A stretch of DNA of 64,000 nt from Bacteroides luhongzhouii (GTDB lineage Bacteria > Bacteroidota > Bacteroidia > Bacteroidales > Bacteroidaceae): positions 3,534,001 to 3,598,000 of the forward strand of contig NZ_CP059973.1 of the NCBI RefSeq assembly GCF_009193295.2, read 5' to 3'. Position 1 is the first letter of the stretch; each line of letters opens with the position of its first letter. The notes beneath the pieces were generated by a model. The model saw only the letters and a list, made by a program, of their open reading frames with translations. It ran no database searches and was not told the origin of the DNA. Shown here in pieces: positions 1 through 64,000 of the stretch. A program made the translations under genes and the position numbers.

Positions 1-1077
1 AATATTCCTTATACCTATAAGGATGAAGAGGGGAAGGAGGTACAGTATAAGGATATAAATGGTAATCCTCTTTATATCTCTCCTGGACATTTTGAAGGAA
101 TGTTGGATAATGGATATGCAAATTTTCGTTCGGAAGAACGCGGTGGAATTGATCAATATGATTTTAATGTATCATTTAATTTTAATGATCGGGTATATTT
201 AGGGTTGACGCTGGGTGCTTATTCTGTAGATTATAACAAGTATACTTTTTATGATGAGGATTATGGAAACGATGAAGGATATAGTTTGCAGAGTTGGAAT
301 AGAATAAAGGGGTCTGGCTTTGACGTGAAGTTGGGGGCTATTATTCGTCCTTTTGAATATTCGCCTTTTCGAGTTGGATTAGCTATACATACGCCAATAT
401 TCTATAGTTTGGATTATAAAACGAGTGCACAAGTTATATCGGATGTGATGGATGTTGTAACTGGAGAAATAAAGGGATATGACGTGAGATCATGGGATAA
501 TCTTCCAGGAAAAGGGGATATGATTCTTCCTTTCGATTTTCAAACTCCTTGGACTTATAATGTAAGTTTAGGATATACGGTGGGCAAAAGCTTGGCTTTG
601 GGAGCAGAGTATGAGTATCAAGATTATTCTTCCATGAAATTTAAAGATACCGAAGGTAATTCTTCGGCTTATGAATTTGAGAATAGTACGACATCTATGT
701 TGAAAGGGGTTAGTACGGTTCGTCTTGGTTTAGAGTATAAAGTGATTCCACAATTTGCTTTTAGGGCAGGTTATAATTATACTACGGCTGCTTTCCATAA
801 GGATGCTTTCAAGGATTTGCCAATTAATTCTATCCAGACAGATACGGACTTTGCCAATTCTAAATCAATGAGTAATTATACATTGGGTATTGGTTATCGC
901 GGATCAATGTTTTATGCTGATTTGGCTTATAAGTTCTCTACGTATAAAGAAAACTTCTATCCGTTTGTGAATGGATTTATAGATGAAGATGGTAGTACAG
1001 TCATTGGTTCACCGGAAGCAACGAAAGTTACGAATACACGCAGTCAAGTGTTGTTTACCGTAGGTATGCGCTTCTAA
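1..1077 (+). CDS. FadL/OMPP1-like outer-membrane protein (5' end missing)
   Basis: This is the 3' part of a gene that is already open at base 1, so the internal ATG at 100 is not the real start. The product looks like an outer-membrane beta-barrel of the OMPP1/FadL/TodX family, which moves hydrophobic compounds across the outer membrane. What can be seen is a series of alternating aromatic/polar strands, several phrases of the type 'LGLEYKVIPQFAFRAGYNYT' and 'YTLGIGYRG', and a last strand that ends in Phe (VGMRF), as is usual for barrel proteins. Bacteroides genomes often label such proteins 'hemin receptor', but nothing here shows haem use. The family call is fairly safe; the transported compound is unknown. 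Confidence 0.75.
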   Translation, partial: NIPYTYKDEEGKEVQYKDINGNPLYISPGHFEGMLDNGYANFRSEERGGIDQYDFNVSFNFNDRVYLGLTLGAYSVDYNKYTFYDEDYGNDEGYSLQSWNRIKGSGFDVKLGAIIRPFEYSPFRVGLAIHTPIFYSLDYKTSAQVISDVMDVVTGEIKGYDVRSWDNLPGKGDMILPFDFQTPWTYNVSLGYTVGKSLALGAEYEYQDYSSMKFKDTEGNSSAYEFENSTTSMLKGVSTVRLGLEYKVIPQFAFRAGYNYTTAAFHKDAFKDLPINSIQTDTDFANSKSMSNYTLGIGYRGSMFYADLAYKFSTYKENFYPFVNGFIDEDGSTVIGSPEATKVTNTRSQVLFTVGMRF

Positions 1078-1123
1078 TCTAATAAAGAGACAGTTTTCAA
1101 TTTCAATAATAACTTTTGTGTGT

Positions 1124-1172
1124 AAAAAATCCCTGGAATGCTGAGTGTCTACAGCGGTTCCGGGGATTTTTA
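1124..1172. terminator. Bidirectional intrinsic terminator
   Basis: A 14-bp stem with one G-T wobble (arms 1124-1137 and 1158-1171) encloses a loop of about 20 bases. An A-run lies on the left and a T-run on the right, so it can end transcription from both sides. It sits between the convergent FadL-like gene and the fimbrillin-like gene. Confidence 0.8.
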
Positions 1173-1198
1173 TTAGTATCACTTTTTATTCTTTAGTC

Positions 1199-2008
1199 TT
1201 ATCTGAATAGTGGAGTTCGTTCGTCAATGATTCCGCGTCTTGCGTACATTTTTACTGCTACAGGAGTTCCGGCTTCTATGGTAATGTCCTCCTCTGCAAT
1301 GATAGGTTCTTCTTTACCGTCTTCAAGGATAACCGTTCCTATTTTCTCGCCGGCTTTGATGATCTGCGGAATCAAGTTAGTCAAGATACCTTCAGATACT
1401 TTCCGGATATCAATGTATTCCGGTTTTGCATTGGGGTCAGCTTCGATTTTGCCGCTGAACAGGTCTTGCACACCTTTGTTCTTCAAGAAAAGTTTAACGA
1501 TTGCTTTACCTTCGTACGGCTGGTTGTTCTCGTCAAGCAGAACGACGGGCGTTGTCATTCTCTTAAATGCAAGAGCAACGTTCTTAGAACCTTTGTTGGC
1601 TTGGGCTGTACCGAACAAATATTCTAAGCCACCCTTGATTTCACGATAGCGGCTGCCCAATGATCTGGTAGTAGCAGCTTCGCCGGTCAATTCAGGGTAA
1701 TGAGCATAGAAAGTAACCGTTTCCGAATCGGTGCCTGCTTCGTTCCAGGTCTGGCTATCCATGCCTATGGCAAACGGATGATAATCCTGCTCGGCAACGG
1801 ACATGGAGATGACATCTCCGGCAGCGAAATTGCTCTTTAACGGAAGTGTCAGACTGCTGCTGTTACGAGTAAGAGCATTGTTGATACTTTGGTCAATAGA
1901 AGTGGAAAAGTCGATCACTCCTTTACTGGGATCTTGCAGTTCTTCTTGCTGTTGACAACTGAACAGGCATACTGATGCCATAACAAATAAAAGGCTTTTT
2001 CTTTTCAT
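1199..2008 (-). CDS. Fimbrillin-like lipoprotein
   Basis: A 269-residue lipoprotein that resembles the fimbrillin/Mfa-type family of Bacteroidales cell-surface proteins. The N-terminus is a lipoprotein signal (MKRKSLLFVMASVCLFSC, lipobox LFSC with the lipidated Cys at residue 18). It is followed by the usual 'VIDFSTSI..., TR' start of the mature domain, a 'GDVISM' segment and a 'YAHYP' segment seen in fimbrillin-fold N-terminal domains. It is a single gene without the neighbours (Mfa2 anchor, tip proteins) of a fimbrial operon, so it may be a stand-alone surface lipoprotein rather than a fimbrial subunit. Its function is unknown. Confidence 0.65.
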   Translation of the reverse strand: MKRKSLLFVMASVCLFSCQQQEELQDPSKGVIDFSTSIDQSINNALTRNSSSLTLPLKSNFAAGDVISMSVAEQDYHPFAIGMDSQTWNEAGTDSETVTFYAHYPELTGEAATTRSLGSRYREIKGGLEYLFGTAQANKGSKNVALAFKRMTTPVVLLDENNQPYEGKAIVKLFLKNKGVQDLFSGKIEADPNAKPEYIDIRKVSEGILTNLIPQIIKAGEKIGTVILEDGKEEPIIAEEDITIEAGTPVAVKMYARRGIIDERTPLFR

Positions 2009-2047
2009 TTGAGAGTAATTAATAGGTTAATAATAGTGAGAGGTTTT

Positions 2048-2518
2048 CTAATATTCTACTCTGTCTTCTTTGGCCACCCAGGCTTTGAAGGCAGTAAGGG
2101 CTTCATTATGTAGTAGGATTTCGGAAGGCAGCTTTCTGTCTTCAGGCTTCAGTTCCAGTTCGTCATAGATAAAAGAGTCGTCGAAGCCGATGTTCTTGGC
2201 ATCGGTCTTGTTGTTTCCATAGTACATCTTATCCAGGCGTGCCCAGTAAATAGCACCCAAGCACATGGGGCAAGGTTCGCAGGAAGTATAGATTTCGTAT
2301 CCGCTAAGATCAAACGTTCCGAGTTTGGCAGCTGCGGCACGTATGGCGCTTACTTCGGCGTGAGCCGTAGGATCACAAGATGCAGTGACACGGTTAACTC
2401 CTGTTGCAACTATTTCTCCATCTTTCGTGGCAATCACAGCACCGAAAGGACCTCCACCATTTTCAACATTCTCTTTAGAAAGCTCAATCGCTTTTCTCAT
2501 TAAAGCTTCTTTAGTCAT
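2048..2518 (-). CDS. guaD: Guanine deaminase-like nucleoside/base deaminase
   Basis: A cytoplasmic zinc deaminase of 156 residues. The zinc and catalytic signature is complete: HAE at residues 53-55 (His53 ligand, Glu55 proton shuttle) and PCPMC at 82-86 (Cys83 and Cys86 ligands). The length, the 'TSCEPCPMCLGAIYWAR' block and the 'GFDDSFIYDEL' block after it fit the Bacillus GuaD-type guanine deaminase (guanine to xanthine plus ammonia) better than tRNA adenosine deaminase TadA. The gene is monocistronic, with its own promoter-like site just upstream. The cytidine-deaminase fold is certain; guanine as substrate is inferred from resemblance. Confidence 0.8.
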   Translation of the reverse strand: MTKEALMRKAIELSKENVENGGGPFGAVIATKDGEIVATGVNRVTASCDPTAHAEVSAIRAAAAKLGTFDLSGYEIYTSCEPCPMCLGAIYWARLDKMYYGNNKTDAKNIGFDDSFIYDELELKPEDRKLPSEILLHNEALTAFKAWVAKEDRVEY

Positions 2519-2566
2519 GGCACAAAAAATATATTGTTAGTTTCATTTTCTCTTTGCTTCTTTCTA

Positions 2567-2596
2567 CAAAGATAGAAAAAACTAACAATATACAAT
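2567..2596 (-). promoter_or_regulatory. Bacteroides-type promoter of the guanine deaminase gene
   Basis: On the minus strand a perfect -7 element (TATCTTTG, 2574-2567) is preceded after 18 bases by ATTG (2596-2593), close to the TTTG -33 element. It lies about 50 bases upstream of the ATG. Confidence 0.5.
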
Positions 2597-2673
2597 GGAA
2601 TGTCCCTATTAATTTTTTAACAATACCGGTAGAATCCGGAAAAAGGAGGAACTTATTTTTGCTTTATTTAGGG

Positions 2674-3660
2674 TTATAGCTTACCCAAGATCTTGTCCAT
2701 TACCCAGTTAGTCAACGTTGCGCTTTCACCGTCGCAAGAGCAAACCGATTTACCCAATAAGTGATCTACTACTGCTTGGATAAGAGGCTGTTGTACGTGT
2801 TCCGGGTTACCGATGCAGATTTCTTCCCGTCCTTTTTCGGTATGCAGTCCGATAGGTTCGTAAGTAAAGACAGAGAAGCAAATCATTCCTTTGTCACCGA
2901 TAATCTCTATGCGGTCTTCGCGGGCAGAATCGTGGGCTACGAAGCACCAGGAACCACTACCCACCAATCCGTTGTCAAATTGGAAACAGGCGCTTAATGT
3001 ATCTTCGGCAGGATAAAGCCCGCCGCGATTACTCTTGTAACCGCTTGCTTCGAGGATGCAACCGAACATATCCTGCAACAAATCAATCTGATGCGGAGCA
3101 AGGTCGTAGAAGTAGCCGCCTCCGGCAATGTCAGCCTGCACACGCCAGGGAAGATTATCGCGATTGTAATCCAGATCGCGTGGTGGCTGGGCAAAACGAA
3201 TCTGTACATTGATAACGTTGCCGATCGTCCCGTTCTCTACTAATTCTTTTACTTTCTGGAAATAGGGAAGATAACGGCGATAGTATGCTACGAAACAGGG
3301 AACTCCCGTTTCATTGGATATGCGGTTGATTCGGGTACATTCTTCATACGTCACCGCCATTGGCTTCTCAATATAGGCCGGTTTGCCCGCTTTCATGGAC
3401 ATAATGGCATACGTAGCGTGTGAAGAAGGAGGAGTGGCGATATAGACAGCGTTTACTTCCGGATCATCTATCAACTCCTGTGCATCGTCATACCATTTTT
3501 TGATTCCTCTCTCTTTGGCATACGCTTTCGCTTTCGCGCCGTCACGACTCATCACGGCTACGACTTCCGAATGTTCTACTTTCTGGAAAGCGGGACCGCT
3601 TTTCGTTTTAGTTACTTCTCCGCAGCCAATGAAACCCCATTTGATAATCTTTTCATTCAT
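2674..3660 (-). CDS. Gfo/Idh/MocA family oxidoreductase
   Basis: A 328-residue NAD(P)-dependent dehydrogenase-like protein. The N-terminal Rossmann domain starts with GFIGCGEV (residues 9-16), the dinucleotide-binding glycine motif. The family's EKP motif follows at 98-100 (Lys99 usually binds substrate and cofactor), and a 'GGGYFYDLAPHQIDLL' block belongs to the C-terminal alpha/beta domain. There is no signal peptide, so it should act in the cytoplasm. Enzymes of this family oxidise or reduce sugars, inositols or related polyols. The neighbouring deaminase gives no hint of the substrate. The family is certain; the reaction is unknown. Confidence 0.85.
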   Translation of the reverse strand: MNEKIIKWGFIGCGEVTKTKSGPAFQKVEHSEVVAVMSRDGAKAKAYAKERGIKKWYDDAQELIDDPEVNAVYIATPPSSHATYAIMSMKAGKPAYIEKPMAVTYEECTRINRISNETGVPCFVAYYRRYLPYFQKVKELVENGTIGNVINVQIRFAQPPRDLDYNRDNLPWRVQADIAGGGYFYDLAPHQIDLLQDMFGCILEASGYKSNRGGLYPAEDTLSACFQFDNGLVGSGSWCFVAHDSAREDRIEIIGDKGMICFSVFTYEPIGLHTEKGREEICIGNPEHVQQPLIQAVVDHLLGKSVCSCDGESATLTNWVMDKILGKL

Positions 3661-3697
3661 AATATAATATACCTATTGTGTCTGTTCTAACAACCCC

Positions 3698-3729
3698 CAA
3701 AGATAAAGCTATTTTTTGTCAAGAGCAAC
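3698..3729 (-). promoter_or_regulatory. Bacteroides-type promoter of the oxidoreductase gene
   Basis: On the minus strand TATCTTTG (3705-3698) is preceded after 20 bases by GTTG (3729-3726), a fair match to the TTTG/TAnnTTTG pair. It lies about 40 bases upstream of the ATG at 3660. Confidence 0.45.
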
Positions 3730-3763
3730 TTTATTGATTATTAACTTAGCAGGGACAGTGGGA

Positions 3764-3846
3764 AAACAGACATTATGCTTTGTTTCAATAGAAGCTCCGT
3801 TTTACCGGAACAGAGGCTCTGTTTCAGGCAAACATAACGTCTGTTT
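3764..3846. repeat. Inverted repeat in the 430-base spacer 3661-4090
   Basis: Two 14-base arms (3764-3777 and 3833-3846, 13 of 14 matching) face each other. Between them are further CTGTTTC/GGAACAG-type words that can form nested hairpins. I see no gene in this spacer apart from this element, the upstream promoter and the terminator at 3981-4008. Confidence 0.5.
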
Positions 3847-3972
3847 GAGGCGGATATATGCTTCATTTCGGTAAGAAGCAAGGTGAACACTGCTGATCCT
3901 CCGGCTGAAGAGCCGTAACCACCAGGCAAAGCGAAAAGAAAGCCGGGGCGGGGAGAGGTTTTCTCCGGATGG

Positions 3973-4008
3973 ATAAAAAGAAAGGAGGGAATTGCGACTC
4001 CCTCCTTT
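3973..4008 (-). terminator. Intrinsic terminator of PUL 1
   Basis: A perfect 10-bp stem (3981-3990 with 3999-4008) encloses an 8-base loop and is followed on the minus strand by a short T-run (CTTTTTAT). It lies about 85 bases after the stop of the last gene of the PUL (4091) and is the best candidate for the end of that operon. Confidence 0.8.
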
Positions 4009-4090
4009 GTGTGCAGTTTAATTGAAACTACTTTATCATTAACTCTGTAAAGATACGACATTCGAAAGCGAAAGTCAAGTCTTTGGGAGT

Positions 4091-5557
4091 TTATTTCTCG
4101 TAATACACATCCATTGTGATAGTATTGAGCTCCTTCTTTTCTCCAAGAGTAATACTCTTTATCCTTATAATACCCATTTTATTTTTGTTCGTGTTTTTAA
4201 AGACAAGAACATCATTTTCGGTTACAGTAGGAGTGCTCGTTGAAGGATTGAGGCTGCCAATATCTTTCTTTATATCTGTAATTTCGCCATTCAATACTTT
4301 CTGAATCAACGTGTTTTCAGTTTCCTTTTTTGAATCCAGTAACTTGAATTGAGTTTTCAGCGAAGTGCGTACAGTGGAATAATCCTTGCCATCACTGGAT
4401 AGGGGTGAATCACCACATATTTGTGCCTTCATGAAATTATCGTTGATGTTGGCCGGATTGAGCAGGCGTGCTGCTGCGCTGCTAGTAGCATCCATGGCAA
4501 AGTCTACATTTGCTTGATTATCAAACAAGTCGCAAGGTGTGATTGTGCGTCCTGCAGAAGCGTCGAAAAGAGCACATTCAGTGGCCGGAGCTCCTAATGT
4601 TATATTCTCCCAATAAAGATAAGTAAGTACTACCGTGGCTTTCTTCACTTTCACCGTACCAATAGAGGCTGTCTCCTTATCGCTTTTACCATAAATCAGA
4701 GTCACTGTAAATTCGGTGTCGGCATCCACTTCCGGTGCTTTGAAGGTAAAACCTGTCGCTCCGGGATTGGTTATGACTATGTCGGACGAGACACCTCCTG
4801 CTTTTGTCAGGCGAACCGTGCTGACTACATTCAGGTTAGTCCCTTCAATCGTGACATCTTTTCCCGTTTCCACTTCCCGGCTGTCACTTGCCACACTACC
4901 ACCGGGAACAACTTCTTTCACCGTAAATTTGCCCGGCACTATCAATGTCTGATCGTTTCCAAGCGAATTATCATACACAAGCGTGATCGTAAATTCGGTA
5001 TCGGCATCTACTTCCGGTGCTTTGAAAGTGATTTCGGTAGCCTTCTTATTGTCAATCGTAACAGACTCTCCATTGGCTTGAATAGCCTTGATGATATTCA
5101 GGTTCGTTCCTGTGATAGTGATTACATCTCCTGGTTTTACCTCACCTGATAAGGTCGTGGAAGTGGTAGGGATGACAGGAGCAATATAAACAGTCAGTTC
5201 CTCACATACAACGAGACGATGAACGGAGTTGTAAAGCACAGCGAGAGAAATAACATTTGTCTCTTCGAACACTTCCGTAGGTACGTAAACCGTGAGCGAT
5301 TGATGGTCACGATCTGCCTGCGGCGTTTTGATATCTAACGTAGTAACATCACCAAAGTAAACTTTAGATATGAGATGCATATTGTCACCCGTCAGAGTGA
5401 TGGTTTCTCCCGGTTGTACGGTTGTTGCCCCCATGGTGTTGACAGACGTTTGCGGAATATCAATATCATTATCGCGGGTGCATCCGTTCAGCAGGCATAT
5501 CAGGCAGCACAAGGCTGCCGTCAATGCGGTGGTTAATGTATAATTTCTTTTTTTCAT
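4091..5557 (-). CDS. IPT/TIG-domain surface lipoprotein (SusE/F position)
   Basis: A 488-residue lipoprotein encoded last in PUL 1. The signal peptide ends in the lipobox LNGC. Three Ig-like IPT/TIG repeats follow (about residues 38-125, 126-215 and 216-307), each with the typical 'pGd.itItG.nl..i..v' opening. A C-terminal domain of about 180 residues ends in 'ITMDVYYEK'; I do not recognise it. Proteins in this place of a PUL usually bind the glycan at the cell surface beside SusC/SusD. The C-terminal domain resembles the end of the neighbouring protein (5570-7141, ending 'ITFDVYYQR'), so the two look like paralogues. It starts 12 bases after the upstream gene's stop, clearly in the same operon. 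Confidence 0.75.
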   Translation of the reverse strand: MKKRNYTLTTALTAALCCLICLLNGCTRDNDIDIPQTSVNTMGATTVQPGETITLTGDNMHLISKVYFGDVTTLDIKTPQADRDHQSLTVYVPTEVFEETNVISLAVLYNSVHRLVVCEELTVYIAPVIPTTSTTLSGEVKPGDVITITGTNLNIIKAIQANGESVTIDNKKATEITFKAPEVDADTEFTITLVYDNSLGNDQTLIVPGKFTVKEVVPGGSVASDSREVETGKDVTIEGTNLNVVSTVRLTKAGGVSSDIVITNPGATGFTFKAPEVDADTEFTVTLIYGKSDKETASIGTVKVKKATVVLTYLYWENITLGAPATECALFDASAGRTITPCDLFDNQANVDFAMDATSSAAARLLNPANINDNFMKAQICGDSPLSSDGKDYSTVRTSLKTQFKLLDSKKETENTLIQKVLNGEITDIKKDIGSLNPSTSTPTVTENDVLVFKNTNKNKMGIIRIKSITLGEKKELNTITMDVYYEK

Positions 5558-5569
5558 GTTCTTTCTTTT

Positions 5570-7141
5570 TTAGCGTTGATAGTAAACATCGAATGTAATG
5601 TAGGCGATACCTTGATTATTCTTGTCGCCGTTATTGATGTTGTTGGTCTGACTGTAATCTACGAATACATCCAGAATATCAAGAATACCATATTTATCCT
5701 TGTGGTTATTGTAGAATACGACTACACTGCCTTTATCAAATACCTGTTCGCTTACGAAACCTTCCGGTTCTTTGGGCATACCCGACGAGTCTTTGTCATT
5801 CGGCTTGCGCGTACGTGCAGAACTCTTGGTTATATTCAGACTGGTAAAGAGTGACGGAGTGATTTCCAGTTGATCTCTGCCTGCTCTGATTTGTTCGATA
5901 AGCGCGGCATGAGTGGTAGGATTCAGAACATAGAACCTTGTTTGCACTGCCGTGAAAGGAGCAAATATCGTGAAGTTCTCCGCATTAGGCACAGCCGCTG
6001 TTCCGCACCAGTAATTCTTCAAGTTGTTTTTGGTGTTGGCCGGATCAGGATTAAGTATCGCATCCGGTGAATTGAGTGCAAAGTCGAGTCCGCTGTTCAC
6101 ATATCCGGCGAAGTCTATCTTATCAAAATTCTCTTCCTCTTTCAGTACACAAGGAGTGCATATCGGATTGCCGTCCGCAGAATTACCGTTGAGCATACTG
6201 CCATAACCATACTTGCTGTTACGCGTTCCTATTGCCTGATTGGCACTGAACAAGTTCTTCATGCGAATCACCTCGCAAGCGTCGGATAAGATAATTTCCT
6301 TCGTTTCTCTATAATAGGTCACTTTAATCTTCACGGTGCGTGTCTCCGGCAAAGTGGGTACTCTGAAAACAATGGTACTTCCATCCTGGCTGACCGGTGC
6401 ATACTTTTCTTCTCCGAAATAGATATACTCAATCAGGTTGAGGTTTTTGCCGCCCAATGTGAGCAGGCTTCTTTCCATTAGACTTTCCTGATCTATCTTC
6501 TCTATTTCCGGTTCATCCTTTTCTACAATAAAGTCACCGGACTCTCCTTTAATTTCAGATTCGCCTCCTGTCTGGTTGGTATACTTTAATGATACAGTTG
6601 CCTCGTCATCAATAATAAACGGCACTTTTACCGCGATCTCTTTTTCACTTTGATAAATGATCTCTCCCTCTTCGTCGCCCATAAAGACCTTTGAGATAAT
6701 GTCAAGGTCAGCTCCCAAAATCTCGACGTTGTTTCCTACTCTTCCACCTTTCGGGAAGTCAGTCACATGTGGAGTAGGATAGGTGACGGAGAATGATTGC
6801 GCACTTTCTGTGCGGGTGCTTTCGCCGGCATCGTCCTTGCGGGAAGTGGCAAGCACGATTTTTCCGCTTTTTGTTCCTTCACGTGGCACAACAATCACGA
6901 TTTCCTGTTGTGACAGTTTATAAAGTATCTGGCTTTCTACACCACCGATGGTTGCAGAAACGATATCGCGCAGATTACTACCTTTCACCGTAATCTCCGT
7001 ACCGGCTTTTCCGCTGGTTGGGGTAAACTCACTGATTTCCGGTGCACCTTGTATTTCAGTTTCAATACTCAACTTTTCGTTGCAGCCCGTCAGTGCCGCA
7101 AGTACGAAAAGGAGGATGAAGTAATGAAGTTTATTTTTCAT
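5570..7141 (-). CDS. IPT/TIG-domain surface lipoprotein (SusE/F position)
   Basis: A 523-residue lipoprotein directly after susD. The signal peptide ends in LTGC. IPT/TIG Ig-like domains are seen at about residues 34-120, 121-205 and 212-290, then a C-terminal region of about 230 residues with a 'CTPCVL' motif and an aromatic-rich end. It is the probable surface glycan-binding protein of PUL 1. The C-terminal domain shares features with that of the next gene (a 'NxxxDFALNxxxAxLNP' stretch and a final 'DVYYxR/K'), which suggests duplication followed by divergence. No enzyme motif is visible. Binding to the PUL's polysaccharide is inferred from position. Confidence 0.75.
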   Translation of the reverse strand: MKNKLHYFILLFVLAALTGCNEKLSIETEIQGAPEISEFTPTSGKAGTEITVKGSNLRDIVSATIGGVESQILYKLSQQEIVIVVPREGTKSGKIVLATSRKDDAGESTRTESAQSFSVTYPTPHVTDFPKGGRVGNNVEILGADLDIISKVFMGDEEGEIIYQSEKEIAVKVPFIIDDEATVSLKYTNQTGGESEIKGESGDFIVEKDEPEIEKIDQESLMERSLLTLGGKNLNLIEYIYFGEEKYAPVSQDGSTIVFRVPTLPETRTVKIKVTYYRETKEIILSDACEVIRMKNLFSANQAIGTRNSKYGYGSMLNGNSADGNPICTPCVLKEEENFDKIDFAGYVNSGLDFALNSPDAILNPDPANTKNNLKNYWCGTAAVPNAENFTIFAPFTAVQTRFYVLNPTTHAALIEQIRAGRDQLEITPSLFTSLNITKSSARTRKPNDKDSSGMPKEPEGFVSEQVFDKGSVVVFYNNHKDKYGILDILDVFVDYSQTNNINNGDKNNQGIAYITFDVYYQR

Positions 7142-7160
7142 GCTGTTTTCGTTTTAAAGA

Positions 7161-8651
7161 TTAGTAATTGGGATTCTGGGTAACTACGCTCGGATTATTG
7201 TCTATCACGCTTTGCGGGATAGGAAGCAGTAGTTGCCAGTCGGCAATCTTATTCACAGTGAAAGCATATTTGTCATAGAAACCTTCCGTTTCGGTGATTT
7301 GCTTGTTGACTACTTCCACTGCTTTGCCCCAACGCAGGAGGTCGAACCAACGTTGGTTCTCGAATGCCAGTTCCAGACGGCGTTCTTTTTCCAGTTTTTC
7401 GCGGAAAGCATATCTCACAGGCACTTCAGAAGCAGCTATGGCAGCCAGTCCGGCACGGCGGCGCACTTCGTTGAGATAAGGAAGTCCGGTGGCGGGGCCA
7501 TCTGTTTCGTTCAACACTTCGGCATACATAAGCAGCACATCGGCATGACGAATGACAGGCCAGTCGTTTTCTCCATCATAACGTACGCTCACGGGAGAAA
7601 CGAACTTCTTGATATAAGCCGATTGATCTGAAATGACCACCGGGTCTTTCTTGCTCGGATCGATATAATGGTCGGTCACGCTGGCCTCCTTACGCAAATC
7701 ACCTTCCGGATAAATTCCGAGAACTTCTGTTGTCGGATAGTTACGTCCGTCACCGTCACCCGTCACTACATTGGCGCCGCTCTTGGTAGGAGCAAAAGTA
7801 TTGGCAAAAGGCGAGCCGATACCCAGACTACCGGATTTATAGCGGATGGCAAAGATAATCTCATCGTTCATTTCTTTGGAAATATCGAATACATCGGAAT
7901 AACTAACCGTCAACTGATCTCCTTTTACATCCACCACAGCTTTGAGCAAGCTCTTGGCTTCCGTATATTTCCCAAGAGTCAGGTAAACTTTGGCCAGCAG
8001 GGATTGAGCCGCTGCCTGCGTCACCCGTCCCAAGTCTGCTATGTTGTATGTAATTCCTTCCAAGTTGTCAACGGATCTTTGAAGGTCGTCGATAATCTGC
8101 TTGTAAGTCGCTTCCACGCTGCTACGATCTTTTTTCATGGCTTCGGCCACACTCAATTCCTCCGTAACAATGAAGGTAGGGCCGAAAAGACGTACGAGGT
8201 TGAAGTAATGGTATGCACGGATGAAACGTACTTCTCCTTCAAATTGTGCCCGTTTCTTCTCGTTGGTTACGACAGCCAGATTCTCGGGAGCCAATACGTT
8301 ATTGCAACTGTTGATATTGCTGTAAGTGGCTTCCCAGTAAGTACGTATGTTGGCATTGCTGGCATCCATGGTACCGAGGTCCAGCGCCTGTTGTTGCAGG
8401 AACGCATCGTTGGTCGAACTGTTGCTGTTCATACGCGTATTGTCGGCACGCAGTTCGGTCAGTGTCCATTCGATATTCAATGGAGCCTGCATTCCTCCGT
8501 AGCAACCGATGACGGCAGTATTCATTTCGGCTTCATTCTTGTAGAATGAACCGTCGGGGATATAGGAGTCCGGTGTAATGTTGAGGTCGCAGGAAGAAAG
8601 ACCCAATACACAAGCGGACAGACTGGCGGTAAATATATGTTTTAGTTTCAT
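7161..8651 (-). CDS. SusD-like outer-membrane glycan-binding lipoprotein
   Basis: A 496-residue RagB/SusD family protein. The lipoprotein signal ends in LSSC. The N-terminal SusD-like segment has 'FYKNEAEMNTAVIGCYGGMQ'. TPR-like helices carry 'EVRFIRAYHYFNLVRLFG', and the C-terminal SusD block has 'VRRRAGL', 'ERRLELAFENQRWFDLLRWG' and 'LLPIPQSVIDNNP'. All of these are standard for the family. It forms the lid of the SusC transporter encoded just upstream (20-base gap) and binds oligosaccharide at the cell surface. The ligand is probably a uronic-acid glycan, judging from the enzymes of the operon. Confidence 0.95.
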   Translation of the reverse strand: MKLKHIFTASLSACVLGLSSCDLNITPDSYIPDGSFYKNEAEMNTAVIGCYGGMQAPLNIEWTLTELRADNTRMNSNSSTNDAFLQQQALDLGTMDASNANIRTYWEATYSNINSCNNVLAPENLAVVTNEKKRAQFEGEVRFIRAYHYFNLVRLFGPTFIVTEELSVAEAMKKDRSSVEATYKQIIDDLQRSVDNLEGITYNIADLGRVTQAAAQSLLAKVYLTLGKYTEAKSLLKAVVDVKGDQLTVSYSDVFDISKEMNDEIIFAIRYKSGSLGIGSPFANTFAPTKSGANVVTGDGDGRNYPTTEVLGIYPEGDLRKEASVTDHYIDPSKKDPVVISDQSAYIKKFVSPVSVRYDGENDWPVIRHADVLLMYAEVLNETDGPATGLPYLNEVRRRAGLAAIAASEVPVRYAFREKLEKERRLELAFENQRWFDLLRWGKAVEVVNKQITETEGFYDKYAFTVNKIADWQLLLPIPQSVIDNNPSVVTQNPNY

Positions 8652-8671
8652 TACTGTACGTTTTAAGGTGA

Positions 8672-11600
8672 TTAGAAGTTAAGTTCGAATCCGATATTGA
8701 CGGTAGACTGTATCGGGAATCCTCCACGCTGGTATCCGTTGACCAATGGGGAAGAGTAGGAGCCTGTAGTTACACGGGCTTCGGGATTGATTCCCCGGTA
8801 GCTTTTTCCCCAGAAGTAGAGCAGGTTCTGACCGGAAGCATAAAGGCGGAGTGAATTGAGTCCTGCCTTTTTCAACTTCTTCTTGTCGAAGGTATAACCG
8901 AGAACTACATCACGCAGGGCCACGAATGAACCGTCTTCAATCATATAGTCGGTGAACTCCCATGAAATACCTGCCGAACCGACAGTAGGAGTACGTCCGT
9001 CACCCGGATATTCGGCGCTGATCCAACGGTCTTTCACATAATTGCGGTTGAACTTCTTGGATTCGGTGTAGTAGCCGTCACCATTGAATACATCCAGTCC
9101 GCTTACCCCTTGAATGAGGAAGTAAAGATCGAATCCTTTCCATCTGAAAGTATTTGAAATACCCCAGGTTGCTTTCGGGAACGGATTACCGATGACGGTA
9201 CGGTCTTTGTCGTTGATAACGCCGTCATCATTGATGTCTACAATCTTGAGACTGCCCGGTGTGGCACTTGCCAAGTGTGGGGAAGCGTCGAGATCCGCCT
9301 GGTTGAGATAAACACCGTCGGTTTTGTAACCGAAGAATGAGATGGCGCGGTGTCCTACTTGTGCCAAGTATGTTTCATTACGTTCGCCGGTAGAGATCAG
9401 TCTCTCTTCGCCGGACAGTTCGAGCAGCTTGTTGAAGTTGGACGAGAGATTGAACGAAGTAGTCCATTCGAAGTTCTTGGTGCGAATGTTGTGCGTGTTC
9501 AACTCGATTTCAATACCACTGTTGCGGATACGTCCGATATTGTTCCAGTAATCACTGTAACCCATGAAAGAAACGACCGGTTGTTTGAACAGCAATTGTT
9601 TGGTGATGGAATAGTAACCTTCCAGAGTCAGGCTGATACGGTTGTCCAGTGCGCTGAAGTCGATACCGGCGTTGTATTCGTACGTCTGTTCCCAAGTGAT
9701 GTCATGGTTACCTTTGGTAGAGGTAGTCTTACCCAGTCCGGGGATCAGTGCGCCTGTTCCGCTACCCAACGCATAGTTGCTGGCGTAAAGCAGATTGTAA
9801 TAAGAGTTGGCAGGAATATTATTGTTACCCGTCACACCAAAGCTGGCACGCAGCTTCAGCATATTCAGCCAGCTTACGCCTTTCAGGAAGGCTTCTTCCG
9901 AAGCACGCCATCCGAGTGATACGGAAGGGAACCAACCCCACTGTTTACCGTCGGCAAAAAGAGAACTACCGTCCGTACGCAGACTGGCGGAAACAAGATA
10001 TTTGTCAGCATAGCTGTAATTGACACGTGCAAGGGCAGACATCATAGCGGTACGGAACTTAATGGTGTTCGTTTGGCTGACGTCGAAAGAAGTGGCCGCA
10101 TTGAGCGTATGCACATAATCGGTAGGGAAGCCCAGACCTACGATGCTGGCTGTCGTTTCCGAGGTAGTCTGTGCGGTGTAACCCAATAAGGCTGCATAAT
10201 CATGCTTACCTTTCTTGCCGATGTAGTTCAGTGTGTTTTCACTCAACAAGTCGACATAGAGACGGTTTTTGTAAGTACCCATAGCCGACTCTTCGTCTTT
10301 GCGGGATTCGTAGTTACGGTATTCGTTGTTCTGACGATATTTAATGTAGAAACCGTTGGAAGTGGTGAAAGTCAACCCTTTCATGATTTGTACATTGATA
10401 GAGGAATTGGCTTGCAGGTTATAGTCTTCCTTGAAGCGTTCTTCGGTATCCATCAATGACTTCGGATTGTTGTTGCTGGTATTGAACGGACTGGCTTTCA
10501 CTTGCGTACCGTCTTCACGTGTGTACATGATGTTACTGAAGTCGCTACCGCGTGCCCACGAACCGATGGCTTTTCCTGTGAGGGCTGCCGTTTCTTCCGT
10601 ATGACGTACCGGCATGAAAGACGGTGTACGGTAGAAATCGATGAAGTTGGTTGACGGTGTTTCCGTTTTGGTGTAGGACGGAGCTATGTTCAGGCTAAGA
10701 TCTACCCGTTTGGACAACTTCGCATTGATGCGCGAACGAAGGTTCAAACGTTTGTAGTTGCTGTTAATCATAATACCGTCTTCCTGTGCATAGTTGCCGG
10801 AGATGTAATACGTAATGTCTTTTTTGCCGCCCGATACGGAGAGTTGTACCTGATGAATCTGCGGAGTGTCCTGCAATCCTTCCCGTTGCCAGTCGGTATA
10901 ATTATTGATAAGTCCGAAGGCTTCGTCGTTGGCTGCTATGGATTTGTTTTGCAAGGCGGCTTCATAGCCCATCATGTTATAATAGTCTTTCGAACTCATG
11001 ATCGGATGCAGTTTATACGCCCACTTTAATCCGGTAGAGGCTTTCACACTGTATTTCGCTTTGCTGGCGTTTCCTTCTTTGGTCGTTACCAAAATGACGC
11101 CATTCGCTGCACGTGAACCGTAGATAGCGGCGGAAGCGGCATCTTTCAATACTTCGATAGAAGCAATATCCGCCATATCGAGTGTAGAGAGTCCTTCGGG
11201 AACAGGGTAACCGTCGATGACAATCAGAGGAGAACTGTCGGCACTGATAGAACCCATACCACGTACACGGATTTGCGGAGCAGCTCCGGCCTCGGAAGTG
11301 GAGTTCTGAATATTAACACCGGCAATCTTTCCTTGCAGCAGTTGGTCTACTTGTGTCACGGGAATATCTGTCAGGTTGTTGACGTCCATCTTGGATACAG
11401 ACCCGGTCAGGTGGGATTTCTTCTGCACGCCATAACCTACCACCACTACTTCATCCAACACTTTCGTATCTTCTTTTAAGTTGATATTCAGCATCTTCTG
11501 ATTATTGACGGGTATTTCCTGCGTCGTATATCCGATGTAGGAGATGACAAGGACAGATTTGGAAGAGGGGACATTCAATGTAAATTTGCCGTCCATATCG

Positions 11601-11779
11601 GTGATAGTACCGGTGGTACTTCCTTTCACCTTCACATTTACTCCGGGAACACCGCCTTGACTATCGGCGACTGTACCGGTGACAGTAAATGATTGCGCGT
11701 AGACAACCGTTACGAACGGGGTACATAACAATAACAACATTGCTATCATTAAAGGGTAATAAAACGATTTGTTCCTCAT
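8672..11779 (-). CDS. SusC-like TonB-dependent outer-membrane transporter
   Basis: A 1035-residue SusC/RagA family transporter. After a signal peptide (about residues 1-29) there is a carboxypeptidase-regulatory-like beta-sandwich (about 31-105), a TonB box region 'DEVVVVGYG', a plug domain (about 120-230, with 'VDQLLQGKIAGV' and 'AAIYGSRAANGVILVTTK') and a long barrel that ends in the usual aromatic residue (FELNF). It imports oligosaccharides into the periplasm with its SusD partner, powered by TonB. No STN domain precedes the plug. This fits control by a hybrid two-component system rather than by an ECF sigma/anti-sigma pair, unlike the SusC of PUL 2. Confidence 0.96.
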   Translation of the reverse strand: MRNKSFYYPLMIAMLLLLCTPFVTVVYAQSFTVTGTVADSQGGVPGVNVKVKGSTTGTITDMDGKFTLNVPSSKSVLVISYIGYTTQEIPVNNQKMLNINLKEDTKVLDEVVVVGYGVQKKSHLTGSVSKMDVNNLTDIPVTQVDQLLQGKIAGVNIQNSTSEAGAAPQIRVRGMGSISADSSPLIVIDGYPVPEGLSTLDMADIASIEVLKDAASAAIYGSRAANGVILVTTKEGNASKAKYSVKASTGLKWAYKLHPIMSSKDYYNMMGYEAALQNKSIAANDEAFGLINNYTDWQREGLQDTPQIHQVQLSVSGGKKDITYYISGNYAQEDGIMINSNYKRLNLRSRINAKLSKRVDLSLNIAPSYTKTETPSTNFIDFYRTPSFMPVRHTEETAALTGKAIGSWARGSDFSNIMYTREDGTQVKASPFNTSNNNPKSLMDTEERFKEDYNLQANSSINVQIMKGLTFTTSNGFYIKYRQNNEYRNYESRKDEESAMGTYKNRLYVDLLSENTLNYIGKKGKHDYAALLGYTAQTTSETTASIVGLGFPTDYVHTLNAATSFDVSQTNTIKFRTAMMSALARVNYSYADKYLVSASLRTDGSSLFADGKQWGWFPSVSLGWRASEEAFLKGVSWLNMLKLRASFGVTGNNNIPANSYYNLLYASNYALGSGTGALIPGLGKTTSTKGNHDITWEQTYEYNAGIDFSALDNRISLTLEGYYSITKQLLFKQPVVSFMGYSDYWNNIGRIRNSGIEIELNTHNIRTKNFEWTTSFNLSSNFNKLLELSGEERLISTGERNETYLAQVGHRAISFFGYKTDGVYLNQADLDASPHLASATPGSLKIVDINDDGVINDKDRTVIGNPFPKATWGISNTFRWKGFDLYFLIQGVSGLDVFNGDGYYTESKKFNRNYVKDRWISAEYPGDGRTPTVGSAGISWEFTDYMIEDGSFVALRDVVLGYTFDKKKLKKAGLNSLRLYASGQNLLYFWGKSYRGINPEARVTTGSYSSPLVNGYQRGGFPIQSTVNIGFELNF

Positions 11780-11802
11780 GATATTAGGATTTAAATAAAG
11801 GA

Positions 11803-13005
11803 TTATTCTAAACTATACATTAAATTCAGACGGCTGGAAGCAGAAGTGGTGCGATATTTGGCACCGATCGCTTCATATCCAGCTTTCGGGTCGAAGAAAG
11901 AGGCTTTGCGGAGCACCCAGCAGGCTTCATCCTGTTTCTTGTCCCATTCTTTGATTTGCTGGTAAGGCCATTCGCTCTGCGGCTTGCCGATATAGGGAAT
12001 GGTAAATTTCAGTGCGGCAGTGATGGAACGTCCGTCTTCGCTGGCGGCGTTATAGATATCTATACCTTCCGTTGCGCCAATGAAAGACATATCCAGCATG
12101 TGCGTCAGGTTGAAGAGGGTATAACCGAAAGCAGTTGTGCGTTCCAATTCCAGCGGTTGTTTGCCGTCCGGTTCAATTTGAGAAAACAGACGCTTTGCCG
12201 GGAATTCTTTTAGAATCTGGATTGCCAATTCTTTGTTGCCGATATACAGGGCGTACGCTGTCAGTTGCACGTCATAAGCCAGGCCATGATTGTTCTTGGC
12301 GGCATTTTCTTCGGCGGCGACAGGGCTTGTCTGTATCCACTCTACAAACTGCGTGAACCATTCTTTCATTCCTTTTTTGATGGCGGGTGTCATGGCTTTC
12401 GAGCTATCCAGCAGGGTAAGCGCATCCAGCATTTCTACGAAGCAGTAAGTATCAATCATACCTGTTCCGCGTCCCAGGCCATCTCTGCGGCCGGGAATGG
12501 TCTGACCGTAATTCAGGTTCGGATTCATTTTTGTTTTGGCGTCCAGGAACCATACTTTCAGAAAGTCGGTTGCTTTCTTCGCATATTGCTCGTTGCCCGA
12601 GAAATAGTAAGCAATCCCCAGTGTGGTAACGGCTTTTGCCATGTTTCCCAACCGGTCACGGTCTAACTTGGACAGTTCGGGATTGCGTTGCCCGTCTTTG
12701 CGGATATAAGGCAAGCCGTCCGGTTTGGAAGGATCGGGCCACCAGTAAGGTCCCATACTCATGTAATCGTGTTTGTCTCCGCTGGAGGCTGTCATACTTT
12801 TATCCATCACCGAAGGAGGAGTCAGGTTCATAGCTTTGTCGGCCTCTTTCATTAACGTTTTGATAGCCGGGGCGTATGTAGGAGTATCGGCTTTAGCCTT
12901 CACTTTAGCCAGCTTTTCAGCAGGATAGATGCGGGTGTTGACGGTTTGTGCGTTCATTGGAAGCAGGCAAACCAGTGCAAAAGCACTCAATAACAGGTTT
13001 CTCAT
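11803..13005 (-). CDS. Alginate-lyase-fold polysaccharide lyase (PL38-like)
   Basis: A 400-residue secreted enzyme of the alginate lyase superfamily (PF05426 type, alpha/alpha toroid). The signal peptide is cleaved near residue 19. The catalytic signature is visible: NNH at residues 238-240 (Asn and His of the beta-elimination site), with Arg289 and Tyr295 in 'ERTTAFGYTLFNL', the spacing expected for the Arg/Tyr pair of the family. A conserved 'YWWPDP...GLPYIRKDG' block lies near 87-105. The general reaction is beta-elimination in a uronic-acid chain, which leaves an unsaturated sugar for the GH88 encoded upstream. The length and blocks look most like family PL38, for which glucuronan and alginate activities are known to me. 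The substrate is not decided by sequence. Confidence 0.8.
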   Translation of the reverse strand: MRNLLLSAFALVCLLPMNAQTVNTRIYPAEKLAKVKAKADTPTYAPAIKTLMKEADKAMNLTPPSVMDKSMTASSGDKHDYMSMGPYWWPDPSKPDGLPYIRKDGQRNPELSKLDRDRLGNMAKAVTTLGIAYYFSGNEQYAKKATDFLKVWFLDAKTKMNPNLNYGQTIPGRRDGLGRGTGMIDTYCFVEMLDALTLLDSSKAMTPAIKKGMKEWFTQFVEWIQTSPVAAEENAAKNNHGLAYDVQLTAYALYIGNKELAIQILKEFPAKRLFSQIEPDGKQPLELERTTAFGYTLFNLTHMLDMSFIGATEGIDIYNAASEDGRSITAALKFTIPYIGKPQSEWPYQQIKEWDKKQDEACWVLRKASFFDPKAGYEAIGAKYRTTSASSRLNLMYSLE

Positions 13006-13026
13006 AATGATTCTATTTTTAGCAAA

Positions 13027-14199
13027 TTAGTTTAACCATAATAAAGGATGACGGATGGGAAGGTTGCGTATCACTTCCTCGTTGGTGGGGAAATGTTCCA
13101 ACTGTTTCCATGTCTGAAAATACTCTTTCCGGTAATGATGAAGACTACCGAATAGTAAGAACGGGTGTGCCACCGGCCATTCTTCCCAAAACATAATGTC
13201 CGGTTGACGTTTCCATGAACCTTTGTCTTTGACGAAGGGAAATAGCCAGGAGATTCCTCTTTCAATGTTCCGTCCGTCTGTGGTGGTATAGTCCCATAAA
13301 TTCTCTTCGGGAGTTGTCAGCAAATGGCAGAGGGTAGTCATTGCGTCGAGGTTGAAAAGAGAATAACCATACGGTTTGGTGCGTTCCAACTCCAAAGGGA
13401 AACTGCCGTCGGCAGCCATTTGGTTGGGTAGTAACACGCTCCGGTAACGTTCGCGGCAGAAACGGAGCATTTCTTCATTTTGCGTGAACAAGGCAAATGC
13501 TGCCACTTGCATAGTCCAGCAAGTGCCGTGGTTGTTCTTGGCTTCCATCTCGTTGATACCGTAACGATGCGTAGATAACCAGGTCAGGTAATCGGAGAAC
13601 CACAAGCGGATGGTTTGCAGTTCTTTGTCTTCGATGATTCCCTGCGCTTCCATCAGGCGGAGTGACTGTGCCACTTCAATCAGATGGATGGTATCGATAA
13701 TGCCTATCCCACGTCCGGTTGCAATGCCTTTGATGGCTTGTGCATACAGCAAGTTCGGATTCATCATCGTTTTCTGATCGATAAACCAGGCACGGATATG
13801 GCGCATGGCAGCATCGGTGTATTTCTTGTCTCCTGTCAGTATCCAGGCGGAAGTCAGATCTCCGACTAACTGGCTGAAGCGTATCATGGCATGCCGGTGG
13901 GCGGTGAAATTATCCGGATTGGTTTCTCCGTCACGGCGGATAAACGGACCGGTCGGGTTTTGCGGATTCTCCCACCAGTAGTCACCTTCGGAATAGAAGT
14001 CGTGAATACCTCCTGCGCTTCTTTCGGCGCGGGTGGCTGTGACGGTCACCGGTACGGACTCCAGTGCAGCGTCCGCCCGTTTCAGGGTTTCAGTCTGCAG
14101 GAGTTGGCGTACTTGACCTTTCACATTTTCCCCGGCCATCACTGTGGTGAAGCTGAAGAGCAGTATAAATAATCCTATTGAAACGTTCTGTTTTCTCAT
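13027..14199 (-). CDS. Alginate-lyase-fold polysaccharide lyase (PL38-like), second copy
   Basis: A 390-residue paralogue of the lyase encoded next to it (11803-13005), clearly diverged. It has a signal peptide (about residues 1-22), the 'YWWENPQNPTGPFIRRDGE' block, the NNH motif at 222-224, and Arg273 and Tyr279 in 'ELERTKPYGYSLFNL'. All catalytic positions are thus kept. It overlaps the upstream GH2 gene by 4 bases (ATGA), so translation is probably coupled. Two lyases side by side suggest different chain positions, or an endo/exo division of labour on the same polymer. Periplasmic location is inferred from the non-lipoprotein signal. Confidence 0.78.
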   Translation of the reverse strand: MRKQNVSIGLFILLFSFTTVMAGENVKGQVRQLLQTETLKRADAALESVPVTVTATRAERSAGGIHDFYSEGDYWWENPQNPTGPFIRRDGETNPDNFTAHRHAMIRFSQLVGDLTSAWILTGDKKYTDAAMRHIRAWFIDQKTMMNPNLLYAQAIKGIATGRGIGIIDTIHLIEVAQSLRLMEAQGIIEDKELQTIRLWFSDYLTWLSTHRYGINEMEAKNNHGTCWTMQVAAFALFTQNEEMLRFCRERYRSVLLPNQMAADGSFPLELERTKPYGYSLFNLDAMTTLCHLLTTPEENLWDYTTTDGRNIERGISWLFPFVKDKGSWKRQPDIMFWEEWPVAHPFLLFGSLHHYRKEYFQTWKQLEHFPTNEEVIRNLPIRHPLLWLN

Positions 14200-16673
14200 T
14201 GTGCTTTCAATTGAGTATAAGCGGTCTTGATTCCATCCGATTGAACGGATAGGTAACAGGTATCAGTCACTTTGACCCGTATCATGGCTTTTCCATTGTA
14301 AGCCTGTACCTTGCGTGAGCCGGTTGAAGTTCCCAGGTTTTGGATAAGTTCTCCGTCTCCGGCAGCTTCAAACGAAATCAGGTTGGCTGCATCCAGGCAG
14401 GAAATTCCTTTGTCGTCTGTCAGCTGGGCTTCTACGCAGATGATATTTTCTCCTTCAGGATAACTTGTCAATTTCAGTTGTTTCGGTTCTCCCCATTGGG
14501 CGGTTTGGTAGGCAACTGTGATTTCGTCGGAAATCGCTTCTTTGCTTTTTACCGCAACAGCTTTCAGTTGGTTCTCTCCTTCGCGCAACACACATTTCCA
14601 ATGCAGTCCGGCTGCGGGAAAGTCTTGACTGTTGCGTTGCTTAATACCTTGACTGACTCCGTTCACAAACAGTTCTACTGCCGGACAGTTGGAGTAAACC
14701 AATATTTCTTTCGGTTCGTTTGCTGCTCCCCAACGTGTCGGCCAGGTATGACCGTAAATGTGTATCATTGGCTTCTGCGTCCAATAAGACTGGAACACAT
14801 AGAACACTTCTTTCTTGGCAAAATCCCGTTCGATAACTCCTTTTTGATTGACGTAGGGAACAGGATTCTCCGGTCGTAGGGGAGTGGAGAAATCTTTGAA
14901 AGGCCAGTAGGCAGTTCCCGTAAGCCAAGTCATGGTTTCTTGTTCTTTCAAATGCCAGTCCACCAGTTTCACGATGTATGATTCCGACCAGTCTCCGTCT
15001 CTGGAAGCACGGGCATCTCCTCCCACGAGAGAGAAATCTCCCGCCCGTTCGTCGGCACCAACTCCGGCAGGGATTCCACCTAATGATTTGAAAGGATCTT
15101 CTGCGTGGCGTCTGGCGTGAGAGTCACCTCCCCATTCTACATGTAGGAAGTGTTTCACTTGTTTCATCTCTTTTTCCGATACGCTTTTGTAGTCGGTAAA
15201 CTTGCCACGATACCAGCCTGCCCAGATGGAAGGAGAGTATACATCGACAATATCTTTGCAGAAGTCACAGCGACGGATGGAAGTGACGCGTGACGGGTCC
15301 AGGCGGTGTGCCAGGTCGTTCAGCTCTTTCATAAAGGCACGTATCTGCGATTGTTCGAAAGTAGGGAAATCATTCGGCCAGTCGTTTTCATTACCCAATC
15401 CCCACAGAATAACGGAAGGGTGGTTGTGATGTTGGGTAATCATGTTGGTTAGCATCCGGCGGGCTTGTATTTTATAAGTTTCTCCACCCAATCCGCCACG
15501 GCACCAGGGGATTTCTTCCCACACGAGGATACCTAATTCGTCACACAGGCGAAGGATGATGTTTGATTGCTGGTAATGTCCCAGGCGGATGAAGTTGACC
15601 CCCATTTCTTTCATGAGTTTCATTTCCGTCACCATTTGCTCTTCTGTCATGGCGGCTCCTACACCTGCATGGTCTTCGTGGCGGTGAGTACCTTTTAATA
15701 ACAGGCGTTTTCCGTTTAGCTTGAAAGGACCGTAGTCTACAAATTCGAAGTGGCGGAAACCGATGGGTTCTGTTACTGTTTGTTCGCCTTCGGCTGTTTG
15801 GAGGGTAAACTCACAAGTATATAGCTGTGGCTGGTCAGGGCTCCAAAGCATCGGATTCTTGATAGCGATGTCAAACAGATGTACTTCTCCCAATGGTAGA
15901 ATGTCCGTGGCGGTTTGTTCGGCCACTTTCTTTCCGTTCGGGTCTTTCAGAGTGAAGCGAACCGTAGCTTGGCGGGTGTCATTCGGATTGTAGAAGTTGG
16001 CTTGCACTTTCAGTGTTGCGCTCTTCAAGTCCTTCTGCACTGGGGTTTCCAGTTTAAAACCTACAAAAGAAAGGGCGGGCTGATAAATTAGGTTTACGTA
16101 GCGGTAAAGTCCTCCGTATACGTTGAAGTCTGATAAATCCGAAGGAATCATTTCTGTATCTCTTGAATTGTCGCAACGGATGGACAAAGGTACTTTGCCG
16201 TTGAACCGCTTGCGGCAATCGGGATTGGCTAATGCTTCACGGATTGCTTCTGTGATGTCTACGCTCCATTCATCGTAACCTCCTACGTGGCTGCCGACTT
16301 TGCGGGTGTAGATATATACTTCTGTTTTCTGTCCGGCTCCTTCAAATTCGAGGATCGTGCGGCCGTTGGTTGCCGGGTTCTGAATATCGAGCAGGGTGCG
16401 ATACCATCCGGGACCCTGGTAATAGTTTACGTCCGGGTCTACGGCATCTTCCGCGTTGAAACAGTGGGGCAGGGTAACTGGCTGCCAAATGGGTACAGCT
16501 TCCGAAGAACCGGGGGCGGCTGCACGTACGGCTTCCCAAATGCTTCCGAGGTCACCTTTTAGATATTCCCATTGGCCGGTCAGCCGGATTCGTTGGCTGG
16601 CGGGAATCTTGGCACTTGCCGGAAGGGCTAGTACGGTAAAGGCTGTCAGTATATAGATAAGTAGCTTTTTCAT
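14196..16673 (-). CDS. Glycoside hydrolase family 2 (beta-glucuronidase/beta-galactosidase-like)
   Basis: An 825-residue GH2 enzyme with a signal peptide (about residues 1-21). An N-terminal jelly-roll sugar-binding domain is followed by an Ig-like sandwich and a TIM barrel. Acid/base Glu429 sits in 'WGLGNEND' and nucleophile Glu513 in 'HVEWGGD'. Two C-terminal Ig-like domains (about residues 620-825) include 'KEILVYSNCPAVELFVNG'. Retaining GH2 enzymes release terminal beta-linked galactose, glucuronic acid or mannose. The neighbours (lyases, GH88) make a role on a uronic-acid or galactose-bearing side chain plausible. The family is sure, the specificity open. Its stop overlaps the start of the next lyase gene. 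Confidence 0.9.
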   Translation of the reverse strand: MKKLLIYILTAFTVLALPASAKIPASQRIRLTGQWEYLKGDLGSIWEAVRAAAPGSSEAVPIWQPVTLPHCFNAEDAVDPDVNYYQGPGWYRTLLDIQNPATNGRTILEFEGAGQKTEVYIYTRKVGSHVGGYDEWSVDITEAIREALANPDCRKRFNGKVPLSIRCDNSRDTEMIPSDLSDFNVYGGLYRYVNLIYQPALSFVGFKLETPVQKDLKSATLKVQANFYNPNDTRQATVRFTLKDPNGKKVAEQTATDILPLGEVHLFDIAIKNPMLWSPDQPQLYTCEFTLQTAEGEQTVTEPIGFRHFEFVDYGPFKLNGKRLLLKGTHRHEDHAGVGAAMTEEQMVTEMKLMKEMGVNFIRLGHYQQSNIILRLCDELGILVWEEIPWCRGGLGGETYKIQARRMLTNMITQHHNHPSVILWGLGNENDWPNDFPTFEQSQIRAFMKELNDLAHRLDPSRVTSIRRCDFCKDIVDVYSPSIWAGWYRGKFTDYKSVSEKEMKQVKHFLHVEWGGDSHARRHAEDPFKSLGGIPAGVGADERAGDFSLVGGDARASRDGDWSESYIVKLVDWHLKEQETMTWLTGTAYWPFKDFSTPLRPENPVPYVNQKGVIERDFAKKEVFYVFQSYWTQKPMIHIYGHTWPTRWGAANEPKEILVYSNCPAVELFVNGVSQGIKQRNSQDFPAAGLHWKCVLREGENQLKAVAVKSKEAISDEITVAYQTAQWGEPKQLKLTSYPEGENIICVEAQLTDDKGISCLDAANLISFEAAGDGELIQNLGTSTGSRKVQAYNGKAMIRVKVTDTCYLSVQSDGIKTAYTQLKAQ

Positions 16674-16694
16674 GGTTCTTATAGATGATGATCG

Positions 16695-17939
16695 TTATAG
16701 TTTCTGTTCTTTTTCCAGTTTGTTTTTCCGTATCAATGCTTCGAGGAAATAATAGTCGGCATATACGATGGGCACATCAATTTCGCTGTTATGAGGTTTG
16801 GAGCCGGTGCTGTGGAGAAGTAGAAAACCGTTGTCGCCGTTTGGTTTCGCACGGTAGTGGGCAGTGAGGTTCTCTAAAATCCGGTCGGCTTCTTCTTTGT
16901 AAAGGTCTTTATGTTCCGGTACGTAGGTACTTAGTTCATAGAGTGCGGAAGCGATGCAGGTGGCTGCGGACGCATCCCGCGGTTCATTCGGAATTTCCGG
17001 AGCGTTGAAATCCCAGTAAGGTATCAGGTCTTCCGGCAGATTGGGGTGGGTGAAGATATATCTTTCGATATGCTTCGCTTGTTCCAGGAATTCAGGGAGT
17101 CCGGTTTCGCGGTAACACATCGTGTAGCCATACAGCGCCCATGCCTGTCCGCGTGCCCATGCCGATGAGTCGGCGTATCCCTGGTGGGTCACCTTGCAGA
17201 TGGGGTTGCCGGTGATTGTATCATAGTTTACGACGTGGTACGTACTGTAATCGTCACGGAAGTGATTTTTCATGGTTGTACGTGCGTGGTTGACTGCTAT
17301 ATTATAAAAGGTGGAGTCATTCGTTTCGCGGGAAGCCCAGAATAGTAATTCCAAATTCAGCATGTTGTCGATGATAACGGGACATTCCCATTGGTCGGCA
17401 TGGTGATCCCAGGAACGGATGCAACCTACGTTCGGCTTGTAGCGGGTAATGAGCGTACGTGCTGATTCGATCAGTATATCTTTATAGGTGGGATTACCGG
17501 TCAGACGATAGCCATTGCCGTAGCTACAATACATCTTGAATCCCATGTCGTGGGTAGTGCCGTTCTTCTTTTCTCGTTCCAGCATTTCTGTATGTTTCTC
17601 TGCTTTCTCTTTCCAGAAAGGATCGTGCGTATATTCATATACATACCAGAGTTCACCGGGAAAGAATCCGCTGGTCCAGTCTTTGGAAGGGACGAGACGC
17701 AGAGAACCGTCCGGTTCTGTATTACGGGGATTAGTCAGTTCACCCCATTGTTTGGCGATTCTTTTTTCTTTGCTTTCCTGTGATTCGTTGGCGCGTGCTT
17801 CATCTATTTTAGGAAAAGCATATTTGAGTTGTTGCTCGGCAAATGCAAAATTAGAATCAATCAGGTTTTGCTTTTGGGGAGACTGACAGCCAACTAAAAA
17901 TGCTGTCCCGATGCTAAGTGCTAAAAGATAATGTTTCAT
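16695..17939 (-). CDS. GH88 unsaturated glucuronyl hydrolase, lipoprotein
   Basis: First gene of PUL 1. GH88 enzymes remove the delta-4,5-unsaturated uronic acid that lyases leave at the non-reducing end. The two catalytic aspartates are present: Asp131 in 'THDMGFKMYCSYG' and Asp191 in 'IIDNMLNLELL'. The family blocks 'DWTSGFFPGELWY', 'THQGYADSSAWARGQAW' and 'IPYWDFNAPEIP' are intact. I chose the ATG at 17939 because it opens directly on a lipoprotein signal (MKHYLLALSIGTAFLVGC). The in-frame ATGs at 17951 and 17978 only add a polar leader; 17951 remains possible. The gene is followed after 21 bases by GH2. Confidence 0.9.
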   Translation of the reverse strand: MKHYLLALSIGTAFLVGCQSPQKQNLIDSNFAFAEQQLKYAFPKIDEARANESQESKEKRIAKQWGELTNPRNTEPDGSLRLVPSKDWTSGFFPGELWYVYEYTHDPFWKEKAEKHTEMLEREKKNGTTHDMGFKMYCSYGNGYRLTGNPTYKDILIESARTLITRYKPNVGCIRSWDHHADQWECPVIIDNMLNLELLFWASRETNDSTFYNIAVNHARTTMKNHFRDDYSTYHVVNYDTITGNPICKVTHQGYADSSAWARGQAWALYGYTMCYRETGLPEFLEQAKHIERYIFTHPNLPEDLIPYWDFNAPEIPNEPRDASAATCIASALYELSTYVPEHKDLYKEEADRILENLTAHYRAKPNGDNGFLLLHSTGSKPHNSEIDVPIVYADYYFLEALIRKNKLEKEQKL

Positions 17940-17975
17940 ATTTGTTTCCATATTATTATTTCTAAGTCGATGTTG

Positions 17976-17983
17976 CAAATGTA
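17976..17983 (-). promoter_or_regulatory. -7 element of the PUL 1 operon
   Basis: TACATTTG on the minus strand (17983-17976) fits TAnnTTTG. No TTTG is found at the -33 spacing, as is common for promoters that need an activator. It lies 37 bases upstream of the GH88 start and 42 bases from the palindrome at 18025-18110. Confidence 0.5.
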
Positions 17984-18024
17984 TGGAAACGGAATAAAAA
18001 GGGCTTGTCCAGCTGTGCCGTAAA

Positions 18025-18110
18025 TTTGCAAAATCATCCCAATTTCATTGGAACAATCGCTTCTATATCGCTCTTGGGACGTTTTTTATAATCTGGGATG
18101 ATTTTGCAAA
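18025..18110. promoter_or_regulatory. Perfect 17-bp inverted repeat, candidate HTCS operator
   Basis: Two identical 17-base arms in opposite orientation (18025-18041 and 18094-18110) are separated by 52 bases. They lie in the 319-base spacer between the hybrid two-component gene and the first PUL gene, just upstream of a -7 element. The place and symmetry suit a binding site for the regulator's AraC-type domain. Confidence 0.5.
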
Positions 18111-18154
18111 CTATGTGATAAGTACTGCATCATAATTAAAAGGATCATTTTAAT

Positions 18155-18230
18155 TTAGGCACGGATTACACGGATTACGCTGTTGCTTTGTGCAATCATA
18201 TTTCAGAAAACCGTGTAATCCGTACCTGAA
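18155..18230. terminator. Hairpin after the HTCS gene
   Basis: Arms 18155-18173 and 18211-18230 pair over about 16 bases around a 37-base loop. The element follows the stop of the hybrid two-component gene (18259) on the minus strand. There is only a weak T-rich tail, so it may be a terminator or simply an intergenic inverted repeat. Confidence 0.5.
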
Positions 18231-18258
18231 AATTTTCATTTATAAAACCAATTTAGAA

Positions 18259-21200
18259 CTATTCTTCCGGTTGTCCTTTTACGTATTCGGTAGGCGAAAC
18301 TCCATAGGCTGATTTGAAACATTTGGTAAAATAAGCAAGGGTACTGAAACCGGTAGCGATTGAAACTTCCGTCACATTCATGTCCGCCTTTTTAAGTAGT
18401 TGCGCAGCTACCTCCAGACGTTTATGGCGAATCAGGTCGTTCAGGGATAAATCTGTTACCGCCTTGAGCTTGCGGTAGAAATTACTCCGGCTGAATCCCA
18501 TTTCATCACATATCATATCCACTTTTAAGTCCGGGTTATCCAAATGATCTTGGATGATCTCGAATAACTTCTGCATGAATTTATCATCGGCAGAGGTCGT
18601 TTCGATGCCCATTGATTGCAGTGAGAAGTTTTTCCCGTACATGGATTTTAATTTTTCCCGCTGTAACAACAGATTATAGATTCGTACCAGCAACACATCT
18701 ATATTGAAAGGTTTCACTACATAATCGTCTGCTCCTGAAAGGAACCCTTCTTTGACGTGCATCACCATCGTGCGGGCTGTGAGCAGGATGACCGGAATAT
18801 GGCCTGTCTGCAAATCATTTTTAATCATTGCGCAGAGTTCCAGTCCGTCTACTCCCGGCATCATTATATCCGTAACCACTAAATCGGGAAATTCTTTCAA
18901 TATAATCTGGAAGGCTTCTTCGCCGTTTCCGGCCTCGAGTACCCGATAATGACGCTGCAGATGTTCTTTCACATAACTGCGTATATCCTCATTGTCTTCT
19001 ACAAGCAGGATTGTTTTGCCTGCCAGGTAAGGAAGTTCTTCGGCAGATTCCTCTGACTGGCTGACAACCTCTTGCTCTTCCCGTTCGTTTTCGGATAGAT
19101 TGTTTATCACGTTTTCTTCCATTGATTCTGGTTGCTCGTTATTTGGAAGTATAATGGTGAATATACTTCCTTTCGGCTGGTTGGAATCGACGCTGATTGC
19201 ACCTTGATGCAAATGTACGACGGATTGGGTCAGACTTAGCCCGATACCTGTTCCGTTTACATTATCATTGGCTGTTTGAGGAGCGCTGACTTGATAGAAC
19301 GGATCGAAAATATGTGTACGGGCAGTTTCCGGAATTCCTTTTCCCGTGTCGGCTACCTGAATAACGAAGTAGTTATTGCTATCGTCGGAGAGGACGAAAG
19401 TCGGATCGGTGGATATATTTTTCCCGAACCGTTGTTGAAGGCTCTCTTTATTGAGTGCTGCAATGAATCGCAGGGTAACTGTTTCTCCCGGAGGCGTGAA
19501 TTTAAACGCATTCGAAAGTAGGTTGAATACTGCTTTTTCCAATAAACTCTGGTCAAAACATGCCGGGATTTCTCCTTCCGGAGCTTCATACAAGAACGTG
19601 ATTTGCTTGCTTTCCGCTATTTGCTTGAAAGTATAATAGATTTCAAGCAGGAATGCATTCAAATCCGTATGGGTTAAACTTAGTGTGAGGCTGCCGCTTT
19701 GGTTCTTTTGTAAATCCATCAATTGATTGACCAGTAAGAGCAAACGACGGGCATTCTTCAAAACTAAGTCTAGTTTAGTTTTGATAAAATGCGGGACTTC
19801 TGCCTGGCGCACCAGTTCGTCAATAGGACTGATGATTAGAGTCAACGGAGTACGCAATTCATGTGAGAAGTTGGTAAAAAGCCGGATTTTGGTTTGGTGA
19901 AACTCTTCCATCCGTTGCTTTTCCATTTGGCGCATCCGCAGGTTGAGTTCCAGCTTATGTTTGCTGTACATGTAATAACCGATGGTGTAGGTGATTCCTA
20001 TAAATAATAATGCATAGATCATATAAGCCCATGAGGTTTTCCACCAGGGAGAAAGAATGATGATTTCCAGCGTTTTTCCTTGGGTGTTCCATACATCGTC
20101 GTTGTTGGAGGCAATGACATGAAAGATGTATTTGCCGGGAGCGATATTGGTATAATAGGCTTCTTTACGGGTTCCCACATGATTCCAGTCTTCATCGTGT
20201 CCCACTAATTTATAAGCATACTGATTTTGTTCATGCAGAATGTAATTGAGCGCACAGTATGCAATGGAGAAATTATTTTGATTGTATGCCAGAGTGATGG
20301 TTTCTGTGTCGTCGGGATTGGCATCCAGCAAATGACTCTGATCGCCCGGTTGGATCACTTTGTTGTTAACGGTCAACTGGGTGAGTACTACCGGCGGCAT
20401 CATATTGTTTTTTATCAGCGAGCGGGGAGCAAAAGACAGGAATCCATTACTTCCACTGAAATAAACTTCTCCATTAGGGAGGCAAATGCCTCCTTGCGGA
20501 GTAAATTCTAACGTTTCAAGGCCGGCGAAGCAGTCATAAACGTGCACTTGTCCCGTTTTAGTGTTGATTTCGGCAATGCCATTATCAATGCTAGCCCATA
20601 TATTCTGGTTGTATTCTATTAAAGTATAGACTTCTTCGTTAGTCAGTCCTTCCTCCGTACCGATATGACGCACGATCCCTTTACCTTCCTGATATTGGTA
20701 CATACCTGCTCCAAAAGTGCCGATCCATATTTCTCCGTTCTTCTTTCTTAGAATACTGGTTACGTAGTTATTTTCCAGTTGACGGGATGGATCTTTCTCC
20801 TCTGTCGAATATTGTATGAGAGTCTTTTTTTCTACGTCGTACTCATAGAGCCCGAATGAACGTGTTCCGATCAGATATACATTCTTGCGCAGAGGCAAAA
20901 ATGCCCGGATGCTGGAGAAACTGATTGTTTCCCCTTTCTCTCCGATGGGGAACTTGCGCGTTATTTTTTTATCTTTGGTAATTCTGACTAGTCCCTGACG
21001 GGAAGTACTCCCTAGCCAAATGTCTTCATTCGAGTCTCGATAGATGGTATAAATACCCAGATTCTTTTCATTAAACTGATGAATAAGCGAGAAGCGTTTA
21101 GTCGGAATATGGAAACGGTATAACCCTCCATTGTTCGTGCCGCACCAGATGGATTCTCCTTCTATCATCAATGACTTGATGATATTCTTGTTGTGCATAC

Positions 21201-22449
21201 CAACAGGACGTTCTTCCAGTAGGTAATTGGTGTATTCTTTGGTAGCCGGGTTGAATTGTAGCAATCCTCCTCCTTCTGTTGCGATCCAAAGAGAGCCTGT
21301 ACTATATACCATCGGTCCGAAAATGTTATATAGCTTCTGTTCGCTGTTCCCCAGAGGGTGATAGAATACGAAACGGTTGTTGAGCGGATTGTAGTAATTG
21401 ACTCCACCGGAGTAGGTGCCTACCCATAATGTTCCGGCACGGTCTACGCATAAACTGCGGACCGAGAAATGGCTTAAATTATTCCGGTTTGCTTCGAACT
21501 TGTTGTATTTGGTAATAGAGTCATCCGTCAGATTGAGAATACTCAAACCGTCGAATGTTCCGATAATCAGTTGTTGGTTTTGTTCCTGAAGACAACGGAT
21601 ATAATTATCTGTCAATCCGCTGTTGTGTTCGAAGAAGGTAGAGACTGTCTGTTTATCCGGGTTCCATTTATTCAGCCCCTTCATATCCGTGCCTATCCAT
21701 ATTTGCTGATGAGAGTCTTCGAATATGCAACTGATGGCGTTATCGGAAAGAGCCGGAGTGCTTTCTTTAGTTAGCTTTTGGGTGACATTCAGGTTCTTGT
21801 CACAAATCAATAGACCTTTATCGTGTGTACCTATATAGATTCGTTCCTGTTTATCAATATATAAAGAAGTAATAGATTCTTTGTCCAGTTGACCGTCCAA
21901 TGTTACCGGCTTGAATGTCTTGCTTTCCGGTTGCCAAAAGCAGAGTCCGAGGCGTGTTCCTACCCACAGCTTACCGGATTTGTCCAGACAGAGAGAAAGT
22001 ATGCTATTGCTGGGAAGCTCCGGATAATCTGCCAGTTGGTAGTTGGTGATGAGGTTTGTTTTCGGATCAAGATAGTTCAGTCCGTTATTGGTACCCACCC
22101 AAAGCCCTCCGCGTACGTTGTCCGGAAGTAATTTGGTGATATGATTGTCTGACAAGGAATTGTTATCCCGGTTGCTGTGTTTGTAGATGGTGAAATGTGC
22201 ACCGTCATATTTGTTGAGGCCGTTACGGGTGGCAAACCATATATATCCTTTGTCATCCTGGCAAATGTCGAGCACGGACAACTGGGATAATCCGTTGTTC
22301 AGATTAAGAGTTGAAAAGTTGAATGCCCGGTTTTCTTCTGCATATAAACGGGAGTTACCGGAAGACAATAGAAAGATGAAAAAAAATAGGTAAAAAATAG
22401 GTAGTTGTTTTCTTTTAATGTGTAAAGTAATAAGGTTATTCTTTATCAT
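18259..22449 (-). CDS. Hybrid two-component system regulator (HTCS)
   Basis: A 1396-residue one-protein signalling system of the kind that controls Bacteroides PULs. In order: signal/anchor (about 12-38), a periplasmic double beta-propeller of Reg_prop repeats ('GYIWFATRNGLNKYD' and many like it, about 45-690), a Y_Y_Y domain (about 695-790), one transmembrane helix (about 800-822), HisKA with His863 in 'NFSHELRTPL', HATPase (about 960-1085), a receiver with 'LVEDNED' and Asp1194 in 'VTDIMMPG', and an AraC-type DNA-binding domain (about 1290-1390). Such proteins sense an oligosaccharide in the periplasm. The target is almost surely the PUL encoded downstream in the same direction. The start overlaps the preceding gene by 14 bases. 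Confidence 0.96.
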   Translation of the reverse strand: MIKNNLITLHIKRKQLPIFYLFFFIFLLSSGNSRLYAEENRAFNFSTLNLNNGLSQLSVLDICQDDKGYIWFATRNGLNKYDGAHFTIYKHSNRDNNSLSDNHITKLLPDNVRGGLWVGTNNGLNYLDPKTNLITNYQLADYPELPSNSILSLCLDKSGKLWVGTRLGLCFWQPESKTFKPVTLDGQLDKESITSLYIDKQERIYIGTHDKGLLICDKNLNVTQKLTKESTPALSDNAISCIFEDSHQQIWIGTDMKGLNKWNPDKQTVSTFFEHNSGLTDNYIRCLQEQNQQLIIGTFDGLSILNLTDDSITKYNKFEANRNNLSHFSVRSLCVDRAGTLWVGTYSGGVNYYNPLNNRFVFYHPLGNSEQKLYNIFGPMVYSTGSLWIATEGGGLLQFNPATKEYTNYLLEERPVGMHNKNIIKSLMIEGESIWCGTNNGGLYRFHIPTKRFSLIHQFNEKNLGIYTIYRDSNEDIWLGSTSRQGLVRITKDKKITRKFPIGEKGETISFSSIRAFLPLRKNVYLIGTRSFGLYEYDVEKKTLIQYSTEEKDPSRQLENNYVTSILRKKNGEIWIGTFGAGMYQYQEGKGIVRHIGTEEGLTNEEVYTLIEYNQNIWASIDNGIAEINTKTGQVHVYDCFAGLETLEFTPQGGICLPNGEVYFSGSNGFLSFAPRSLIKNNMMPPVVLTQLTVNNKVIQPGDQSHLLDANPDDTETITLAYNQNNFSIAYCALNYILHEQNQYAYKLVGHDEDWNHVGTRKEAYYTNIAPGKYIFHVIASNNDDVWNTQGKTLEIIILSPWWKTSWAYMIYALLFIGITYTIGYYMYSKHKLELNLRMRQMEKQRMEEFHQTKIRLFTNFSHELRTPLTLIISPIDELVRQAEVPHFIKTKLDLVLKNARRLLLLVNQLMDLQKNQSGSLTLSLTHTDLNAFLLEIYYTFKQIAESKQITFLYEAPEGEIPACFDQSLLEKAVFNLLSNAFKFTPPGETVTLRFIAALNKESLQQRFGKNISTDPTFVLSDDSNNYFVIQVADTGKGIPETARTHIFDPFYQVSAPQTANDNVNGTGIGLSLTQSVVHLHQGAISVDSNQPKGSIFTIILPNNEQPESMEENVINNLSENEREEQEVVSQSEESAEELPYLAGKTILLVEDNEDIRSYVKEHLQRHYRVLEAGNGEEAFQIILKEFPDLVVTDIMMPGVDGLELCAMIKNDLQTGHIPVILLTARTMVMHVKEGFLSGADDYVVKPFNIDVLLVRIYNLLLQREKLKSMYGKNFSLQSMGIETTSADDKFMQKLFEIIQDHLDNPDLKVDMICDEMGFSRSNFYRKLKAVTDLSLNDLIRHKRLEVAAQLLKKADMNVTEVSIATGFSTLAYFTKCFKSAYGVSPTEYVKGQPEE

Positions 22450-23275
22450 AGTATTTTTTATAAATCTTTTGGTATCTCTCTTCCTTTTGAAATTTATTCA
22501 GCCATGTATTCAAACTATCGAGTAAAGCGGGTGATTGTTTGCTGACTGCCCATGAGTAGAATTGTGTAAAGCTGATCGCTGTATTTATATCTATTTGCGG
22601 GATGGAATCGGCAGCCGCGCGTGCGATGCTTTCGTCACAAACGGCATAGTCGATGTCTCCATGAGCTACCATTGAAATTAATTGTTCGGAACCGTATTTA
22701 TCTATTTCTTTGATATAAATGGTATCTCCGATTTCATTTCCCAGGTTTTGGATGCGTAGGATGGAGGGAGAGCCTTTTACTACGTGAAGCGTCCGTCCGG
22801 CTAAGTCCAGTTGGTTACGGACGTAGAGGGAGTCGTTTTCTCCGTTTTCTTTCCGTTGCACGAGCACTTGTTTGTTGAGCGTGATGGGAGAGGTGAGGAG
22901 CAGAGAGTCTTTCAGCTCGCTGGTAGCTAATATGCCGCAGGCAATTACATCGTAACGTCCTTCACTTAATCCTTCCAGCCGTTTTTCGAAACTCATCAGG
23001 GGTGTTATTTCGGTTTTCAATCCCTTGTCGCGGGCAAAAGCCTGTATCAGTTCGTAGTGGAAACCGGAAACGGTATCACCGTCTACGTAGAAACTGATCG
23101 AGTTATATTCAGTCGCTACACGCAATATGCCTTCTTTGGCAATAGCTGTATAATCACGCGGGTGTCCTGACGGCTTTTTCTGATTACCGCATTGGCGGAT
23201 AGAAAAGATGATTGCCAATACTATGATTACGGGCACTAAATATCGGGACAATCTCAATTTGGGGCGTGTTACCAT
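22436..23275 (-). CDS. Membrane-anchored solute-binding protein (SBP_bac_3 / MltF-N-like)
   Basis: A 279-residue protein with one N-terminal membrane helix (about residues 11-27) followed by a periplasmic type-II solute-binding fold of the family that binds amino acids and forms the N-terminal half of MltF. Visible blocks are 'GILRVATEYNSISFYVDGDTVSGFHYELIQAFARDKG', 'YDVIACGI' and 'GDIDYAVCDESIA'. No lytic transglycosylase domain follows and no ABC transporter genes are near, so uptake is unlikely. It ends 14 bases inside the HTCS gene, which suggests translational coupling and perhaps a sensory role. That role is inference. Confidence 0.75.
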   Translation of the reverse strand: MVTRPKLRLSRYLVPVIIVLAIIFSIRQCGNQKKPSGHPRDYTAIAKEGILRVATEYNSISFYVDGDTVSGFHYELIQAFARDKGLKTEITPLMSFEKRLEGLSEGRYDVIACGILATSELKDSLLLTSPITLNKQVLVQRKENGENDSLYVRNQLDLAGRTLHVVKGSPSILRIQNLGNEIGDTIYIKEIDKYGSEQLISMVAHGDIDYAVCDESIARAAADSIPQIDINTAISFTQFYSWAVSKQSPALLDSLNTWLNKFQKEERYQKIYKKYYDKE

Positions 23276-23292
23276 AAGCCGTATAGATTTTG

Positions 23293-25344
23293 TTAATCAT
23301 AGAAATTCCATGAAAGACCGAATTTCAGTACACGCGGATTGATGGGATAGTGAGGAGCCAGGAAGTAATTCGGGCTGCTCATACCTTGATTCACGTGATA
23401 CATCATTACATAGAAACGTGTACGCTTTAGATGTAAGTTTGCGTATACATTCACTATCGGATAACCTCCTATCTCTACCTGGTCATTTTCCGGTTGCAAA
23501 TAGAAGTTTTGGATAGCCGGCATATAAGCGGGTGCATTGTATTTACTGAAATAACGCACGTCGGCACCCAATTGTACACTAAGCACTTTCTTTGCCAGTT
23601 TGAACTGCATGTAGAAATTGTGATACAGCGAGAGATCAGGCAAAGGCAATACGGTCTGGTCGCTGGACTTTTGCCAGGTTACTTCATTATCTAAATGGAA
23701 GATTCCCAGCTTGAAGTCCTGATTAAGACTTGCTGATAAAACCTGTATGCTTCCACTTTTCTGTTCCGGCACTGCTTGTTGATTGAAATAAGTGTAATTC
23801 TTTATGTTTTCAACTCCTGCTTTCAAACGTGTTCTCCAGCGTGCAATGCTTAACTCTCCTTCAATGCGGGTACGGAATTCCTTGTCCATATCATCGTCCC
23901 ACATGAAATGTTTGGAGTGATAATGACGCATATAGAAAGGCGCAAGTGTATTGCTGACTTCACCGCGAGCTATAAGGCTGACAGTATCTTTCCATAACGG
24001 GAAGTTCAGGTCAATGTCTCCTTTCACATTGAATTGTCCGATTGCTTTTCCGGCAAGTCCCACTTCACCAATGGCATGGTAATGAAGTACATTTCCTTCA
24101 CGTTTGGATAATTCGCCTCCAACAAATATTTCATTTTCATTGTATTTGTCGGGCAGCGGATTTCCTAGCATATTCATTAGTGTATATTTGCTGATTTTAT
24201 AGGAAGCGAATGCTGTCAGTCCGGCTTTGGCATATTTATTGAATCCTTCGAGTAACGCAATACCTATGGTATTCTTGATGCCGACGTAGGTAGTACTGTC
24301 TCTGACATTGGGATTATCCGTATCAAAATAAGTATTCTGATAATAATTCTTCTCACGCATGTCGTCATTAGAATTGAAGCTGTGACGCGCGCGCTCTACC
24401 TGAATGGTATGTATGAAACTAGTGACCGGCACAAATTCCTGCTTGCTAGGAGTCGTGTCATTTTCGGCTTGCGGTATGTCGCGACTGAATCCCAAATTAT
24501 AACGTTGGGTCAGGAATACATAAAAGTCATGATTACGGTTGGTTGTGGCACTTAGTATGGTCGGGATATTGGTTGATTCATATTCCCTTTGGCCTTGTGC
24601 CATCTCTTCAGGCGCAGTGATGTACCGGTCGTCCTCAATACCTCCGTTTTCATTTGTCTTGAGGTAATTATTGCTGTATATGGCCTGCATCTGATAGCGG
24701 TCACCGATATAGCTGGCAAAAGCTGCTGCGTTGAAATAAGCCGTATTTTGGTTGTTATAATATCCTCGTCCGTACAAGTAATCTATGTTAAAACCGAAAG
24801 CCAATTTCTTGTTTACATTGACAGAGAAATAAGACTTAAAGCGTTCTTCTCCGTTTACTTTATTACCAGCTTTATGATACGTCAGATTGGTATAAGGTAC
24901 GTTACTATTGGTGAAATTGAACTCCGTGGGACGAATAAAGAAACTGGAGAAAGGCTCCATAAAGATAGTAGGTTCCGGATCACGACGTTCAAAGAAGATG
25001 CGTGACATACGGGGAGAACCCATATTGGCCAGATAATTATAATGTCCGGTAAGTCCTTCGGTAAGATTGGTGTTTTGGAAGTGGTGATAAGCAGTATCCG
25101 CCGGGATGATAGTCCGGTCGCCCAACTGATTTTTAATACGCCACATATATAACTTCGGAGGTAATCCCTGTACTTCGACATTTGTACTATCCAGTCTGTC
25201 CGGAATCATGGCAGGGTCTACCTGGTTACCATATTGGTCGTATCCGTTTTCGTCCACTCTCTGGCGACCATTATCGAACTGTGCATGAACAGTTGTCAAA
25301 CCTATAACGGAAAGTAATATATATAATAGTAAGATTCGTCTCAT
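23293..25344 (-). CDS. Putative outer-membrane porin (Porin_10-like)
   Basis: A protein of about 683 residues with a signal peptide (MRRILLLYILLSVIGLTTVHAQ) and a long, strand-rich, aromatic barrel sequence. It resembles the Bacteroidetes 'putative porin' family (Porin_10), whose members are of this length and often have the N-terminal 'PDRLDSTNVEVQGLPPKLYMWRI'-type segment. I placed the start at the ATG at 25344, which opens on the signal peptide; the ATG at 25356 only adds MPPI. The gene ends 17 bases before the solute-binding protein gene and could share its transcript. The transported solute is unknown. Confidence 0.7.
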   Translation of the reverse strand: MRRILLLYILLSVIGLTTVHAQFDNGRQRVDENGYDQYGNQVDPAMIPDRLDSTNVEVQGLPPKLYMWRIKNQLGDRTIIPADTAYHHFQNTNLTEGLTGHYNYLANMGSPRMSRIFFERRDPEPTIFMEPFSSFFIRPTEFNFTNSNVPYTNLTYHKAGNKVNGEERFKSYFSVNVNKKLAFGFNIDYLYGRGYYNNQNTAYFNAAAFASYIGDRYQMQAIYSNNYLKTNENGGIEDDRYITAPEEMAQGQREYESTNIPTILSATTNRNHDFYVFLTQRYNLGFSRDIPQAENDTTPSKQEFVPVTSFIHTIQVERARHSFNSNDDMREKNYYQNTYFDTDNPNVRDSTTYVGIKNTIGIALLEGFNKYAKAGLTAFASYKISKYTLMNMLGNPLPDKYNENEIFVGGELSKREGNVLHYHAIGEVGLAGKAIGQFNVKGDIDLNFPLWKDTVSLIARGEVSNTLAPFYMRHYHSKHFMWDDDMDKEFRTRIEGELSIARWRTRLKAGVENIKNYTYFNQQAVPEQKSGSIQVLSASLNQDFKLGIFHLDNEVTWQKSSDQTVLPLPDLSLYHNFYMQFKLAKKVLSVQLGADVRYFSKYNAPAYMPAIQNFYLQPENDQVEIGGYPIVNVYANLHLKRTRFYVMMYHVNQGMSSPNYFLAPHYPINPRVLKFGLSWNFYD

Positions 25345-25381
25345 AATTGGAGGCAAAGATACTTACTTTAATTGATTTAAT

Positions 25382-25449
25382 GATAATGGATAATTGAAAA
25401 TTATGTTGCATACGTATTATACGTAGCTAATAATTATCAATTATCCATT
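25382..25449. repeat. AT-rich inverted repeat between kor genes and the porin gene
   Basis: Arms 25382-25404 and 25430-25449 pair with few mismatches, and the word TCCATTATC is repeated once more on the right (to 25459). It follows the stop of the last kor gene (25466, minus strand) and may end that transcript. There is no clean T-run. Confidence 0.5.
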
Positions 25450-25465
25450 GTCCATTATCTGTTAA

Positions 25466-26008
25466 TTAAACCTCACGGATTAACTCCATACCTTTCTTGA
25501 TAGCTTCCTCGTTCATAGGAATCAAGTGATGATGGCGTTCCGGTAGGGTTTTCTTAAGTCCTTTGATAACATTCTCCAACGTTACGATGGAACGAAGCTT
25601 CAATAATCCGCCAAGTACGATCATGTTGAATGCTTTGGCATTGTTCATCTCGTTGGCTGCATCCATTGCGTCAATACGATACACTTTGATATCCTTGCGG
25701 GTAGGAGGATTGATAATTCCATAACCGTCATAAATCAGGATACCGCCGGGTTTCACTTTGCTTTCAAACTTTTCGAGTGAAGGCTGATTCAGAATGATGG
25801 CAGCGTCGTATTTACTAAGAATCGGTGAGGATATTTTCTCATCGCTTACAATAACTGTAACGTTGGCTGTTCCACCTCGTTGTTCGGGACCATAAGCGGG
25901 CATCCAGGTCACTTCTTTGCCTTCCATCAAACCGGAATATGCCAGAATCTTACCCATAGACAATACGCCTTGTCCACCGAATCCTGCTATAATTATTTCT
26001 TCTTTCAT
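25466..26008 (-). CDS. 2-oxoacid:ferredoxin oxidoreductase, gamma subunit
   Basis: A 180-residue subunit of a thiamine-diphosphate, CoA-dependent 2-oxoacid:ferredoxin oxidoreductase, which converts a 2-oxoacid plus CoA to acyl-CoA plus CO2 and reduces ferredoxin. The family start 'IIAGFGGQGVLSMGKILAYSG' and 'WMPAYGPEQRGGTANVTVIVS' are intact. It is the last gene of the operon and starts 20 bases after the beta subunit gene. Sequence alone does not separate 2-oxoglutarate (Kor) from branched-chain (Vor) types. In anaerobic Bacteroides the complex would run in the reducing branch of the incomplete citric acid cycle or in amino-acid metabolism. Confidence 0.9.
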   Translation of the reverse strand: MKEEIIIAGFGGQGVLSMGKILAYSGLMEGKEVTWMPAYGPEQRGGTANVTVIVSDEKISSPILSKYDAAIILNQPSLEKFESKVKPGGILIYDGYGIINPPTRKDIKVYRIDAMDAANEMNNAKAFNMIVLGGLLKLRSIVTLENVIKGLKKTLPERHHHLIPMNEEAIKKGMELIREV

Positions 26009-26028
26009 TGTTCTGTTGACTTTTAGCG

Positions 26029-26793
26029 TTATTCTTTATCTTTTAAATCACCCAGCGGATAGAATGGGAACATGTGTTCTTCCATCCATTTGTTAGCCTT
26101 CTCCGGAGTCATCTTCCAGCCTGAACTACAAGTGGAAACGATTTCTACCAGGTTGGAACCTTTACCGTTCATGGAGTTCTCAAAAGCTTTGCGGATTGCC
26201 TTCTTAGCCTTACGGATAGCCGGTACGGATTGTACGGACTGACGGGTTACGTAAGCTGTCCCTTCCAGTTGAGCTGCGATTTCAGTAATCTTCAATGGAT
26301 AGCCGTGAAGTTCAACATCACGTCCGTAAGGACAAGTCGAGCTCTTCATGCCTACCAGTGTAGTCGGAGCCATCTGGCCACCTGTCATACCGTAGATCGC
26401 ATTATTGATAAAGATAATCGTGATATTCTCACCACGGTTCAAAGCGTGGATTGTTTCGGCTGTACCGATACAAGCCAAGTCACCGTCGCCCTGATAAGTG
26501 AAAACAAGACGGTCCGGCCACAGGCGTTTTACAGCAGTTGCCACAGCAGGCGCACGTCCGTGTGCTGCTTCCTGCCAGTCAATATCGAGATAGTTGTAGG
26601 CAAACACTGCACATCCCACCGGAGAGATTCCTACAGTTTTATCTTCCATACCCATTTCCTCAATGACTTCGGCAATGAGTTTGTGTACCACACCGTGACT
26701 GCAACCCGGGCAGTAGTGCATGGCGTTATCGTTCATCAGAGTCGGTTTTTTGTAAACCAGATTCTCGGGTTTGATTATTTCTTCTTTAGTCAT
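26029..26793 (-). CDS. 2-oxoacid:ferredoxin oxidoreductase, beta (TPP-binding) subunit
   Basis: A 254-residue cytoplasmic subunit that binds thiamine diphosphate. The TPP/Mg signature runs from 'YQGDGDLACIGTAETIHAL' to 'ITIIFINNAIYGMTGGQ' (about residues 95-140). The N-terminal 'HYCPGCSHG' and the 'ISPVGCAVFAYNYLDIDW' block are typical of KorB/VorA-type beta subunits. Translation probably follows that of the small membrane protein gene 12 bases upstream. The partners are the alpha, gamma and ferredoxin-like subunits of the same operon. Confidence 0.9.
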   Translation of the reverse strand: MTKEEIIKPENLVYKKPTLMNDNAMHYCPGCSHGVVHKLIAEVIEEMGMEDKTVGISPVGCAVFAYNYLDIDWQEAAHGRAPAVATAVKRLWPDRLVFTYQGDGDLACIGTAETIHALNRGENITIIFINNAIYGMTGGQMAPTTLVGMKSSTCPYGRDVELHGYPLKITEIAAQLEGTAYVTRQSVQSVPAIRKAKKAIRKAFENSMNGKGSNLVEIVSTCSSGWKMTPEKANKWMEEHMFPFYPLGDLKDKE

Positions 26794-26805
26794 AACTTCA
26801 TCTCC

Positions 26806-26979
26806 TTATCTGTTGGTGAACCGTATAAAAAACTCCATCAGCTTGACAAAGATTGCCGCGCCGCATACGTAGATAAATACTTTGAAATCTTCTTTTGCCA
26901 CAAAATAGGTGATGATGGCTGCAACAGCCAGAATCATAAAGAGGATATTCAGTATGTTTCTTATTTTATCGGGATTCAT
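26806..26979 (-). CDS. 57-residue membrane protein inside the 2-oxoacid oxidoreductase operon
   Basis: A short open frame of 57 codons between the alpha and beta subunit genes, with ATG at 26979 and TAA at 26806-26808. The protein (start MNPDKIRNILNILFMILAVA) has two hydrophobic helices, at about residues 8-26 and 33-48, separated by a charged turn, 'KEDF'. It lies only 12 bases upstream of the beta subunit gene and in the same direction, so it is almost certainly co-transcribed. I do not recognise it. It might anchor the complex to the membrane or be unrelated; both are guesses. Confidence 0.7.
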   Translation of the reverse strand: MNPDKIRNILNILFMILAVAAIITYFVAKEDFKVFIYVCGAAIFVKLMEFFIRFTNR

Positions 26980-27000
26980 CGTTCTATTTACTATTATTAA

Positions 27001-27068
27001 AATTTACGATTTGTGATTGAGATTGCTTTGCGACTTACCATCGTTACTTGAATCGTAAATCGTAAATT
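27001..27068. repeat. Inverted repeat within the oxidoreductase operon
   Basis: Two 18-base arms (27001-27018 and 27051-27068, 16 of 18 matching) enclose 32 bases. They lie in the 95-base gap between the alpha subunit stop and the small membrane protein gene. It may act as an attenuator or RNA-stability element; there is no T-run. Confidence 0.55.
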
Positions 27069-27074
27069 GTCTAA

Positions 27075-28154
27075 TTACATTATTTTTTCTTCCAGAGCAG
27101 TTACAATCTCATCCGGATCGGGAACAATGCCACCGAGACGTCCGAAATGTTCTACCTTTATTTTACCGTTCACAGCCAGGCGCACATCTTCAATCATCTG
27201 TCCGGCATTCAGTTCGGTAACAAGCATACCCTTTACTTTATCGGCATAAGCAGCAATCGCTTTTGTCGGGAACGGCCATAATGTAATCGGGCGAAGGATT
27301 CCTACCTTGATACCTTTTTCACGAGCCAGCTCCATTGCTTTCTGACCGATACGTGCCATTGAGCCGAATGCGATAATCAGATATTCTGCATCTTCGCAAT
27401 TGATCTCCTCAAAACGTACTTCGTTTTCTTCAATTTCACGGTATTTCTTCTGGAAGCGGAGGTTGTTTATTTCCATTGCTTCCGGTTTCAATTCGAGAGA
27501 AGTGATAATATTCGGTTTACGGTCTTTTGCCTTTCCGGTAGCAGCCCATGGGCATTGTTCGATCACTTCTGCTTCCGTGCGGCGTGGCTTCTGTGCAGGA
27601 AGAACAACCTTTTCCATCATCTGTCCAATCACACCATCGGCAAGGATAATAGCCGGATTACGGTATTTGAAAGCCAGTTCGAATCCTAACGCTACGAAAT
27701 CTGCCATTTCCTGTACGGATGCCGGAGCAAGGGCAATCAGTTTGTAGTCGCCATGACCGCCGCCTTTTACCGTCTGGAAGTAGTCGGCCTGGCTAGGTTG
27801 GATAGTTCCCAGTCCGGGACCTCCACGCATTACATTCACAATCAGACAAGGAAGTTCGGCACCGGCGATGTATGAGATACCTTCCTGTTTCAAGCTCACA
27901 CCAGGACTTGAAGATGAGGTCATTACCTTCTTTCCGCTACCTGCACCTCCGTATACCATATTGATAGCTGCCACTTCACTTTCCGCCTGGAGTACTACCA
28001 TGCCGGTTGTTTCCCACGGTTTCAGTTCAGCAAGCGTTTCCAACACTTCCGATTGGGGAGTAATAGGATAACCGAAGTATCCGTCGGCACCGCAACGGAT
28101 AGCTGCGTGGGCGATGGCTTCGTTTCCTTTCATTAATACAACTTCTTCTGCCAT
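27075..28154 (-). CDS. 2-oxoacid:ferredoxin oxidoreductase, alpha subunit (KorA/VorB-like)
   Basis: A 359-residue subunit with the pyrimidine-binding half of the TPP site and a C-terminal transketolase-like domain. Visible are 'KGNEAIAHAAIRCGADGYFGYPITPQSEV', 'TSSSSPGVSLKQEGISYIAGAELPCLIVNVMRGGPGLG' and 'YLIIAFGSMARIGQKA'. The short length of about 360 residues, with separate gamma and ferredoxin subunits, is the four-subunit architecture of Kor/Vor enzymes. It starts 11 bases after the ferredoxin gene. Whether it prefers 2-oxoglutarate or branched 2-oxoacids is not decided by the sequence I can read. Confidence 0.9.
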   Translation of the reverse strand: MAEEVVLMKGNEAIAHAAIRCGADGYFGYPITPQSEVLETLAELKPWETTGMVVLQAESEVAAINMVYGGAGSGKKVMTSSSSPGVSLKQEGISYIAGAELPCLIVNVMRGGPGLGTIQPSQADYFQTVKGGGHGDYKLIALAPASVQEMADFVALGFELAFKYRNPAIILADGVIGQMMEKVVLPAQKPRRTEAEVIEQCPWAATGKAKDRKPNIITSLELKPEAMEINNLRFQKKYREIEENEVRFEEINCEDAEYLIIAFGSMARIGQKAMELAREKGIKVGILRPITLWPFPTKAIAAYADKVKGMLVTELNAGQMIEDVRLAVNGKIKVEHFGRLGGIVPDPDEIVTALEEKIM

Positions 28155-28165
28155 ATTCTTTTCTT

Positions 28166-28393
28166 TTATTCTACTTTTACTTTATACACTGAAATACATC
28201 CGTCCGGACAAACCGTTGCACACGAGCTACATCCGTTACAGGTATCTTCCTTCACTTGCCAGGCATAGTTATAGCCTTTCATGTTTACCTCTTTATTGAG
28301 GGCGATTACATCGAGCGGACACGCCACTACACACAGGTTGCATCCTTTGCAACGCTCCGTGTCGACTACGATTGCTCCTTTGATTTTTGCCAT
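28166..28393 (-). CDS. Ferredoxin-like delta subunit with two [4Fe-4S] clusters
   Basis: A 75-residue protein with two classic cluster motifs, 'CKGCNLCVVACP' (about residues 15-26) and 'CNGCSSCATVCP' (about 51-62). It carries electrons from the TPP centre of the 2-oxoacid oxidoreductase to ferredoxin. It is encoded directly before the alpha subunit, as in Kor/Vor operons. Confidence 0.92.
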   Translation of the reverse strand: MAKIKGAIVVDTERCKGCNLCVVACPLDVIALNKEVNMKGYNYAWQVKEDTCNGCSSCATVCPDGCISVYKVKVE

Positions 28394-28447
28394 AATCTTT
28401 ATTTTATTACGTTATCTTTGAGTACGGTTATTGATTATACATCTCTT

Positions 28448-28729
28448 TTATTGATTGAACATATCCTTGTGGTAGAAGTTGAGGATATCTATTGCCATCT
28501 TCCTGGCCTGAACGGCAGGGCTGTCCGGATTGAGCTCGATGGCATACTGGTAGTTGTCCAGTGCCCGCTTCCAATCTCCTTTTTTTCGGTAGGCATTTCC
28601 CCGTAAATAGTAAAGAGTATCTTTCTCTTTTTCGACAGAACTGTCCTGGAGAAGCTGGTCCAATTGCTTAATCGCTGTGTCCACATCCCCCTGATTGATA
28701 AGCTCTTTTAGGTTGTCTATTTGCTCCAT
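28448..28729 (-). CDS. Small TPR protein, first gene of the oxidoreductase operon
   Basis: A 93-residue protein made almost entirely of tetratricopeptide-type helices. The best repeat is 'AYRKKGDWKRALDNYQYAIELNPDSPAVQARK' (about residues 47-78), preceded by a weaker helical pair with 'QGDVDTAIKQLDQLLQ'. There is no signal peptide or membrane helix. TPR proteins bind other proteins, so it could help assemble the complex encoded downstream, 54 bases away. Its place at the head of the operon is the only support for that. Confidence 0.75.
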   Translation of the reverse strand: MEQIDNLKELINQGDVDTAIKQLDQLLQDSSVEKEKDTLYYLRGNAYRKKGDWKRALDNYQYAIELNPDSPAVQARKMAIDILNFYHKDMFNQ

Positions 28730-28757
28730 TTCTTTCGTCTTTCGGGATTCTGAAACG

Positions 28758-28791
28758 CAAAGATAGTTTTTATTTATGTAAACAGGGCAAA
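28758..28791 (-). promoter_or_regulatory. Bacteroides-type promoter of the TPR-kor operon
   Basis: On the minus strand TTTG (28791-28788), 22 bases, then TATCTTTG (28765-28758). The spacing is slightly longer than usual. It lies about 30 bases upstream of the TPR gene start. Confidence 0.5.
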
Positions 28792-28876
28792 TGAAGACGG
28801 AAATTTACATCGTTTTGAGTTTATTGCATATTCTATGAATATATAGTCAGGGTGGAGGAAAAACGATTCCCATCTT

Positions 28877-28907
28877 TTTGTTTATAACGAGAATATATCT
28901 ATTTTTG
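28877..28907 (+). promoter_or_regulatory. Bacteroides-type promoter of the ECF sigma gene
   Basis: TTTG at 28877-28880, a 19-base spacer, and TATTTTTG at 28900-28907: an exact match to the TTTG/TAnnTTTG consensus. The leader to the ATG at 28983 would be about 70 bases. Confidence 0.65.
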
Positions 28908-28982
28908 TCGCCAACAATAAGATGAATTCTGTTTTCTCTGATAATGGATTATTAATAGACTTTGGCCTTGTAGGATACTAAA

Positions 28983-29531
28983 ATGAAAGATGAACATGTG
29001 AATGATATAAGCAATTATCAGAAACTATATATGCAATATGCACCTATGTTGTTGCGTTTTGCCGGGAAGTTTATTTCTCCTTTCTTTGCGGAAGATATTG
29101 TCCATGATGTATTTCTTAGAATATGGGATAAACAAGTATTCCTGTTATCAGATTCAGAGGTTAAAAATATATTGTTTGTTGCCGTTCGAAATGCTTGTAT
29201 AGATCATTTGCGTCGTATTAGTTTGGAACAGGAGTTTGCCGACAAACGTGCTATCCAGCTCAAATTAGATGAGTTGAGTTTTTATGACGGTGCTGATGAA
29301 TTGTTTATGAGGAAAGACTTAATGGCACATGTGATGGCAAAAATAAATGAACTGTCCGAAAAGAGACGTGAAATTTTCCTGTTATCTTATATGGAAGGAC
29401 TTAAAGCAGCGGAAATTGCCGAGAGATTAAACTTATCCACCCGGACAGTGGAAAACCAATTATACAGAACATTACTTTTCTTACGGAAAGAGCTTCAGAC
29501 TGCTTTCGTCTATTTATTCATGTTCGTTTAG
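28983..29531 (+). CDS. ECF-type RNA polymerase sigma factor of PUL 2
   Basis: A 182-residue sigma-70 family protein of the extracytoplasmic function class. Region 2 spans about residues 14-80 ('YAPMLLRFAGKFISPFFAEDIVHDVFLRIWDK') and region 4 about 118-172 ('LSEKRREIFLLSYMEGLKAAEIAERLNLSTRTVENQLYRTLLFLRKEL', a helix-turn-helix). It is followed by a FecR-type anti-sigma factor and a SusC with an STN signalling domain. This is the standard Bacteroides chain in which substrate binding at the outer membrane frees the sigma factor to transcribe susC/susD. The gene has its own good housekeeping-type promoter. Confidence 0.93.
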   Translation: MKDEHVNDISNYQKLYMQYAPMLLRFAGKFISPFFAEDIVHDVFLRIWDKQVFLLSDSEVKNILFVAVRNACIDHLRRISLEQEFADKRAIQLKLDELSFYDGADELFMRKDLMAHVMAKINELSEKRREIFLLSYMEGLKAAEIAERLNLSTRTVENQLYRTLLFLRKELQTAFVYLFMFV

Positions 29532-29656
29532 TGCTGATTTATTTCTACTCTTCGCAGTCTCGGAAAATAAAATAAAAAAAATAAAGAAGCCGGTGAGTAA
29601 TTCCAGCTGATTGCTCGTTACATATATAAAAACAGGAAAATAGTATCTATTTATAT

Positions 29657-30628
29657 ATGGAAAGCATGACTTCAGATTTAATAATAGGATTTTTGAAAGG
29701 CTCATTGAATGAGAAAGAAATCAATCAGTTTTATGATTGGGTGAATGAAACGCCTGAAAATAAAAATATCTTTTTTGAGGCAAAGATGGTCTATGACGCT
29801 TGCTTGTCTAAAGGAAGTGATATCGATATGGATAAGAGTTGGCAGCGTTTACTGGAAAAGAAACAGGCTTCCAGGAAAATATACACGCTCTTTCGGAAGG
29901 TTCAGGCCTATGCAGCGGTGGCGGTGATAGCTGTCGCTTTTACTTCCGTCCTCTTTTGGTTGTTGGGTGATACTTCTTCCGCATCTGTTGCCCGATATGT
30001 TGGTGGCGATGGAATTGTAGCCGATAAAGTAGTTTTGCCCGATGGCACCGAAATCAGTATGGGAAGTCAGACTAATTTCCGCTATGATCCGCAATATGGA
30101 AAGGAAAAGCGTGTTGTTTATCTGGAAGGAGAAGCCTTCTTTAATGTAGCTAAGCAGAAAGACAAGCCTTTTATCGTGGTTGTGAACGGGCAGGAAATAG
30201 AAGCTTTAGGGACGAAATTTAATGTCGATGCTTATCCGTCTGATTCCGTGGTAACTACCACATTATTGGAGGGCTCCATTCGCTTGGTTAGTGAGAAGGC
30301 AAACACTTCGACCGTTTTAACTCCGAATCAACAATATATATATCACAAAAACAAAGGTACTTATAAAGTGGCTCAGGTAGATGCTGCTCTTTACACCTCA
30401 TGGATTTCTGGTTATTACTATTTCCATGAAGAGAATTTGGAAGGTATATTAGCCCGATTGGGAAATATTTACGGTGTCAGTTTCCGGATACAGTCTGATA
30501 AGTTGAAAGAACGCCGGTTTACCGGAACTTTCTATCGGGGGCAAAGCATCAAAGACATTTTGGACATAATTAATATTTCAATCCCTATTCGATACAGTAT
30601 TAATAATCGGCAAGTGACAATTAATTGA
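29657..30628 (+). CDS. FecR-family anti-sigma factor
   Basis: A 323-residue inner-membrane protein. The cytoplasmic N-terminal part (about residues 1-82) should hold the ECF sigma factor. One membrane helix lies at about 84-104 and a periplasmic FecR domain at about 115-215 ('DGTEISMGSQTNFRYD', 'VYLEGEAFFNVAKQKDKPFIVVVNGQEIEALGTKFNVDAYP'). A C-terminal DUF4974-like domain follows (about 250-322, 'LEGILARLGNIYGVSFRI'). The periplasmic part is expected to touch the STN domain of the SusC encoded next. The start could also be the ATG three codons later. Confidence 0.93.
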   Translation: MESMTSDLIIGFLKGSLNEKEINQFYDWVNETPENKNIFFEAKMVYDACLSKGSDIDMDKSWQRLLEKKQASRKIYTLFRKVQAYAAVAVIAVAFTSVLFWLLGDTSSASVARYVGGDGIVADKVVLPDGTEISMGSQTNFRYDPQYGKEKRVVYLEGEAFFNVAKQKDKPFIVVVNGQEIEALGTKFNVDAYPSDSVVTTTLLEGSIRLVSEKANTSTVLTPNQQYIYHKNKGTYKVAQVDAALYTSWISGYYYFHEENLEGILARLGNIYGVSFRIQSDKLKERRFTGTFYRGQSIKDILDIINISIPIRYSINNRQVTIN

Positions 30629-30673
30629 GCCGTATAATCTAATAAAACATTATTATGAACAGTAGTTAGCCTT

Positions 30674-30710
30674 AAAAAAAGAGAAGAAGATTTTGGCGAA
30701 TCCTCTTCTC
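30674..30710 (-). terminator. Intrinsic terminator pointing away from susC
   Basis: A 12-bp stem with one mismatch (30681-30692 with 30699-30710) and a 6-base loop. The run of seven A at 30674-30680 is a T-run only on the minus strand, so the terminator acts on antisense transcripts and not on the fecR transcript. Confidence 0.7.
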
Positions 30711-30774
30711 TCCGAGAGATGCACACATCTCCTAAATTAAACTTCCTTCGAACGGAATAGTATTTAATCTTAAA
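30674..30774 (-). ncRNA. Probable cis-antisense small RNA at the susC start
   Basis: On the minus strand a -7 element (TACATTTG, 30787-30780) overlaps the start codon of the plus-strand susC. About 100 bases further on is a strong intrinsic terminator (stem 30710-30681, then seven T). No protein gene lies on this strand here. Antisense RNAs of this size and place, between the anti-sigma gene and susC, are known from Bacteroides PULs (DonS of B. fragilis), where they lower susC expression. A clear -33 element is missing. The ends are estimates. Confidence 0.55.
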
Positions 30775-30786
30775 ACTTACAAATGT

Positions 30787-33700
30787 ATGAATAAACAGCC
30801 TATTGTCTATGGGTTTGCCCTAAAAAGAAGCATAAAAAATACAAAAATAACCTTTGCTGTTTTGTTGTTATTTATTCTGCAGGGCATAGTTGGTAACGTG
30901 TATGCGCAGGAAAAGAAAATATCGATATCAGTAAAAAATGAAAAACTCGAGACTGTGTTACGAATGGTAGAAAAGCAGACCAACTATTTGTTTTTCTATG
31001 ATTCGGACGAAATCAACAAGCAACAACGAATCACAATTAATCAAACTAACAGTTCCTTGAAAGATGTTCTGGATGCGGTTGCAAGTAAAACCAACTTGTC
31101 ATATACCATTAAAGGACGTCATATTATTCTAGCTAAAAAGCCCAACGTCTCTTCTACAAACAAAGACGGACGCGCAAGCGGTTCGGAAAAGAAGATAACA
31201 GGTATCGTAAAAGATGAAGCAGACCTTCCTGTGGTGGGGGCTAATGTGATCGTTCCCCGAACAAAAAAGGGAGTGATAACGGACATGAACGGTAATTTCT
31301 CATTGGAAGTAGTAGCTGGGGATGAGGTTGAAATCTCATATCTTGGTTATACGACACAAAAAATAAAAATATCTGCTCAAAACTTTCTGAATGTTGTATT
31401 GCGTGAAGATGCGAAATCATTGAACGAAGTAGTGGTAGTCGGTTACGGCTCTGTGAAGAAGTCCGACCTGACTGGTTCTGTCGCTTCTGTCTCCAATACA
31501 ACTCTGCTTAGAGGTGGAAAAACGAATTCCGCAGGTGCGTTACAAGGAGAGTTGTCCGGTGTGACTATCACACGTTCGAATAACAAACCGGGTGGAGGGT
31601 ATGATATAAAGATTCGTGGTATCAACTCTATCACTGCCTCTTCGTCTCCTTTGATTGTCATTGACGGAGTTCCCGGCGGTAATCTGGATTTCGTCAATCC
31701 GGACGATATTGAAAAGATTGATGTTCTGAAGGATGCTTCGGCAACAGCTATCTATGGTTCCAGTGGTGCAAACGGTGTAATCATCGTAACAACCAAAAGA
31801 GGACAGACTGGTAAGCCGAAAATTTCCTATAACGGTTATGTTGGTGTGAGATCTTATACAAACTTGCCCGACATGATGTCCGGTGACGAATATGTGCAGT
31901 TGGCGAGAGAGGCTACCCGTGGCGGAGCTCCCAATTATATTTATAAGAGAGACGAACAAATTTTTACCGACCCGTCCGAATTGCAGGCGGTGAAAGAAGG
32001 TAAATATTTCGATTGGTTGGATGCTGTGTCCAGTCCCGCTTTTATGACAAACCATAGCTTATCGGCAATTGGTGGTACGGAAGCTGTGAAATACGGTTTC
32101 TCTGGCGGCTATTATTTCGAAGATGGTATGATTCAGCCGCAAGAATATACACGCTACAACTTGCGTTCGGTAATAGATATCACTATTAATAAGCATGTTT
32201 CTTTTGGAGGAAGTATGTATGCGGTTCACAGTATTCGTGAAAAAGGTAACTGGGACTTGTTGCGTGATGTGTTCCGTATGCGTCCTACTCAACATCCGAA
32301 TAGCTTGGTGACAGGTGAAGAAATATGGAAATATTCCGGCAATAATCTTTTCAATCCGTTGGTTACTTCTCAAAATCAGCGTTCTCAAGTGAAGAGCCTC
32401 AATCTGCAAAGTAATATTTATCTTAAAATAACACCTATTGAAAATTTAGAGCTTACTTCTTCATTTTCTCCCTATTTTACACAGACTTCCATGGGGGATT
32501 ATATAGGAGTGTGGACAAAGGCACAGCAGGGAACTGCCAAAGGTGCTAAGGCGAATGCGACGAAAGATAATTCATTGAGTTGGATTTGGGATAACATTGT
32601 GAACTATACTTGGAAGAAGTCCGTTCATTCTATTACTGCGACCGGAGTGTTCTCCGCTCAGAAGTATCAGTACGACAGATTGTATGGTGCAAGCAAGGAC
32701 TTGTCTTTCAATTCACTTTGGTATAACCTGAATGGAGGGGCTATCGAGAGCTTGACCTCCAATTTCAGCCAGTGGACGATGATGTCTTATGTAGGTAGAA
32801 TTAACTATGGGCTGATGGATAGATACTTGCTTACAGCCAGCTTGCGTTACGATGGTTCTTCACGTTTGTCCGAAGGAAATAAATGGGCGCTTTTCCCTTC
32901 CGCGGCTATTGCGTGGAGAATCACTGAAGAAGACTTTGCCAAGAATCTGGATTGGTTGTCCAACCTGAAACTGCGTTTCAGTTATGGTCAGGCGGGCAAT
33001 ACCAACTCCGTGTCTCCTTATGCATCCGAAGGTAACATTTCGGGGTCTGTATATTATCCGTTCGGAACATCTACTTCCGTAGGAAATCTTCCTGCCAACA
33101 TTGCCAATCCGATGCTGACTTGGGAGCGTACCTCGGAATATAACGTAGGTCTTGATTTCGGTTTCTTAGACCAACGAATTTCGGGTAACATTGAGTACTA
33201 CAATCGTACTACCAATGACCTGTTGATGAAACGCAATATTCCTGTTCATTTGGGTTATTCATCGGTTACTTCGAATGTAGGTTCCGTAAGAAACAGTGGA
33301 TTTGAGTTGCAATTGAATACCGCGAATATCGTAACCAAGAACTTTGCCTGGAATACGACCATCAACCTGGCTTATAACAAAAATGAAATCGTAAGTCTGG
33401 CTGACGAAGAAGATCTTAGCAATTATTCCATTCATCTGAAAGGCATGAGAGGACGCTATTCTGACAAGCGTTTCATAGGTAAGCCAGTAGATACGAACTG
33501 GACTCAGAATACAATTGGCGTATGGCAGTTGGGAGAAGAAGAAGAGGCTGCAAAATACGGTTGTGTACCAGGTAACTTCAAGATTAAAGACTATAACAAT
33601 GACGGCAAGCTGACGGACGATGACTATATCATCGACGGTAAGAGAACACCGGACTGGACAGGAGGTATGACAAATATGTTCAAAATCTATGATTTCGACT

Positions 33701-34113
33701 TTTCATTCCACATGTATTTCCAAGCGGGAGCTACACAGTACGACCGATTCTTTGAGAACTTCGCATTAGAATGGAACAGCCAGAACTTCAACAATCTGCG
33801 AACTAATTACTGGACGCCGGAGAATCCTTCGAATACTATGGGACGCCCCTCACAGATGGGGTCCAGAGGTAATATCGCTTATGAAAGAACAGACTTTCTG
33901 AAAGTTTCCTATATCACGCTGGGATATACTTTGAACAAGAGACTGATGTCAAAATGGGGATTGGATAACGCCCGCATTTATGTGACTGTACAGAATCCTT
34001 TCATTCTTACGAAGTTCAGAGGGCTCGACCCCGAACAGCCCGATCTTACCAACATCGGAGATACGGACGGTATGACTATGAATGCTTTACTTGGTGTTAA
34101 TATTTCATTTTAA
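30787..34113 (+). CDS. SusC-like TonB-dependent transporter with STN signalling domain
   Basis: A 1108-residue outer-membrane transporter. The long signal sequence (to about residue 41) is followed by an STN (secretin/TonB N-terminal) domain at about 42-118 ('ISISVKNEKLETVLRMVEKQTNYLFFY'), which signals to the FecR anti-sigma factor. Next come a carboxypeptidase-regulatory-like domain (about 138-212), the TonB box 'NEVVVVGYG', a plug (about 225-335, 'ATAIYGSSGANGVIIVTTKRG') and the barrel, which ends in 'GVNISF'. It imports the oligosaccharide of PUL 2 with the SusD encoded 12 bases downstream. The STN domain sets it apart from the SusC of PUL 1. Confidence 0.96.
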   Translation: MNKQPIVYGFALKRSIKNTKITFAVLLLFILQGIVGNVYAQEKKISISVKNEKLETVLRMVEKQTNYLFFYDSDEINKQQRITINQTNSSLKDVLDAVASKTNLSYTIKGRHIILAKKPNVSSTNKDGRASGSEKKITGIVKDEADLPVVGANVIVPRTKKGVITDMNGNFSLEVVAGDEVEISYLGYTTQKIKISAQNFLNVVLREDAKSLNEVVVVGYGSVKKSDLTGSVASVSNTTLLRGGKTNSAGALQGELSGVTITRSNNKPGGGYDIKIRGINSITASSSPLIVIDGVPGGNLDFVNPDDIEKIDVLKDASATAIYGSSGANGVIIVTTKRGQTGKPKISYNGYVGVRSYTNLPDMMSGDEYVQLAREATRGGAPNYIYKRDEQIFTDPSELQAVKEGKYFDWLDAVSSPAFMTNHSLSAIGGTEAVKYGFSGGYYFEDGMIQPQEYTRYNLRSVIDITINKHVSFGGSMYAVHSIREKGNWDLLRDVFRMRPTQHPNSLVTGEEIWKYSGNNLFNPLVTSQNQRSQVKSLNLQSNIYLKITPIENLELTSSFSPYFTQTSMGDYIGVWTKAQQGTAKGAKANATKDNSLSWIWDNIVNYTWKKSVHSITATGVFSAQKYQYDRLYGASKDLSFNSLWYNLNGGAIESLTSNFSQWTMMSYVGRINYGLMDRYLLTASLRYDGSSRLSEGNKWALFPSAAIAWRITEEDFAKNLDWLSNLKLRFSYGQAGNTNSVSPYASEGNISGSVYYPFGTSTSVGNLPANIANPMLTWERTSEYNVGLDFGFLDQRISGNIEYYNRTTNDLLMKRNIPVHLGYSSVTSNVGSVRNSGFELQLNTANIVTKNFAWNTTINLAYNKNEIVSLADEEDLSNYSIHLKGMRGRYSDKRFIGKPVDTNWTQNTIGVWQLGEEEEAAKYGCVPGNFKIKDYNNDGKLTDDDYIIDGKRTPDWTGGMTNMFKIYDFDFSFHMYFQAGATQYDRFFENFALEWNSQNFNNLRTNYWTPENPSNTMGRPSQMGSRGNIAYERTDFLKVSYITLGYTLNKRLMSKWGLDNARIYVTVQNPFILTKFRGLDPEQPDLTNIGDTDGMTMNALLGVNISF

Positions 34114-34125
34114 AAAAACAGATCT

Positions 34126-35940
34126 ATGATAAACAAAAGATATTTGAAGTATACGCTTCTGTTATTCACTTTTGGAATGACTGCTTGTTCTGATTTTCTG
34201 GACGAAGTGAACCATTCCAGTCAGTCAGCGGACAAATACTATCAGACAAAGGGTGGATATGAGAGTCTGATTGTAGGTTGCTATTCAAACTTGAAAAATA
34301 TCTATAATACTACTAATTATCAGATATTTACACAACAAGGTACGGATATCTTCACACAGAATTATCCGACGGAAGTAGCGGCAATGAATCAGTATACCAC
34401 TACTTATCAGTCAAATAACGGTACGATTTATGCGATGTGGAGTTCTTATTTCAATGCGTTGAATAATGTAAATGCTGCTATCGATCGTTCGAAAAGTGTC
34501 ATTTTGAAGACAGACGACCCTGATGGAATAGAACCCAGTGCTTTGGCGCAGCTTGTGGCTGAAGCCAAAGCGTTGAGAGCCTGGTATTTGTTTGAGATTG
34601 TGAGGAACTGGGGACAGGGACCGTTGAAAATTAACGAGTCTAAAGAGCCGAGCTATACTGTCGAGTATTCGAATGGCTCCGCTTTCTACCAGCAGATTTT
34701 TACAGATTTGGAAGAAGCTATTAGTGTTCTTCCTTGGCGTCAAATGGGTTCCAATTACGGACGCATGTCCAAAGCCGCTGCGAAGCATATCCGTGCGTTG
34801 GCTTATCTGACACGTGGTTATGAAGAGTATGCCGATCCGAAAGATTTTGAAAACGCATTCAAGGATGCTGAAGATGTGTATCTTAATTCCGGACATAAGT
34901 TGCTGGACGACTATGCGATGGTACATCGTCAGTCGAATGAGATAAACGATGAAATTATTTTCCCTATTGGTTTTGCTGACGGAGCTAACTACAACACCAA
35001 TATCTGGAATCAATGGTATATGATGCCTTATGCTATTGGCGGATGGCTGGGATTGGGCAAAGACAGTTATTATGGTAATGCGAGTATGCACGTGGAGGCG
35101 ATTCCTACTAAATTTGCTTATATGATGTATGACTGGCAGAAAGACAGACGTCCTTCTGTGACCTTTATGAGTCCTTTGAATGGTAATGCGAGCAGTTCCA
35201 CAGATGGAAAGGATGCAGGCAAGAACTGGTTTCAGTGTACTACTCCTGTAGATGGAGTGTTCGCCAAAGGCGATAAGATTATCTATTTCCCCGTACCTAC
35301 CGATCCTGAATATAAGTATTGGGCTGAAACGGACAAGAATGCAGTGAGATACAAAGTATTCAACTACCCGATGGGGGATGATACAAATTGGGCGAATGAT
35401 GATTACTACAAACACGCTTATCAGACAACGAACGCAACTTCTCGTACCTGTCTTCCTATCTGGAAGTTCAAAGATGGAAATGCGGAGTATAGAGAAGACG
35501 AATTCGGTTCGGGAACGCGTGATATCTATCTCTTCCGTTTGGCGGAAACTTGTCTGATTGCGGCGGAAGCGGCAGTGATGAATAACGACCAGCCCAACGC
35601 CGAAAAATATATTAACTACGTTGTTTCCCGTGCTGAAAAACATTCTCCGCAGAGTGGGCTTTCTCGTTATTCCAATGTCACGATAGATAATATTTTGGAT
35701 GAAAGGGCCAAAGAACTCCTTGGTGAAGGATCACGTTGGAATGACTTGCAACGCACCGGCAAATTGGCTGAACGTGTATTGAAGTATAACTGGGATGTAT
35801 CCAATATTTATGGTGGGACAATTAAGACTACTTTGACACAAGAGTCATTTGAGAGTAAGTTTAAATTGCGTCCGATTCCTTTGCAGTGGCTGAACTCTTT
35901 GTCCAATGGTCACGAATTGGGTAACAATCCGGGTTGGTAA
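34126..35940 (+). CDS. SusD-like outer-membrane glycan-binding lipoprotein
   Basis: A 604-residue RagB/SusD family protein, somewhat longer than the usual 500-550. The lipoprotein signal ends in MTAC. The N-terminal SusD-like segment has 'KGGYESLIVGCYSNLKNIY'. The helical core has 'EAKALRAWYLFEIVRNWGQGPL' and 'AAKHIRALAYLTRGY', and the C-terminal part has 'FRLAETCLIAAEAAVM', 'ERAKELLGEGSRWNDLQRTGKL' and 'LRPIPLQWLNSL'. It partners the SusC encoded 12 bases upstream. The ligand is probably a uronic-acid/mannose glycan, judging from the two enzymes downstream. Confidence 0.95.
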   Translation: MINKRYLKYTLLLFTFGMTACSDFLDEVNHSSQSADKYYQTKGGYESLIVGCYSNLKNIYNTTNYQIFTQQGTDIFTQNYPTEVAAMNQYTTTYQSNNGTIYAMWSSYFNALNNVNAAIDRSKSVILKTDDPDGIEPSALAQLVAEAKALRAWYLFEIVRNWGQGPLKINESKEPSYTVEYSNGSAFYQQIFTDLEEAISVLPWRQMGSNYGRMSKAAAKHIRALAYLTRGYEEYADPKDFENAFKDAEDVYLNSGHKLLDDYAMVHRQSNEINDEIIFPIGFADGANYNTNIWNQWYMMPYAIGGWLGLGKDSYYGNASMHVEAIPTKFAYMMYDWQKDRRPSVTFMSPLNGNASSSTDGKDAGKNWFQCTTPVDGVFAKGDKIIYFPVPTDPEYKYWAETDKNAVRYKVFNYPMGDDTNWANDDYYKHAYQTTNATSRTCLPIWKFKDGNAEYREDEFGSGTRDIYLFRLAETCLIAAEAAVMNNDQPNAEKYINYVVSRAEKHSPQSGLSRYSNVTIDNILDERAKELLGEGSRWNDLQRTGKLAERVLKYNWDVSNIYGGTIKTTLTQESFESKFKLRPIPLQWLNSLSNGHELGNNPGW

Positions 35941-35971
35941 TCGAATGTTGAACCTTTAAAATGATATTCAT

Positions 35972-37672
35972 ATGAAAATGAAATATATACTACCGATATT
36001 ATGCTTGTTGTTTACGTTTGTTTCGTGTCAGGAAGATAATACGCCTCCGCCGCCCAATCCGAATCCCAACTATACGGAAGTGGGGCCTTCTATGGAGTTC
36101 GTTCATCCCGGTATTCTACACACGACAGCTTCCATTACCCGAATGCAGAACTTTGTGAATGGTAATGTTTCTCCTGCTATAGATTGTTACAGACTGTTGC
36201 AGCAGAGTCCTTTGTCTTTATCTTCTTATAAGATTCAAGGTCCTTTTACGGTTATTTCACGTTTCGGACAGAACACTTCGTCGACCAAGACTCCGAGCGA
36301 AGAAGATCACGAAGCTGCTTATCTGAACGCTATCATGTGGTGTATTACCCAGAATCCGGCGCACGCCCAAAAGTCGATTGAGATATTGAACGCTTATGCC
36401 GGCACATTGCGTGAGATAGATATGAGTGATAATGACGCTCCCCTGTGTGCTGCTTTGCAGGGATTTCTTCTTGCTAATGCCGCTGAACTGATGAGACATA
36501 CTTATCCTTCGGTATCGGATACGGATGTCAAATCTTGGGAGAATATGTTCCGCAACGTATTTATTCCGGTATTGAGAAACTTCTTTGCCAAATCTCCTTA
36601 TGCGAACGGCAACTGGGGAACCGCTGCTATCAAGGCTTTTATAGCGTTCGGTATCTTTTTGGATGACGAAAGTTTCTATAACGAAGCGGTGACGTTTTTC
36701 TATGAGGGGCACGACAACGGAAGTTTGACGAACTATATTATGGAGAGTGGACAGTGTCAGGAAAGCGGACGTGATCAGAACCACACGATGCTGGGGATAG
36801 GACATCTGGCAGAAGCCTGCGAAATCGCTTATAATCAGGGCAACGAGACGCTTTGGAGCGCATCGGAAAACAGACTTATGAAAGGGTATGAGTATACAGC
36901 TAAGTATAATCTCGGACATGATGTGCCTTTTGAACCTTTCACGGATGTGACGGGAGTGAGATGGAATAATATCTCTGATGACGATAGAGGAAAATTCCGA
37001 CCGGTATTTGAGATTGCTTACAATCATTACGTAACTCGCAAAGGGCTGGAAATGCCATATACGCAGCAGGTTATCTCGAGAATCTCTCCGGAAGGGGATG
37101 CTATGTGGTGTGACCATCCGGGATATGGCACACTACTATTCCGTACGGAATCGGGTATGCCACCGAGCGAAGGAGCTATTGATGCGAAAGGAAACGAATG
37201 GAAGATCGCTACGGCTAACGCAACAACTGCAGTAGACGGAGATAATTTGGTTGTGACGCCTTCTTTACAAGGTAATGGGAAATACCGAGGTGATATAGAG
37301 AGAAAGTCAACCTTCCACGTAGGTAATTACCCTATTGTAGCGGTAGTTATAGAAGGTCTTCCGGCGAAGAAAGCGATAACGTTTGACTCTCCCGAATATG
37401 GATCTTTAATAAATGATAAAGGTAACCAGCACGGACATGGCACTTATTCTACCGTTGAGAAGGAGTATGGTACCGTTTATTACTGGGATTTGGTGACGGG
37501 AGCAAGTTACACGTTAGGTAAGCCGATACCTACGGATCAATCATTCAATATGTCTCTCAAGTTGAAGATTGCTGATCTAGAATATCCGGACGGCGTATCG
37601 CCTTATACCGTTAAATGGATGAAATCCTTTAGGAACGAAGCGGAACTGATTAAATATCTGGAAGAAAACTAA
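35972..37672 (+). CDS. Alginate-lyase-superfamily lipoprotein with C-terminal beta domain
   Basis: A 566-residue lipoprotein (lipobox FVSC). After a Pro/Asn-rich linker, residues about 45-395 form an alpha/alpha-toroid lyase-like domain. Its hallmarks are 'HPGILHT', 'NGNWGTAAIKAFIAFGIFLDD' and 'QESGRDQNH' (263-271). A C-terminal domain of about 170 residues, DUF4979-like, may bind sugar. The NNH motif of the PUL 1 lyases is not present; the Trp of NGNWG stands where His would be expected, so catalysis may rely on the His of the GRDQNH block. The lyase domain closely matches the middle domain of the fusion encoded next, which suggests a duplication. Lyase activity is plausible but not shown. 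Confidence 0.72.
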   Translation: MKMKYILPILCLLFTFVSCQEDNTPPPPNPNPNYTEVGPSMEFVHPGILHTTASITRMQNFVNGNVSPAIDCYRLLQQSPLSLSSYKIQGPFTVISRFGQNTSSTKTPSEEDHEAAYLNAIMWCITQNPAHAQKSIEILNAYAGTLREIDMSDNDAPLCAALQGFLLANAAELMRHTYPSVSDTDVKSWENMFRNVFIPVLRNFFAKSPYANGNWGTAAIKAFIAFGIFLDDESFYNEAVTFFYEGHDNGSLTNYIMESGQCQESGRDQNHTMLGIGHLAEACEIAYNQGNETLWSASENRLMKGYEYTAKYNLGHDVPFEPFTDVTGVRWNNISDDDRGKFRPVFEIAYNHYVTRKGLEMPYTQQVISRISPEGDAMWCDHPGYGTLLFRTESGMPPSEGAIDAKGNEWKIATANATTAVDGDNLVVTPSLQGNGKYRGDIERKSTFHVGNYPIVAVVIEGLPAKKAITFDSPEYGSLINDKGNQHGHGTYSTVEKEYGTVYYWDLVTGASYTLGKPIPTDQSFNMSLKLKIADLEYPDGVSPYTVKWMKSFRNEAELIKYLEEN

Positions 37673-37708
37673 TCACCTTCCAATTATAAGGTAAAAAGAG
37701 GATAAAGG

Positions 37709-37750
37709 GAGGGTGTGTCTTGAGTTACTGTAGGCTTTCGATACACCCTC
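37709..37750 (+). terminator. Weak hairpin between the lyase-like gene and the fusion gene
   Basis: Arms 37709-37719 and 37740-37750 pair over 10 of 11 bases with a 20-base loop. A modest T-containing tail follows. It could partly end transcription before the fusion gene or stabilise the upstream message. Confidence 0.4.
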
Positions 37751-37782
37751 TTGTTATATACACACCATTAAAATATAGGTAA

Positions 37783-40700
37783 ATGATAAAGAAAAGAATA
37801 CTCTCTTTATGGATAAGTTTATGCGTTATCTGTATAGCCGGTGCTCAAGAAAAAGAACTGGCTTATTGTAATCGGCAGATATATAAAACATTGAAAGCGG
37901 TAGGAACTTCTTCGAAACTTCCGAGAGCCATTGAAGCCGGTAAGTCATCGTGGGATATGGTGACTCCCCACGACTGGACAAGCGGATTCTTTCCGGGAGT
38001 TCTGTGGTATGATTACGAATACAGCCATGAGCCGGAAATAAAGGAAAAAGCTGTTCATTTTACGAAATTGCTGGAGTCTCTGTCGAGCAAAGTTACCAGT
38101 CACGATATGGGATTTCAAATGTTTTGTAGCTACGGTCATGCTTATCGTCTTACGAAAGATAACTACTACAAAGATATCCTGCTGAAAAGTGCGGACGAAC
38201 TGGCGAAACTTTACAATCCCCGTGTAGGTACCCTCTTATCGTGGCCTTGGAAAGTGAAAGAAAGCAATTGGCCTCATAACACGATTATCGACAACATGAT
38301 GAATCTGGAACTTCTTTTCTGGGCTGCCAAGAATGGAGGAGGGAAGAGACTCTATGATATCGCTTTGTCTCATGCTCGTGTGACGAAAGCTAACCATTTC
38401 CGTGCAGACGGTTCTTGTTACCATGTAGCTATCTATGATACCATTTCCGGAAAACTCATCAAAAGAATCACTCATCAAGGATATAGTGATGCTTCGATGT
38501 GGGCGCGCGGACAGGCATGGGCTGTCTACGGATATACGATGGTCTATCGTGAAACACGTGACAAAGAATATCTTCGCTTTGCCGAAAAAGTGGTAGACCT
38601 TTACATCCGTCGCCTGCCTGCCGACTTGATTCCTTATTGGGACTTCGATGCTCCCGATATCCCAGCTGCTCCCAGAGATGCTTCGGCAGCGGCTGTTGTC
38701 GCTTCAGCTTTGTTGGAACTGTCGACGTTGGAAGACGATAAGGAGCGGGCAGACAAGTATTATAAATTGGCGGAGAAGATACTCCGCAACCTTTCTACGA
38801 AGAAGTATCAGAGCCGTGATAAGAATCCTGCTCTCTTGCTGCACTCTACCGGACACTATCCAGCCGACGATGAGATAAATGCCTCTATTATCTATGCTGA
38901 TTATTATTACATTGAAGCGCTCATGAGATGGAAGAAGATACGTGTCGGGCAATCTTTGTCCGAAGCGAACAAGTTCATGCATCCGGGTATTCTCCATACG
39001 AAAGAGAGTCTGGAGAGGATGAAATATTACGTAGATCATCGGATAGAGCCGGCTTACAGTTCTTACCGATTGCTCGAAGCTGATTCTTGTGCTTCGTCCA
39101 CTTATCAGATGCAAGGCCCTTTTGAAGTAATAGCTCGCTTGGGAGTGAACAAACATACCAAACGCCCTAGCGAAGACGATCATAAGGCAGCTTATCTCAA
39201 TGCCTTGATGTGGACTCTCACCGGAGATGAAGCCCACGCCCGCAAGTCGATAGAGATATTGAATGCTTATAGCGCCATGCTGAAACTGATAGGTCCGAAT
39301 GACAATGACGACCCACTATGCGCTTCTCTACAAGGCAGTATGTTGGCGAACGCGGCAGAACTAATTAAACATACTTATTCCAAAGTCACTCCGGCGGAGA
39401 TTGCCGGTTGGGAGAAGATGTTGCGAACGGTATTCATTCCTGTATTGGACACTTTCTTCAAGGCAAAACCATATACAAACGGCAACTGGGGGGCTGCTGC
39501 TACCAAAGCATACATGGCCTTCGGCATTTTTCTCGAAGATGAAGCTCTCTACAATCAGGCTGTTCACTTCTATTACAATGGGCACGACAACGGAACGATT
39601 AAGAATTATATTGGCGAGAACGGACAGTGTCAGGAGAGCGGTCGCGACCAAGACCACGTGATGTTCGGCTTGGGTAATTTGGCGGAAGTCTGCGAAACCG
39701 CTTATAACCAGGGGAATGAGAAGATGTACGCCGCTCTTGACAACCGTCTGTTAATCGGTTACGAATATACAGCGAAATATAACTTGGGAGAATCGGTTCC
39801 CTTTACTACGTGGACTGATATTTCGGGCCGATATTGTAACTGGCAAACTATCTCGGACAAATTACGGGGAGTGTTTCGGCCTATCTATGAGATCGTATAT
39901 AATCATTACGTCACTCGCAAGGGATTGGATATGCCGTATACTCGCCGGGTTCTCTCCAAGATGTCAGTAGAGGGAGCTTCCAAATGGTGTGATGGTCCCG
40001 GCTATGGAACATTGTTCTTCCGGACGGACATGGATGATGATTATATTCGATATGCTGATCCATTCGTTGGTACCTCCGACAACGGACATACCTTTCCCGG
40101 AGCTTGCATACCTTTCGGTTTCATTCAAGTAAGCCCTGAAACGGGCAATGACGAATGGAAGTATTGTAGCGGATATAATTTTGCGGATGATTCACTTATC
40201 GGTTTCGCCCAGACGCATTTGAGTGGGACGGGGTGTCCCGATCTAGGAGACGTTCTTCTATTGCCTTTCAGTGGAGAAGTGAAGGACGGAGTCTATAGAA
40301 GCAAGTTTGATAAAAAATCTGAAAAGGCGTCTCCCGGATACTATGCCGTCCGATTGACGGATTCTTCTGTGGATGTGGAATTGACCTCCACACAGCGTAC
40401 CTCTTTTCATCGTTACGTTTATCATTCCGCTGCTCCTGCCCGCTTACTGGTAGATCTCCAAAGCGGGATCGTTTGGGATAAAGAACGGCTGAAGACGCAT
40501 GTCTTGTCCGCTGAAATGGATATGCCCGACAATCATACCATCACAGGTCATCAAGTGGTAGAAAATTGGGTAAAGCGACAATACTATTATGTGATCTCTT
40601 TTGACAAGCCGTATGTTGTACGTGAAGTGCTTTCATCGGCAGTAGAGGAGAAGGCGAAACGGCTTATTCTTGATTTCGACCTTGCTGAAGGTGATACGCT

Positions 40701-42153
40701 GCAAGTGAAAATAGCGCTCTCTTCCGTTTGCCCGGAAGGCGCAAAAGCGGCATTAGCGAAAGAGAATCCGGGATGGGACTTCGACAAGATTCGTATGGAG
40801 GCCCGTCAACAATGGAACAACTTGTTTGATCGGGTAAAGGTGACAGGTGGCGACGAACAGAAAAAGAATTTCTATACTTCGCTCTATCACCTGTTTATCC
40901 AGCCCAACGACATGGCGGACACAGACGGACGTTATCGGGGTGCTGACGGTAAAGTGTATACCTCGAAGACGGGCTCTTATTATTCCACGCTTTCCCTTTG
41001 GGACACCTATCGTGCAGCTCATCCCTTGTACACCATTCTCTCCCCGGAGCGGGTGGACGGAATGATACAGAGTATGCTCGAACACTATCGCATGATGGGC
41101 TATCTTCCTATCTGGGTATTGTGGGGAAAAGAGGCACATTGCATGATAGGCAATCATGCTATCCCTGTCATCGTGGACGCCTATCTGAAAGGCTTCCGGG
41201 GATTTGATGTGGAAGAGGCGTATGCCGCTATCCGTGGAAGTTCTACGGTCAGCCATCAACATTCGGACTGGGAGGTTTATGATCGTTATGGATATTATCC
41301 TTTCGACATCATCCCCAAAGAGTCGGTTTCTCGTACATTAGAGTCCGCCTATGATGATTATTGTGTAGCCCGCATGGCGAAATCTTTAGGAAAAGAGAAA
41401 GATTATGCTTATTTCTCCCGCCGAGCTTCCTACTACAAGAATCTGCTGGATCCCTCTACGACTATGATGCGGGGAAAGGATTCGAAAGGAAAGTGGCGTA
41501 CACCTTTTAATACATTTCTATTATCTCATGCGGCGACCTCTGGCGGTGACTATACTGAAGGCAACGCCTGGCAATATACTTGGCACGTGCAACATGACGT
41601 GGAAGGATTGATCGATTTACTCGGAGGCAAAGAGAAGTTCGTTAACAAACTGGATTCTTTATTCTTTTTAGAATCATCCGCAGAAAATACAGGGTTCACA
41701 CAAGACGTGACCGGACTTATCGGACAATATGCACATGGCAATGAACCCAGTCATCATGTAGCTTATTTGTATAACTATGCCGGACAACCTTATAAAACCC
41801 AGCAACTCATTCGTGAAATCTTTGACCGTTTTTACCTCCCCAAACCGGATGGATTGTGCGGAAATGATGATTGCGGACAAATGTCAGCATGGTATATCTT
41901 CTCTGCAATGGGGTTCTATCCGGTGAATCCGATTGGGGGAGAATATATATTGGGAGCACCACAGGTGGAAGAAGTTACTATTTCATTACCGAATGATAAA
42001 ACGTTCACGATGCAAGCAAAAGGATTGTCGAATGAGAATAAGTATGTGAAGTCGGTAACGTGGAATGGCAAACCCGTTGAGAATTTCAGGATACATCATT
42101 CGGAAATCATAAAGGGAGGGGAGTTGGTTTTTGTGATGACCGATAAATATTGA
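37783..42153 (+). CDS. GH88 + lyase-like + GH92 three-domain fusion enzyme
   Basis: A single 1456-codon frame with a signal peptide (about residues 1-21) and three complete enzyme-sized domains. Residues about 22-390 are GH88 (unsaturated uronyl hydrolase) with both catalytic aspartates, Asp108 in 'SHDMGFQMFCSYG' and Asp170 in 'IIDNMMNLEL'. Residues about 398-748 match the lyase-like domain of the preceding lipoprotein, with 'NGNWG' and 'QESGRDQDH' (617-625). Residues 750-1456 are a full GH92 alpha-mannosidase that begins at 'YADPFVGTSDNGHTFPGACIPFG' and keeps 'TEGNAWQY' (Glu1259, likely general acid), 'GNEPSHHVAYLYNYAG' and 'GNDDCGQMSAWY'. Only the first domain has a signal peptide. The set suggests stepwise cleavage of a glycan with uronic acid next to alpha-mannose. 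Confidence 0.88.
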   Translation: MIKKRILSLWISLCVICIAGAQEKELAYCNRQIYKTLKAVGTSSKLPRAIEAGKSSWDMVTPHDWTSGFFPGVLWYDYEYSHEPEIKEKAVHFTKLLESLSSKVTSHDMGFQMFCSYGHAYRLTKDNYYKDILLKSADELAKLYNPRVGTLLSWPWKVKESNWPHNTIIDNMMNLELLFWAAKNGGGKRLYDIALSHARVTKANHFRADGSCYHVAIYDTISGKLIKRITHQGYSDASMWARGQAWAVYGYTMVYRETRDKEYLRFAEKVVDLYIRRLPADLIPYWDFDAPDIPAAPRDASAAAVVASALLELSTLEDDKERADKYYKLAEKILRNLSTKKYQSRDKNPALLLHSTGHYPADDEINASIIYADYYYIEALMRWKKIRVGQSLSEANKFMHPGILHTKESLERMKYYVDHRIEPAYSSYRLLEADSCASSTYQMQGPFEVIARLGVNKHTKRPSEDDHKAAYLNALMWTLTGDEAHARKSIEILNAYSAMLKLIGPNDNDDPLCASLQGSMLANAAELIKHTYSKVTPAEIAGWEKMLRTVFIPVLDTFFKAKPYTNGNWGAAATKAYMAFGIFLEDEALYNQAVHFYYNGHDNGTIKNYIGENGQCQESGRDQDHVMFGLGNLAEVCETAYNQGNEKMYAALDNRLLIGYEYTAKYNLGESVPFTTWTDISGRYCNWQTISDKLRGVFRPIYEIVYNHYVTRKGLDMPYTRRVLSKMSVEGASKWCDGPGYGTLFFRTDMDDDYIRYADPFVGTSDNGHTFPGACIPFGFIQVSPETGNDEWKYCSGYNFADDSLIGFAQTHLSGTGCPDLGDVLLLPFSGEVKDGVYRSKFDKKSEKASPGYYAVRLTDSSVDVELTSTQRTSFHRYVYHSAAPARLLVDLQSGIVWDKERLKTHVLSAEMDMPDNHTITGHQVVENWVKRQYYYVISFDKPYVVREVLSSAVEEKAKRLILDFDLAEGDTLQVKIALSSVCPEGAKAALAKENPGWDFDKIRMEARQQWNNLFDRVKVTGGDEQKKNFYTSLYHLFIQPNDMADTDGRYRGADGKVYTSKTGSYYSTLSLWDTYRAAHPLYTILSPERVDGMIQSMLEHYRMMGYLPIWVLWGKEAHCMIGNHAIPVIVDAYLKGFRGFDVEEAYAAIRGSSTVSHQHSDWEVYDRYGYYPFDIIPKESVSRTLESAYDDYCVARMAKSLGKEKDYAYFSRRASYYKNLLDPSTTMMRGKDSKGKWRTPFNTFLLSHAATSGGDYTEGNAWQYTWHVQHDVEGLIDLLGGKEKFVNKLDSLFFLESSAENTGFTQDVTGLIGQYAHGNEPSHHVAYLYNYAGQPYKTQQLIREIFDRFYLPKPDGLCGNDDCGQMSAWYIFSAMGFYPVNPIGGEYILGAPQVEEVTISLPNDKTFTMQAKGLSNENKYVKSVTWNGKPVENFRIHHSEIIKGGELVFVMTDKY

Positions 42154-42403
42154 GTGTTTTTGATTAACTCTCATGCACATATATCGGTCGGATGTATGAT
42201 GGGGAGTATATGATATTCATGTGTACAATAGAACATACTCATCGTTTTACAAATATAGTTTATTTATTGAAATTAGCAGCTAAATATCTTTATGAGACAT
42301 ATCCTTCACCTCTTTAACATCTTCTGCATCGCTTTGTTCATCGGTGATAGCGGGTGAAGGCCTAAGCTTCACCTGCCTTTTCATCAGGGCTTCTTTTGTT
42401 TTC

Positions 42404-42555
42404 AACTAGTTCCATTTTTTGTTTCATACCTTGAAACGAATAGTTTCCCGTAGTGAAACTGTTTGTTTCAAGGCATGAAACGAATCGTTTCACCGTATGA
42501 AACTTTTAGTTTCTAGCGCTTGAAACAAAAAGTTTCAGTAGGCTGGAAACTAGTT
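42404..42555. repeat. Phased array of five GAAAC-N5-GTTTC palindromes
   Basis: In the 413-base spacer after the fusion gene, five 15-base palindromes start at 42433, 42455, 42477, 42499 and 42522, so the period is 22-23 bases, about two helical turns. Half-motifs continue at 42421 and 42546. The whole is bounded by inverted copies of an AACTAGTT-containing word (42404-42413 and 42545-42555). A second, smaller hairpin (42353-42359 with 42367-42373) lies just before it. No gene is seen in this spacer. Confidence 0.75.
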
Positions 42556-42566
42556 AGAACGTAGCT

Positions 42567-43004
42567 TTACCAATTATACTCATCCGTGTAACTGTCAAAG
42601 ACCGGTTCTTCGGTGATACCTTTCCGGCGAAAAAGTTGGCGGATATAGTTTTGATCTGCGGGGCTTAGGAAGCGTTCTTCGCGATAAAAGCGATAGTAAA
42701 GCGTTTTTCCGAAATGTCCGATCAGTTGTTGCTTGATGTTTGTTCCGTCCTTATAAGGTACGTTGTCCAGCAGGTGGCTGATACCCCATGCCACATGTAT
42801 CTTTTCTGCGTTTTGGAAGTGGGGACAGTCAATGCCGGTGGCCGGAATACACATTGGGTTTACGATACTGATGTAGGACGTGTCAGTGGTAGTGAGAAGC
42901 GCAGCCACCCGACGCAGGCAATTGCTATTTTTCGGACATTGCTCGTTGTAGCAGCGGGCGTAGTTGAAAGGGACTGTTTTGTTTTTTAATTTATTGTCGT
43001 TCAT
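42567..43004 (-). CDS. DUF6078-like cysteine-containing protein
   Basis: A 145-residue cytoplasmic protein of unknown function, of a kind often found singly in Bacteroides genomes (DUF6078 by recollection). I placed the start at the ATG at 43004 (MNDNKLKNKTVPFNYARCY). The longer frame to 43115 runs through a hairpin and reads like non-coding sequence. Visible features are a Cys cluster 'CYNEQCPKNSNCLRR' near residues 18-32 and 'CPHF' near 64-67, which could bind metal. The C-terminal half is basic and aromatic ('GKTLYYRFYREERFLSPADQNYIRQLFRRKGI'). It sits between two repeat-rich spacers. Confidence 0.6.
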   Translation of the reverse strand: MNDNKLKNKTVPFNYARCYNEQCPKNSNCLRRVAALLTTTDTSYISIVNPMCIPATGIDCPHFQNAEKIHVAWGISHLLDNVPYKDGTNIKQQLIGHFGKTLYYRFYREERFLSPADQNYIRQLFRRKGITEEPVFDSYTDEYNW

Positions 43005-43094
43005 TTTATATTGTATATTACATACATGATTGACAAAGGTAGTGCTTTTATTGTGGAAAGGTACAATTTGAAAAAGAAAAAACGTGAAAGGATG

Positions 43095-43116
43095 GGTGAA
43101 GGGAACCCCCTTCACC
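43095..43116 (-). terminator. Hairpin after the AAA-ATPase-like gene
   Basis: A perfect 9-bp stem (43095-43103 with 43108-43116) has a 4-base loop and is followed on the minus strand, after about 13 bases, by a T-rich stretch. Related GGTGAAGG words recur at 42353 and 43154. Confidence 0.5.
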
Positions 43117-43174
43117 TATAAACTGCTTATAGATAGGATAATATAAGGAAAGTGAAGGGTGAAGAGAATGTCCA

Positions 43175-44932
43175 TTATAACTCTTCGCATACCCGCATTT
43201 CCATACCTTTATATACCACTACAATCTTGTGTAGTTGCGTGGAGCCAATAGCTTGTTTCACTGTGTCCGTATCGGCATAGCGGTTGGCTTGGGCGATGGC
43301 TTCCTGACGCAATTCCTCCACACGGTTTTCAGAATCGCGATATTTGGCGTATTTCAACTCAACGATGTAGCTGTGCTTCATGTCAGAATATATGTCCAAC
43401 ATGGGACAAAGGAAAATATCGACGTAACCCGCTTGTGTATCTTGCTCGGAGATAGGACGGTAGAAGCGGTTTTGCGCGGTCATGGCCAAGGTGAAGCCGT
43501 GAACGAAGAATTCGCCCTTTTGCTTGTCACGCTGGGATGCATAACGTTTCAGGCAGTCGGCAATGTAGCCGAAATAGGCTTGCCAATTGCCATCATAGGC
43601 AAGCTGACTTGAAAGTTCGCTCTTTTCGTAGCTGCTGAAATTCAAGTCTGCGTCGTTGTAGGTATTCAGCAAATAAGTGTAGAGCTGCTCTTGAACCACC
43701 AGGTTCGGAATGGTCAGTTTGGTCTTTCCTTTATATATTCCGCTAATGGTCAACATTCCGAAATAGTAGAGCAGGCTTATAAAATTGTCCGGATTGGTGA
43801 TGTTGACGGCAGGGAAACCTTTCTTCAGTTCACCGGTGATATAGCCTTGACTCACTAAAGTCTGAATGACGGAAGCATCGTGTGCAAACTCCTTATCCTT
43901 TCGAATGAGCATACGCAGCTTTTCATAGTCGATACGTATATTATCTTCTATCATTTCTTGTGGTGCTTTGCCGTTATCTATGTAATTCTTCACGAAGTAG
44001 AGCACCATGTTGGAGTTGTATATGGTAGTTTCACCGTAACAATCCTGCGCGAAGCAATAATTGTCGTACCACGGTTTCATTATTTCCATCAGTTCGTCAA
44101 CAGTATGGCGGAAAGGGCTGTTTGTTGAATAATAAGTCAGCATTTCGCGCACTTCTTCTTCGGTGAACCCCATCATTTGGTTAAATTGGGGGGTAAGTGA
44201 GTAGTTCGTGCCGATGTTGAAGCCACTCGTCAGGTCATCCATCGTTACGGGGCTTACGCCGGTGATGAAACAACGCTCTATGCTGGAATAAGTTCCTGCC
44301 TTCACCTTATTGAAGAAAGCACGCAGATAACCTTCGCCATGCGTTTCATCAGTGTAGCGGTGCAAGCTTTCCGCATCGGAAAGGATGGCGTTGGTGAAGT
44401 GGTCGTATTCGTCGATGAAGAGATACATTTTCTGTCCGGCACGTTCGCACTCCGAAACCAAATAGTCCAGTTGGTTGACAGCCCCGTCCTTTTCGTCCAA
44501 TCGTTCTCTGATACCTTGTGGCAGGAGGTCGGAATAGACTTCACAGAAGAAGTCGAAGCGGATTTGGCAATGTGCATCCAGTCCTTTTCGATAATCGTTC
44601 AGTTCGCTGGTGATGCCTGAAAAGTTGAGGTAAAGCACCAGGTAGCTGTTGCGGTTTGCTGTGGGATGCTTCCCGATGTAGAGGTCGCCGAATAAGTCGT
44701 CGAACTTATCGCGGGTACGCACATCGTAGTAGTGTTGCAGTACGTTCAGCGTGAGGCTTTTGCCGAAGCGGCGGGGACGGATGAAGAAGAAGAACCGGTC
44801 TGCCTGCTCTATCATAGGAATGAAGCGGGTTTTGTCTACATAATAATAATCTTCGCGGCGGATGACTGCGAAGTTCATCATACCGTAAGGCAAACGCTTT
44901 CTGTTGGGTACTATATATTCCATTGGATCCAT
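43175..44932 (-). CDS. AAA-ATPase-like protein with C-terminal PD-(D/E)XK nuclease-like domain
   Basis: A 585-residue cytoplasmic protein of the family annotated AAA-ATPase_like plus PDDEXK_9, present in many copies in Bacteroides. The N-terminal domain has the family's unusual P-loop 'RPRRFGKSL' (residues 52-60) and a Walker-B-like 'MYLFIDEYDHF'. Near the C-terminus 'GYVDIFLCPMLDIYSDMKHSYIVELKYAKY' carries the D...ELK nuclease-like signature. I start at the ATG at 44932 because an AGGAGG ribosome-binding site lies 7 bases upstream; the ATG at 44965 lacks one. The biological role of this family is not established. Confidence 0.82.
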   Translation of the reverse strand: MDPMEYIVPNRKRLPYGMMNFAVIRREDYYYVDKTRFIPMIEQADRFFFFIRPRRFGKSLTLNVLQHYYDVRTRDKFDDLFGDLYIGKHPTANRNSYLVLYLNFSGITSELNDYRKGLDAHCQIRFDFFCEVYSDLLPQGIRERLDEKDGAVNQLDYLVSECERAGQKMYLFIDEYDHFTNAILSDAESLHRYTDETHGEGYLRAFFNKVKAGTYSSIERCFITGVSPVTMDDLTSGFNIGTNYSLTPQFNQMMGFTEEEVREMLTYYSTNSPFRHTVDELMEIMKPWYDNYCFAQDCYGETTIYNSNMVLYFVKNYIDNGKAPQEMIEDNIRIDYEKLRMLIRKDKEFAHDASVIQTLVSQGYITGELKKGFPAVNITNPDNFISLLYYFGMLTISGIYKGKTKLTIPNLVVQEQLYTYLLNTYNDADLNFSSYEKSELSSQLAYDGNWQAYFGYIADCLKRYASQRDKQKGEFFVHGFTLAMTAQNRFYRPISEQDTQAGYVDIFLCPMLDIYSDMKHSYIVELKYAKYRDSENRVEELRQEAIAQANRYADTDTVKQAIGSTQLHKIVVVYKGMEMRVCEEL

Positions 44933-45127
44933 TTCATGTCCTCCTGCTGATTTCTTATTTAACAACTTGCTTCTTTAGCGTTAACGACACAAAGATAGTA
45001 AAAGTTCTTTTGGGTACGAGGCATCCTCAAAAAAGTATTGGAAAAACTCATTCACACAAAGAACTGCAGCCCTGACAAAGCTATTCTGAAACAGCAGTGA
45101 AGGGGCGGAAATAATTCTCGGGGTTAG

Positions 45128-45158
45128 CTTGTATTTACTGGAAGATACTGTATTTTTG
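45128..45158 (+). promoter_or_regulatory. Bacteroides-type promoter of the DUF456 gene
   Basis: CTTG (45128-45131), 19 bases, then TATTTTTG (45151-45158), followed by a leader of about 20 bases to the ATG at 45181. Confidence 0.55.
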
Positions 45159-45180
45159 TGCAGAACTAAAAAAACAGATT

Positions 45181-45660
45181 ATGTTGGACATTATTTTGAT
45201 CGTAATTAGTGCCCTTTGTATGATAGCCGGGTTAGCAGGTTGTATTCTGCCGTTTCTTCCCGGTCCGCCTATTGCTTATGTGGGGTTGGTCATTCTGCAC
45301 TTCACGGATAAGGTACAATATTCTACGACACAATTAATCGTATGGCTATTGATTGTTGCTGTTTTGCAGGTATTGGATTATTTCACTCCGATGCTGGGAA
45401 GTAAATATAGTGGCGGTAGTAAATGGGGGAATTGGGGATGTATTGTAGGAACTCTTGTCGGTCTTCTTTTCTTGCCTTGGGGTATTATTCTTGGTCCGTT
45501 TCTAGGGGCGGTGATTGGTGAACTATTAGGAAATAAAGAGTTCTCGCAGGCACTCAAATCAGGTGTGGGCTCTTTACTCGGATTTATATTCGGAACTTTA
45601 CTGAAGTTCGTTGTCTGCGGTTATTTTTGCTATCAATTTATCATAGGTCTTATTCGGTAA
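45181..45660 (+). CDS. DUF456 membrane protein
   Basis: A 159-residue inner-membrane protein with about four to five hydrophobic segments (about residues 3-35, 48-68, 85-117 and 128-156). It is rich in glycine in the family's pattern 'AGLAGCILPFLPGPPIAYVGL' and 'GSKYSGGSKWGNWGCIVGTLVGLLFLPWGIILGPFLGAVIGELL'. This pattern is characteristic of DUF456. No function is established. The gene is monocistronic with its own promoter. Confidence 0.85.
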   Translation: MLDIILIVISALCMIAGLAGCILPFLPGPPIAYVGLVILHFTDKVQYSTTQLIVWLLIVAVLQVLDYFTPMLGSKYSGGSKWGNWGCIVGTLVGLLFLPWGIILGPFLGAVIGELLGNKEFSQALKSGVGSLLGFIFGTLLKFVVCGYFCYQFIIGLIR

Positions 45661-45771
45661 CCTATTTGATGTTGTAAAACATTCGTAAGAATAACCTATC
45701 TATTGCCTTTACATAGAGTACTAAATCGATGTGTGTTCGTCTTTATTAAAGTAGCACATTGAGGTAGTACC

Positions 45772-47631
45772 ATGAAAAAGACTTTTACTTATCTTTCTTT
45801 TATCATCTTCTTGGGGTGGTTTCCCTTGCTTTTTGCGGGAGAAATTTATGTATCCCTGCAGGGGAATGATAAGAATCCCGGGACAAAGGAAGCCCCGTTT
45901 AATACATTAAACCGGGCAATCAAACAGGCTCGTGAATGGCGTAGACTGAATCGGCCGGAAGTAGCCGGAGGAATTTATATTCGTTTGGAAGAGGGTGTTT
46001 ATGCCCAGCGTAATTCTCTGTTTCTTCGTCCGGAAGATAGTGGAACGCCCGATTCTCCAACGGTGATTTGTGCAGTAGATGGTGCTCATCCTGTGATTAG
46101 TGGTGGAGTTGCTGTTACGGGATGGAAGCGTGGATGTAATCATCCGGCAATTCCTGAAAAGCTAAGGCAGAAGATATGGTCGGCAGAGGCTCCCCTAATA
46201 GGAAATAGAAGAGTCGAAACCCGACAAATGTGGGTGAATGGTCATAAAGTTCAAAGAGCTGCTCAATTTCCTGACGGAGGATGGGAACGAATGATTGACT
46301 TCAATCCGGAAGAGCAAACAATTACAATTCCCGTTTCTCAAAGTGTAAATCCGAAAAGACTTCAAAGTGCCGGTCAACTAGAAATGATTGTTCATCAACG
46401 TTGGGCGATTGCTATTTTGCGTGTGAAAAGTATAGACGCGAAAGATGGACAAGCTGTAGTTCGCTTCCATGAACCCGAAAGTCACCTGGAGTTTGCGCAT
46501 CCCTGGCCGCAACCCGTCATCGGAGGAGAGAAAGGCAATTCTTCCTTCTGCCTGACCAATGCACTGGAATTGCTGGACCAACCCGGTGAATGGTTTCAGG
46601 AATATCCTTCCGGCACGATTTACTACTATCCGCAGGCAGACGAAAATATGGAAACAGCTGAAGTGATTATCCCTGCCTTGGAAACTTTAGTGACCATAGA
46701 CGGTACATTGTCCCGTCCGGTAGAGCATATACAATTTGACGGAATTACTTTTGAGCATACCTCCTGGATGCGTCCTTCTTATCAGGGACACGTCACCTTG
46801 CAAGGGGGATTTCCTTTATTGGATGCCTATAAACTACAAGAACCGGGGCTTCCGGAAAAAGCGGAACTGGAGAATCAAGCCTGGATCACCCGTCCCGAAA
46901 CGGCGATACGTGTAAGAGGTGCCGAACATATTGATTTCAAACATTGCACGTTCCGTCATTTATCGTCCACCGGACTGGATTATGAATGGGCCGTTACTGC
47001 ATCGAGCGTCGAAGATTGTCAATTTACGGATATTGGAGGAACGGCTTTACTGGTCGGCGCATTTCCGGACGGAGGATTTGAGACGCATATTCCTTTTATT
47101 CCTGCTGACGTACGGGAATTATGTTCTCATATTACTATCAGAAACAATTTCATAAGTAATGTGACTAACGAAGACTGGGGATGTGTAGGTATCGGCGCCG
47201 GATATGTCAGAAACATGGATATTTCTTATAATGAAGTTTGCCATCTGAACTATTCAGGGATTTGTGTAGGCTGGGGATGGACATCGCTGGAGAGCGGAAT
47301 GTGCAACAACCGGATAGAAGCAAACTATGTACATCACTTTGCCCGTCGGCTATACGATGCAGGCGGTCTGTATACTCTTTCCAACCAACCGGGTTCCGTC
47401 ATGCGAAATAACCGGATCGAACATTTAATCGAAGCCCCCTACGCTACGAATGACCGGGCTTTTTATATCTATCTGGATGAAGCTACGGACGGATATACAA
47501 TGGAGAACAACTGGTGTCCCTCTGAACGTTTTGATTCGAACCGCCCCGGGAAAAAGAACGTGTGGAAGAATAACGGGCCTCAAGTGGCGGACAGTATTAA
47601 GTACAAAGCCGGAAGAATAAAGCAAGATTGA
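45772..47631 (+). CDS. Secreted right-handed parallel beta-helix protein, probable glycosidase
   Basis: A 619-residue exported protein (signal peptide about 1-22). The mature start 'EIYVSLQGNDKNPGTKEAPFNTLNRAIKQARE' is the usual beginning of secreted beta-helix carbohydrate enzymes. Further on are the helix rungs ('HIDFKHCTFRHLSSTGLDYEW', 'NISYNEV'-like turns and 'NRIEANYVHHFARRLYDAGGLYTL'). The overall architecture resembles families such as GH141 or GH120, but I cannot assign one. It lies upstream of a GH31 gene in the same direction, so both may act on one glycan. Catalytic residues were not identified. Confidence 0.7.
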   Translation: MKKTFTYLSFIIFLGWFPLLFAGEIYVSLQGNDKNPGTKEAPFNTLNRAIKQAREWRRLNRPEVAGGIYIRLEEGVYAQRNSLFLRPEDSGTPDSPTVICAVDGAHPVISGGVAVTGWKRGCNHPAIPEKLRQKIWSAEAPLIGNRRVETRQMWVNGHKVQRAAQFPDGGWERMIDFNPEEQTITIPVSQSVNPKRLQSAGQLEMIVHQRWAIAILRVKSIDAKDGQAVVRFHEPESHLEFAHPWPQPVIGGEKGNSSFCLTNALELLDQPGEWFQEYPSGTIYYYPQADENMETAEVIIPALETLVTIDGTLSRPVEHIQFDGITFEHTSWMRPSYQGHVTLQGGFPLLDAYKLQEPGLPEKAELENQAWITRPETAIRVRGAEHIDFKHCTFRHLSSTGLDYEWAVTASSVEDCQFTDIGGTALLVGAFPDGGFETHIPFIPADVRELCSHITIRNNFISNVTNEDWGCVGIGAGYVRNMDISYNEVCHLNYSGICVGWGWTSLESGMCNNRIEANYVHHFARRLYDAGGLYTLSNQPGSVMRNNRIEHLIEAPYATNDRAFYIYLDEATDGYTMENNWCPSERFDSNRPGKKNVWKNNGPQVADSIKYKAGRIKQD

Positions 47632-47664
47632 AACAAAACACAGTGAACTGGCATAGCAGTCAAT

Positions 47665-47758
47665 AAACTAGTGTAATAATCATTAGAGCTAAACTAGTAT
47701 GGTAATCATTCCGACTAATATGATAATTATAGTAATCAATAAACGATATTTAATCAAT
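47665..47758. repeat. Tandem repeats upstream of the GH31 gene
   Basis: Two 26-base direct repeats (47665-47690 and 47691-47716) share AAACTAGT and TAATCATT. The word TAATCA(T/A)T occurs at 47677, 47703, 47733 and 47751. The array ends 8 bases before the ATG at 47766 and could be a regulator-binding region. Confidence 0.5.
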
Positions 47759-47765
47759 AAAATAG

Positions 47766-50012
47766 ATGAAACCAACGAACTACCACTTATTTGATTTCCT
47801 TGATTTCGATACCGAGTTATCAAGGAATGAGTCGCTTTGGAAAGCATACAAGCCAACGGCTGTTTATGAAAAGGAAGGAGATATTTACGTAGCAGTTCCC
47901 TTTCAGAAGCAAAAGCTGGCTAACGATATGATGGCGGATACCGATGTTCCCCAGGAGGAATATACGTTAATCATCCGTCAGTATAACATCGGAATCACCC
48001 GCTTGTTTCTTGGCTTCGGCAATTATGTACTGACAGATGAGTCGGAAATGCTGCAATTCAGTGACCGGATTCAGAAAGTGCCCCTGTTTATAAAAGAACA
48101 AAAAGGGAAATGGATTCTTTCGACAGAAGACGGAACGAAGCGTGCCGTTATCAATGTGGAAGAGCCTCTATTAGACCGATGGAGCGAATTGCTTCCCGAC
48201 CCTCAAGAAACGCTTGACATCACTTTATACCCTGACGGAAAACGTGAAATCCGCTTGTCAGCCTACGACCATTTTTCGCCTCCCCGTTACGATGCGCTAC
48301 CTGTTGCCTTTTGCAAACGCGACGGTCGGAAAGAACGTGCAACACTTTCTTTTGAATGTAAGCCCGATGAATGTTTTGCCGGAACCGGAGAGCGTTTCTT
48401 TAAAATGGACTTAAGCGGACAGACTTTCTTCCTGAAAAACCAGGACGGACAAGGAGTCAATAACCGGCGTACCTACAAAAATATCCCCTTCTATCTATCC
48501 AGCCGAATGTATGGAACATTCTACCATACATGTGCTCATAGCAAGCTCTCGCTGGCCGGACATTCCACCCGTTCCGTCCAGTTTCTAAGCGACCAGGCAT
48601 TGTTGGATGTATTTGTGATAGGCGGTGATACGATGGAAGATATTCTTCGCGGTTATCGTGACCTGACCGGCTATCCGTCTATGCCGCCTCTTTGGAGTTT
48701 TGGCGTTTGGATGAGCCGTATGACTTATTTCAGTGCCGATGAAGTAGACGAAATATGCGACCGCATGCGTGCCGAACATTATCCCTGTGATGTAATTCAT
48801 CTGGATACGGGCTGGTTCCGTACCGATTGGCTCTGCGAATGGAAATTCAATGAAGAGCGGTTCCCCGATCCGAAAGGATTCATCGGGCGGTTGAAAAAGA
48901 ACGGCTATCGTGTTTCTTTATGGCAACTTCCATACGTTGCAGAAAATGCAGAGCAGATTAATGAAGCCAGAGCCAATGATTATATAGCCCCATTGACCAA
49001 ACAACAAGCGACCGATGGTTCCAACTTCTCCGCCCTGGATTATGCCGGAACAATCGACTTTACTTATCCGAAAGCAACCGAATGGTACAAAGGACTATTG
49101 AAACAACTCCTGGATATGGGAGTAACCTGTATCAAAACCGATTTCGGTGAAAACATCCACATGGATGCCCTCTATAAAGGCATGAAACCGGAATTGTTGA
49201 ATAACCTGTATGCCTTGCTTTATCAAAAGGCCGCTTACGAAATTACGAAAGAAGTGACAGGTGACGGCATTGTCTGGGCACGTTCCGCATGGGCGGGATG
49301 CCAGCGTTATCCTTTGCATTGGGGAGGCGATTCATGCAGTTCCTGGGATGGAATGGCAGGTTCTCTGAAAGGCGGTCTGCATTTCGGCCTGTCGGGATTT
49401 GCTTTTTGGAGCCATGATGTTCCCGGCTTCCATACATTGCCCAATTTTATGAACTCGGTAGTAGCAGATGATGTGTACATGCGCTGGACCCAATTCGGCG
49501 TATTCACATCGCATATCCGTTATCATGGAACCAACAAGCGTGAACCCTGGCACTATCCGGCCATAGCTCCGTTGGTGAAAAAGTGGTGGAAATTGCGTTA
49601 TTCGCTCATTCCATACATCATAGAACAAAGTAAACTAGCTATAGAAAGCGGCTATCCGCTCTTGCAGGCACTCATTCTGCATCATCCGGAAGATAAACTT
49701 TGTTGGCATGTGGATGATGAATACTATTTCGGCAATGATTTCCTGGTAGCTCCGGTGATGAACAGCGAGAACCGTCGAGATATCTATCTTCCCGAAGGAA
49801 AATGGGTGAACTTCTTTACGGGAGAACATCTGGAAGGAGCACGCTGGTTGAAAGACGTATATGTTCCATTGGAAGAAATGCCCGTATATGTGCGTGAAAA
49901 TGCCGTGATACCCATCTATCCGGAAGACGTGGACTGTACGGATGAAATGGATTTAAGCAAGAGCATAGCTCTACGCATAGATAATGATTATAAAGGATTT
50001 TGGAATAGATAA
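47766..50012 (+). CDS. Glycoside hydrolase family 31, alpha-xylosidase-like
   Basis: A 748-residue GH31 enzyme without a signal peptide, so probably cytoplasmic. The nucleophile Asp459 lies in 'CIKTDFGE' and the acid/base Asp522 in 'HWGGDSCSSWDGM'. Other family blocks are 'PPLWSFGVWMSRMTYFSADEVDEICDRMR' and 'CDVIHLDTGWF'. The KTDFGE form of the nucleophile motif and the cytoplasmic location resemble YicI-type alpha-xylosidases, which remove alpha-xylose from short oligosaccharides. Alpha-glucosidase remains possible. The gene lies just upstream of the corrinoid methyltransferase genes but is separated from them by a 111-base palindromic element. Confidence 0.88.
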   Translation: MKPTNYHLFDFLDFDTELSRNESLWKAYKPTAVYEKEGDIYVAVPFQKQKLANDMMADTDVPQEEYTLIIRQYNIGITRLFLGFGNYVLTDESEMLQFSDRIQKVPLFIKEQKGKWILSTEDGTKRAVINVEEPLLDRWSELLPDPQETLDITLYPDGKREIRLSAYDHFSPPRYDALPVAFCKRDGRKERATLSFECKPDECFAGTGERFFKMDLSGQTFFLKNQDGQGVNNRRTYKNIPFYLSSRMYGTFYHTCAHSKLSLAGHSTRSVQFLSDQALLDVFVIGGDTMEDILRGYRDLTGYPSMPPLWSFGVWMSRMTYFSADEVDEICDRMRAEHYPCDVIHLDTGWFRTDWLCEWKFNEERFPDPKGFIGRLKKNGYRVSLWQLPYVAENAEQINEARANDYIAPLTKQQATDGSNFSALDYAGTIDFTYPKATEWYKGLLKQLLDMGVTCIKTDFGENIHMDALYKGMKPELLNNLYALLYQKAAYEITKEVTGDGIVWARSAWAGCQRYPLHWGGDSCSSWDGMAGSLKGGLHFGLSGFAFWSHDVPGFHTLPNFMNSVVADDVYMRWTQFGVFTSHIRYHGTNKREPWHYPAIAPLVKKWWKLRYSLIPYIIEQSKLAIESGYPLLQALILHHPEDKLCWHVDDEYYFGNDFLVAPVMNSENRRDIYLPEGKWVNFFTGEHLEGARWLKDVYVPLEEMPVYVRENAVIPIYPEDVDCTDEMDLSKSIALRIDNDYKGFWNR

Positions 50013-50021
50013 ATAGAAATA

Positions 50022-50132
50022 ACTCAAGTTTTGTAAGTAGCCTGAAAGGCTTACATAATATAGCGTAGGGTAATACCTTACGCTATATACCAAGAGGCTT
50101 TCAACCTAATAAATTACTTCCGAAACTTGAGT
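50022..50132. repeat. 111-base palindromic element
   Basis: Outer arms 50022-50039 and 50115-50132 match at 16 of 18 bases. An inner palindrome at 50059-50067 with 50079-50087 closes the centre, and partial pairing occurs between (around 50040-50052 and 50092-50105). The whole could fold into one long hairpin. No cobalamin-riboswitch signature is visible. Confidence 0.7.
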
Positions 50133-50156
50133 AGAATAAATAAAAAATGGCAGAGT

Positions 50157-51965
50157 ATGAAAACATGGAAGAGTAATTTAGAAGAAACAAAACAACGTTA
50201 TATAAATTGGTGGAACCATAAAGGAATCATTCTCAATATGTGGGAACACTTCCAGGAAGGAGTGCAACCACATGCAGAGATAGTACCTCCCGCGCCGGCA
50301 AAAGATTTGTCGCAAAAATGGTTCGACCCTCAATGGAGAGCTGAATATCTGGACTGGTACGTAGCGCACAGCAGTCTGAAAGCGGATATTCTTCCGGTTG
50401 CGAATACCCAACTGGGTCCCGGTTCTCTAGCCGCCATCTTAGGCGGAGTGTTTGAAGGCGGGGAAGATACCATCTGGATTCATCCCAACCCGGATTTCAC
50501 CGATGAAATAGTCTTTAACCCCGAACACCCGAACTGGATTCTTCATAAAGAACTCCTGAAAGCCTGTAAAGCGAAAGCCAACGGACACTACTTTGTCGGT
50601 ATGCCCGACCTGATGGAAGGACTGGATGTTCTGGCCGCACTGAAAGGAACGGATAGGGTATTACTGGACACAGTGATGCAGCCCGAAATCCTGGAACAAC
50701 AGATGCAGCAAATCAATGACATCTACTTCAAAGTATTTGATGAACTATACGACATCATCCGTGAAGGCGACGAGATGGCTTTCTGTTATTTCTCGTCCTG
50801 GGCTCCCGGAAAGATGAGTAAACTGCAAAGTGATATTTCGACTATGATTAGCCAGGATGATTATCGTCGGTTTGTGCAACCTTTTATTCGTGAACAATGT
50901 CAGAAGATTGATTATACCCTTTATCATCTGGATGGAGTGGGAGCCATGCATCACCTGCCTGCCTTGCTTGAAATTGAAGAATTGAATGCGATTCAATGGA
51001 CTCCCGGAGTGGGTGAACCACAGGGTGGTTCTCCCAAATGGTACGATTTGTATAAGAAGATTCTTGCAGGCGGAAAGAGCGTGATGGCTTGCTGGGTGAC
51101 ATTAGACGAACTAAAACCTCTATTGGATCATATCGGCGCGGACGGTGTACATTTGGAAATGGATTTCCATAACGAAAAGGAAGTGGAACAGGCTATGCGG
51201 ATTGTCGAAGAATATACCGGCTCTTCTACCTCTGTAAATACCAATGAACATCAACAGGATGCAGACTTGGCAGCTACCGGACAGGAACGTATTTGTATAC
51301 GGGAAGAACAACACGAGGAAGAGGATAAACTGCAACCTCTGTATGAAGCCATTGTTGCCGGGAAACTGGAACCTGCGGTTGAAATCACCCGGCAAGCCAT
51401 TGCAGAAGGAGTAGCTCCCCAAATGATTATCAATAATTATATGATTAAAGCAATGGGTGAAGTGGGACAACGTTTCCAGGATGGAAAAGCTTTTGTTCCT
51501 CAACTGTTGATGGCAGGACGTGCCATGAAAGGGGCTTTGGAACTACTGAAACCTTTATTGGCAGGAAGTGCTTCCACTACAATCGGTAAGATTGTCATCG
51601 GTACAGTGAAAGGAGATCTCCATGATATTGGTAAAAACCTGGTGGCTTCCATGCTGGAGGGTTGCGGCTTTGAAGTCATTAATATTGGTATTGATGTGAC
51701 TTGTGACAAGTTTGTGGAAGCTGTGAAGGAAAATCATGCTGACATCTTGTGCATGAGCGCATTGCTGACTACTACCATGATGTATATGAAAGAGGTTATC
51801 CAGGCATTGGAAGAGGCCGGTATTCGTAATCAGGTGAAAGTGATGATTGGCGGAGCACCCGTCAGTCAGGGTTTTGCTGACGAAATCGGCGCGGACGGAT
51901 ATAGTGACAATGCGAATACAGCCGTGGCAGTTGCCAAAGAACTGATCCGTGTAATCCGTGCCTAA
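50157..51965 (+). CDS. URO-D-type methyltransferase fused to a corrinoid-binding protein
   Basis: A cytoplasmic protein of 602 residues with two parts. Residues about 1-345 belong to the uroporphyrinogen decarboxylase superfamily branch of corrinoid-dependent methyltransferases. Its 'LYHLDGVGAMHHLPALLEI' block has no His-x-Cys zinc motif. After an acidic linker, residues about 375-602 are a MetH/MtaC-type corrinoid protein: a helical cap (about 380-465) and a B12 domain with 'GDLHDIGKN', where His489 is the expected cobalt ligand. Normally these are two proteins. I chose the ATG at 50157; the longer frame starts at a TTG (50127) inside the palindromic element. The methyl donor is unknown. The symporter gene follows after 46 bases. 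Confidence 0.85.
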   Translation: MKTWKSNLEETKQRYINWWNHKGIILNMWEHFQEGVQPHAEIVPPAPAKDLSQKWFDPQWRAEYLDWYVAHSSLKADILPVANTQLGPGSLAAILGGVFEGGEDTIWIHPNPDFTDEIVFNPEHPNWILHKELLKACKAKANGHYFVGMPDLMEGLDVLAALKGTDRVLLDTVMQPEILEQQMQQINDIYFKVFDELYDIIREGDEMAFCYFSSWAPGKMSKLQSDISTMISQDDYRRFVQPFIREQCQKIDYTLYHLDGVGAMHHLPALLEIEELNAIQWTPGVGEPQGGSPKWYDLYKKILAGGKSVMACWVTLDELKPLLDHIGADGVHLEMDFHNEKEVEQAMRIVEEYTGSSTSVNTNEHQQDADLAATGQERICIREEQHEEEDKLQPLYEAIVAGKLEPAVEITRQAIAEGVAPQMIINNYMIKAMGEVGQRFQDGKAFVPQLLMAGRAMKGALELLKPLLAGSASTTIGKIVIGTVKGDLHDIGKNLVASMLEGCGFEVINIGIDVTCDKFVEAVKENHADILCMSALLTTTMMYMKEVIQALEEAGIRNQVKVMIGGAPVSQGFADEIGADGYSDNANTAVAVAKELIRVIRA

Positions 51966-52011
51966 AAGAAAATTAGATTTAAACTTACGTTACTTATTTA
52001 ATACTTGAATT

Positions 52012-53583
52012 ATGCATGTGAAATTCTTAGAGACATTAGATTGGAGTATTCTGATTGCCTACTTCCTGATTTTGATAGCTATTGGTATATGGGCAAGTTC
52101 AAAACGAAAAAAGGGGAGTAGTCTTTTCCTTGCGGAGAATTCGTTGAGATGGTATCATATCGGCTTTTCCATGTGGGGGACGAATGTCGGACCTTCCATG
52201 TTGATTGCTTCCGCAAGTGCCGGATTTACTACCGGTATTGTTTCGGGGAATTATGCTTGGTATGCATTTGTCTTTATATGTCTGCTTGCTTTTGTCTTTG
52301 CTCCCCGATATTTGGGTAGTCGCATCACGACATTGCCCGAATTTATGGGAAAACGTTTCGGGCAATCTACCCGTAACATCCTTGCCTGGTATACCATTAT
52401 TACCATTCTTATTTCATGGCTTGCATTGACCTTATTTGCCGGTGGAGTCCTGATCCGTCAGGTCTTCGATATTCCTATGTGGCAATCGGCATTGCTGTTA
52501 CTTGTCATCTCCGCTTTCTTCACGATGCTCGGCGGACTGAAAGCTGTGGCCTACACGAATGTATATCAAATGATACTGTTGATTGTAGTATCAGCCACAC
52601 TGGCTATCATGGGAATCTATCAAGTGGGTGGTGTAGGAGCACTGGTGGACGCCGTTCCGGCGGATTACTGGAATCTTTTCCATCCAAATGATGACCCGGC
52701 TTTTCCTTGGCTACCTATTATCCTGGGTTATCCTATTATGGGAGTTTGGTTTTGGTGTACGGATCAGTCGATGGTGCAACCGGTTCTTGCTGCCAGGAAT
52801 CTGAAAGAAGGACAGATGGGAACTAACTTTACCGGATGGCTGAAAATCTTGGATGTACCTCTTTACATTCTTCCCGGCATTATCTGCCTCGCTTTATTCC
52901 CACAATTGGAGAATCCCGATGAGGCTTACATGACAATGGTGACTCATCTGTTCCCGACAGGAATGGTCGGCTTGGTATTGGCTGTATTGACAGCAGCATT
53001 GGTAAGTACTGTCGGCTCTGCATTGAATGCATTAAGTACGGTATTCACGATGGATATCTATGTGAAGAAAATCCGACCGCAGGCAAAACAAAGAGAGATT
53101 ATCAGAGTGGGACAAGTGGTTACGGTAGTCGGTGCACTGATTTCTGTGATAATAACCATAGCGATCGACAGTATCAAGGGACTGAATCTATTTAATGTTT
53201 TCCAGTCTGTACTGGGATTTATAGCTCCTCCGATGGCAGCCGTATTCCTCTTTGGCGTGTTCTGGAAACGCACCACTACTCTGGCAGCTAATATGGCTCT
53301 GACATTGGGAACAGTGTTCAGTATCGGAGTAGGAATCTTGTATTTATGGGTGTTTCCGGCAGAACAATATGATGCCTGGCCTCATTTTATGCTGCTTTCC
53401 TTCTACTTATTCGTTATCATCGGAATAGGTATGATAGTAGTTAGCCTGTGGGATAAGTCTCCGCAATTGGGAACCTTGAATATGGAAAAGATAGAGGACA
53501 AACCTGCACGAATTGTTCTTATCCTATGGGGATTACTTATTGTGACCATGATCGGGCTTTACATCTTCTTCAATGGCCACTAG
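52012..53583 (+). CDS. Sodium:solute symporter (SSS family)
   Basis: A 523-residue inner-membrane transporter with about 13 hydrophobic helices. SSS-family features include 'DWSILIAYFLILIAIGIWASSKRKKGSSLFLAENSLRWYHIGFSMWGTNVGPSMLIASASAGF' at the start, 'PEFMGKRFGQSTR' and 'ALVSTVGSALNALSTVFTMDIY' in the sodium-site region. Such carriers take up sugars, amino acids, betaines or other small molecules with Na+. Its place between the methyltransferase-corrinoid gene and the other corrinoid genes makes it the likely importer of the methylated substrate, if that module works as proposed. The subfamily (SGLT-like) suggests a sugar, but only weakly. Confidence 0.9.
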   Translation: MHVKFLETLDWSILIAYFLILIAIGIWASSKRKKGSSLFLAENSLRWYHIGFSMWGTNVGPSMLIASASAGFTTGIVSGNYAWYAFVFICLLAFVFAPRYLGSRITTLPEFMGKRFGQSTRNILAWYTIITILISWLALTLFAGGVLIRQVFDIPMWQSALLLLVISAFFTMLGGLKAVAYTNVYQMILLIVVSATLAIMGIYQVGGVGALVDAVPADYWNLFHPNDDPAFPWLPIILGYPIMGVWFWCTDQSMVQPVLAARNLKEGQMGTNFTGWLKILDVPLYILPGIICLALFPQLENPDEAYMTMVTHLFPTGMVGLVLAVLTAALVSTVGSALNALSTVFTMDIYVKKIRPQAKQREIIRVGQVVTVVGALISVIITIAIDSIKGLNLFNVFQSVLGFIAPPMAAVFLFGVFWKRTTTLAANMALTLGTVFSIGVGILYLWVFPAEQYDAWPHFMLLSFYLFVIIGIGMIVVSLWDKSPQLGTLNMEKIEDKPARIVLILWGLLIVTMIGLYIFFNGH

Positions 53584-53606
53584 TTTTTTATTCACTACAG
53601 AGGATG

Positions 53607-53656
53607 CAGAGGACACAGAGATTATTATCTAATAATAAAAGACTCTGTGTCCTCTG
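53607..53656. terminator. Bidirectional hairpin between convergent genes
   Basis: A perfect 14-bp stem (53607-53620 with 53643-53656) and a 22-base AT-rich loop, between the symporter stop (53583) and the stop of the minus-strand gene at 53665. T-runs are weak, but the position fits a shared terminator. Confidence 0.65.
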
Positions 53657-53664
53657 TGGTGAAA

Positions 53665-54342
53665 CTATTTTCTACGAAAACAATTTTCATACGTACACAG
53701 CCCGCAAGTATATTCCAACTTACGGACATGTGAACCCACTCCAATAATACCACTTACAGATTTGATGGGAATCATCAGGCTGGAATCTGTCAACTGAATA
53801 CCACAGGGTGAAGCGACCGGAAATAAGGAGAATAGTTTTTGTTGTTCCGATACGTGCCATCCGCAATAACCAGGGCTGTATCTGTTAGTGTGCTTCCAAC
53901 CTCTCTTTTCGATAAATGCAGCCAACTCCTCTTCCATGCAATCAGCAGCCTTCTCTGCAATGATGCTCCCCAATGAGTCTGCTATATATACTTTCACCAT
54001 GTCGTTCTCTTGCTGAAGCAGATGTTGAAACTCCTCAAATTCGACTCCGGCAGTTGCGGTAAAAAAGGCAAAGGTTTCCGAACCCCGTAGTTGGCGGGCA
54101 ATAGTTTTACCGATTGAGAGAATCGTATCTTTTACAGCCAGTGTTGCTTTTTCAGTGTCAAGCAGTCCGTCAGTGATGAAAAAGAAAAAACGGGGACGAA
54201 GAAGGGGAGTGATACGGTCAAGTAACATATTTATTTCTTCTATGACCATTCCATCCGGCATAGAATCTTTATATCCCATCGTCTCGTAAATTTCAGACGA
54301 TGGGATTTGCAGTTTCTGATAAGTAAGTTCCTGTTCAACCAT
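53665..54342 (-). CDS. Corrinoid-reactivation-like protein (MetH activation-domain family)
   Basis: A 225-residue protein that resembles the C-terminal activation domain of cobalamin-dependent methionine synthase, which repairs oxidised cob(II)alamin by reductive methylation. The signature is 'NRYSPGYCGWHVSEQQKLFSLF' followed by 'GIQLTDSSLMIPIKSVSGIIG'. In MetH this block binds S-adenosylmethionine. The C-terminus carries 'CGLCTYENC', three Cys that could bind a metal or iron-sulfur centre. It overlaps the methyltransferase gene upstream by 8 bases. It probably keeps the corrinoid protein encoded at 50157-51965 active; that is inferred from family and neighbours. Confidence 0.78.
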   Translation of the reverse strand: MVEQELTYQKLQIPSSEIYETMGYKDSMPDGMVIEEINMLLDRITPLLRPRFFFFITDGLLDTEKATLAVKDTILSIGKTIARQLRGSETFAFFTATAGVEFEEFQHLLQQENDMVKVYIADSLGSIIAEKAADCMEEELAAFIEKRGWKHTNRYSPGYCGWHVSEQQKLFSLFPVASPCGIQLTDSSLMIPIKSVSGIIGVGSHVRKLEYTCGLCTYENCFRRK

Positions 54343-55345
54343 TATTGAACTCTTCCAATGCGGTATAAAATGCGTCTATATTAATAGAAGGTGTATGTGG
54401 CGGAATATCACAACCACTTGACAATACGAAATTCGGGTATGCACGGGTAGCTTCCAATAGTTGCAAAGCCGCTTCCTTCATAGTCTCCGGACCTGCCATC
54501 TTGAAAAGGTTCACCGGGTCCAGATTTCCCATTGCCAGTGCATCGGCCGGAACCTCTTTCAACGCTTCCTCCATCTTAATTTTATTCCCGAAATGATAAG
54601 CGGCTGCACCGGTATAAACCATCGCTTGTGTGCAATTCCCTGTGTTTCCGCAATTATGAAGCACTACGGCAAAGTGATCATCCTGTACCTTCTCTATTAT
54701 TTCTTTCACAAATAAAGAAGAATATTGCAGGCAATCTTCGTTGGATAACAATCCCGCAGCAGGTTCAGCCATGATTACACCGTTCACACCGGTTGCTTTC
54801 AATGCCATGCAATAGCGGGTGATGAAGTCGCTGCATTTTCTTAATAACGTATTGGCTGCATCGGGATTAATATAAATCAGCATCATGATTTCCGACATAT
54901 CATACAAACGTCCGGCCAGCGAGTAAGGACCGATGCAACCGGCAAAAACCGGACAGTCTGTTATATTTCTGGCTGTCAGCATATTCGCTTTAAGATATTC
55001 TGGGATTCTTCCTTTATTCAATGCCGGAACTTCCAGCTTTTCAATAGCAGCTTCATCCGTCAGCAAACGGCCGGAAACACTGGGCACCTCATTTTCCGGA
55101 AAGATAATCTCTGCCCCGAAAGCTTCCGCTTCTACCGTCAGATCCATGATAACGGTTGCTGCCGCAGCCGGATACTTGTCACAAAGAGCTTTGATAGCCT
55201 CATAATGAACCTGTCCGTTTGTTACCGCATCATGCACCGTTTTCCCGATAATTTCGATACCCGGATGTGTCATGATCGGAATTGCAATCGTTTCCTTACG
55301 TTGGATCGTTTGGCTGATCCATTCTTTCATATTCAGTTTACCCAT
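54335..55345 (-). CDS. URO-D-type, MtaA-like corrinoid methyltransferase
   Basis: A 336-residue cytoplasmic protein of the uroporphyrinogen decarboxylase superfamily, methyltransferase branch. Unlike the N-terminal half of the 50157-51965 fusion it has the zinc signature of MtaA/MtbA: His230 and Cys232 in 'VLHNCGN', with Cys312 in 'SSGCDIPPHTP'. In that group the zinc activates a thiol that takes the methyl group from the corrinoid. 'AMGNLDP' matches the conserved loop before the last strand. Bacteroides are not expected to have coenzyme M, so the acceptor could be homocysteine or another thiol. True haem-pathway HemE is unlikely because of the zinc motif. Confidence 0.82.
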   Translation of the reverse strand: MGKLNMKEWISQTIQRKETIAIPIMTHPGIEIIGKTVHDAVTNGQVHYEAIKALCDKYPAAAATVIMDLTVEAEAFGAEIIFPENEVPSVSGRLLTDEAAIEKLEVPALNKGRIPEYLKANMLTARNITDCPVFAGCIGPYSLAGRLYDMSEIMMLIYINPDAANTLLRKCSDFITRYCMALKATGVNGVIMAEPAAGLLSNEDCLQYSSLFVKEIIEKVQDDHFAVVLHNCGNTGNCTQAMVYTGAAAYHFGNKIKMEEALKEVPADALAMGNLDPVNLFKMAGPETMKEAALQLLEATRAYPNFVLSSGCDIPPHTPSINIDAFYTALEEFNNG

Positions 55346-55430
55346 AATTTCAGTTTTTAATATCGTCTTGTAATAAAGACGAAGTTGCCCTTCTTTTGTA
55401 ATCTCGTATATGATAAAATCTTATACTAAT

Positions 55431-55469
55431 ATAAAAATAAAGCTGCCCTTCAAAAAGAAGAACAGCTTT
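55431..55469 (-). terminator. Intrinsic terminator of the tkt-rpiB transcript
   Basis: The outer 7-bp stem (55439-55445 with 55463-55469) extends inward over a TTC/GAA pair. On the minus strand it is followed by ATTTTTAT. It lies 27 bases after the rpiB stop. Confidence 0.7.
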
Positions 55470-55495
55470 ACACCTATTTGATTTATCTTCAAGCT

Positions 55496-55930
55496 TTATT
55501 TTACCGGAATCTTATCAATACGGTTCTGATGGCGTCCGCCGTCAAATTTGGTAGAGAAAAACTCTGTCAAAATCATATCCGCTTCTTCAGTGCTGATGAA
55601 GCGTCCCGGCATAACCAGTACATTAGCGTCGTTGTGCTGACGAGCCAGATGCGCGATTTCTGCATTCCAGCAGAGAGCAGCACGTACCCCTTGGTGCTTG
55701 TTCAGCGTCATATTGATTCCGTTTCCACTGCCGCAGATAGCGATACCGGGATAACATTCTCCCGATTCCACTGCAAGAGCCAGCGGATGAGCATAATCCG
55801 GATAGTCTACGCTTGCGGTAGAGTTCGTTCCGAAATCCTTGTAAGCCCAGCCTTTTGCTTCCAGCCAGCCGCGAACATATTCTTTCAGTTCAAAACCGGC
55901 ATGGTCGCATGCTAATCCGATTGTTTTCAT
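55496..55930 (-). CDS. rpiB: Ribose-5-phosphate isomerase B
   Basis: A 144-residue enzyme that interconverts ribulose 5-phosphate and ribose 5-phosphate in the pentose phosphate pathway. Visible are 'LACDHAGFELK' at residues 6-16 and the catalytic 'ICGSGNGINMTLNK' with Cys66, the same position as in the E. coli enzyme. The length is normal. The start overlaps the transketolase stop by one base, so translation is probably coupled. It belongs to the arabinose operon by position and supplies the last step before transketolase chemistry. Confidence 0.93.
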   Translation of the reverse strand: MKTIGLACDHAGFELKEYVRGWLEAKGWAYKDFGTNSTASVDYPDYAHPLALAVESGECYPGIAICGSGNGINMTLNKHQGVRAALCWNAEIAHLARQHNDANVLVMPGRFISTEEADMILTEFFSTKFDGGRHQNRIDKIPVK

Positions 55931-57939
55931 TAGAGCATTGCTTTTACTTGGTTATATACGTTCTCGGCAGTAAATCCGAGTTTCTCGTCCAATACTTTAT
56001 AAGGAGCGGAGAAACCGAAAGATTCCAATCCCCAAACTTTACCGTGGCAACCTACCAGACCTTGAAGAGTGACAGGCAGACCGGCAGTCATACCGAAAAT
56101 CTTTGCATCTGCCGGAAGAATAGCTTCCTGATATTCTTTCGGTTGGTTGCGGAACAGACCTTCAGACGGAGCAGATACAATGCGTACCTTCACGCCATCT
56201 TTGCGAAGTAACTCTGTGCCGGCTACCAATGTAGCCACCTCAGAACCTGAAGCCACCAGGATAACATCCGGATTTTCGTCGGAACCTGCTACGATATAAG
56301 CACCCTTGGCTGCCTGTTCATAGTCTGTTCCTGCCGGTAAATTGGCAATATTCTGACGGGAGAAGATCAATCCTGTCGGAGTAGACATATTTTCCATAGC
56401 AAGTCTCCAAGCGATGGTTGTCTCTTCTGCATCAGCCGGACGAAGTACCAGCATAGAGTTATGTCCCTTGTGGTTTTTCAGTTTTTCCATCAGGCGGATT
56501 TGAGCTTCCTGTTCTACCGGTTCGTGAGTAGGACCGTCTTCACCTACGCGGAATGCGTCGTGTGTCCAGATGAATTTCACCGGTTGTTCCATCAAAGCAG
56601 CCATACGTACGGCAGGTTTCATGTAGTCGGAGAATACGAAGAATGTACCGCAAGCTGCGATCACACCACCGTGTAAAGACATACCGATACAGATACAAGC
56701 CATTGACAATTCAGATACACCTGCCTGGAAGAATGCTCCGCTGAAATCACCTTTCTTGAAAGAATGAGTCTTTTTCAGGAAACCGTCAGTCTTGTCAGAA
56801 TTAGAAAGGTCGGCCGAAGCAACGATCATATTTTCTACCTGTGTAGCAAGTGCGCCCAATACGGTTGCAGATGCAGCACGAGTAGCGCTACCTGCTTTCT
56901 GTTCGATAGCAGCCCAGTCCACTTTCGGAGCTTTGCCCGAGAAGAAGAGTTCCAGTTTTGCAGCCAGTTCCGGGTTTGCTTTCGCCCATGCAGCTTTCTT
57001 TGCATACTTTTCAGCAACGATCTTTTTCAGTTCTTCTGCTCTTTTTGCATACAGTTCGGCTACTTCCGGGAATATAACGAACGGGTCAGTAGGGTCACCA
57101 CCCAGATTCTTGATTGTATTTACATAAGCGTCGCCACCGAGAGGAGCACCGTGTGTAGCGCAGTTAGCTTCATAGCTGCTGCCGTCTGCCTTGCGTGCAC
57201 CTTTACCCATTACGGTTTTACCGATAATCAGTGTCGGACGTTCTTTTTCAGCTTGTGCTTCTTTGATTGCCGTACGGATTTCGTCAGGATCATTACCGTT
57301 GATACTAAGTACGTTCCATCCCCATGCTTCATATTTCATGGCAGTATCTTCGACGGTTACATCTTTCGTTTCTGTAGAAAGCTGAATATCGTTAGAGTCA
57401 TAGAACATAATCAGGTTGTCCAATCCCAGTGCACCGGCAATACGTCCGGAACCTTGAGAGATTTCTTCCTGAATACCACCGTCAGAGATGTATGCGTAAA
57501 TGGTCTGGTTCATCACCTCGTCGAAACGGGCTTTCAAGAATTTGGCAGCGATAGCAGCACCTACTGCAAAAGTGTGTCCTTGTCCCAGCGGACCGGAAGT
57601 ATTTTCGATGCTACGCATGATGTCCACTTCAGGATGTCCCGGAGTAGGGCTTCCCCATTGACGGAATTCTTTCAGTTCGTCCAAAGTGAATTTTCCTGTC
57701 AATGCCAGCGTAGAATAAAGCATCGGAGACATGTGGCCCGGGTCGAGGAAAAAGCGGTCACGTCCTTCCCAACGGGGATTTTCAGGATCGTATACTAGAA
57801 ACTCAGAGAAGAGTACATTTACAAAATCAGCACCACCCATGGCGCCACCCGGGTGACCGGAATTGGCTTTCTCAACCATTGAAGCAGCAAGAATACGGAT
57901 GTTATCCGCTGCACGATTCATAAGTTTGTTATCGTTCAT
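55930..57939 (-). CDS. tkt: Transketolase
   Basis: A 669-residue thiamine-diphosphate enzyme that moves two-carbon units between sugar phosphates. The N-terminal 'MVEKANSGHPGGAMGGADF' is the standard start. The TPP/Mg motif lies around 'YISDGGIQEEISQGSGRIAGALGLDNLIMFYDSNDIQ' (about residues 150-186). The pyrimidine-binding part includes 'GVSELSMACICIGMSLHGG', and 'WTHDAFRVGEDGPTHEPVEQ' is the sugar-phosphate site. The full length is present. It joins arabinose breakdown to glycolysis and has its own promoter-like site upstream, so it can also be expressed alone. Confidence 0.96.
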   Translation of the reverse strand: MNDNKLMNRAADNIRILAASMVEKANSGHPGGAMGGADFVNVLFSEFLVYDPENPRWEGRDRFFLDPGHMSPMLYSTLALTGKFTLDELKEFRQWGSPTPGHPEVDIMRSIENTSGPLGQGHTFAVGAAIAAKFLKARFDEVMNQTIYAYISDGGIQEEISQGSGRIAGALGLDNLIMFYDSNDIQLSTETKDVTVEDTAMKYEAWGWNVLSINGNDPDEIRTAIKEAQAEKERPTLIIGKTVMGKGARKADGSSYEANCATHGAPLGGDAYVNTIKNLGGDPTDPFVIFPEVAELYAKRAEELKKIVAEKYAKKAAWAKANPELAAKLELFFSGKAPKVDWAAIEQKAGSATRAASATVLGALATQVENMIVASADLSNSDKTDGFLKKTHSFKKGDFSGAFFQAGVSELSMACICIGMSLHGGVIAACGTFFVFSDYMKPAVRMAALMEQPVKFIWTHDAFRVGEDGPTHEPVEQEAQIRLMEKLKNHKGHNSMLVLRPADAEETTIAWRLAMENMSTPTGLIFSRQNIANLPAGTDYEQAAKGAYIVAGSDENPDVILVASGSEVATLVAGTELLRKDGVKVRIVSAPSEGLFRNQPKEYQEAILPADAKIFGMTAGLPVTLQGLVGCHGKVWGLESFGFSAPYKVLDEKLGFTAENVYNQVKAML

Positions 57940-57976
57940 ATCATTAAAATTTAATTGATTTCTGTCAGATTGTTCG

Positions 57977-58007
57977 CAAAGATAACTCTTTATGTGGATT
58001 TAACAAT
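57977..58007 (-). promoter_or_regulatory. Bacteroides-type promoter of tkt-rpiB
   Basis: On the minus strand ATTG (58007-58004), 19 bases, then TATCTTTG (57984-57977), about 40 bases upstream of the transketolase ATG. Confidence 0.5.
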
Positions 58008-58081
58008 CCAAAAGAGCTATCTTTTTTATCGACAATTTTACGGCCTTCTTGTTTGTGATACAATAAGTAATTGTCCTAAAA

Positions 58082-59626
58082 CTACTGTAACTCTAAAGTA
58101 ACAATGGATTTAGCAGGAAGTTTTACCTTCATTGTACCTTTATTGATTTTTACCTCTTTGAAAGGCGCCGGTTTTACAATATCAGGTTTTTCAAAAGAAT
58201 TGTAATCGGTCAGTTTGGCAGAGGTCAGAATCTCTCCGACAGCTTTCTTAGCTTTCGTATCACCCAGATTGATGGTGATTTCCTGTGCTTCGTCAGTATC
58301 TACATTAGAAAGAGAAAGGTGAATCACTCCATCTTTGTTTTTGGAAGCTGTGGCGCTCACCATTGGTACCGTGCGGTTATCACGTACACTTATCTTTTCG
58401 CAGGTCAGGTCGATAGGAAGATACGTGGCATCCTGGTGTACTTTATACATTTTGAAGACATAATAAGTAGGAGTCAACACCATTTCTTTGTCTTTTGTCA
58501 GGATCATCGATTGAAGTACATTGACAATCTGTGCGATATTTGCCATCTTCAGACGGTCGGTATATTTGTGGAATACATCAAGACTTAAAGAAGCCACGAA
58601 AGCATCACGCAATGTGTTCTGCTGATACAGATGTCCTTTGATGGTTCCCGGTTCCTCATCCCACCAGGTTCCCCATTCGTCCAGTAAGAGAGCGATTTTC
58701 TTGTCCTTGTCATATTTGTCCATGATGGCACAATGTTTTTTTAGTACATCTTCCACTTCCAGACATTTGCCCATCGTCCAGTAATAATCATCCTTGTTGA
58801 ATTGAGTGGCTGATCCTTTGCTGCCACTCCATCCGGTTACGGTATAATAGTGCAGAGAAAGACCGTCCATCCGATGTCCTACACGATTCATCAATACATC
58901 TGTCCATTTGTAATCATAGTCGCTTGCGCCACTGGCAATCTTGAACAAACGGTTGCCGTCATAATTACGGCAATAAGTAGAATAACGGCGATATAAGTCT
59001 GCGTAATATTCCGGACGCATGCTGCCGCCGCATCCCCAGCTTTCATTTCCTACACCGAGATATTTCAGTTTCCATGCTTTGTCTCGACCATTCTTACGGC
59101 GAAGGTTGGCCATAGGGGAGTCTCCGTCAGAAGTTATATATTCTACCCATTTGGCAAGCTCTTCCACTGTGCCGCTACCTACATTTCCGCTCACGTATGG
59201 TTCGCAACCCAGCATCTCGCAAAGATTCAAAAACTCGTGTGTTCCGAAACTGTTATCTTCAATGGTTCCGCCCCAGTTGTTATTCACCATCTTCGGACGG
59301 TTCTCTTTCGGACCAATGCCGTCCATCCAGTGGTATTCATCGGCAAAGCATCCGCCCGGCCAGCGAAGAACGGGAACGGACAAGTCTTTTAGTGCATTGA
59401 ATACATCTGTGCGATATCCCTTGATGTTGGGAATATCCGAGTTTTCGCCTACCCAAAGACCACCGTAGATACATGAACCCAGATGTTCGGCAAACTGGCC
59501 GTAAATTTCCTTCGGTATGATTTCTTTGCCTTGATCGGCATGTACGGTTATGGTAGCACTCTTTTGTGCAGAAAGAGATACGGATGCTGCCAGAAAAGCC
59601 GTGCTGACTAATAGTTTTGCTTTCAT
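58082..59626 (-). CDS. GH51 alpha-L-arabinofuranosidase
   Basis: A 514-residue exported enzyme (signal peptide about residues 1-20) that releases alpha-L-arabinofuranose from arabinan or arabinoxylan oligosaccharides. The acid/base Glu195 is in '[11 protein letters not shown]' and the nucleophile Glu317 in '[11 protein letters not shown]'. The blocks '[20 protein letters not shown]' and '[23 protein letters not shown]' are typical of GH51. A C-terminal beta-sandwich ends in '[10 protein letters not shown]'. The Sec-type signal suggests a periplasmic location. It is encoded after the GH127 gene (64-base gap), and both feed arabinose to the isomerase and kinase genes of the cluster. Confidence 0.93.
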
Positions 59627-59690
59627 AAATGGTATTTGTTTAATGATTATATAGATGTTTGATTTTGATGATGATTACTTTGAGGGGCAT

Positions 59691-62093
59691 TTATTTTAGC
59701 AAACGCACTTCATAAATGGCAGAGGTCCATTCCGTCCCGTCAGGGATAAAACGTATCGGACAACTACCTGTATTCAGTTTTTGAGGCAGAACATAAGAAA
59801 GGGTTATGAAATCGTCTTTATCCGCTTCACTGATAGTAGGATGAACAGCCAACTTTTCGTCATTCAGAAGAATAGCCACTTTGTTACGGTCATCTTTCCG
59901 TACTGTAATCTGGAGGCGGCTTGCTTCCTCTTTCACTTTCAGCTGATAGCCGAACCAACCTTTGGCACGTCGGAAATGCCGGTCTTTATTCGTTCCTGTT
60001 TCTGCCCGCTCATACTGGATGTCATGGTCAGACTCCGGCTGCTGTTCGCCGGGGAAGATAAGGTCAATGGTTTGATTAGCCAATTCTGTTGCTTTTCGTT
60101 CAGCCGTTGCCATCTCTTCCTGAATCGCTTTAAATTGCTCTTCACTTGCCTGTCGGAAATAAACGGCATAACGGGAATTATGCAGGCGGAAGAACGGAAC
60201 GAGTTCCAATGCTTTGCCTTGTGCAGGATAAACCTCTCCGTTATAGCTGAAAGTAATCCGGCTATTCTGTTCTTTCTGAAGAGACTTGCAGATTGAATCT
60301 GGATTTCCTATCAGCATCGGAACTTCTTGCAAAGGAATTTGTTTGCCATGAGCGATATGTCCGCCACGGCTGTCGTCGGCATATAGACCGTCAAGATGTT
60401 CTGTGCTCGTGGAAGCTGCAAGAACGATCGGGCCATATAAGAAAGCATAATAATCTTTCTTGTCGGGAATTTGTTCCACGCTGACTTTCATCGGCAAGTT
60501 GAAAGTAATGACATCTCCTTTTCTCCATTTGCGGGAGAGAGGAAGATACTGGTTACCTTTTGCCATAACGAATATTTTTCTTTTTCCATTGATGCTGACG
60601 CTATATCCTTTGGATTGGTTCGCCCATTCCGGAATACGTATCATTAAAGTACGTTTTTTCTTAGGCGCTTCATCTATTCGTAAAGTTACCTTGCCGTCAT
60701 CGGGGAAACGGGTTTCCTGTGTCAAAGTAATGCCTTGCTCTTTCCAGGTCAGTTGTGAAGGGATGAAGAGATTGACATAAAGTGTGTCTTTCTGATACGC
60801 ATAGATAAATTCACCGTATTTGGTATGATTCTCCAGGCCTGAACCTACACAGCACCACATTGATGTTTCCGGTTGTGAGTACACACGATAGTGTCCCGGA
60901 CGCATAGGAGTGAAGTAGACAAATCCACCTTTATCCGGCTCTTGTGACGCTAGGATATGATTGTAAAGCGCACGTTCGTAATAGTTTACGTAGTTGGGGT
61001 CAGGTTCGTTCGTATGATGGGGATTGTGAGAATTCTGATAAAGCATTTTAGTAAGACGGAGCATGTTGTAAGTATTACAGGTCTCCGGTCCTTGAACGTC
61101 GTTTAGCATGGACGTGAAGTTATCCGACGGATGAAAATGTTCGCGGACGCTATTTCCTCCGATGCAGACAGAACGGTGATTGACTACCGTGTTCCAGAAA
61201 AAACGGGCGGCATGATCCCATTCTGCAGCATGATTCCAATTCTTGTCATCTTGTGAGAGTTCGGCAATTCGCTTGTAGCCGATCACTTTCGGAATCTGTG
61301 TGTTGGCGTGCATCCCCGTCAACTTATCTTCCTCTTTGATAAGCGGGTCTAAGATAAGCTTGTGAGAGAAACGGCGTGCCAGTTCCAGATATTTTTTGTT
61401 GCCTGTGATTTCGGCCACATCAGCGAAAGTCTCGTTTAATCCGCCATGTTCGCTGCGAAGCATATCCTGCATTTGTCCGTCGCTCAAACCGGAAGTGATG
61501 TCAATCATCCAGTCTGTAAAAGCAATAAGCATTTGGCGTGCAAGGTCGCTTCCTGCATAGAGATATGCATCCCGCAATCCGGCGTAAGTCTTATGTATAT
61601 TGTATAGAGGCACCCATTTGCCGTTAAGGTCGAAACCTCCGGCACGGATCTTTCCTACTTTTATATCTTTCCAAAGTTGGAGGCTTCCCGGAGTTCCACC
61701 GATGAATCCTGTGCCGACAGTTTGTTGTGCCCGTTTCAACTCATTCAGCATGTAGTGGAGGCGATTATAGACTGCGGTATCTCCGGTGGCGGCATACATC
61801 ATGGAAAGCGCGGATAAATAATGTCCGCCGATATGTCCGTCCAATCCGGTATTTTCCCAATTGGTGTAGCTGGGGGCTTTAGGCTGTAACCCGGCTTCGC
61901 GGAGAAAAGGAGCGAGCAGACGGTCGGGGTCTAATGCAAGTATGTAATGTAAATCAGTCTGTTGGGCTTGCAGAAACGGACTATCCAATAGTTTCACATT
62001 CTGTAAGGGGAAGTAAGATACCTGTGGAGTGTTTTGAGCTTTGACCAGTGAGCTGGACAGGACAAGTGCAAGTATGAACGAGGTGGTTTTCAT
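59691..62093 (-). CDS. GH127 beta-L-arabinofuranosidase-like enzyme
   Basis: An 800-residue exported protein (signal peptide about 1-19) of the GH127/DUF1680 family, an (alpha/alpha)6 barrel with zinc-bound cysteines. The metal and catalytic residues known from HypBA1 are present at nearly the same numbers: Glu337 and Cys339 in 'GPETCNTYNMLRL', and Cys414-Cys415 in 'MWCCVGSGLENH', one of which should be the nucleophile. C-terminal beta domains complete the length. The family cleaves beta-L-arabinofuranosides. The place in the arabinose cluster fits, though other activities exist in GH127. Confidence 0.88.
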   Translation of the reverse strand: MKTTSFILALVLSSSLVKAQNTPQVSYFPLQNVKLLDSPFLQAQQTDLHYILALDPDRLLAPFLREAGLQPKAPSYTNWENTGLDGHIGGHYLSALSMMYAATGDTAVYNRLHYMLNELKRAQQTVGTGFIGGTPGSLQLWKDIKVGKIRAGGFDLNGKWVPLYNIHKTYAGLRDAYLYAGSDLARQMLIAFTDWMIDITSGLSDGQMQDMLRSEHGGLNETFADVAEITGNKKYLELARRFSHKLILDPLIKEEDKLTGMHANTQIPKVIGYKRIAELSQDDKNWNHAAEWDHAARFFWNTVVNHRSVCIGGNSVREHFHPSDNFTSMLNDVQGPETCNTYNMLRLTKMLYQNSHNPHHTNEPDPNYVNYYERALYNHILASQEPDKGGFVYFTPMRPGHYRVYSQPETSMWCCVGSGLENHTKYGEFIYAYQKDTLYVNLFIPSQLTWKEQGITLTQETRFPDDGKVTLRIDEAPKKKRTLMIRIPEWANQSKGYSVSINGKRKIFVMAKGNQYLPLSRKWRKGDVITFNLPMKVSVEQIPDKKDYYAFLYGPIVLAASTSTEHLDGLYADDSRGGHIAHGKQIPLQEVPMLIGNPDSICKSLQKEQNSRITFSYNGEVYPAQGKALELVPFFRLHNSRYAVYFRQASEEQFKAIQEEMATAERKATELANQTIDLIFPGEQQPESDHDIQYERAETGTNKDRHFRRAKGWFGYQLKVKEEASRLQITVRKDDRNKVAILLNDEKLAVHPTISEADKDDFITLSYVLPQKLNTGSCPIRFIPDGTEWTSAIYEVRLLK

Positions 62094-62234
62094 AATAATA
62101 GTCTCCCCATCTCCCTCTCCAAAAGAGGAGAGGGGTGGAGATCATTAATGTTAATACTTAGTTAGGATTGATTATTGATAAACAGCGATTTATCGGCAAT
62201 TTTTGATGAACAACAATGGATTGCCGATTGTCAA
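62094..62234. repeat. Two hairpins between the kinase and GH127 genes
   Basis: One is an 8-bp stem (62113-62120 with 62127-62134) in purine/pyrimidine-rich sequence. The other is a 9-bp stem (62192-62200 with 62220-62228). Neither has a good T-run, so they may process or stabilise the message inside the operon. Confidence 0.5.
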
Positions 62235-63830
62235 TTATTTAAATTTGACTGCTGCTTCTTCGATAGGTAATCCTGCCTTATAGTTTTCGATGTATGTATT
62301 GAAACCGGCTACATCCTCGGGTGTAGGTGATACCTCGATACCCGCGTCACCGACAAATACGCTTTCATCCAGAAAATCGGCAAGAGATTGTTTCTTTTCA
62401 TTGTTCACGAGGTAAGAACCTAACAGGGCAATACCCCAGGCACCACCTTCACCGGCTGTTTCCATCACAGAAATAGGTGAGTTGATAGCTGCAGCAAGTA
62501 TTCTTTGACCTACTCCTTTTGTTCTGAATAATCCTCCATGACCTGTGATTCTGTCCACTTTGATTTTTTCTTCGTTGAACAGGATGTCATTGCCAATCTT
62601 GAGCACTCCTACTGAAGCATACAAGTGAGACCTCATAAAGTTTGCCAGGTTGAACTTGTCATTTGCCGAACGTACAAACAACGGTCTTCCGTCAGCAAAT
62701 CCTGTTACAGGCTCGCCTGAAATATAATTGTATGAAAGCAAACCTCCGCAGTCGGTATCACCGGTGAGCGCAATATTGTAGAGTTTGCTATAGATTTCAT
62801 CCATATCTACAGGTATGCCCAGAAGTTCCTGATATTCTTTGAACAGGTTAACCCATGCGTTGAGATCAGAAGTACAGTTGTTGCAATGCACCATCGCTAC
62901 CAAACTTCCGTCAGGAGTGGTCACCATGTCAATCATTTCGTATGGCTTCGACAAATCTTTCTCCAATACAATCATAGAGAATGAAGAAGTACCTGCCGAT
63001 ACATTTCCGGTGCGTTGTTTGACTGCATTGGTTGCAACCATTCCGGTACCTGCGTCTCCTTCCGGTGGACAAACCGGTATTCCTGCCTTCAAATGACCCG
63101 ATGCGTCGAGCTTTTTACTTCCTTCCGGAGTGAGGACACCGGCATTTTCACCTGCCGACAATACTTTAGGCAGAATATCCTCCAGTTTCCAGCTGTATTC
63201 TTTCGGAGCAATCAGTTTATCGAATTTAGCCACCATTTCAGCCGAGTAGTTGTTGGTTGTCGGATCGATAGGGAGCATACCCGATGCGTCGCCGATACCC
63301 AATACCTTTTTGCCGGTTATCTGCCAATGTACATAACCTGCCAGAGTAGTCAGGAAATCAATGTCATTCACATGCGCTTCATTGTCCAGGATAGCCTGGT
63401 ACAAATGGGAAATGCTCCATCGCAGAGGAATGTTGTAGACAAACAGTTCTGATAAAGCAGCAGCTGCCCGACCTGTATTCGTATTTCTCCAAGTGCGGAA
63501 AGGCACGAGGATTTCTTCTTTTTTGTTGAACGGCATATAACCATGCATCATGGCGCTGACACCGATAGCGGCCAGCGTTTCAATCTCTATGCCGTATAAG
63601 TTCTTTACGTTCGTGCGAAGGTCAGCGTAGCAGTCTTGCAGTCCCGACCAGATAGCTTCAATGCTATAAGTCCAGAGTCCGTCAACTAACTGGTTTTCCC
63701 AAGTGTGGCTGCCTTGAGCAATGGGCTTGTTTTCCTGGTCAATCAACACAGCTTTTATCCGTGTTGACCCCAGTTCTATACCAAGAATGGCTTTGCCAGC
63801 TTCGATGGTTGATTTTGCGTCTAATTTCAT
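62235..63830 (-). CDS. FGGY-family carbohydrate kinase, probable L-ribulokinase
   Basis: A 531-residue kinase of the FGGY superfamily. The N-terminal phosphate motif is '[31 protein letters not shown]' (about residues 17-47). Further blocks are '[30 protein letters not shown]' and '[47 protein letters not shown]' in the ATP-binding half. It would phosphorylate L-ribulose made by the arabinose isomerase whose gene ends 21 bases upstream. Automatic annotation may call it xylulokinase. The position after araA and among arabinosidases argues for ribulokinase. It does not look like E. coli AraB, so it may be a separate kinase type with that role. Confidence 0.82.
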
Positions 63831-63851
63831 GTTGAAATCAATCTTTAAGGT

Positions 63852-64000
63852 TTAGCAAAGCGCTTTATTCAACATGTAATAAACTTCGTTCATACGCAGT
63901 TCTTTCTTGAAGCAGCTGATCGTAGTATCCTTGTTGATATGTACCATTTCGATACCTGCGATTTCAGCATAATCTTCCCAATATTCTGCTGTCAGGTCGT
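63852..64000 (-). CDS. araA: L-arabinose isomerase, C-terminal end only
   Basis: The last 49 codons of a gene that continues beyond the window. The visible end has 'AEIAGIEMVHINKDTTISCFKKELRMNEVYYMLNKALC', which matches the C-terminus of L-arabinose isomerases, including the 'LRWNEVYY'-type motif. The enzyme converts L-arabinose to L-ribulose. It is followed directly by the kinase gene. Confidence 0.8.
   Translation of the reverse strand, partial: DLTAEYWEDYAEIAGIEMVHINKDTTISCFKKELRMNEVYYMLNKALC

Follow-up and report, generated by a model that had tools for sequence, protein, structure and literature searches.

The explanation we lean towards for six genes between positions 45772 and 55345 of the stretch of Bacteroides luhongzhouii DNA analysed here (64,000 nucleotides; the window) is a system for O-methyl-sugar demethylation and methionine synthesis, its substrate being a sugar from RG-II, a plant cell-wall pectin, most likely 2-O-methyl-xylose. 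An exported GH141 enzyme would free a methylated RG-II fragment, most likely 2-O-methyl-D-xylose-alpha-1,3-L-fucose, which a symporter would bring into the cell and a cytoplasmic GH31 enzyme would cleave, before or after demethylation. The substrate methyltransferase domain (MT1) would demethylate 2-O-methyl-xylose, loading the methyl group onto cob(I)alamin bound by the corrinoid domain to which MT1 is fused. A thiol methyltransferase would then pass it to homocysteine to give methionine; in B. luhongzhouii this would be MetH or the second URO-D-type protein, whereas relatives would use a MetH-type domain built into the fused protein. A MetH-activation-like protein would re-methylate inactivated corrinoid with SAM as donor.

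A six-gene unit around a fused methyltransferase and corrinoid protein

The sequence-only reading had described four genes (50157..55345) as a possible corrinoid methyl-transfer unit. The group is real and composes such a set, but the unit is bigger, with GH141 and GH31 genes directly upstream. The GH141 gene (45772..47631, plus strand; PF21231, GH141_M) matched PDB 5MQP, BT_1002, with an E value of 1.7e-176, and by sequence its product is a paralogue of BT_1002, the RG-II chain A fucosidase. Hydropathy indicated an N-terminal hydrophobic segment and the protein is probably exported; the catalytic Asp pair was retained in 52 of 54 aligned sequences, the other two having gaps. A BT_1002 orthologue is also found in the same genome, and its identity to this GH141 of 45%, together with the presence of both in most genomes, argues against the favoured explanation in that their functions may differ. 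The adjacent gene (47766..50012, plus strand) carries Pfam GH31 domains of the alpha-xylosidase/alpha-glucosidase type; no signal peptide was seen by hydropathy and the product was read as cytoplasmic. Its best NCBIfam model was the alpha-xylosidase PRK10658 (488 bits, cut-off 606). The closest structure, PDB 5F7C, aligned over almost the full length and is labelled alpha-glucosidase, which counts against the favoured explanation.

MT1 (50157..51281, plus strand; His257-x-Asp259; alignment of 33 sequences) gave no match among Pfam families or PDB sequences. Its AF2 model resembles UroD/MtbA-type folds; the UroD-superfamily fold was seen in this prediction only, and no sequence family was found. 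Profile comparison detected no sequence kinship between MT1 and the second URO-D protein, and a residue-level alignment of their zinc sites was unstable and carries no weight as proof. Across 395 genomes of the phylum, among which the organism's own family has few and in some of which candidates were partly scored, the MT1 profile matched its own genome alone.

The corrinoid-binding domain fused to MT1 (51282..51965, plus strand; PF02607, PF02310) bears the cobalamin motif DxHxxG (DLHDIGK), found in 76/76 sequences. MtgC/MtbC-type NCBIfam models matched it below cut-off and it also resembles a trimethylamine corrinoid protein. This likeness would suit an ordinary methylamine, betaine, methanol or aryl-ether methyltransferase, and BT_0340/0342/0343 of B. 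thetaiotaomicron have been labelled 'Mta' (PMC8941943, excerpt). We consider such an enzyme very improbable: corrinoid domains do not tell the substrate, MT1 matches no family in Pfam and no sequence in PDB, and the neighbours are sugar hydrolases.

Downstream lies a sodium/solute symporter gene (52012..53583, plus strand; PF00474, TIGR00813 above cut-off) with 12 TM-like segments by hydropathy, whose nearest equivalog, PRK10484, scored below cut-off; it is presumed to import the methylated sugar. On the minus strand follow a short MetH-activation-like protein (53665..54342; PF02965, profile positions 110-264 of 273), presumed to be a SAM-dependent corrinoid reactivator, and the second URO-D-type methyltransferase (54335..55345), which is MtaA/MtbA-like, has His230, Cys232 and Cys312, and is presumed to be a methyl-corrinoid:thiol transferase. 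A Pfam domain scan of the cluster's genes showed no ATP-dependent RACE protein and no folate methyltransferase, and no Rfam element, cobalamin riboswitch included, reached gathering scores within the window.

The cluster was found in Bacteroides faecis, Phocaeicola vulgatus ATCC 8482 and Prevotella. The neighbourhood comparison proposed earlier revealed a GH141-GH31-methyltransferase/corrinoid-symporter order that recurs in all three genera, and exactly so in 26 of 80 fetched loci. GH141-GH31 beside MT1 was the most frequent context, and GH141 or GH31 was present in 57 of the 76 loci having an MT1-plus-corrinoid ORF. Genes for an aldo/keto reductase, an amidohydrolase and an MDR protein, which could oxidise L-fucose, occurred in 9, 10 and 12 of the 80 loci, respectively; they were given little weight because most of them are separated from the cluster by a gene of 719 residues, a putative EF-G, that recurs in opposite orientation.

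The methyl acceptor

A MetH-type homocysteine methyltransferase domain is inserted between MT1 and the corrinoid domain in 65/80 loci, and this fusion points to homocysteine as the system's methyl acceptor. The domain matched PF02574 with E values of 2.4e-88 (L037) and 1.2e-82 (L038), its zinc cysteines were kept in 68/68 and 67/68 sequences (one gap), and over 70 aligned rows its median identity to the MetH of B. luhongzhouii was 50%. The methyl-folate domain is absent from the two proteins scanned, L037 and L038, for which Pfam gave S-methyl_trans and two B12 domains alone. The absence of GH141/GH31 from the fetched stretch in 19 of the 65 fused loci weighs against the favoured explanation, although 37 of the 80 stretches are shorter than 18 kb. 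Two genomes with the fused protein (G291 and G206, both 99% complete) yielded no further homocysteine methyltransferase, no MetE and no MetF. Tentatively, the fused protein may be the sole methionine synthase of some gut and rumen Prevotella relatives, a third kind, in which the methyl of methionine and SAM would come from a pectin O-methyl sugar instead of folate. As a point against the favoured explanation, G291 and G206 might be methionine auxotrophs.

The second URO-D protein carries, as read earlier, a URO-D family assignment with His-Cys-Cys ligands. Its scores were below all MtaA/MtbA cut-offs (135.5/244, 123.5/235.4, 114.7/600 and 111.4/400 bits), so by these models it is a relative and no member. 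HemE was rejected (70.3 bits, cut-off 302.95). The MetH-activation gene adjoins the second URO-D gene in 37/37 genomes having the latter, and the two form an obligate pair, present in 34/34 MT1 genomes versus 2/27 controls. Mutual exclusion between the second URO-D and the fused homocysteine domain, expected if they were interchangeable, failed, as both co-occur. Retention of the pair in genomes with a fused homocysteine domain speaks against the favoured explanation and for another acceptor of the second URO-D protein, such as sulfide or another thiol, or for corrinoid reactivation with its partner. The pair also occurs in clusters without MT1 (G245, G704, G149), and a link to methyl-selenide/sulfur metabolism has been drawn for bacterial MtaA-like His-Cys-Cys proteins (PMC10418091, excerpt). 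We nevertheless regard a non-homocysteine acceptor as the lesser, if serious, possibility: the fusion in 65/80 loci points the whole system to homocysteine, and in the B. luhongzhouii genome no MetE was found and the only homocysteine methyltransferase domain is that of MetH. Overall, the earlier proposal that the first URO-D protein takes a methyl group from an import and the second gives it to a thiol, for demethylation of a sugar, betaine or plant ether or for methionine salvage, found partial support.

Linkage to RG-II genes in some relatives and the probable nature of the sugar

BT_1002, the founder of GH141, frees 2-O-Me-Xyl-alpha1,3-Fuc from RG-II (PMC10154630, excerpt), and the bond within this disaccharide is the sole RG-II bond without a known cleavage by B. 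thetaiotaomicron (PMC7939467, excerpt). An alpha-xylosidase-type GH31 stands next to GH141 in the cluster. In one relative (G806), three genes 76, 70 and 74% identical to the BT_1002-orthologue row of the B. luhongzhouii genome continue into GH141-GH31-methyltransferase-corrinoid-symporter, and in G789 and G730 the rhamnosidase of that row lies upstream of the cluster. A BT_1020-like protein is encoded in 3 of the 80 loci, and RG-II-specific enzymes were co-located in G806, G789, G730, G812, L116, L120 and L132; the co-located GH141 of G797 and G767 is roughly 60% identical. A BT1002-like gene (59-85% identity) lay within 25 kb of MT1 in 5/29 genomes having one, for which the chance under uniform placement is 3e-5, or 0.006 counting only the three clear orthologues (G806, G812, G732). 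The row linkage derives from G-numbered genomes and the BT_1020-like linkage from the three loci; within the 80 loci, relatives of the row amounted to one GH127-like gene (L114, 57%). In the B. luhongzhouii genome the RG-II gene row sits elsewhere, outside the window, which argues against the favoured explanation. Also against it, the BT1002 orthologue was not found in 5/34 MT1 genomes and was present in 10/27 MT1-less controls, so that MT1 and RG-II use can occur apart from each other. In its favour, three of four fucosidase genes reported to show differences above 2.8-fold during co-culture (PMC8264420, excerpt) are BT_0338, BT_1002 and BT_0984.

A further point against the favoured explanation is that wild-type B. 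thetaiotaomicron, annotated with the cluster (BT_0338 to BT_0340, BT_0342, BT_0343), accumulates 2-O-Me-Xyl-alpha1,3-Fuc (PMC7939467, excerpt), which means that in the medium used this strain does not consume all of the disaccharide. This would fit demethylation of a non-RG-II sugar, for example an alpha-linked methyl sugar of algae, animals, fungi or bacteria, as would a second cluster in which the same URO-D/activation pair stands with GH26, GH5-type and GH3 genes (L044; similar in L168 and L170). We hold this to be quite improbable given the operon-level linkage to the BT_1002-orthologue row and the BT_1020-like genes in some relatives.

Within RG-II, MT1 might instead act on the 2-O-methyl-L-fucose of chain B, with GH141/GH31 acting on an adjoining part. 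L-fucose isomerase genes occur in 6/80 loci (checked with Pfam in L125 alone), and the stretch lacks GH141/GH31 in four of the six, but FucI does not separate the two routes because the xylose route also produces L-fucose. Another corrinoid cluster (L169, G149) sits with GH29 and GH95-type genes. GH31 enzymes act on alpha-D-glycosides, and GH141-GH31 beside MT1 is the commonest context; we regard the fucose derivative as an unlikely substrate, even though 2-O-methyl-L-fucose is labelled in B. thetaiotaomicron spent medium (PMC7939467, excerpt).

Comparison with known methyl-transfer and RG-II systems

The gene neighbours link the cluster, in some relatives, to the RG-II degradation of B. thetaiotaomicron, as does the relationship of its GH141 to BT_1002. 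The published enzyme set of that species does not include cleavage of 2-O-Me-Xyl-alpha1,3-Fuc (PMC7939467, excerpt), and excerpts of the B. thetaiotaomicron RG-II literature contained no demethylation of RG-II sugars. The cluster is thus a candidate both for the enzyme cutting this bond and for the fate of its methyl group. The P450 demethylase acting on 6-O-methyl-galactose of porphyran (PMC10033563) likewise strips a methyl from a polysaccharide sugar, but it is oxidative and yields formaldehyde, whereas the present cluster would work anaerobically and keep the methyl group for reuse.

With the three-component Mta/Mtv O-demethylases of methanogens and acetogens the cluster shares a UroD-fold substrate methyltransferase (here from a model), a corrinoid protein and a second methyltransferase; it differs in its sugar hydrolases, symporter and MetH-type activation protein, and in that the scan of its genes revealed neither a RACE protein nor a folate methyltransferase. 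No report of corrinoid demethylation of a sugar was among the matches listed, in which subscription journals were thinly covered; if the proposal is true, sugars would join the substrates of corrinoid demethylases. Ruegeria MtgBCD, which couples glycine betaine demethylation to methionine synthesis, is a precedent for a corrinoid demethylase supplying methionine, but the donor is betaine, the bacteria are aerobic and marine, and the excerpt mentions no sugar hydrolases (PMC12478193). If the proposal is true, the methionine supply of common gut bacteria would also be linked to dietary pectin and vitamin B12. Finally, the fused relatives share with MetH the homocysteine domain, the corrinoid domain and the activation protein, whereas MT1 replaces the folate domain, so that the donor would be a sugar ether; if true, this would show MetH rebuilt with a different methyl donor.

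Anatomy and spread of the gene unit

The four ORFs that a sequence-only reading had taken for a possible corrinoid methyl-transfer system were found at their coordinates: a putative substrate methyltransferase domain (MT1, 50157..51281, +) fused to a corrinoid-binding domain (51282..51965, +; B12-binding_2 and B12-binding of Pfam at residues 393-590 of the fused protein), a symporter (52012..53583, +; SSF), a short activation protein (53665-54342, -; C-terminal part of Met_synt_B12) and a second URO-D protein (54335-55345, -; URO-D). This unit is real and conserved across relatives, but it had been drawn too small, omitting a GH141 gene (45772-47631, +) and a GH31 gene (47766-50012, +) directly upstream of the fused methyltransferase. 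The intergenic gaps are 134 bases from GH141 to GH31, 144 from GH31 to MT1 and 46 from the MT1-corrinoid gene to the symporter, and this last pair is convergent with the activation/second URO-D pair, 81 bases away. The region 55496-62093, upstream of the second URO-D gene, carries on the - strand an RpiB gene (Pfam) and, by sequence reading only, transketolase, GH51 and GH127-type genes, which places pentose metabolism beside a putative xylose-releasing system.

Searched at E 1e-60 against 301 family genomes, the fused protein matched 22, of which 14 (own genome included) carry MT1 and 8 the corrinoid part alone; among the 149 genomes of the genus, 21 have MT1. When species genomes were scanned, 191 of the 216 candidates could be confirmed, the best 80 of which were fetched as loci, among them Bacteroides faecis, Phocaeicola vulgatus ATCC 8482, P. 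sartorii and many rumen Prevotella. Eleven of these encode the MT1-corrinoid form and 65 a longer one, MT1-homocysteine methyltransferase (MT)-corrinoid; three others lack the corrinoid part of the long form and one (L109) gave no MT1 ORF. Neighbours were counted over at most 9 kb per side, 37 of the 80 stretches being shorter than 18 kb. GH141 and GH31 were each found in 11/11 MT1-corrinoid and 43/65 long-form loci, the symporter in 10/11 and 36/65, the activation protein in 7/11 and 41/65, and the second URO-D in 7/11 and 42/65. The neighbourhood comparison recovered GH141-GH31-MT1-symporter in exactly that order in 26 of the 80 loci, GH141-GH31-MT1 in 5 more and GH31-MT1 in 3 more. An alternative arrangement, in which MT1, activation and URO-D genes lie on the opposite strand and are followed by GH141-GH31-symporter, was complete in 15. 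The genes sit close together: the median gap is 10 bases both between GH141 and GH31 (49 loci) and between GH31 and MT1 (33 loci), and -4 between the activation and URO-D genes (45 loci). A frameshift splits MT1 in G788 (L167, 11228-13130), a near-identical genome (96-100% in the compared proteins), and reflects either loss or a sequence error.

Substrate and linkage to RG-II genes

The window's GH141 shares 45% identity with the own-genome orthologue of BT_1002, the Bacteroides thetaiotaomicron fucosidase described in PMC10154630 as freeing 2-O-methyl-D-xylose-alpha1,3-L-fucose from chain A of rhamnogalacturonan II (RG-II), with D523 and D564 as catalytic residues. Using a constant offset of 5 in the structure chain, these correspond to D529/D569 of the window protein, a pair kept in 52 of 54 GH141 sequences (two gaps). 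According to PMC7939467, B. thetaiotaomicron cuts 21 of 22 RG-II bonds, the exception being the one within 2-O-Me-Xyl-alpha1,3-Fuc. The GH31, which adjoins GH141, is without signal peptide and has an alpha-xylosidase as its closest curated neighbour; it is the natural candidate for this uncut bond. A sugar ether is the likely methyl donor.

A GH127-like and a rhamnosidase gene flank the BT_1002 orthologue of the own genome and are named BT1003-like and BT1001-like from gene order, BT1003 being presumably a GH127. BT1001 is given as an alpha-rhamnosidase in PMC7939467, and its homologue in genome G806 has rhamnosidase domains. In G806 the same three genes (76, 70 and 74% identity) are followed, in one direction, by a DHDPS-type aldolase, a second symporter, GH141, GH31, MT1, corrinoid protein and symporter. 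G789 has the order rhamnosidase, aldolase, symporter, GH141, GH31 (in two pieces, as also in G008), MT1, corrinoid protein and symporter; G730 shares it, but with other genes separating GH141 from GH31. A GH141 about 60% like BT_1002 lies between symporter and URO-D gene in G797 and G767 (with an internal stop in the latter), and in G812 the BT_1002-orthologue row is at most 20 kb away. A protein resembling BT_1020, an RG-II enzyme, occurs in 3 of the 80 loci, all Prevotella: L120, two genes upstream of MT1 and with Pfam Beta-prop_BT_1020, and L116 and L132 (relatives at 82 and 87%). L-fucose isomerase was found in 6 of the 80.

BT_1002 orthologues (at least 60%) were present in 29/34 MT1 genomes versus 10/27 controls (p 1.4e-4; G799 only partial), and within the genus alone in 17/21 MT1 genomes (p 0.003). 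Three of the five MT1 genomes without one are 99-100% complete.

The DHDPS-family aldolase and second sodium symporter recur near the unit, each in 5 of the 80 loci plus three further genomes (L157, L165, L173, L112, L120, L125, L128, L132), and could handle another RG-II product, e.g. a 2-keto-3-deoxy acid.

Methyl acceptor and the second URO-D/activation pair

In the long form, the domain between MT1 and the corrinoid part is the MetH homocysteine MT (Pfam S-methyl_trans; E-values of 2.4e-88 and 1.2e-82 for the pair of proteins scanned), with its zinc cysteines kept in 68/68 and 67/68 (one gap). Since this domain is fused to MT1 in relatives, homocysteine is the likely acceptor. Two genomes, G291 and G206, each 99% complete, showed a homocysteine MT domain only in the MT1 fusion, and neither MetE, MetF nor a full-length MetH activation domain was found in them; MetF is present in G122 and G005 of the same genus, and was not found in G109 (88% complete). 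If G291 and G206 do make methionine, its methyl group would have to come from a source other than methyl-folate; the sober alternative is that both are methionine auxotrophs. The own-genome MetH is itself split into a 915-residue protein (L176, 1325-4072) and a separate activation protein (C1:3496671-3497507). Among 62 genomes, 57 encode the full-length activation domain within an ORF of 269-370 aa and 2 within a frame longer than 1100 aa; it was not seen in 3.

The second URO-D was present in 34/34 MT1 genomes versus 2/27 same-genus controls (Fisher p 4e-15, uncorrected for kinship), and in G245, which has another corrinoid cluster. Its distribution over the 62 genomes coincides exactly with that of the short activation protein: 37 have both, with the two genes on one contig at most about half a kilobase apart. 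The pair is also kept where the homocysteine domain is fused, and is therefore not merely a substitute for it; it may supply an additional acceptor enzyme or may take part in reactivation.

Elsewhere, the same corrinoid protein-activation-URO-D trio is embedded in a different gene string that also holds GH26, a GH5-type cellulase, GH3 and a distinct URO-D protein of 417-418 aa (L044 of G245, where domains were scanned, and the similar-looking L168 of G704 and L170 of G815), perhaps serving a second methylated sugar. L169 (G149, 2488-10722), with a GH29-type fucosidase, corrinoid protein, URO-D, activation protein, GH95-type gene and a 415 aa ORF URO-D-like by look only, is perhaps a third type, for a methyl-fucose.

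Comparison with B. thetaiotaomicron

In B. thetaiotaomicron, BT_0338 is annotated as a GH141 and BT_0339 as an alpha-xylosidase, and BT_0340, BT_0342 and BT_0343 are labelled 'Mta' in PMC8941943. By gene order, BT_0341 would be the symporter and one of BT_0342/BT_0343 the activation protein. Four fucosidase genes, with BT_0338, BT_1002 (both GH141) and BT_0984 among them, differed more than 2.8-fold in Akkermansia co-culture, as stated in PMC8264420. PMC7939467 reports that the wild type accumulates 2-O-Me-Xyl-alpha1,3-Fuc, and a figure legend there also labels 2-O-Me-fucose in spent medium. That the disaccharide is left over despite the annotated cluster counts against it as the substrate. 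However, a methyl group able to leave only as methionine would cap the flux at the methionine need, and by our estimate a single sugar of this kind in each RG-II unit may already go beyond that need, softening the objection. The unit is most likely a system for O-demethylation of an RG-II methyl-sugar, with transfer of the methyl group to methionine.
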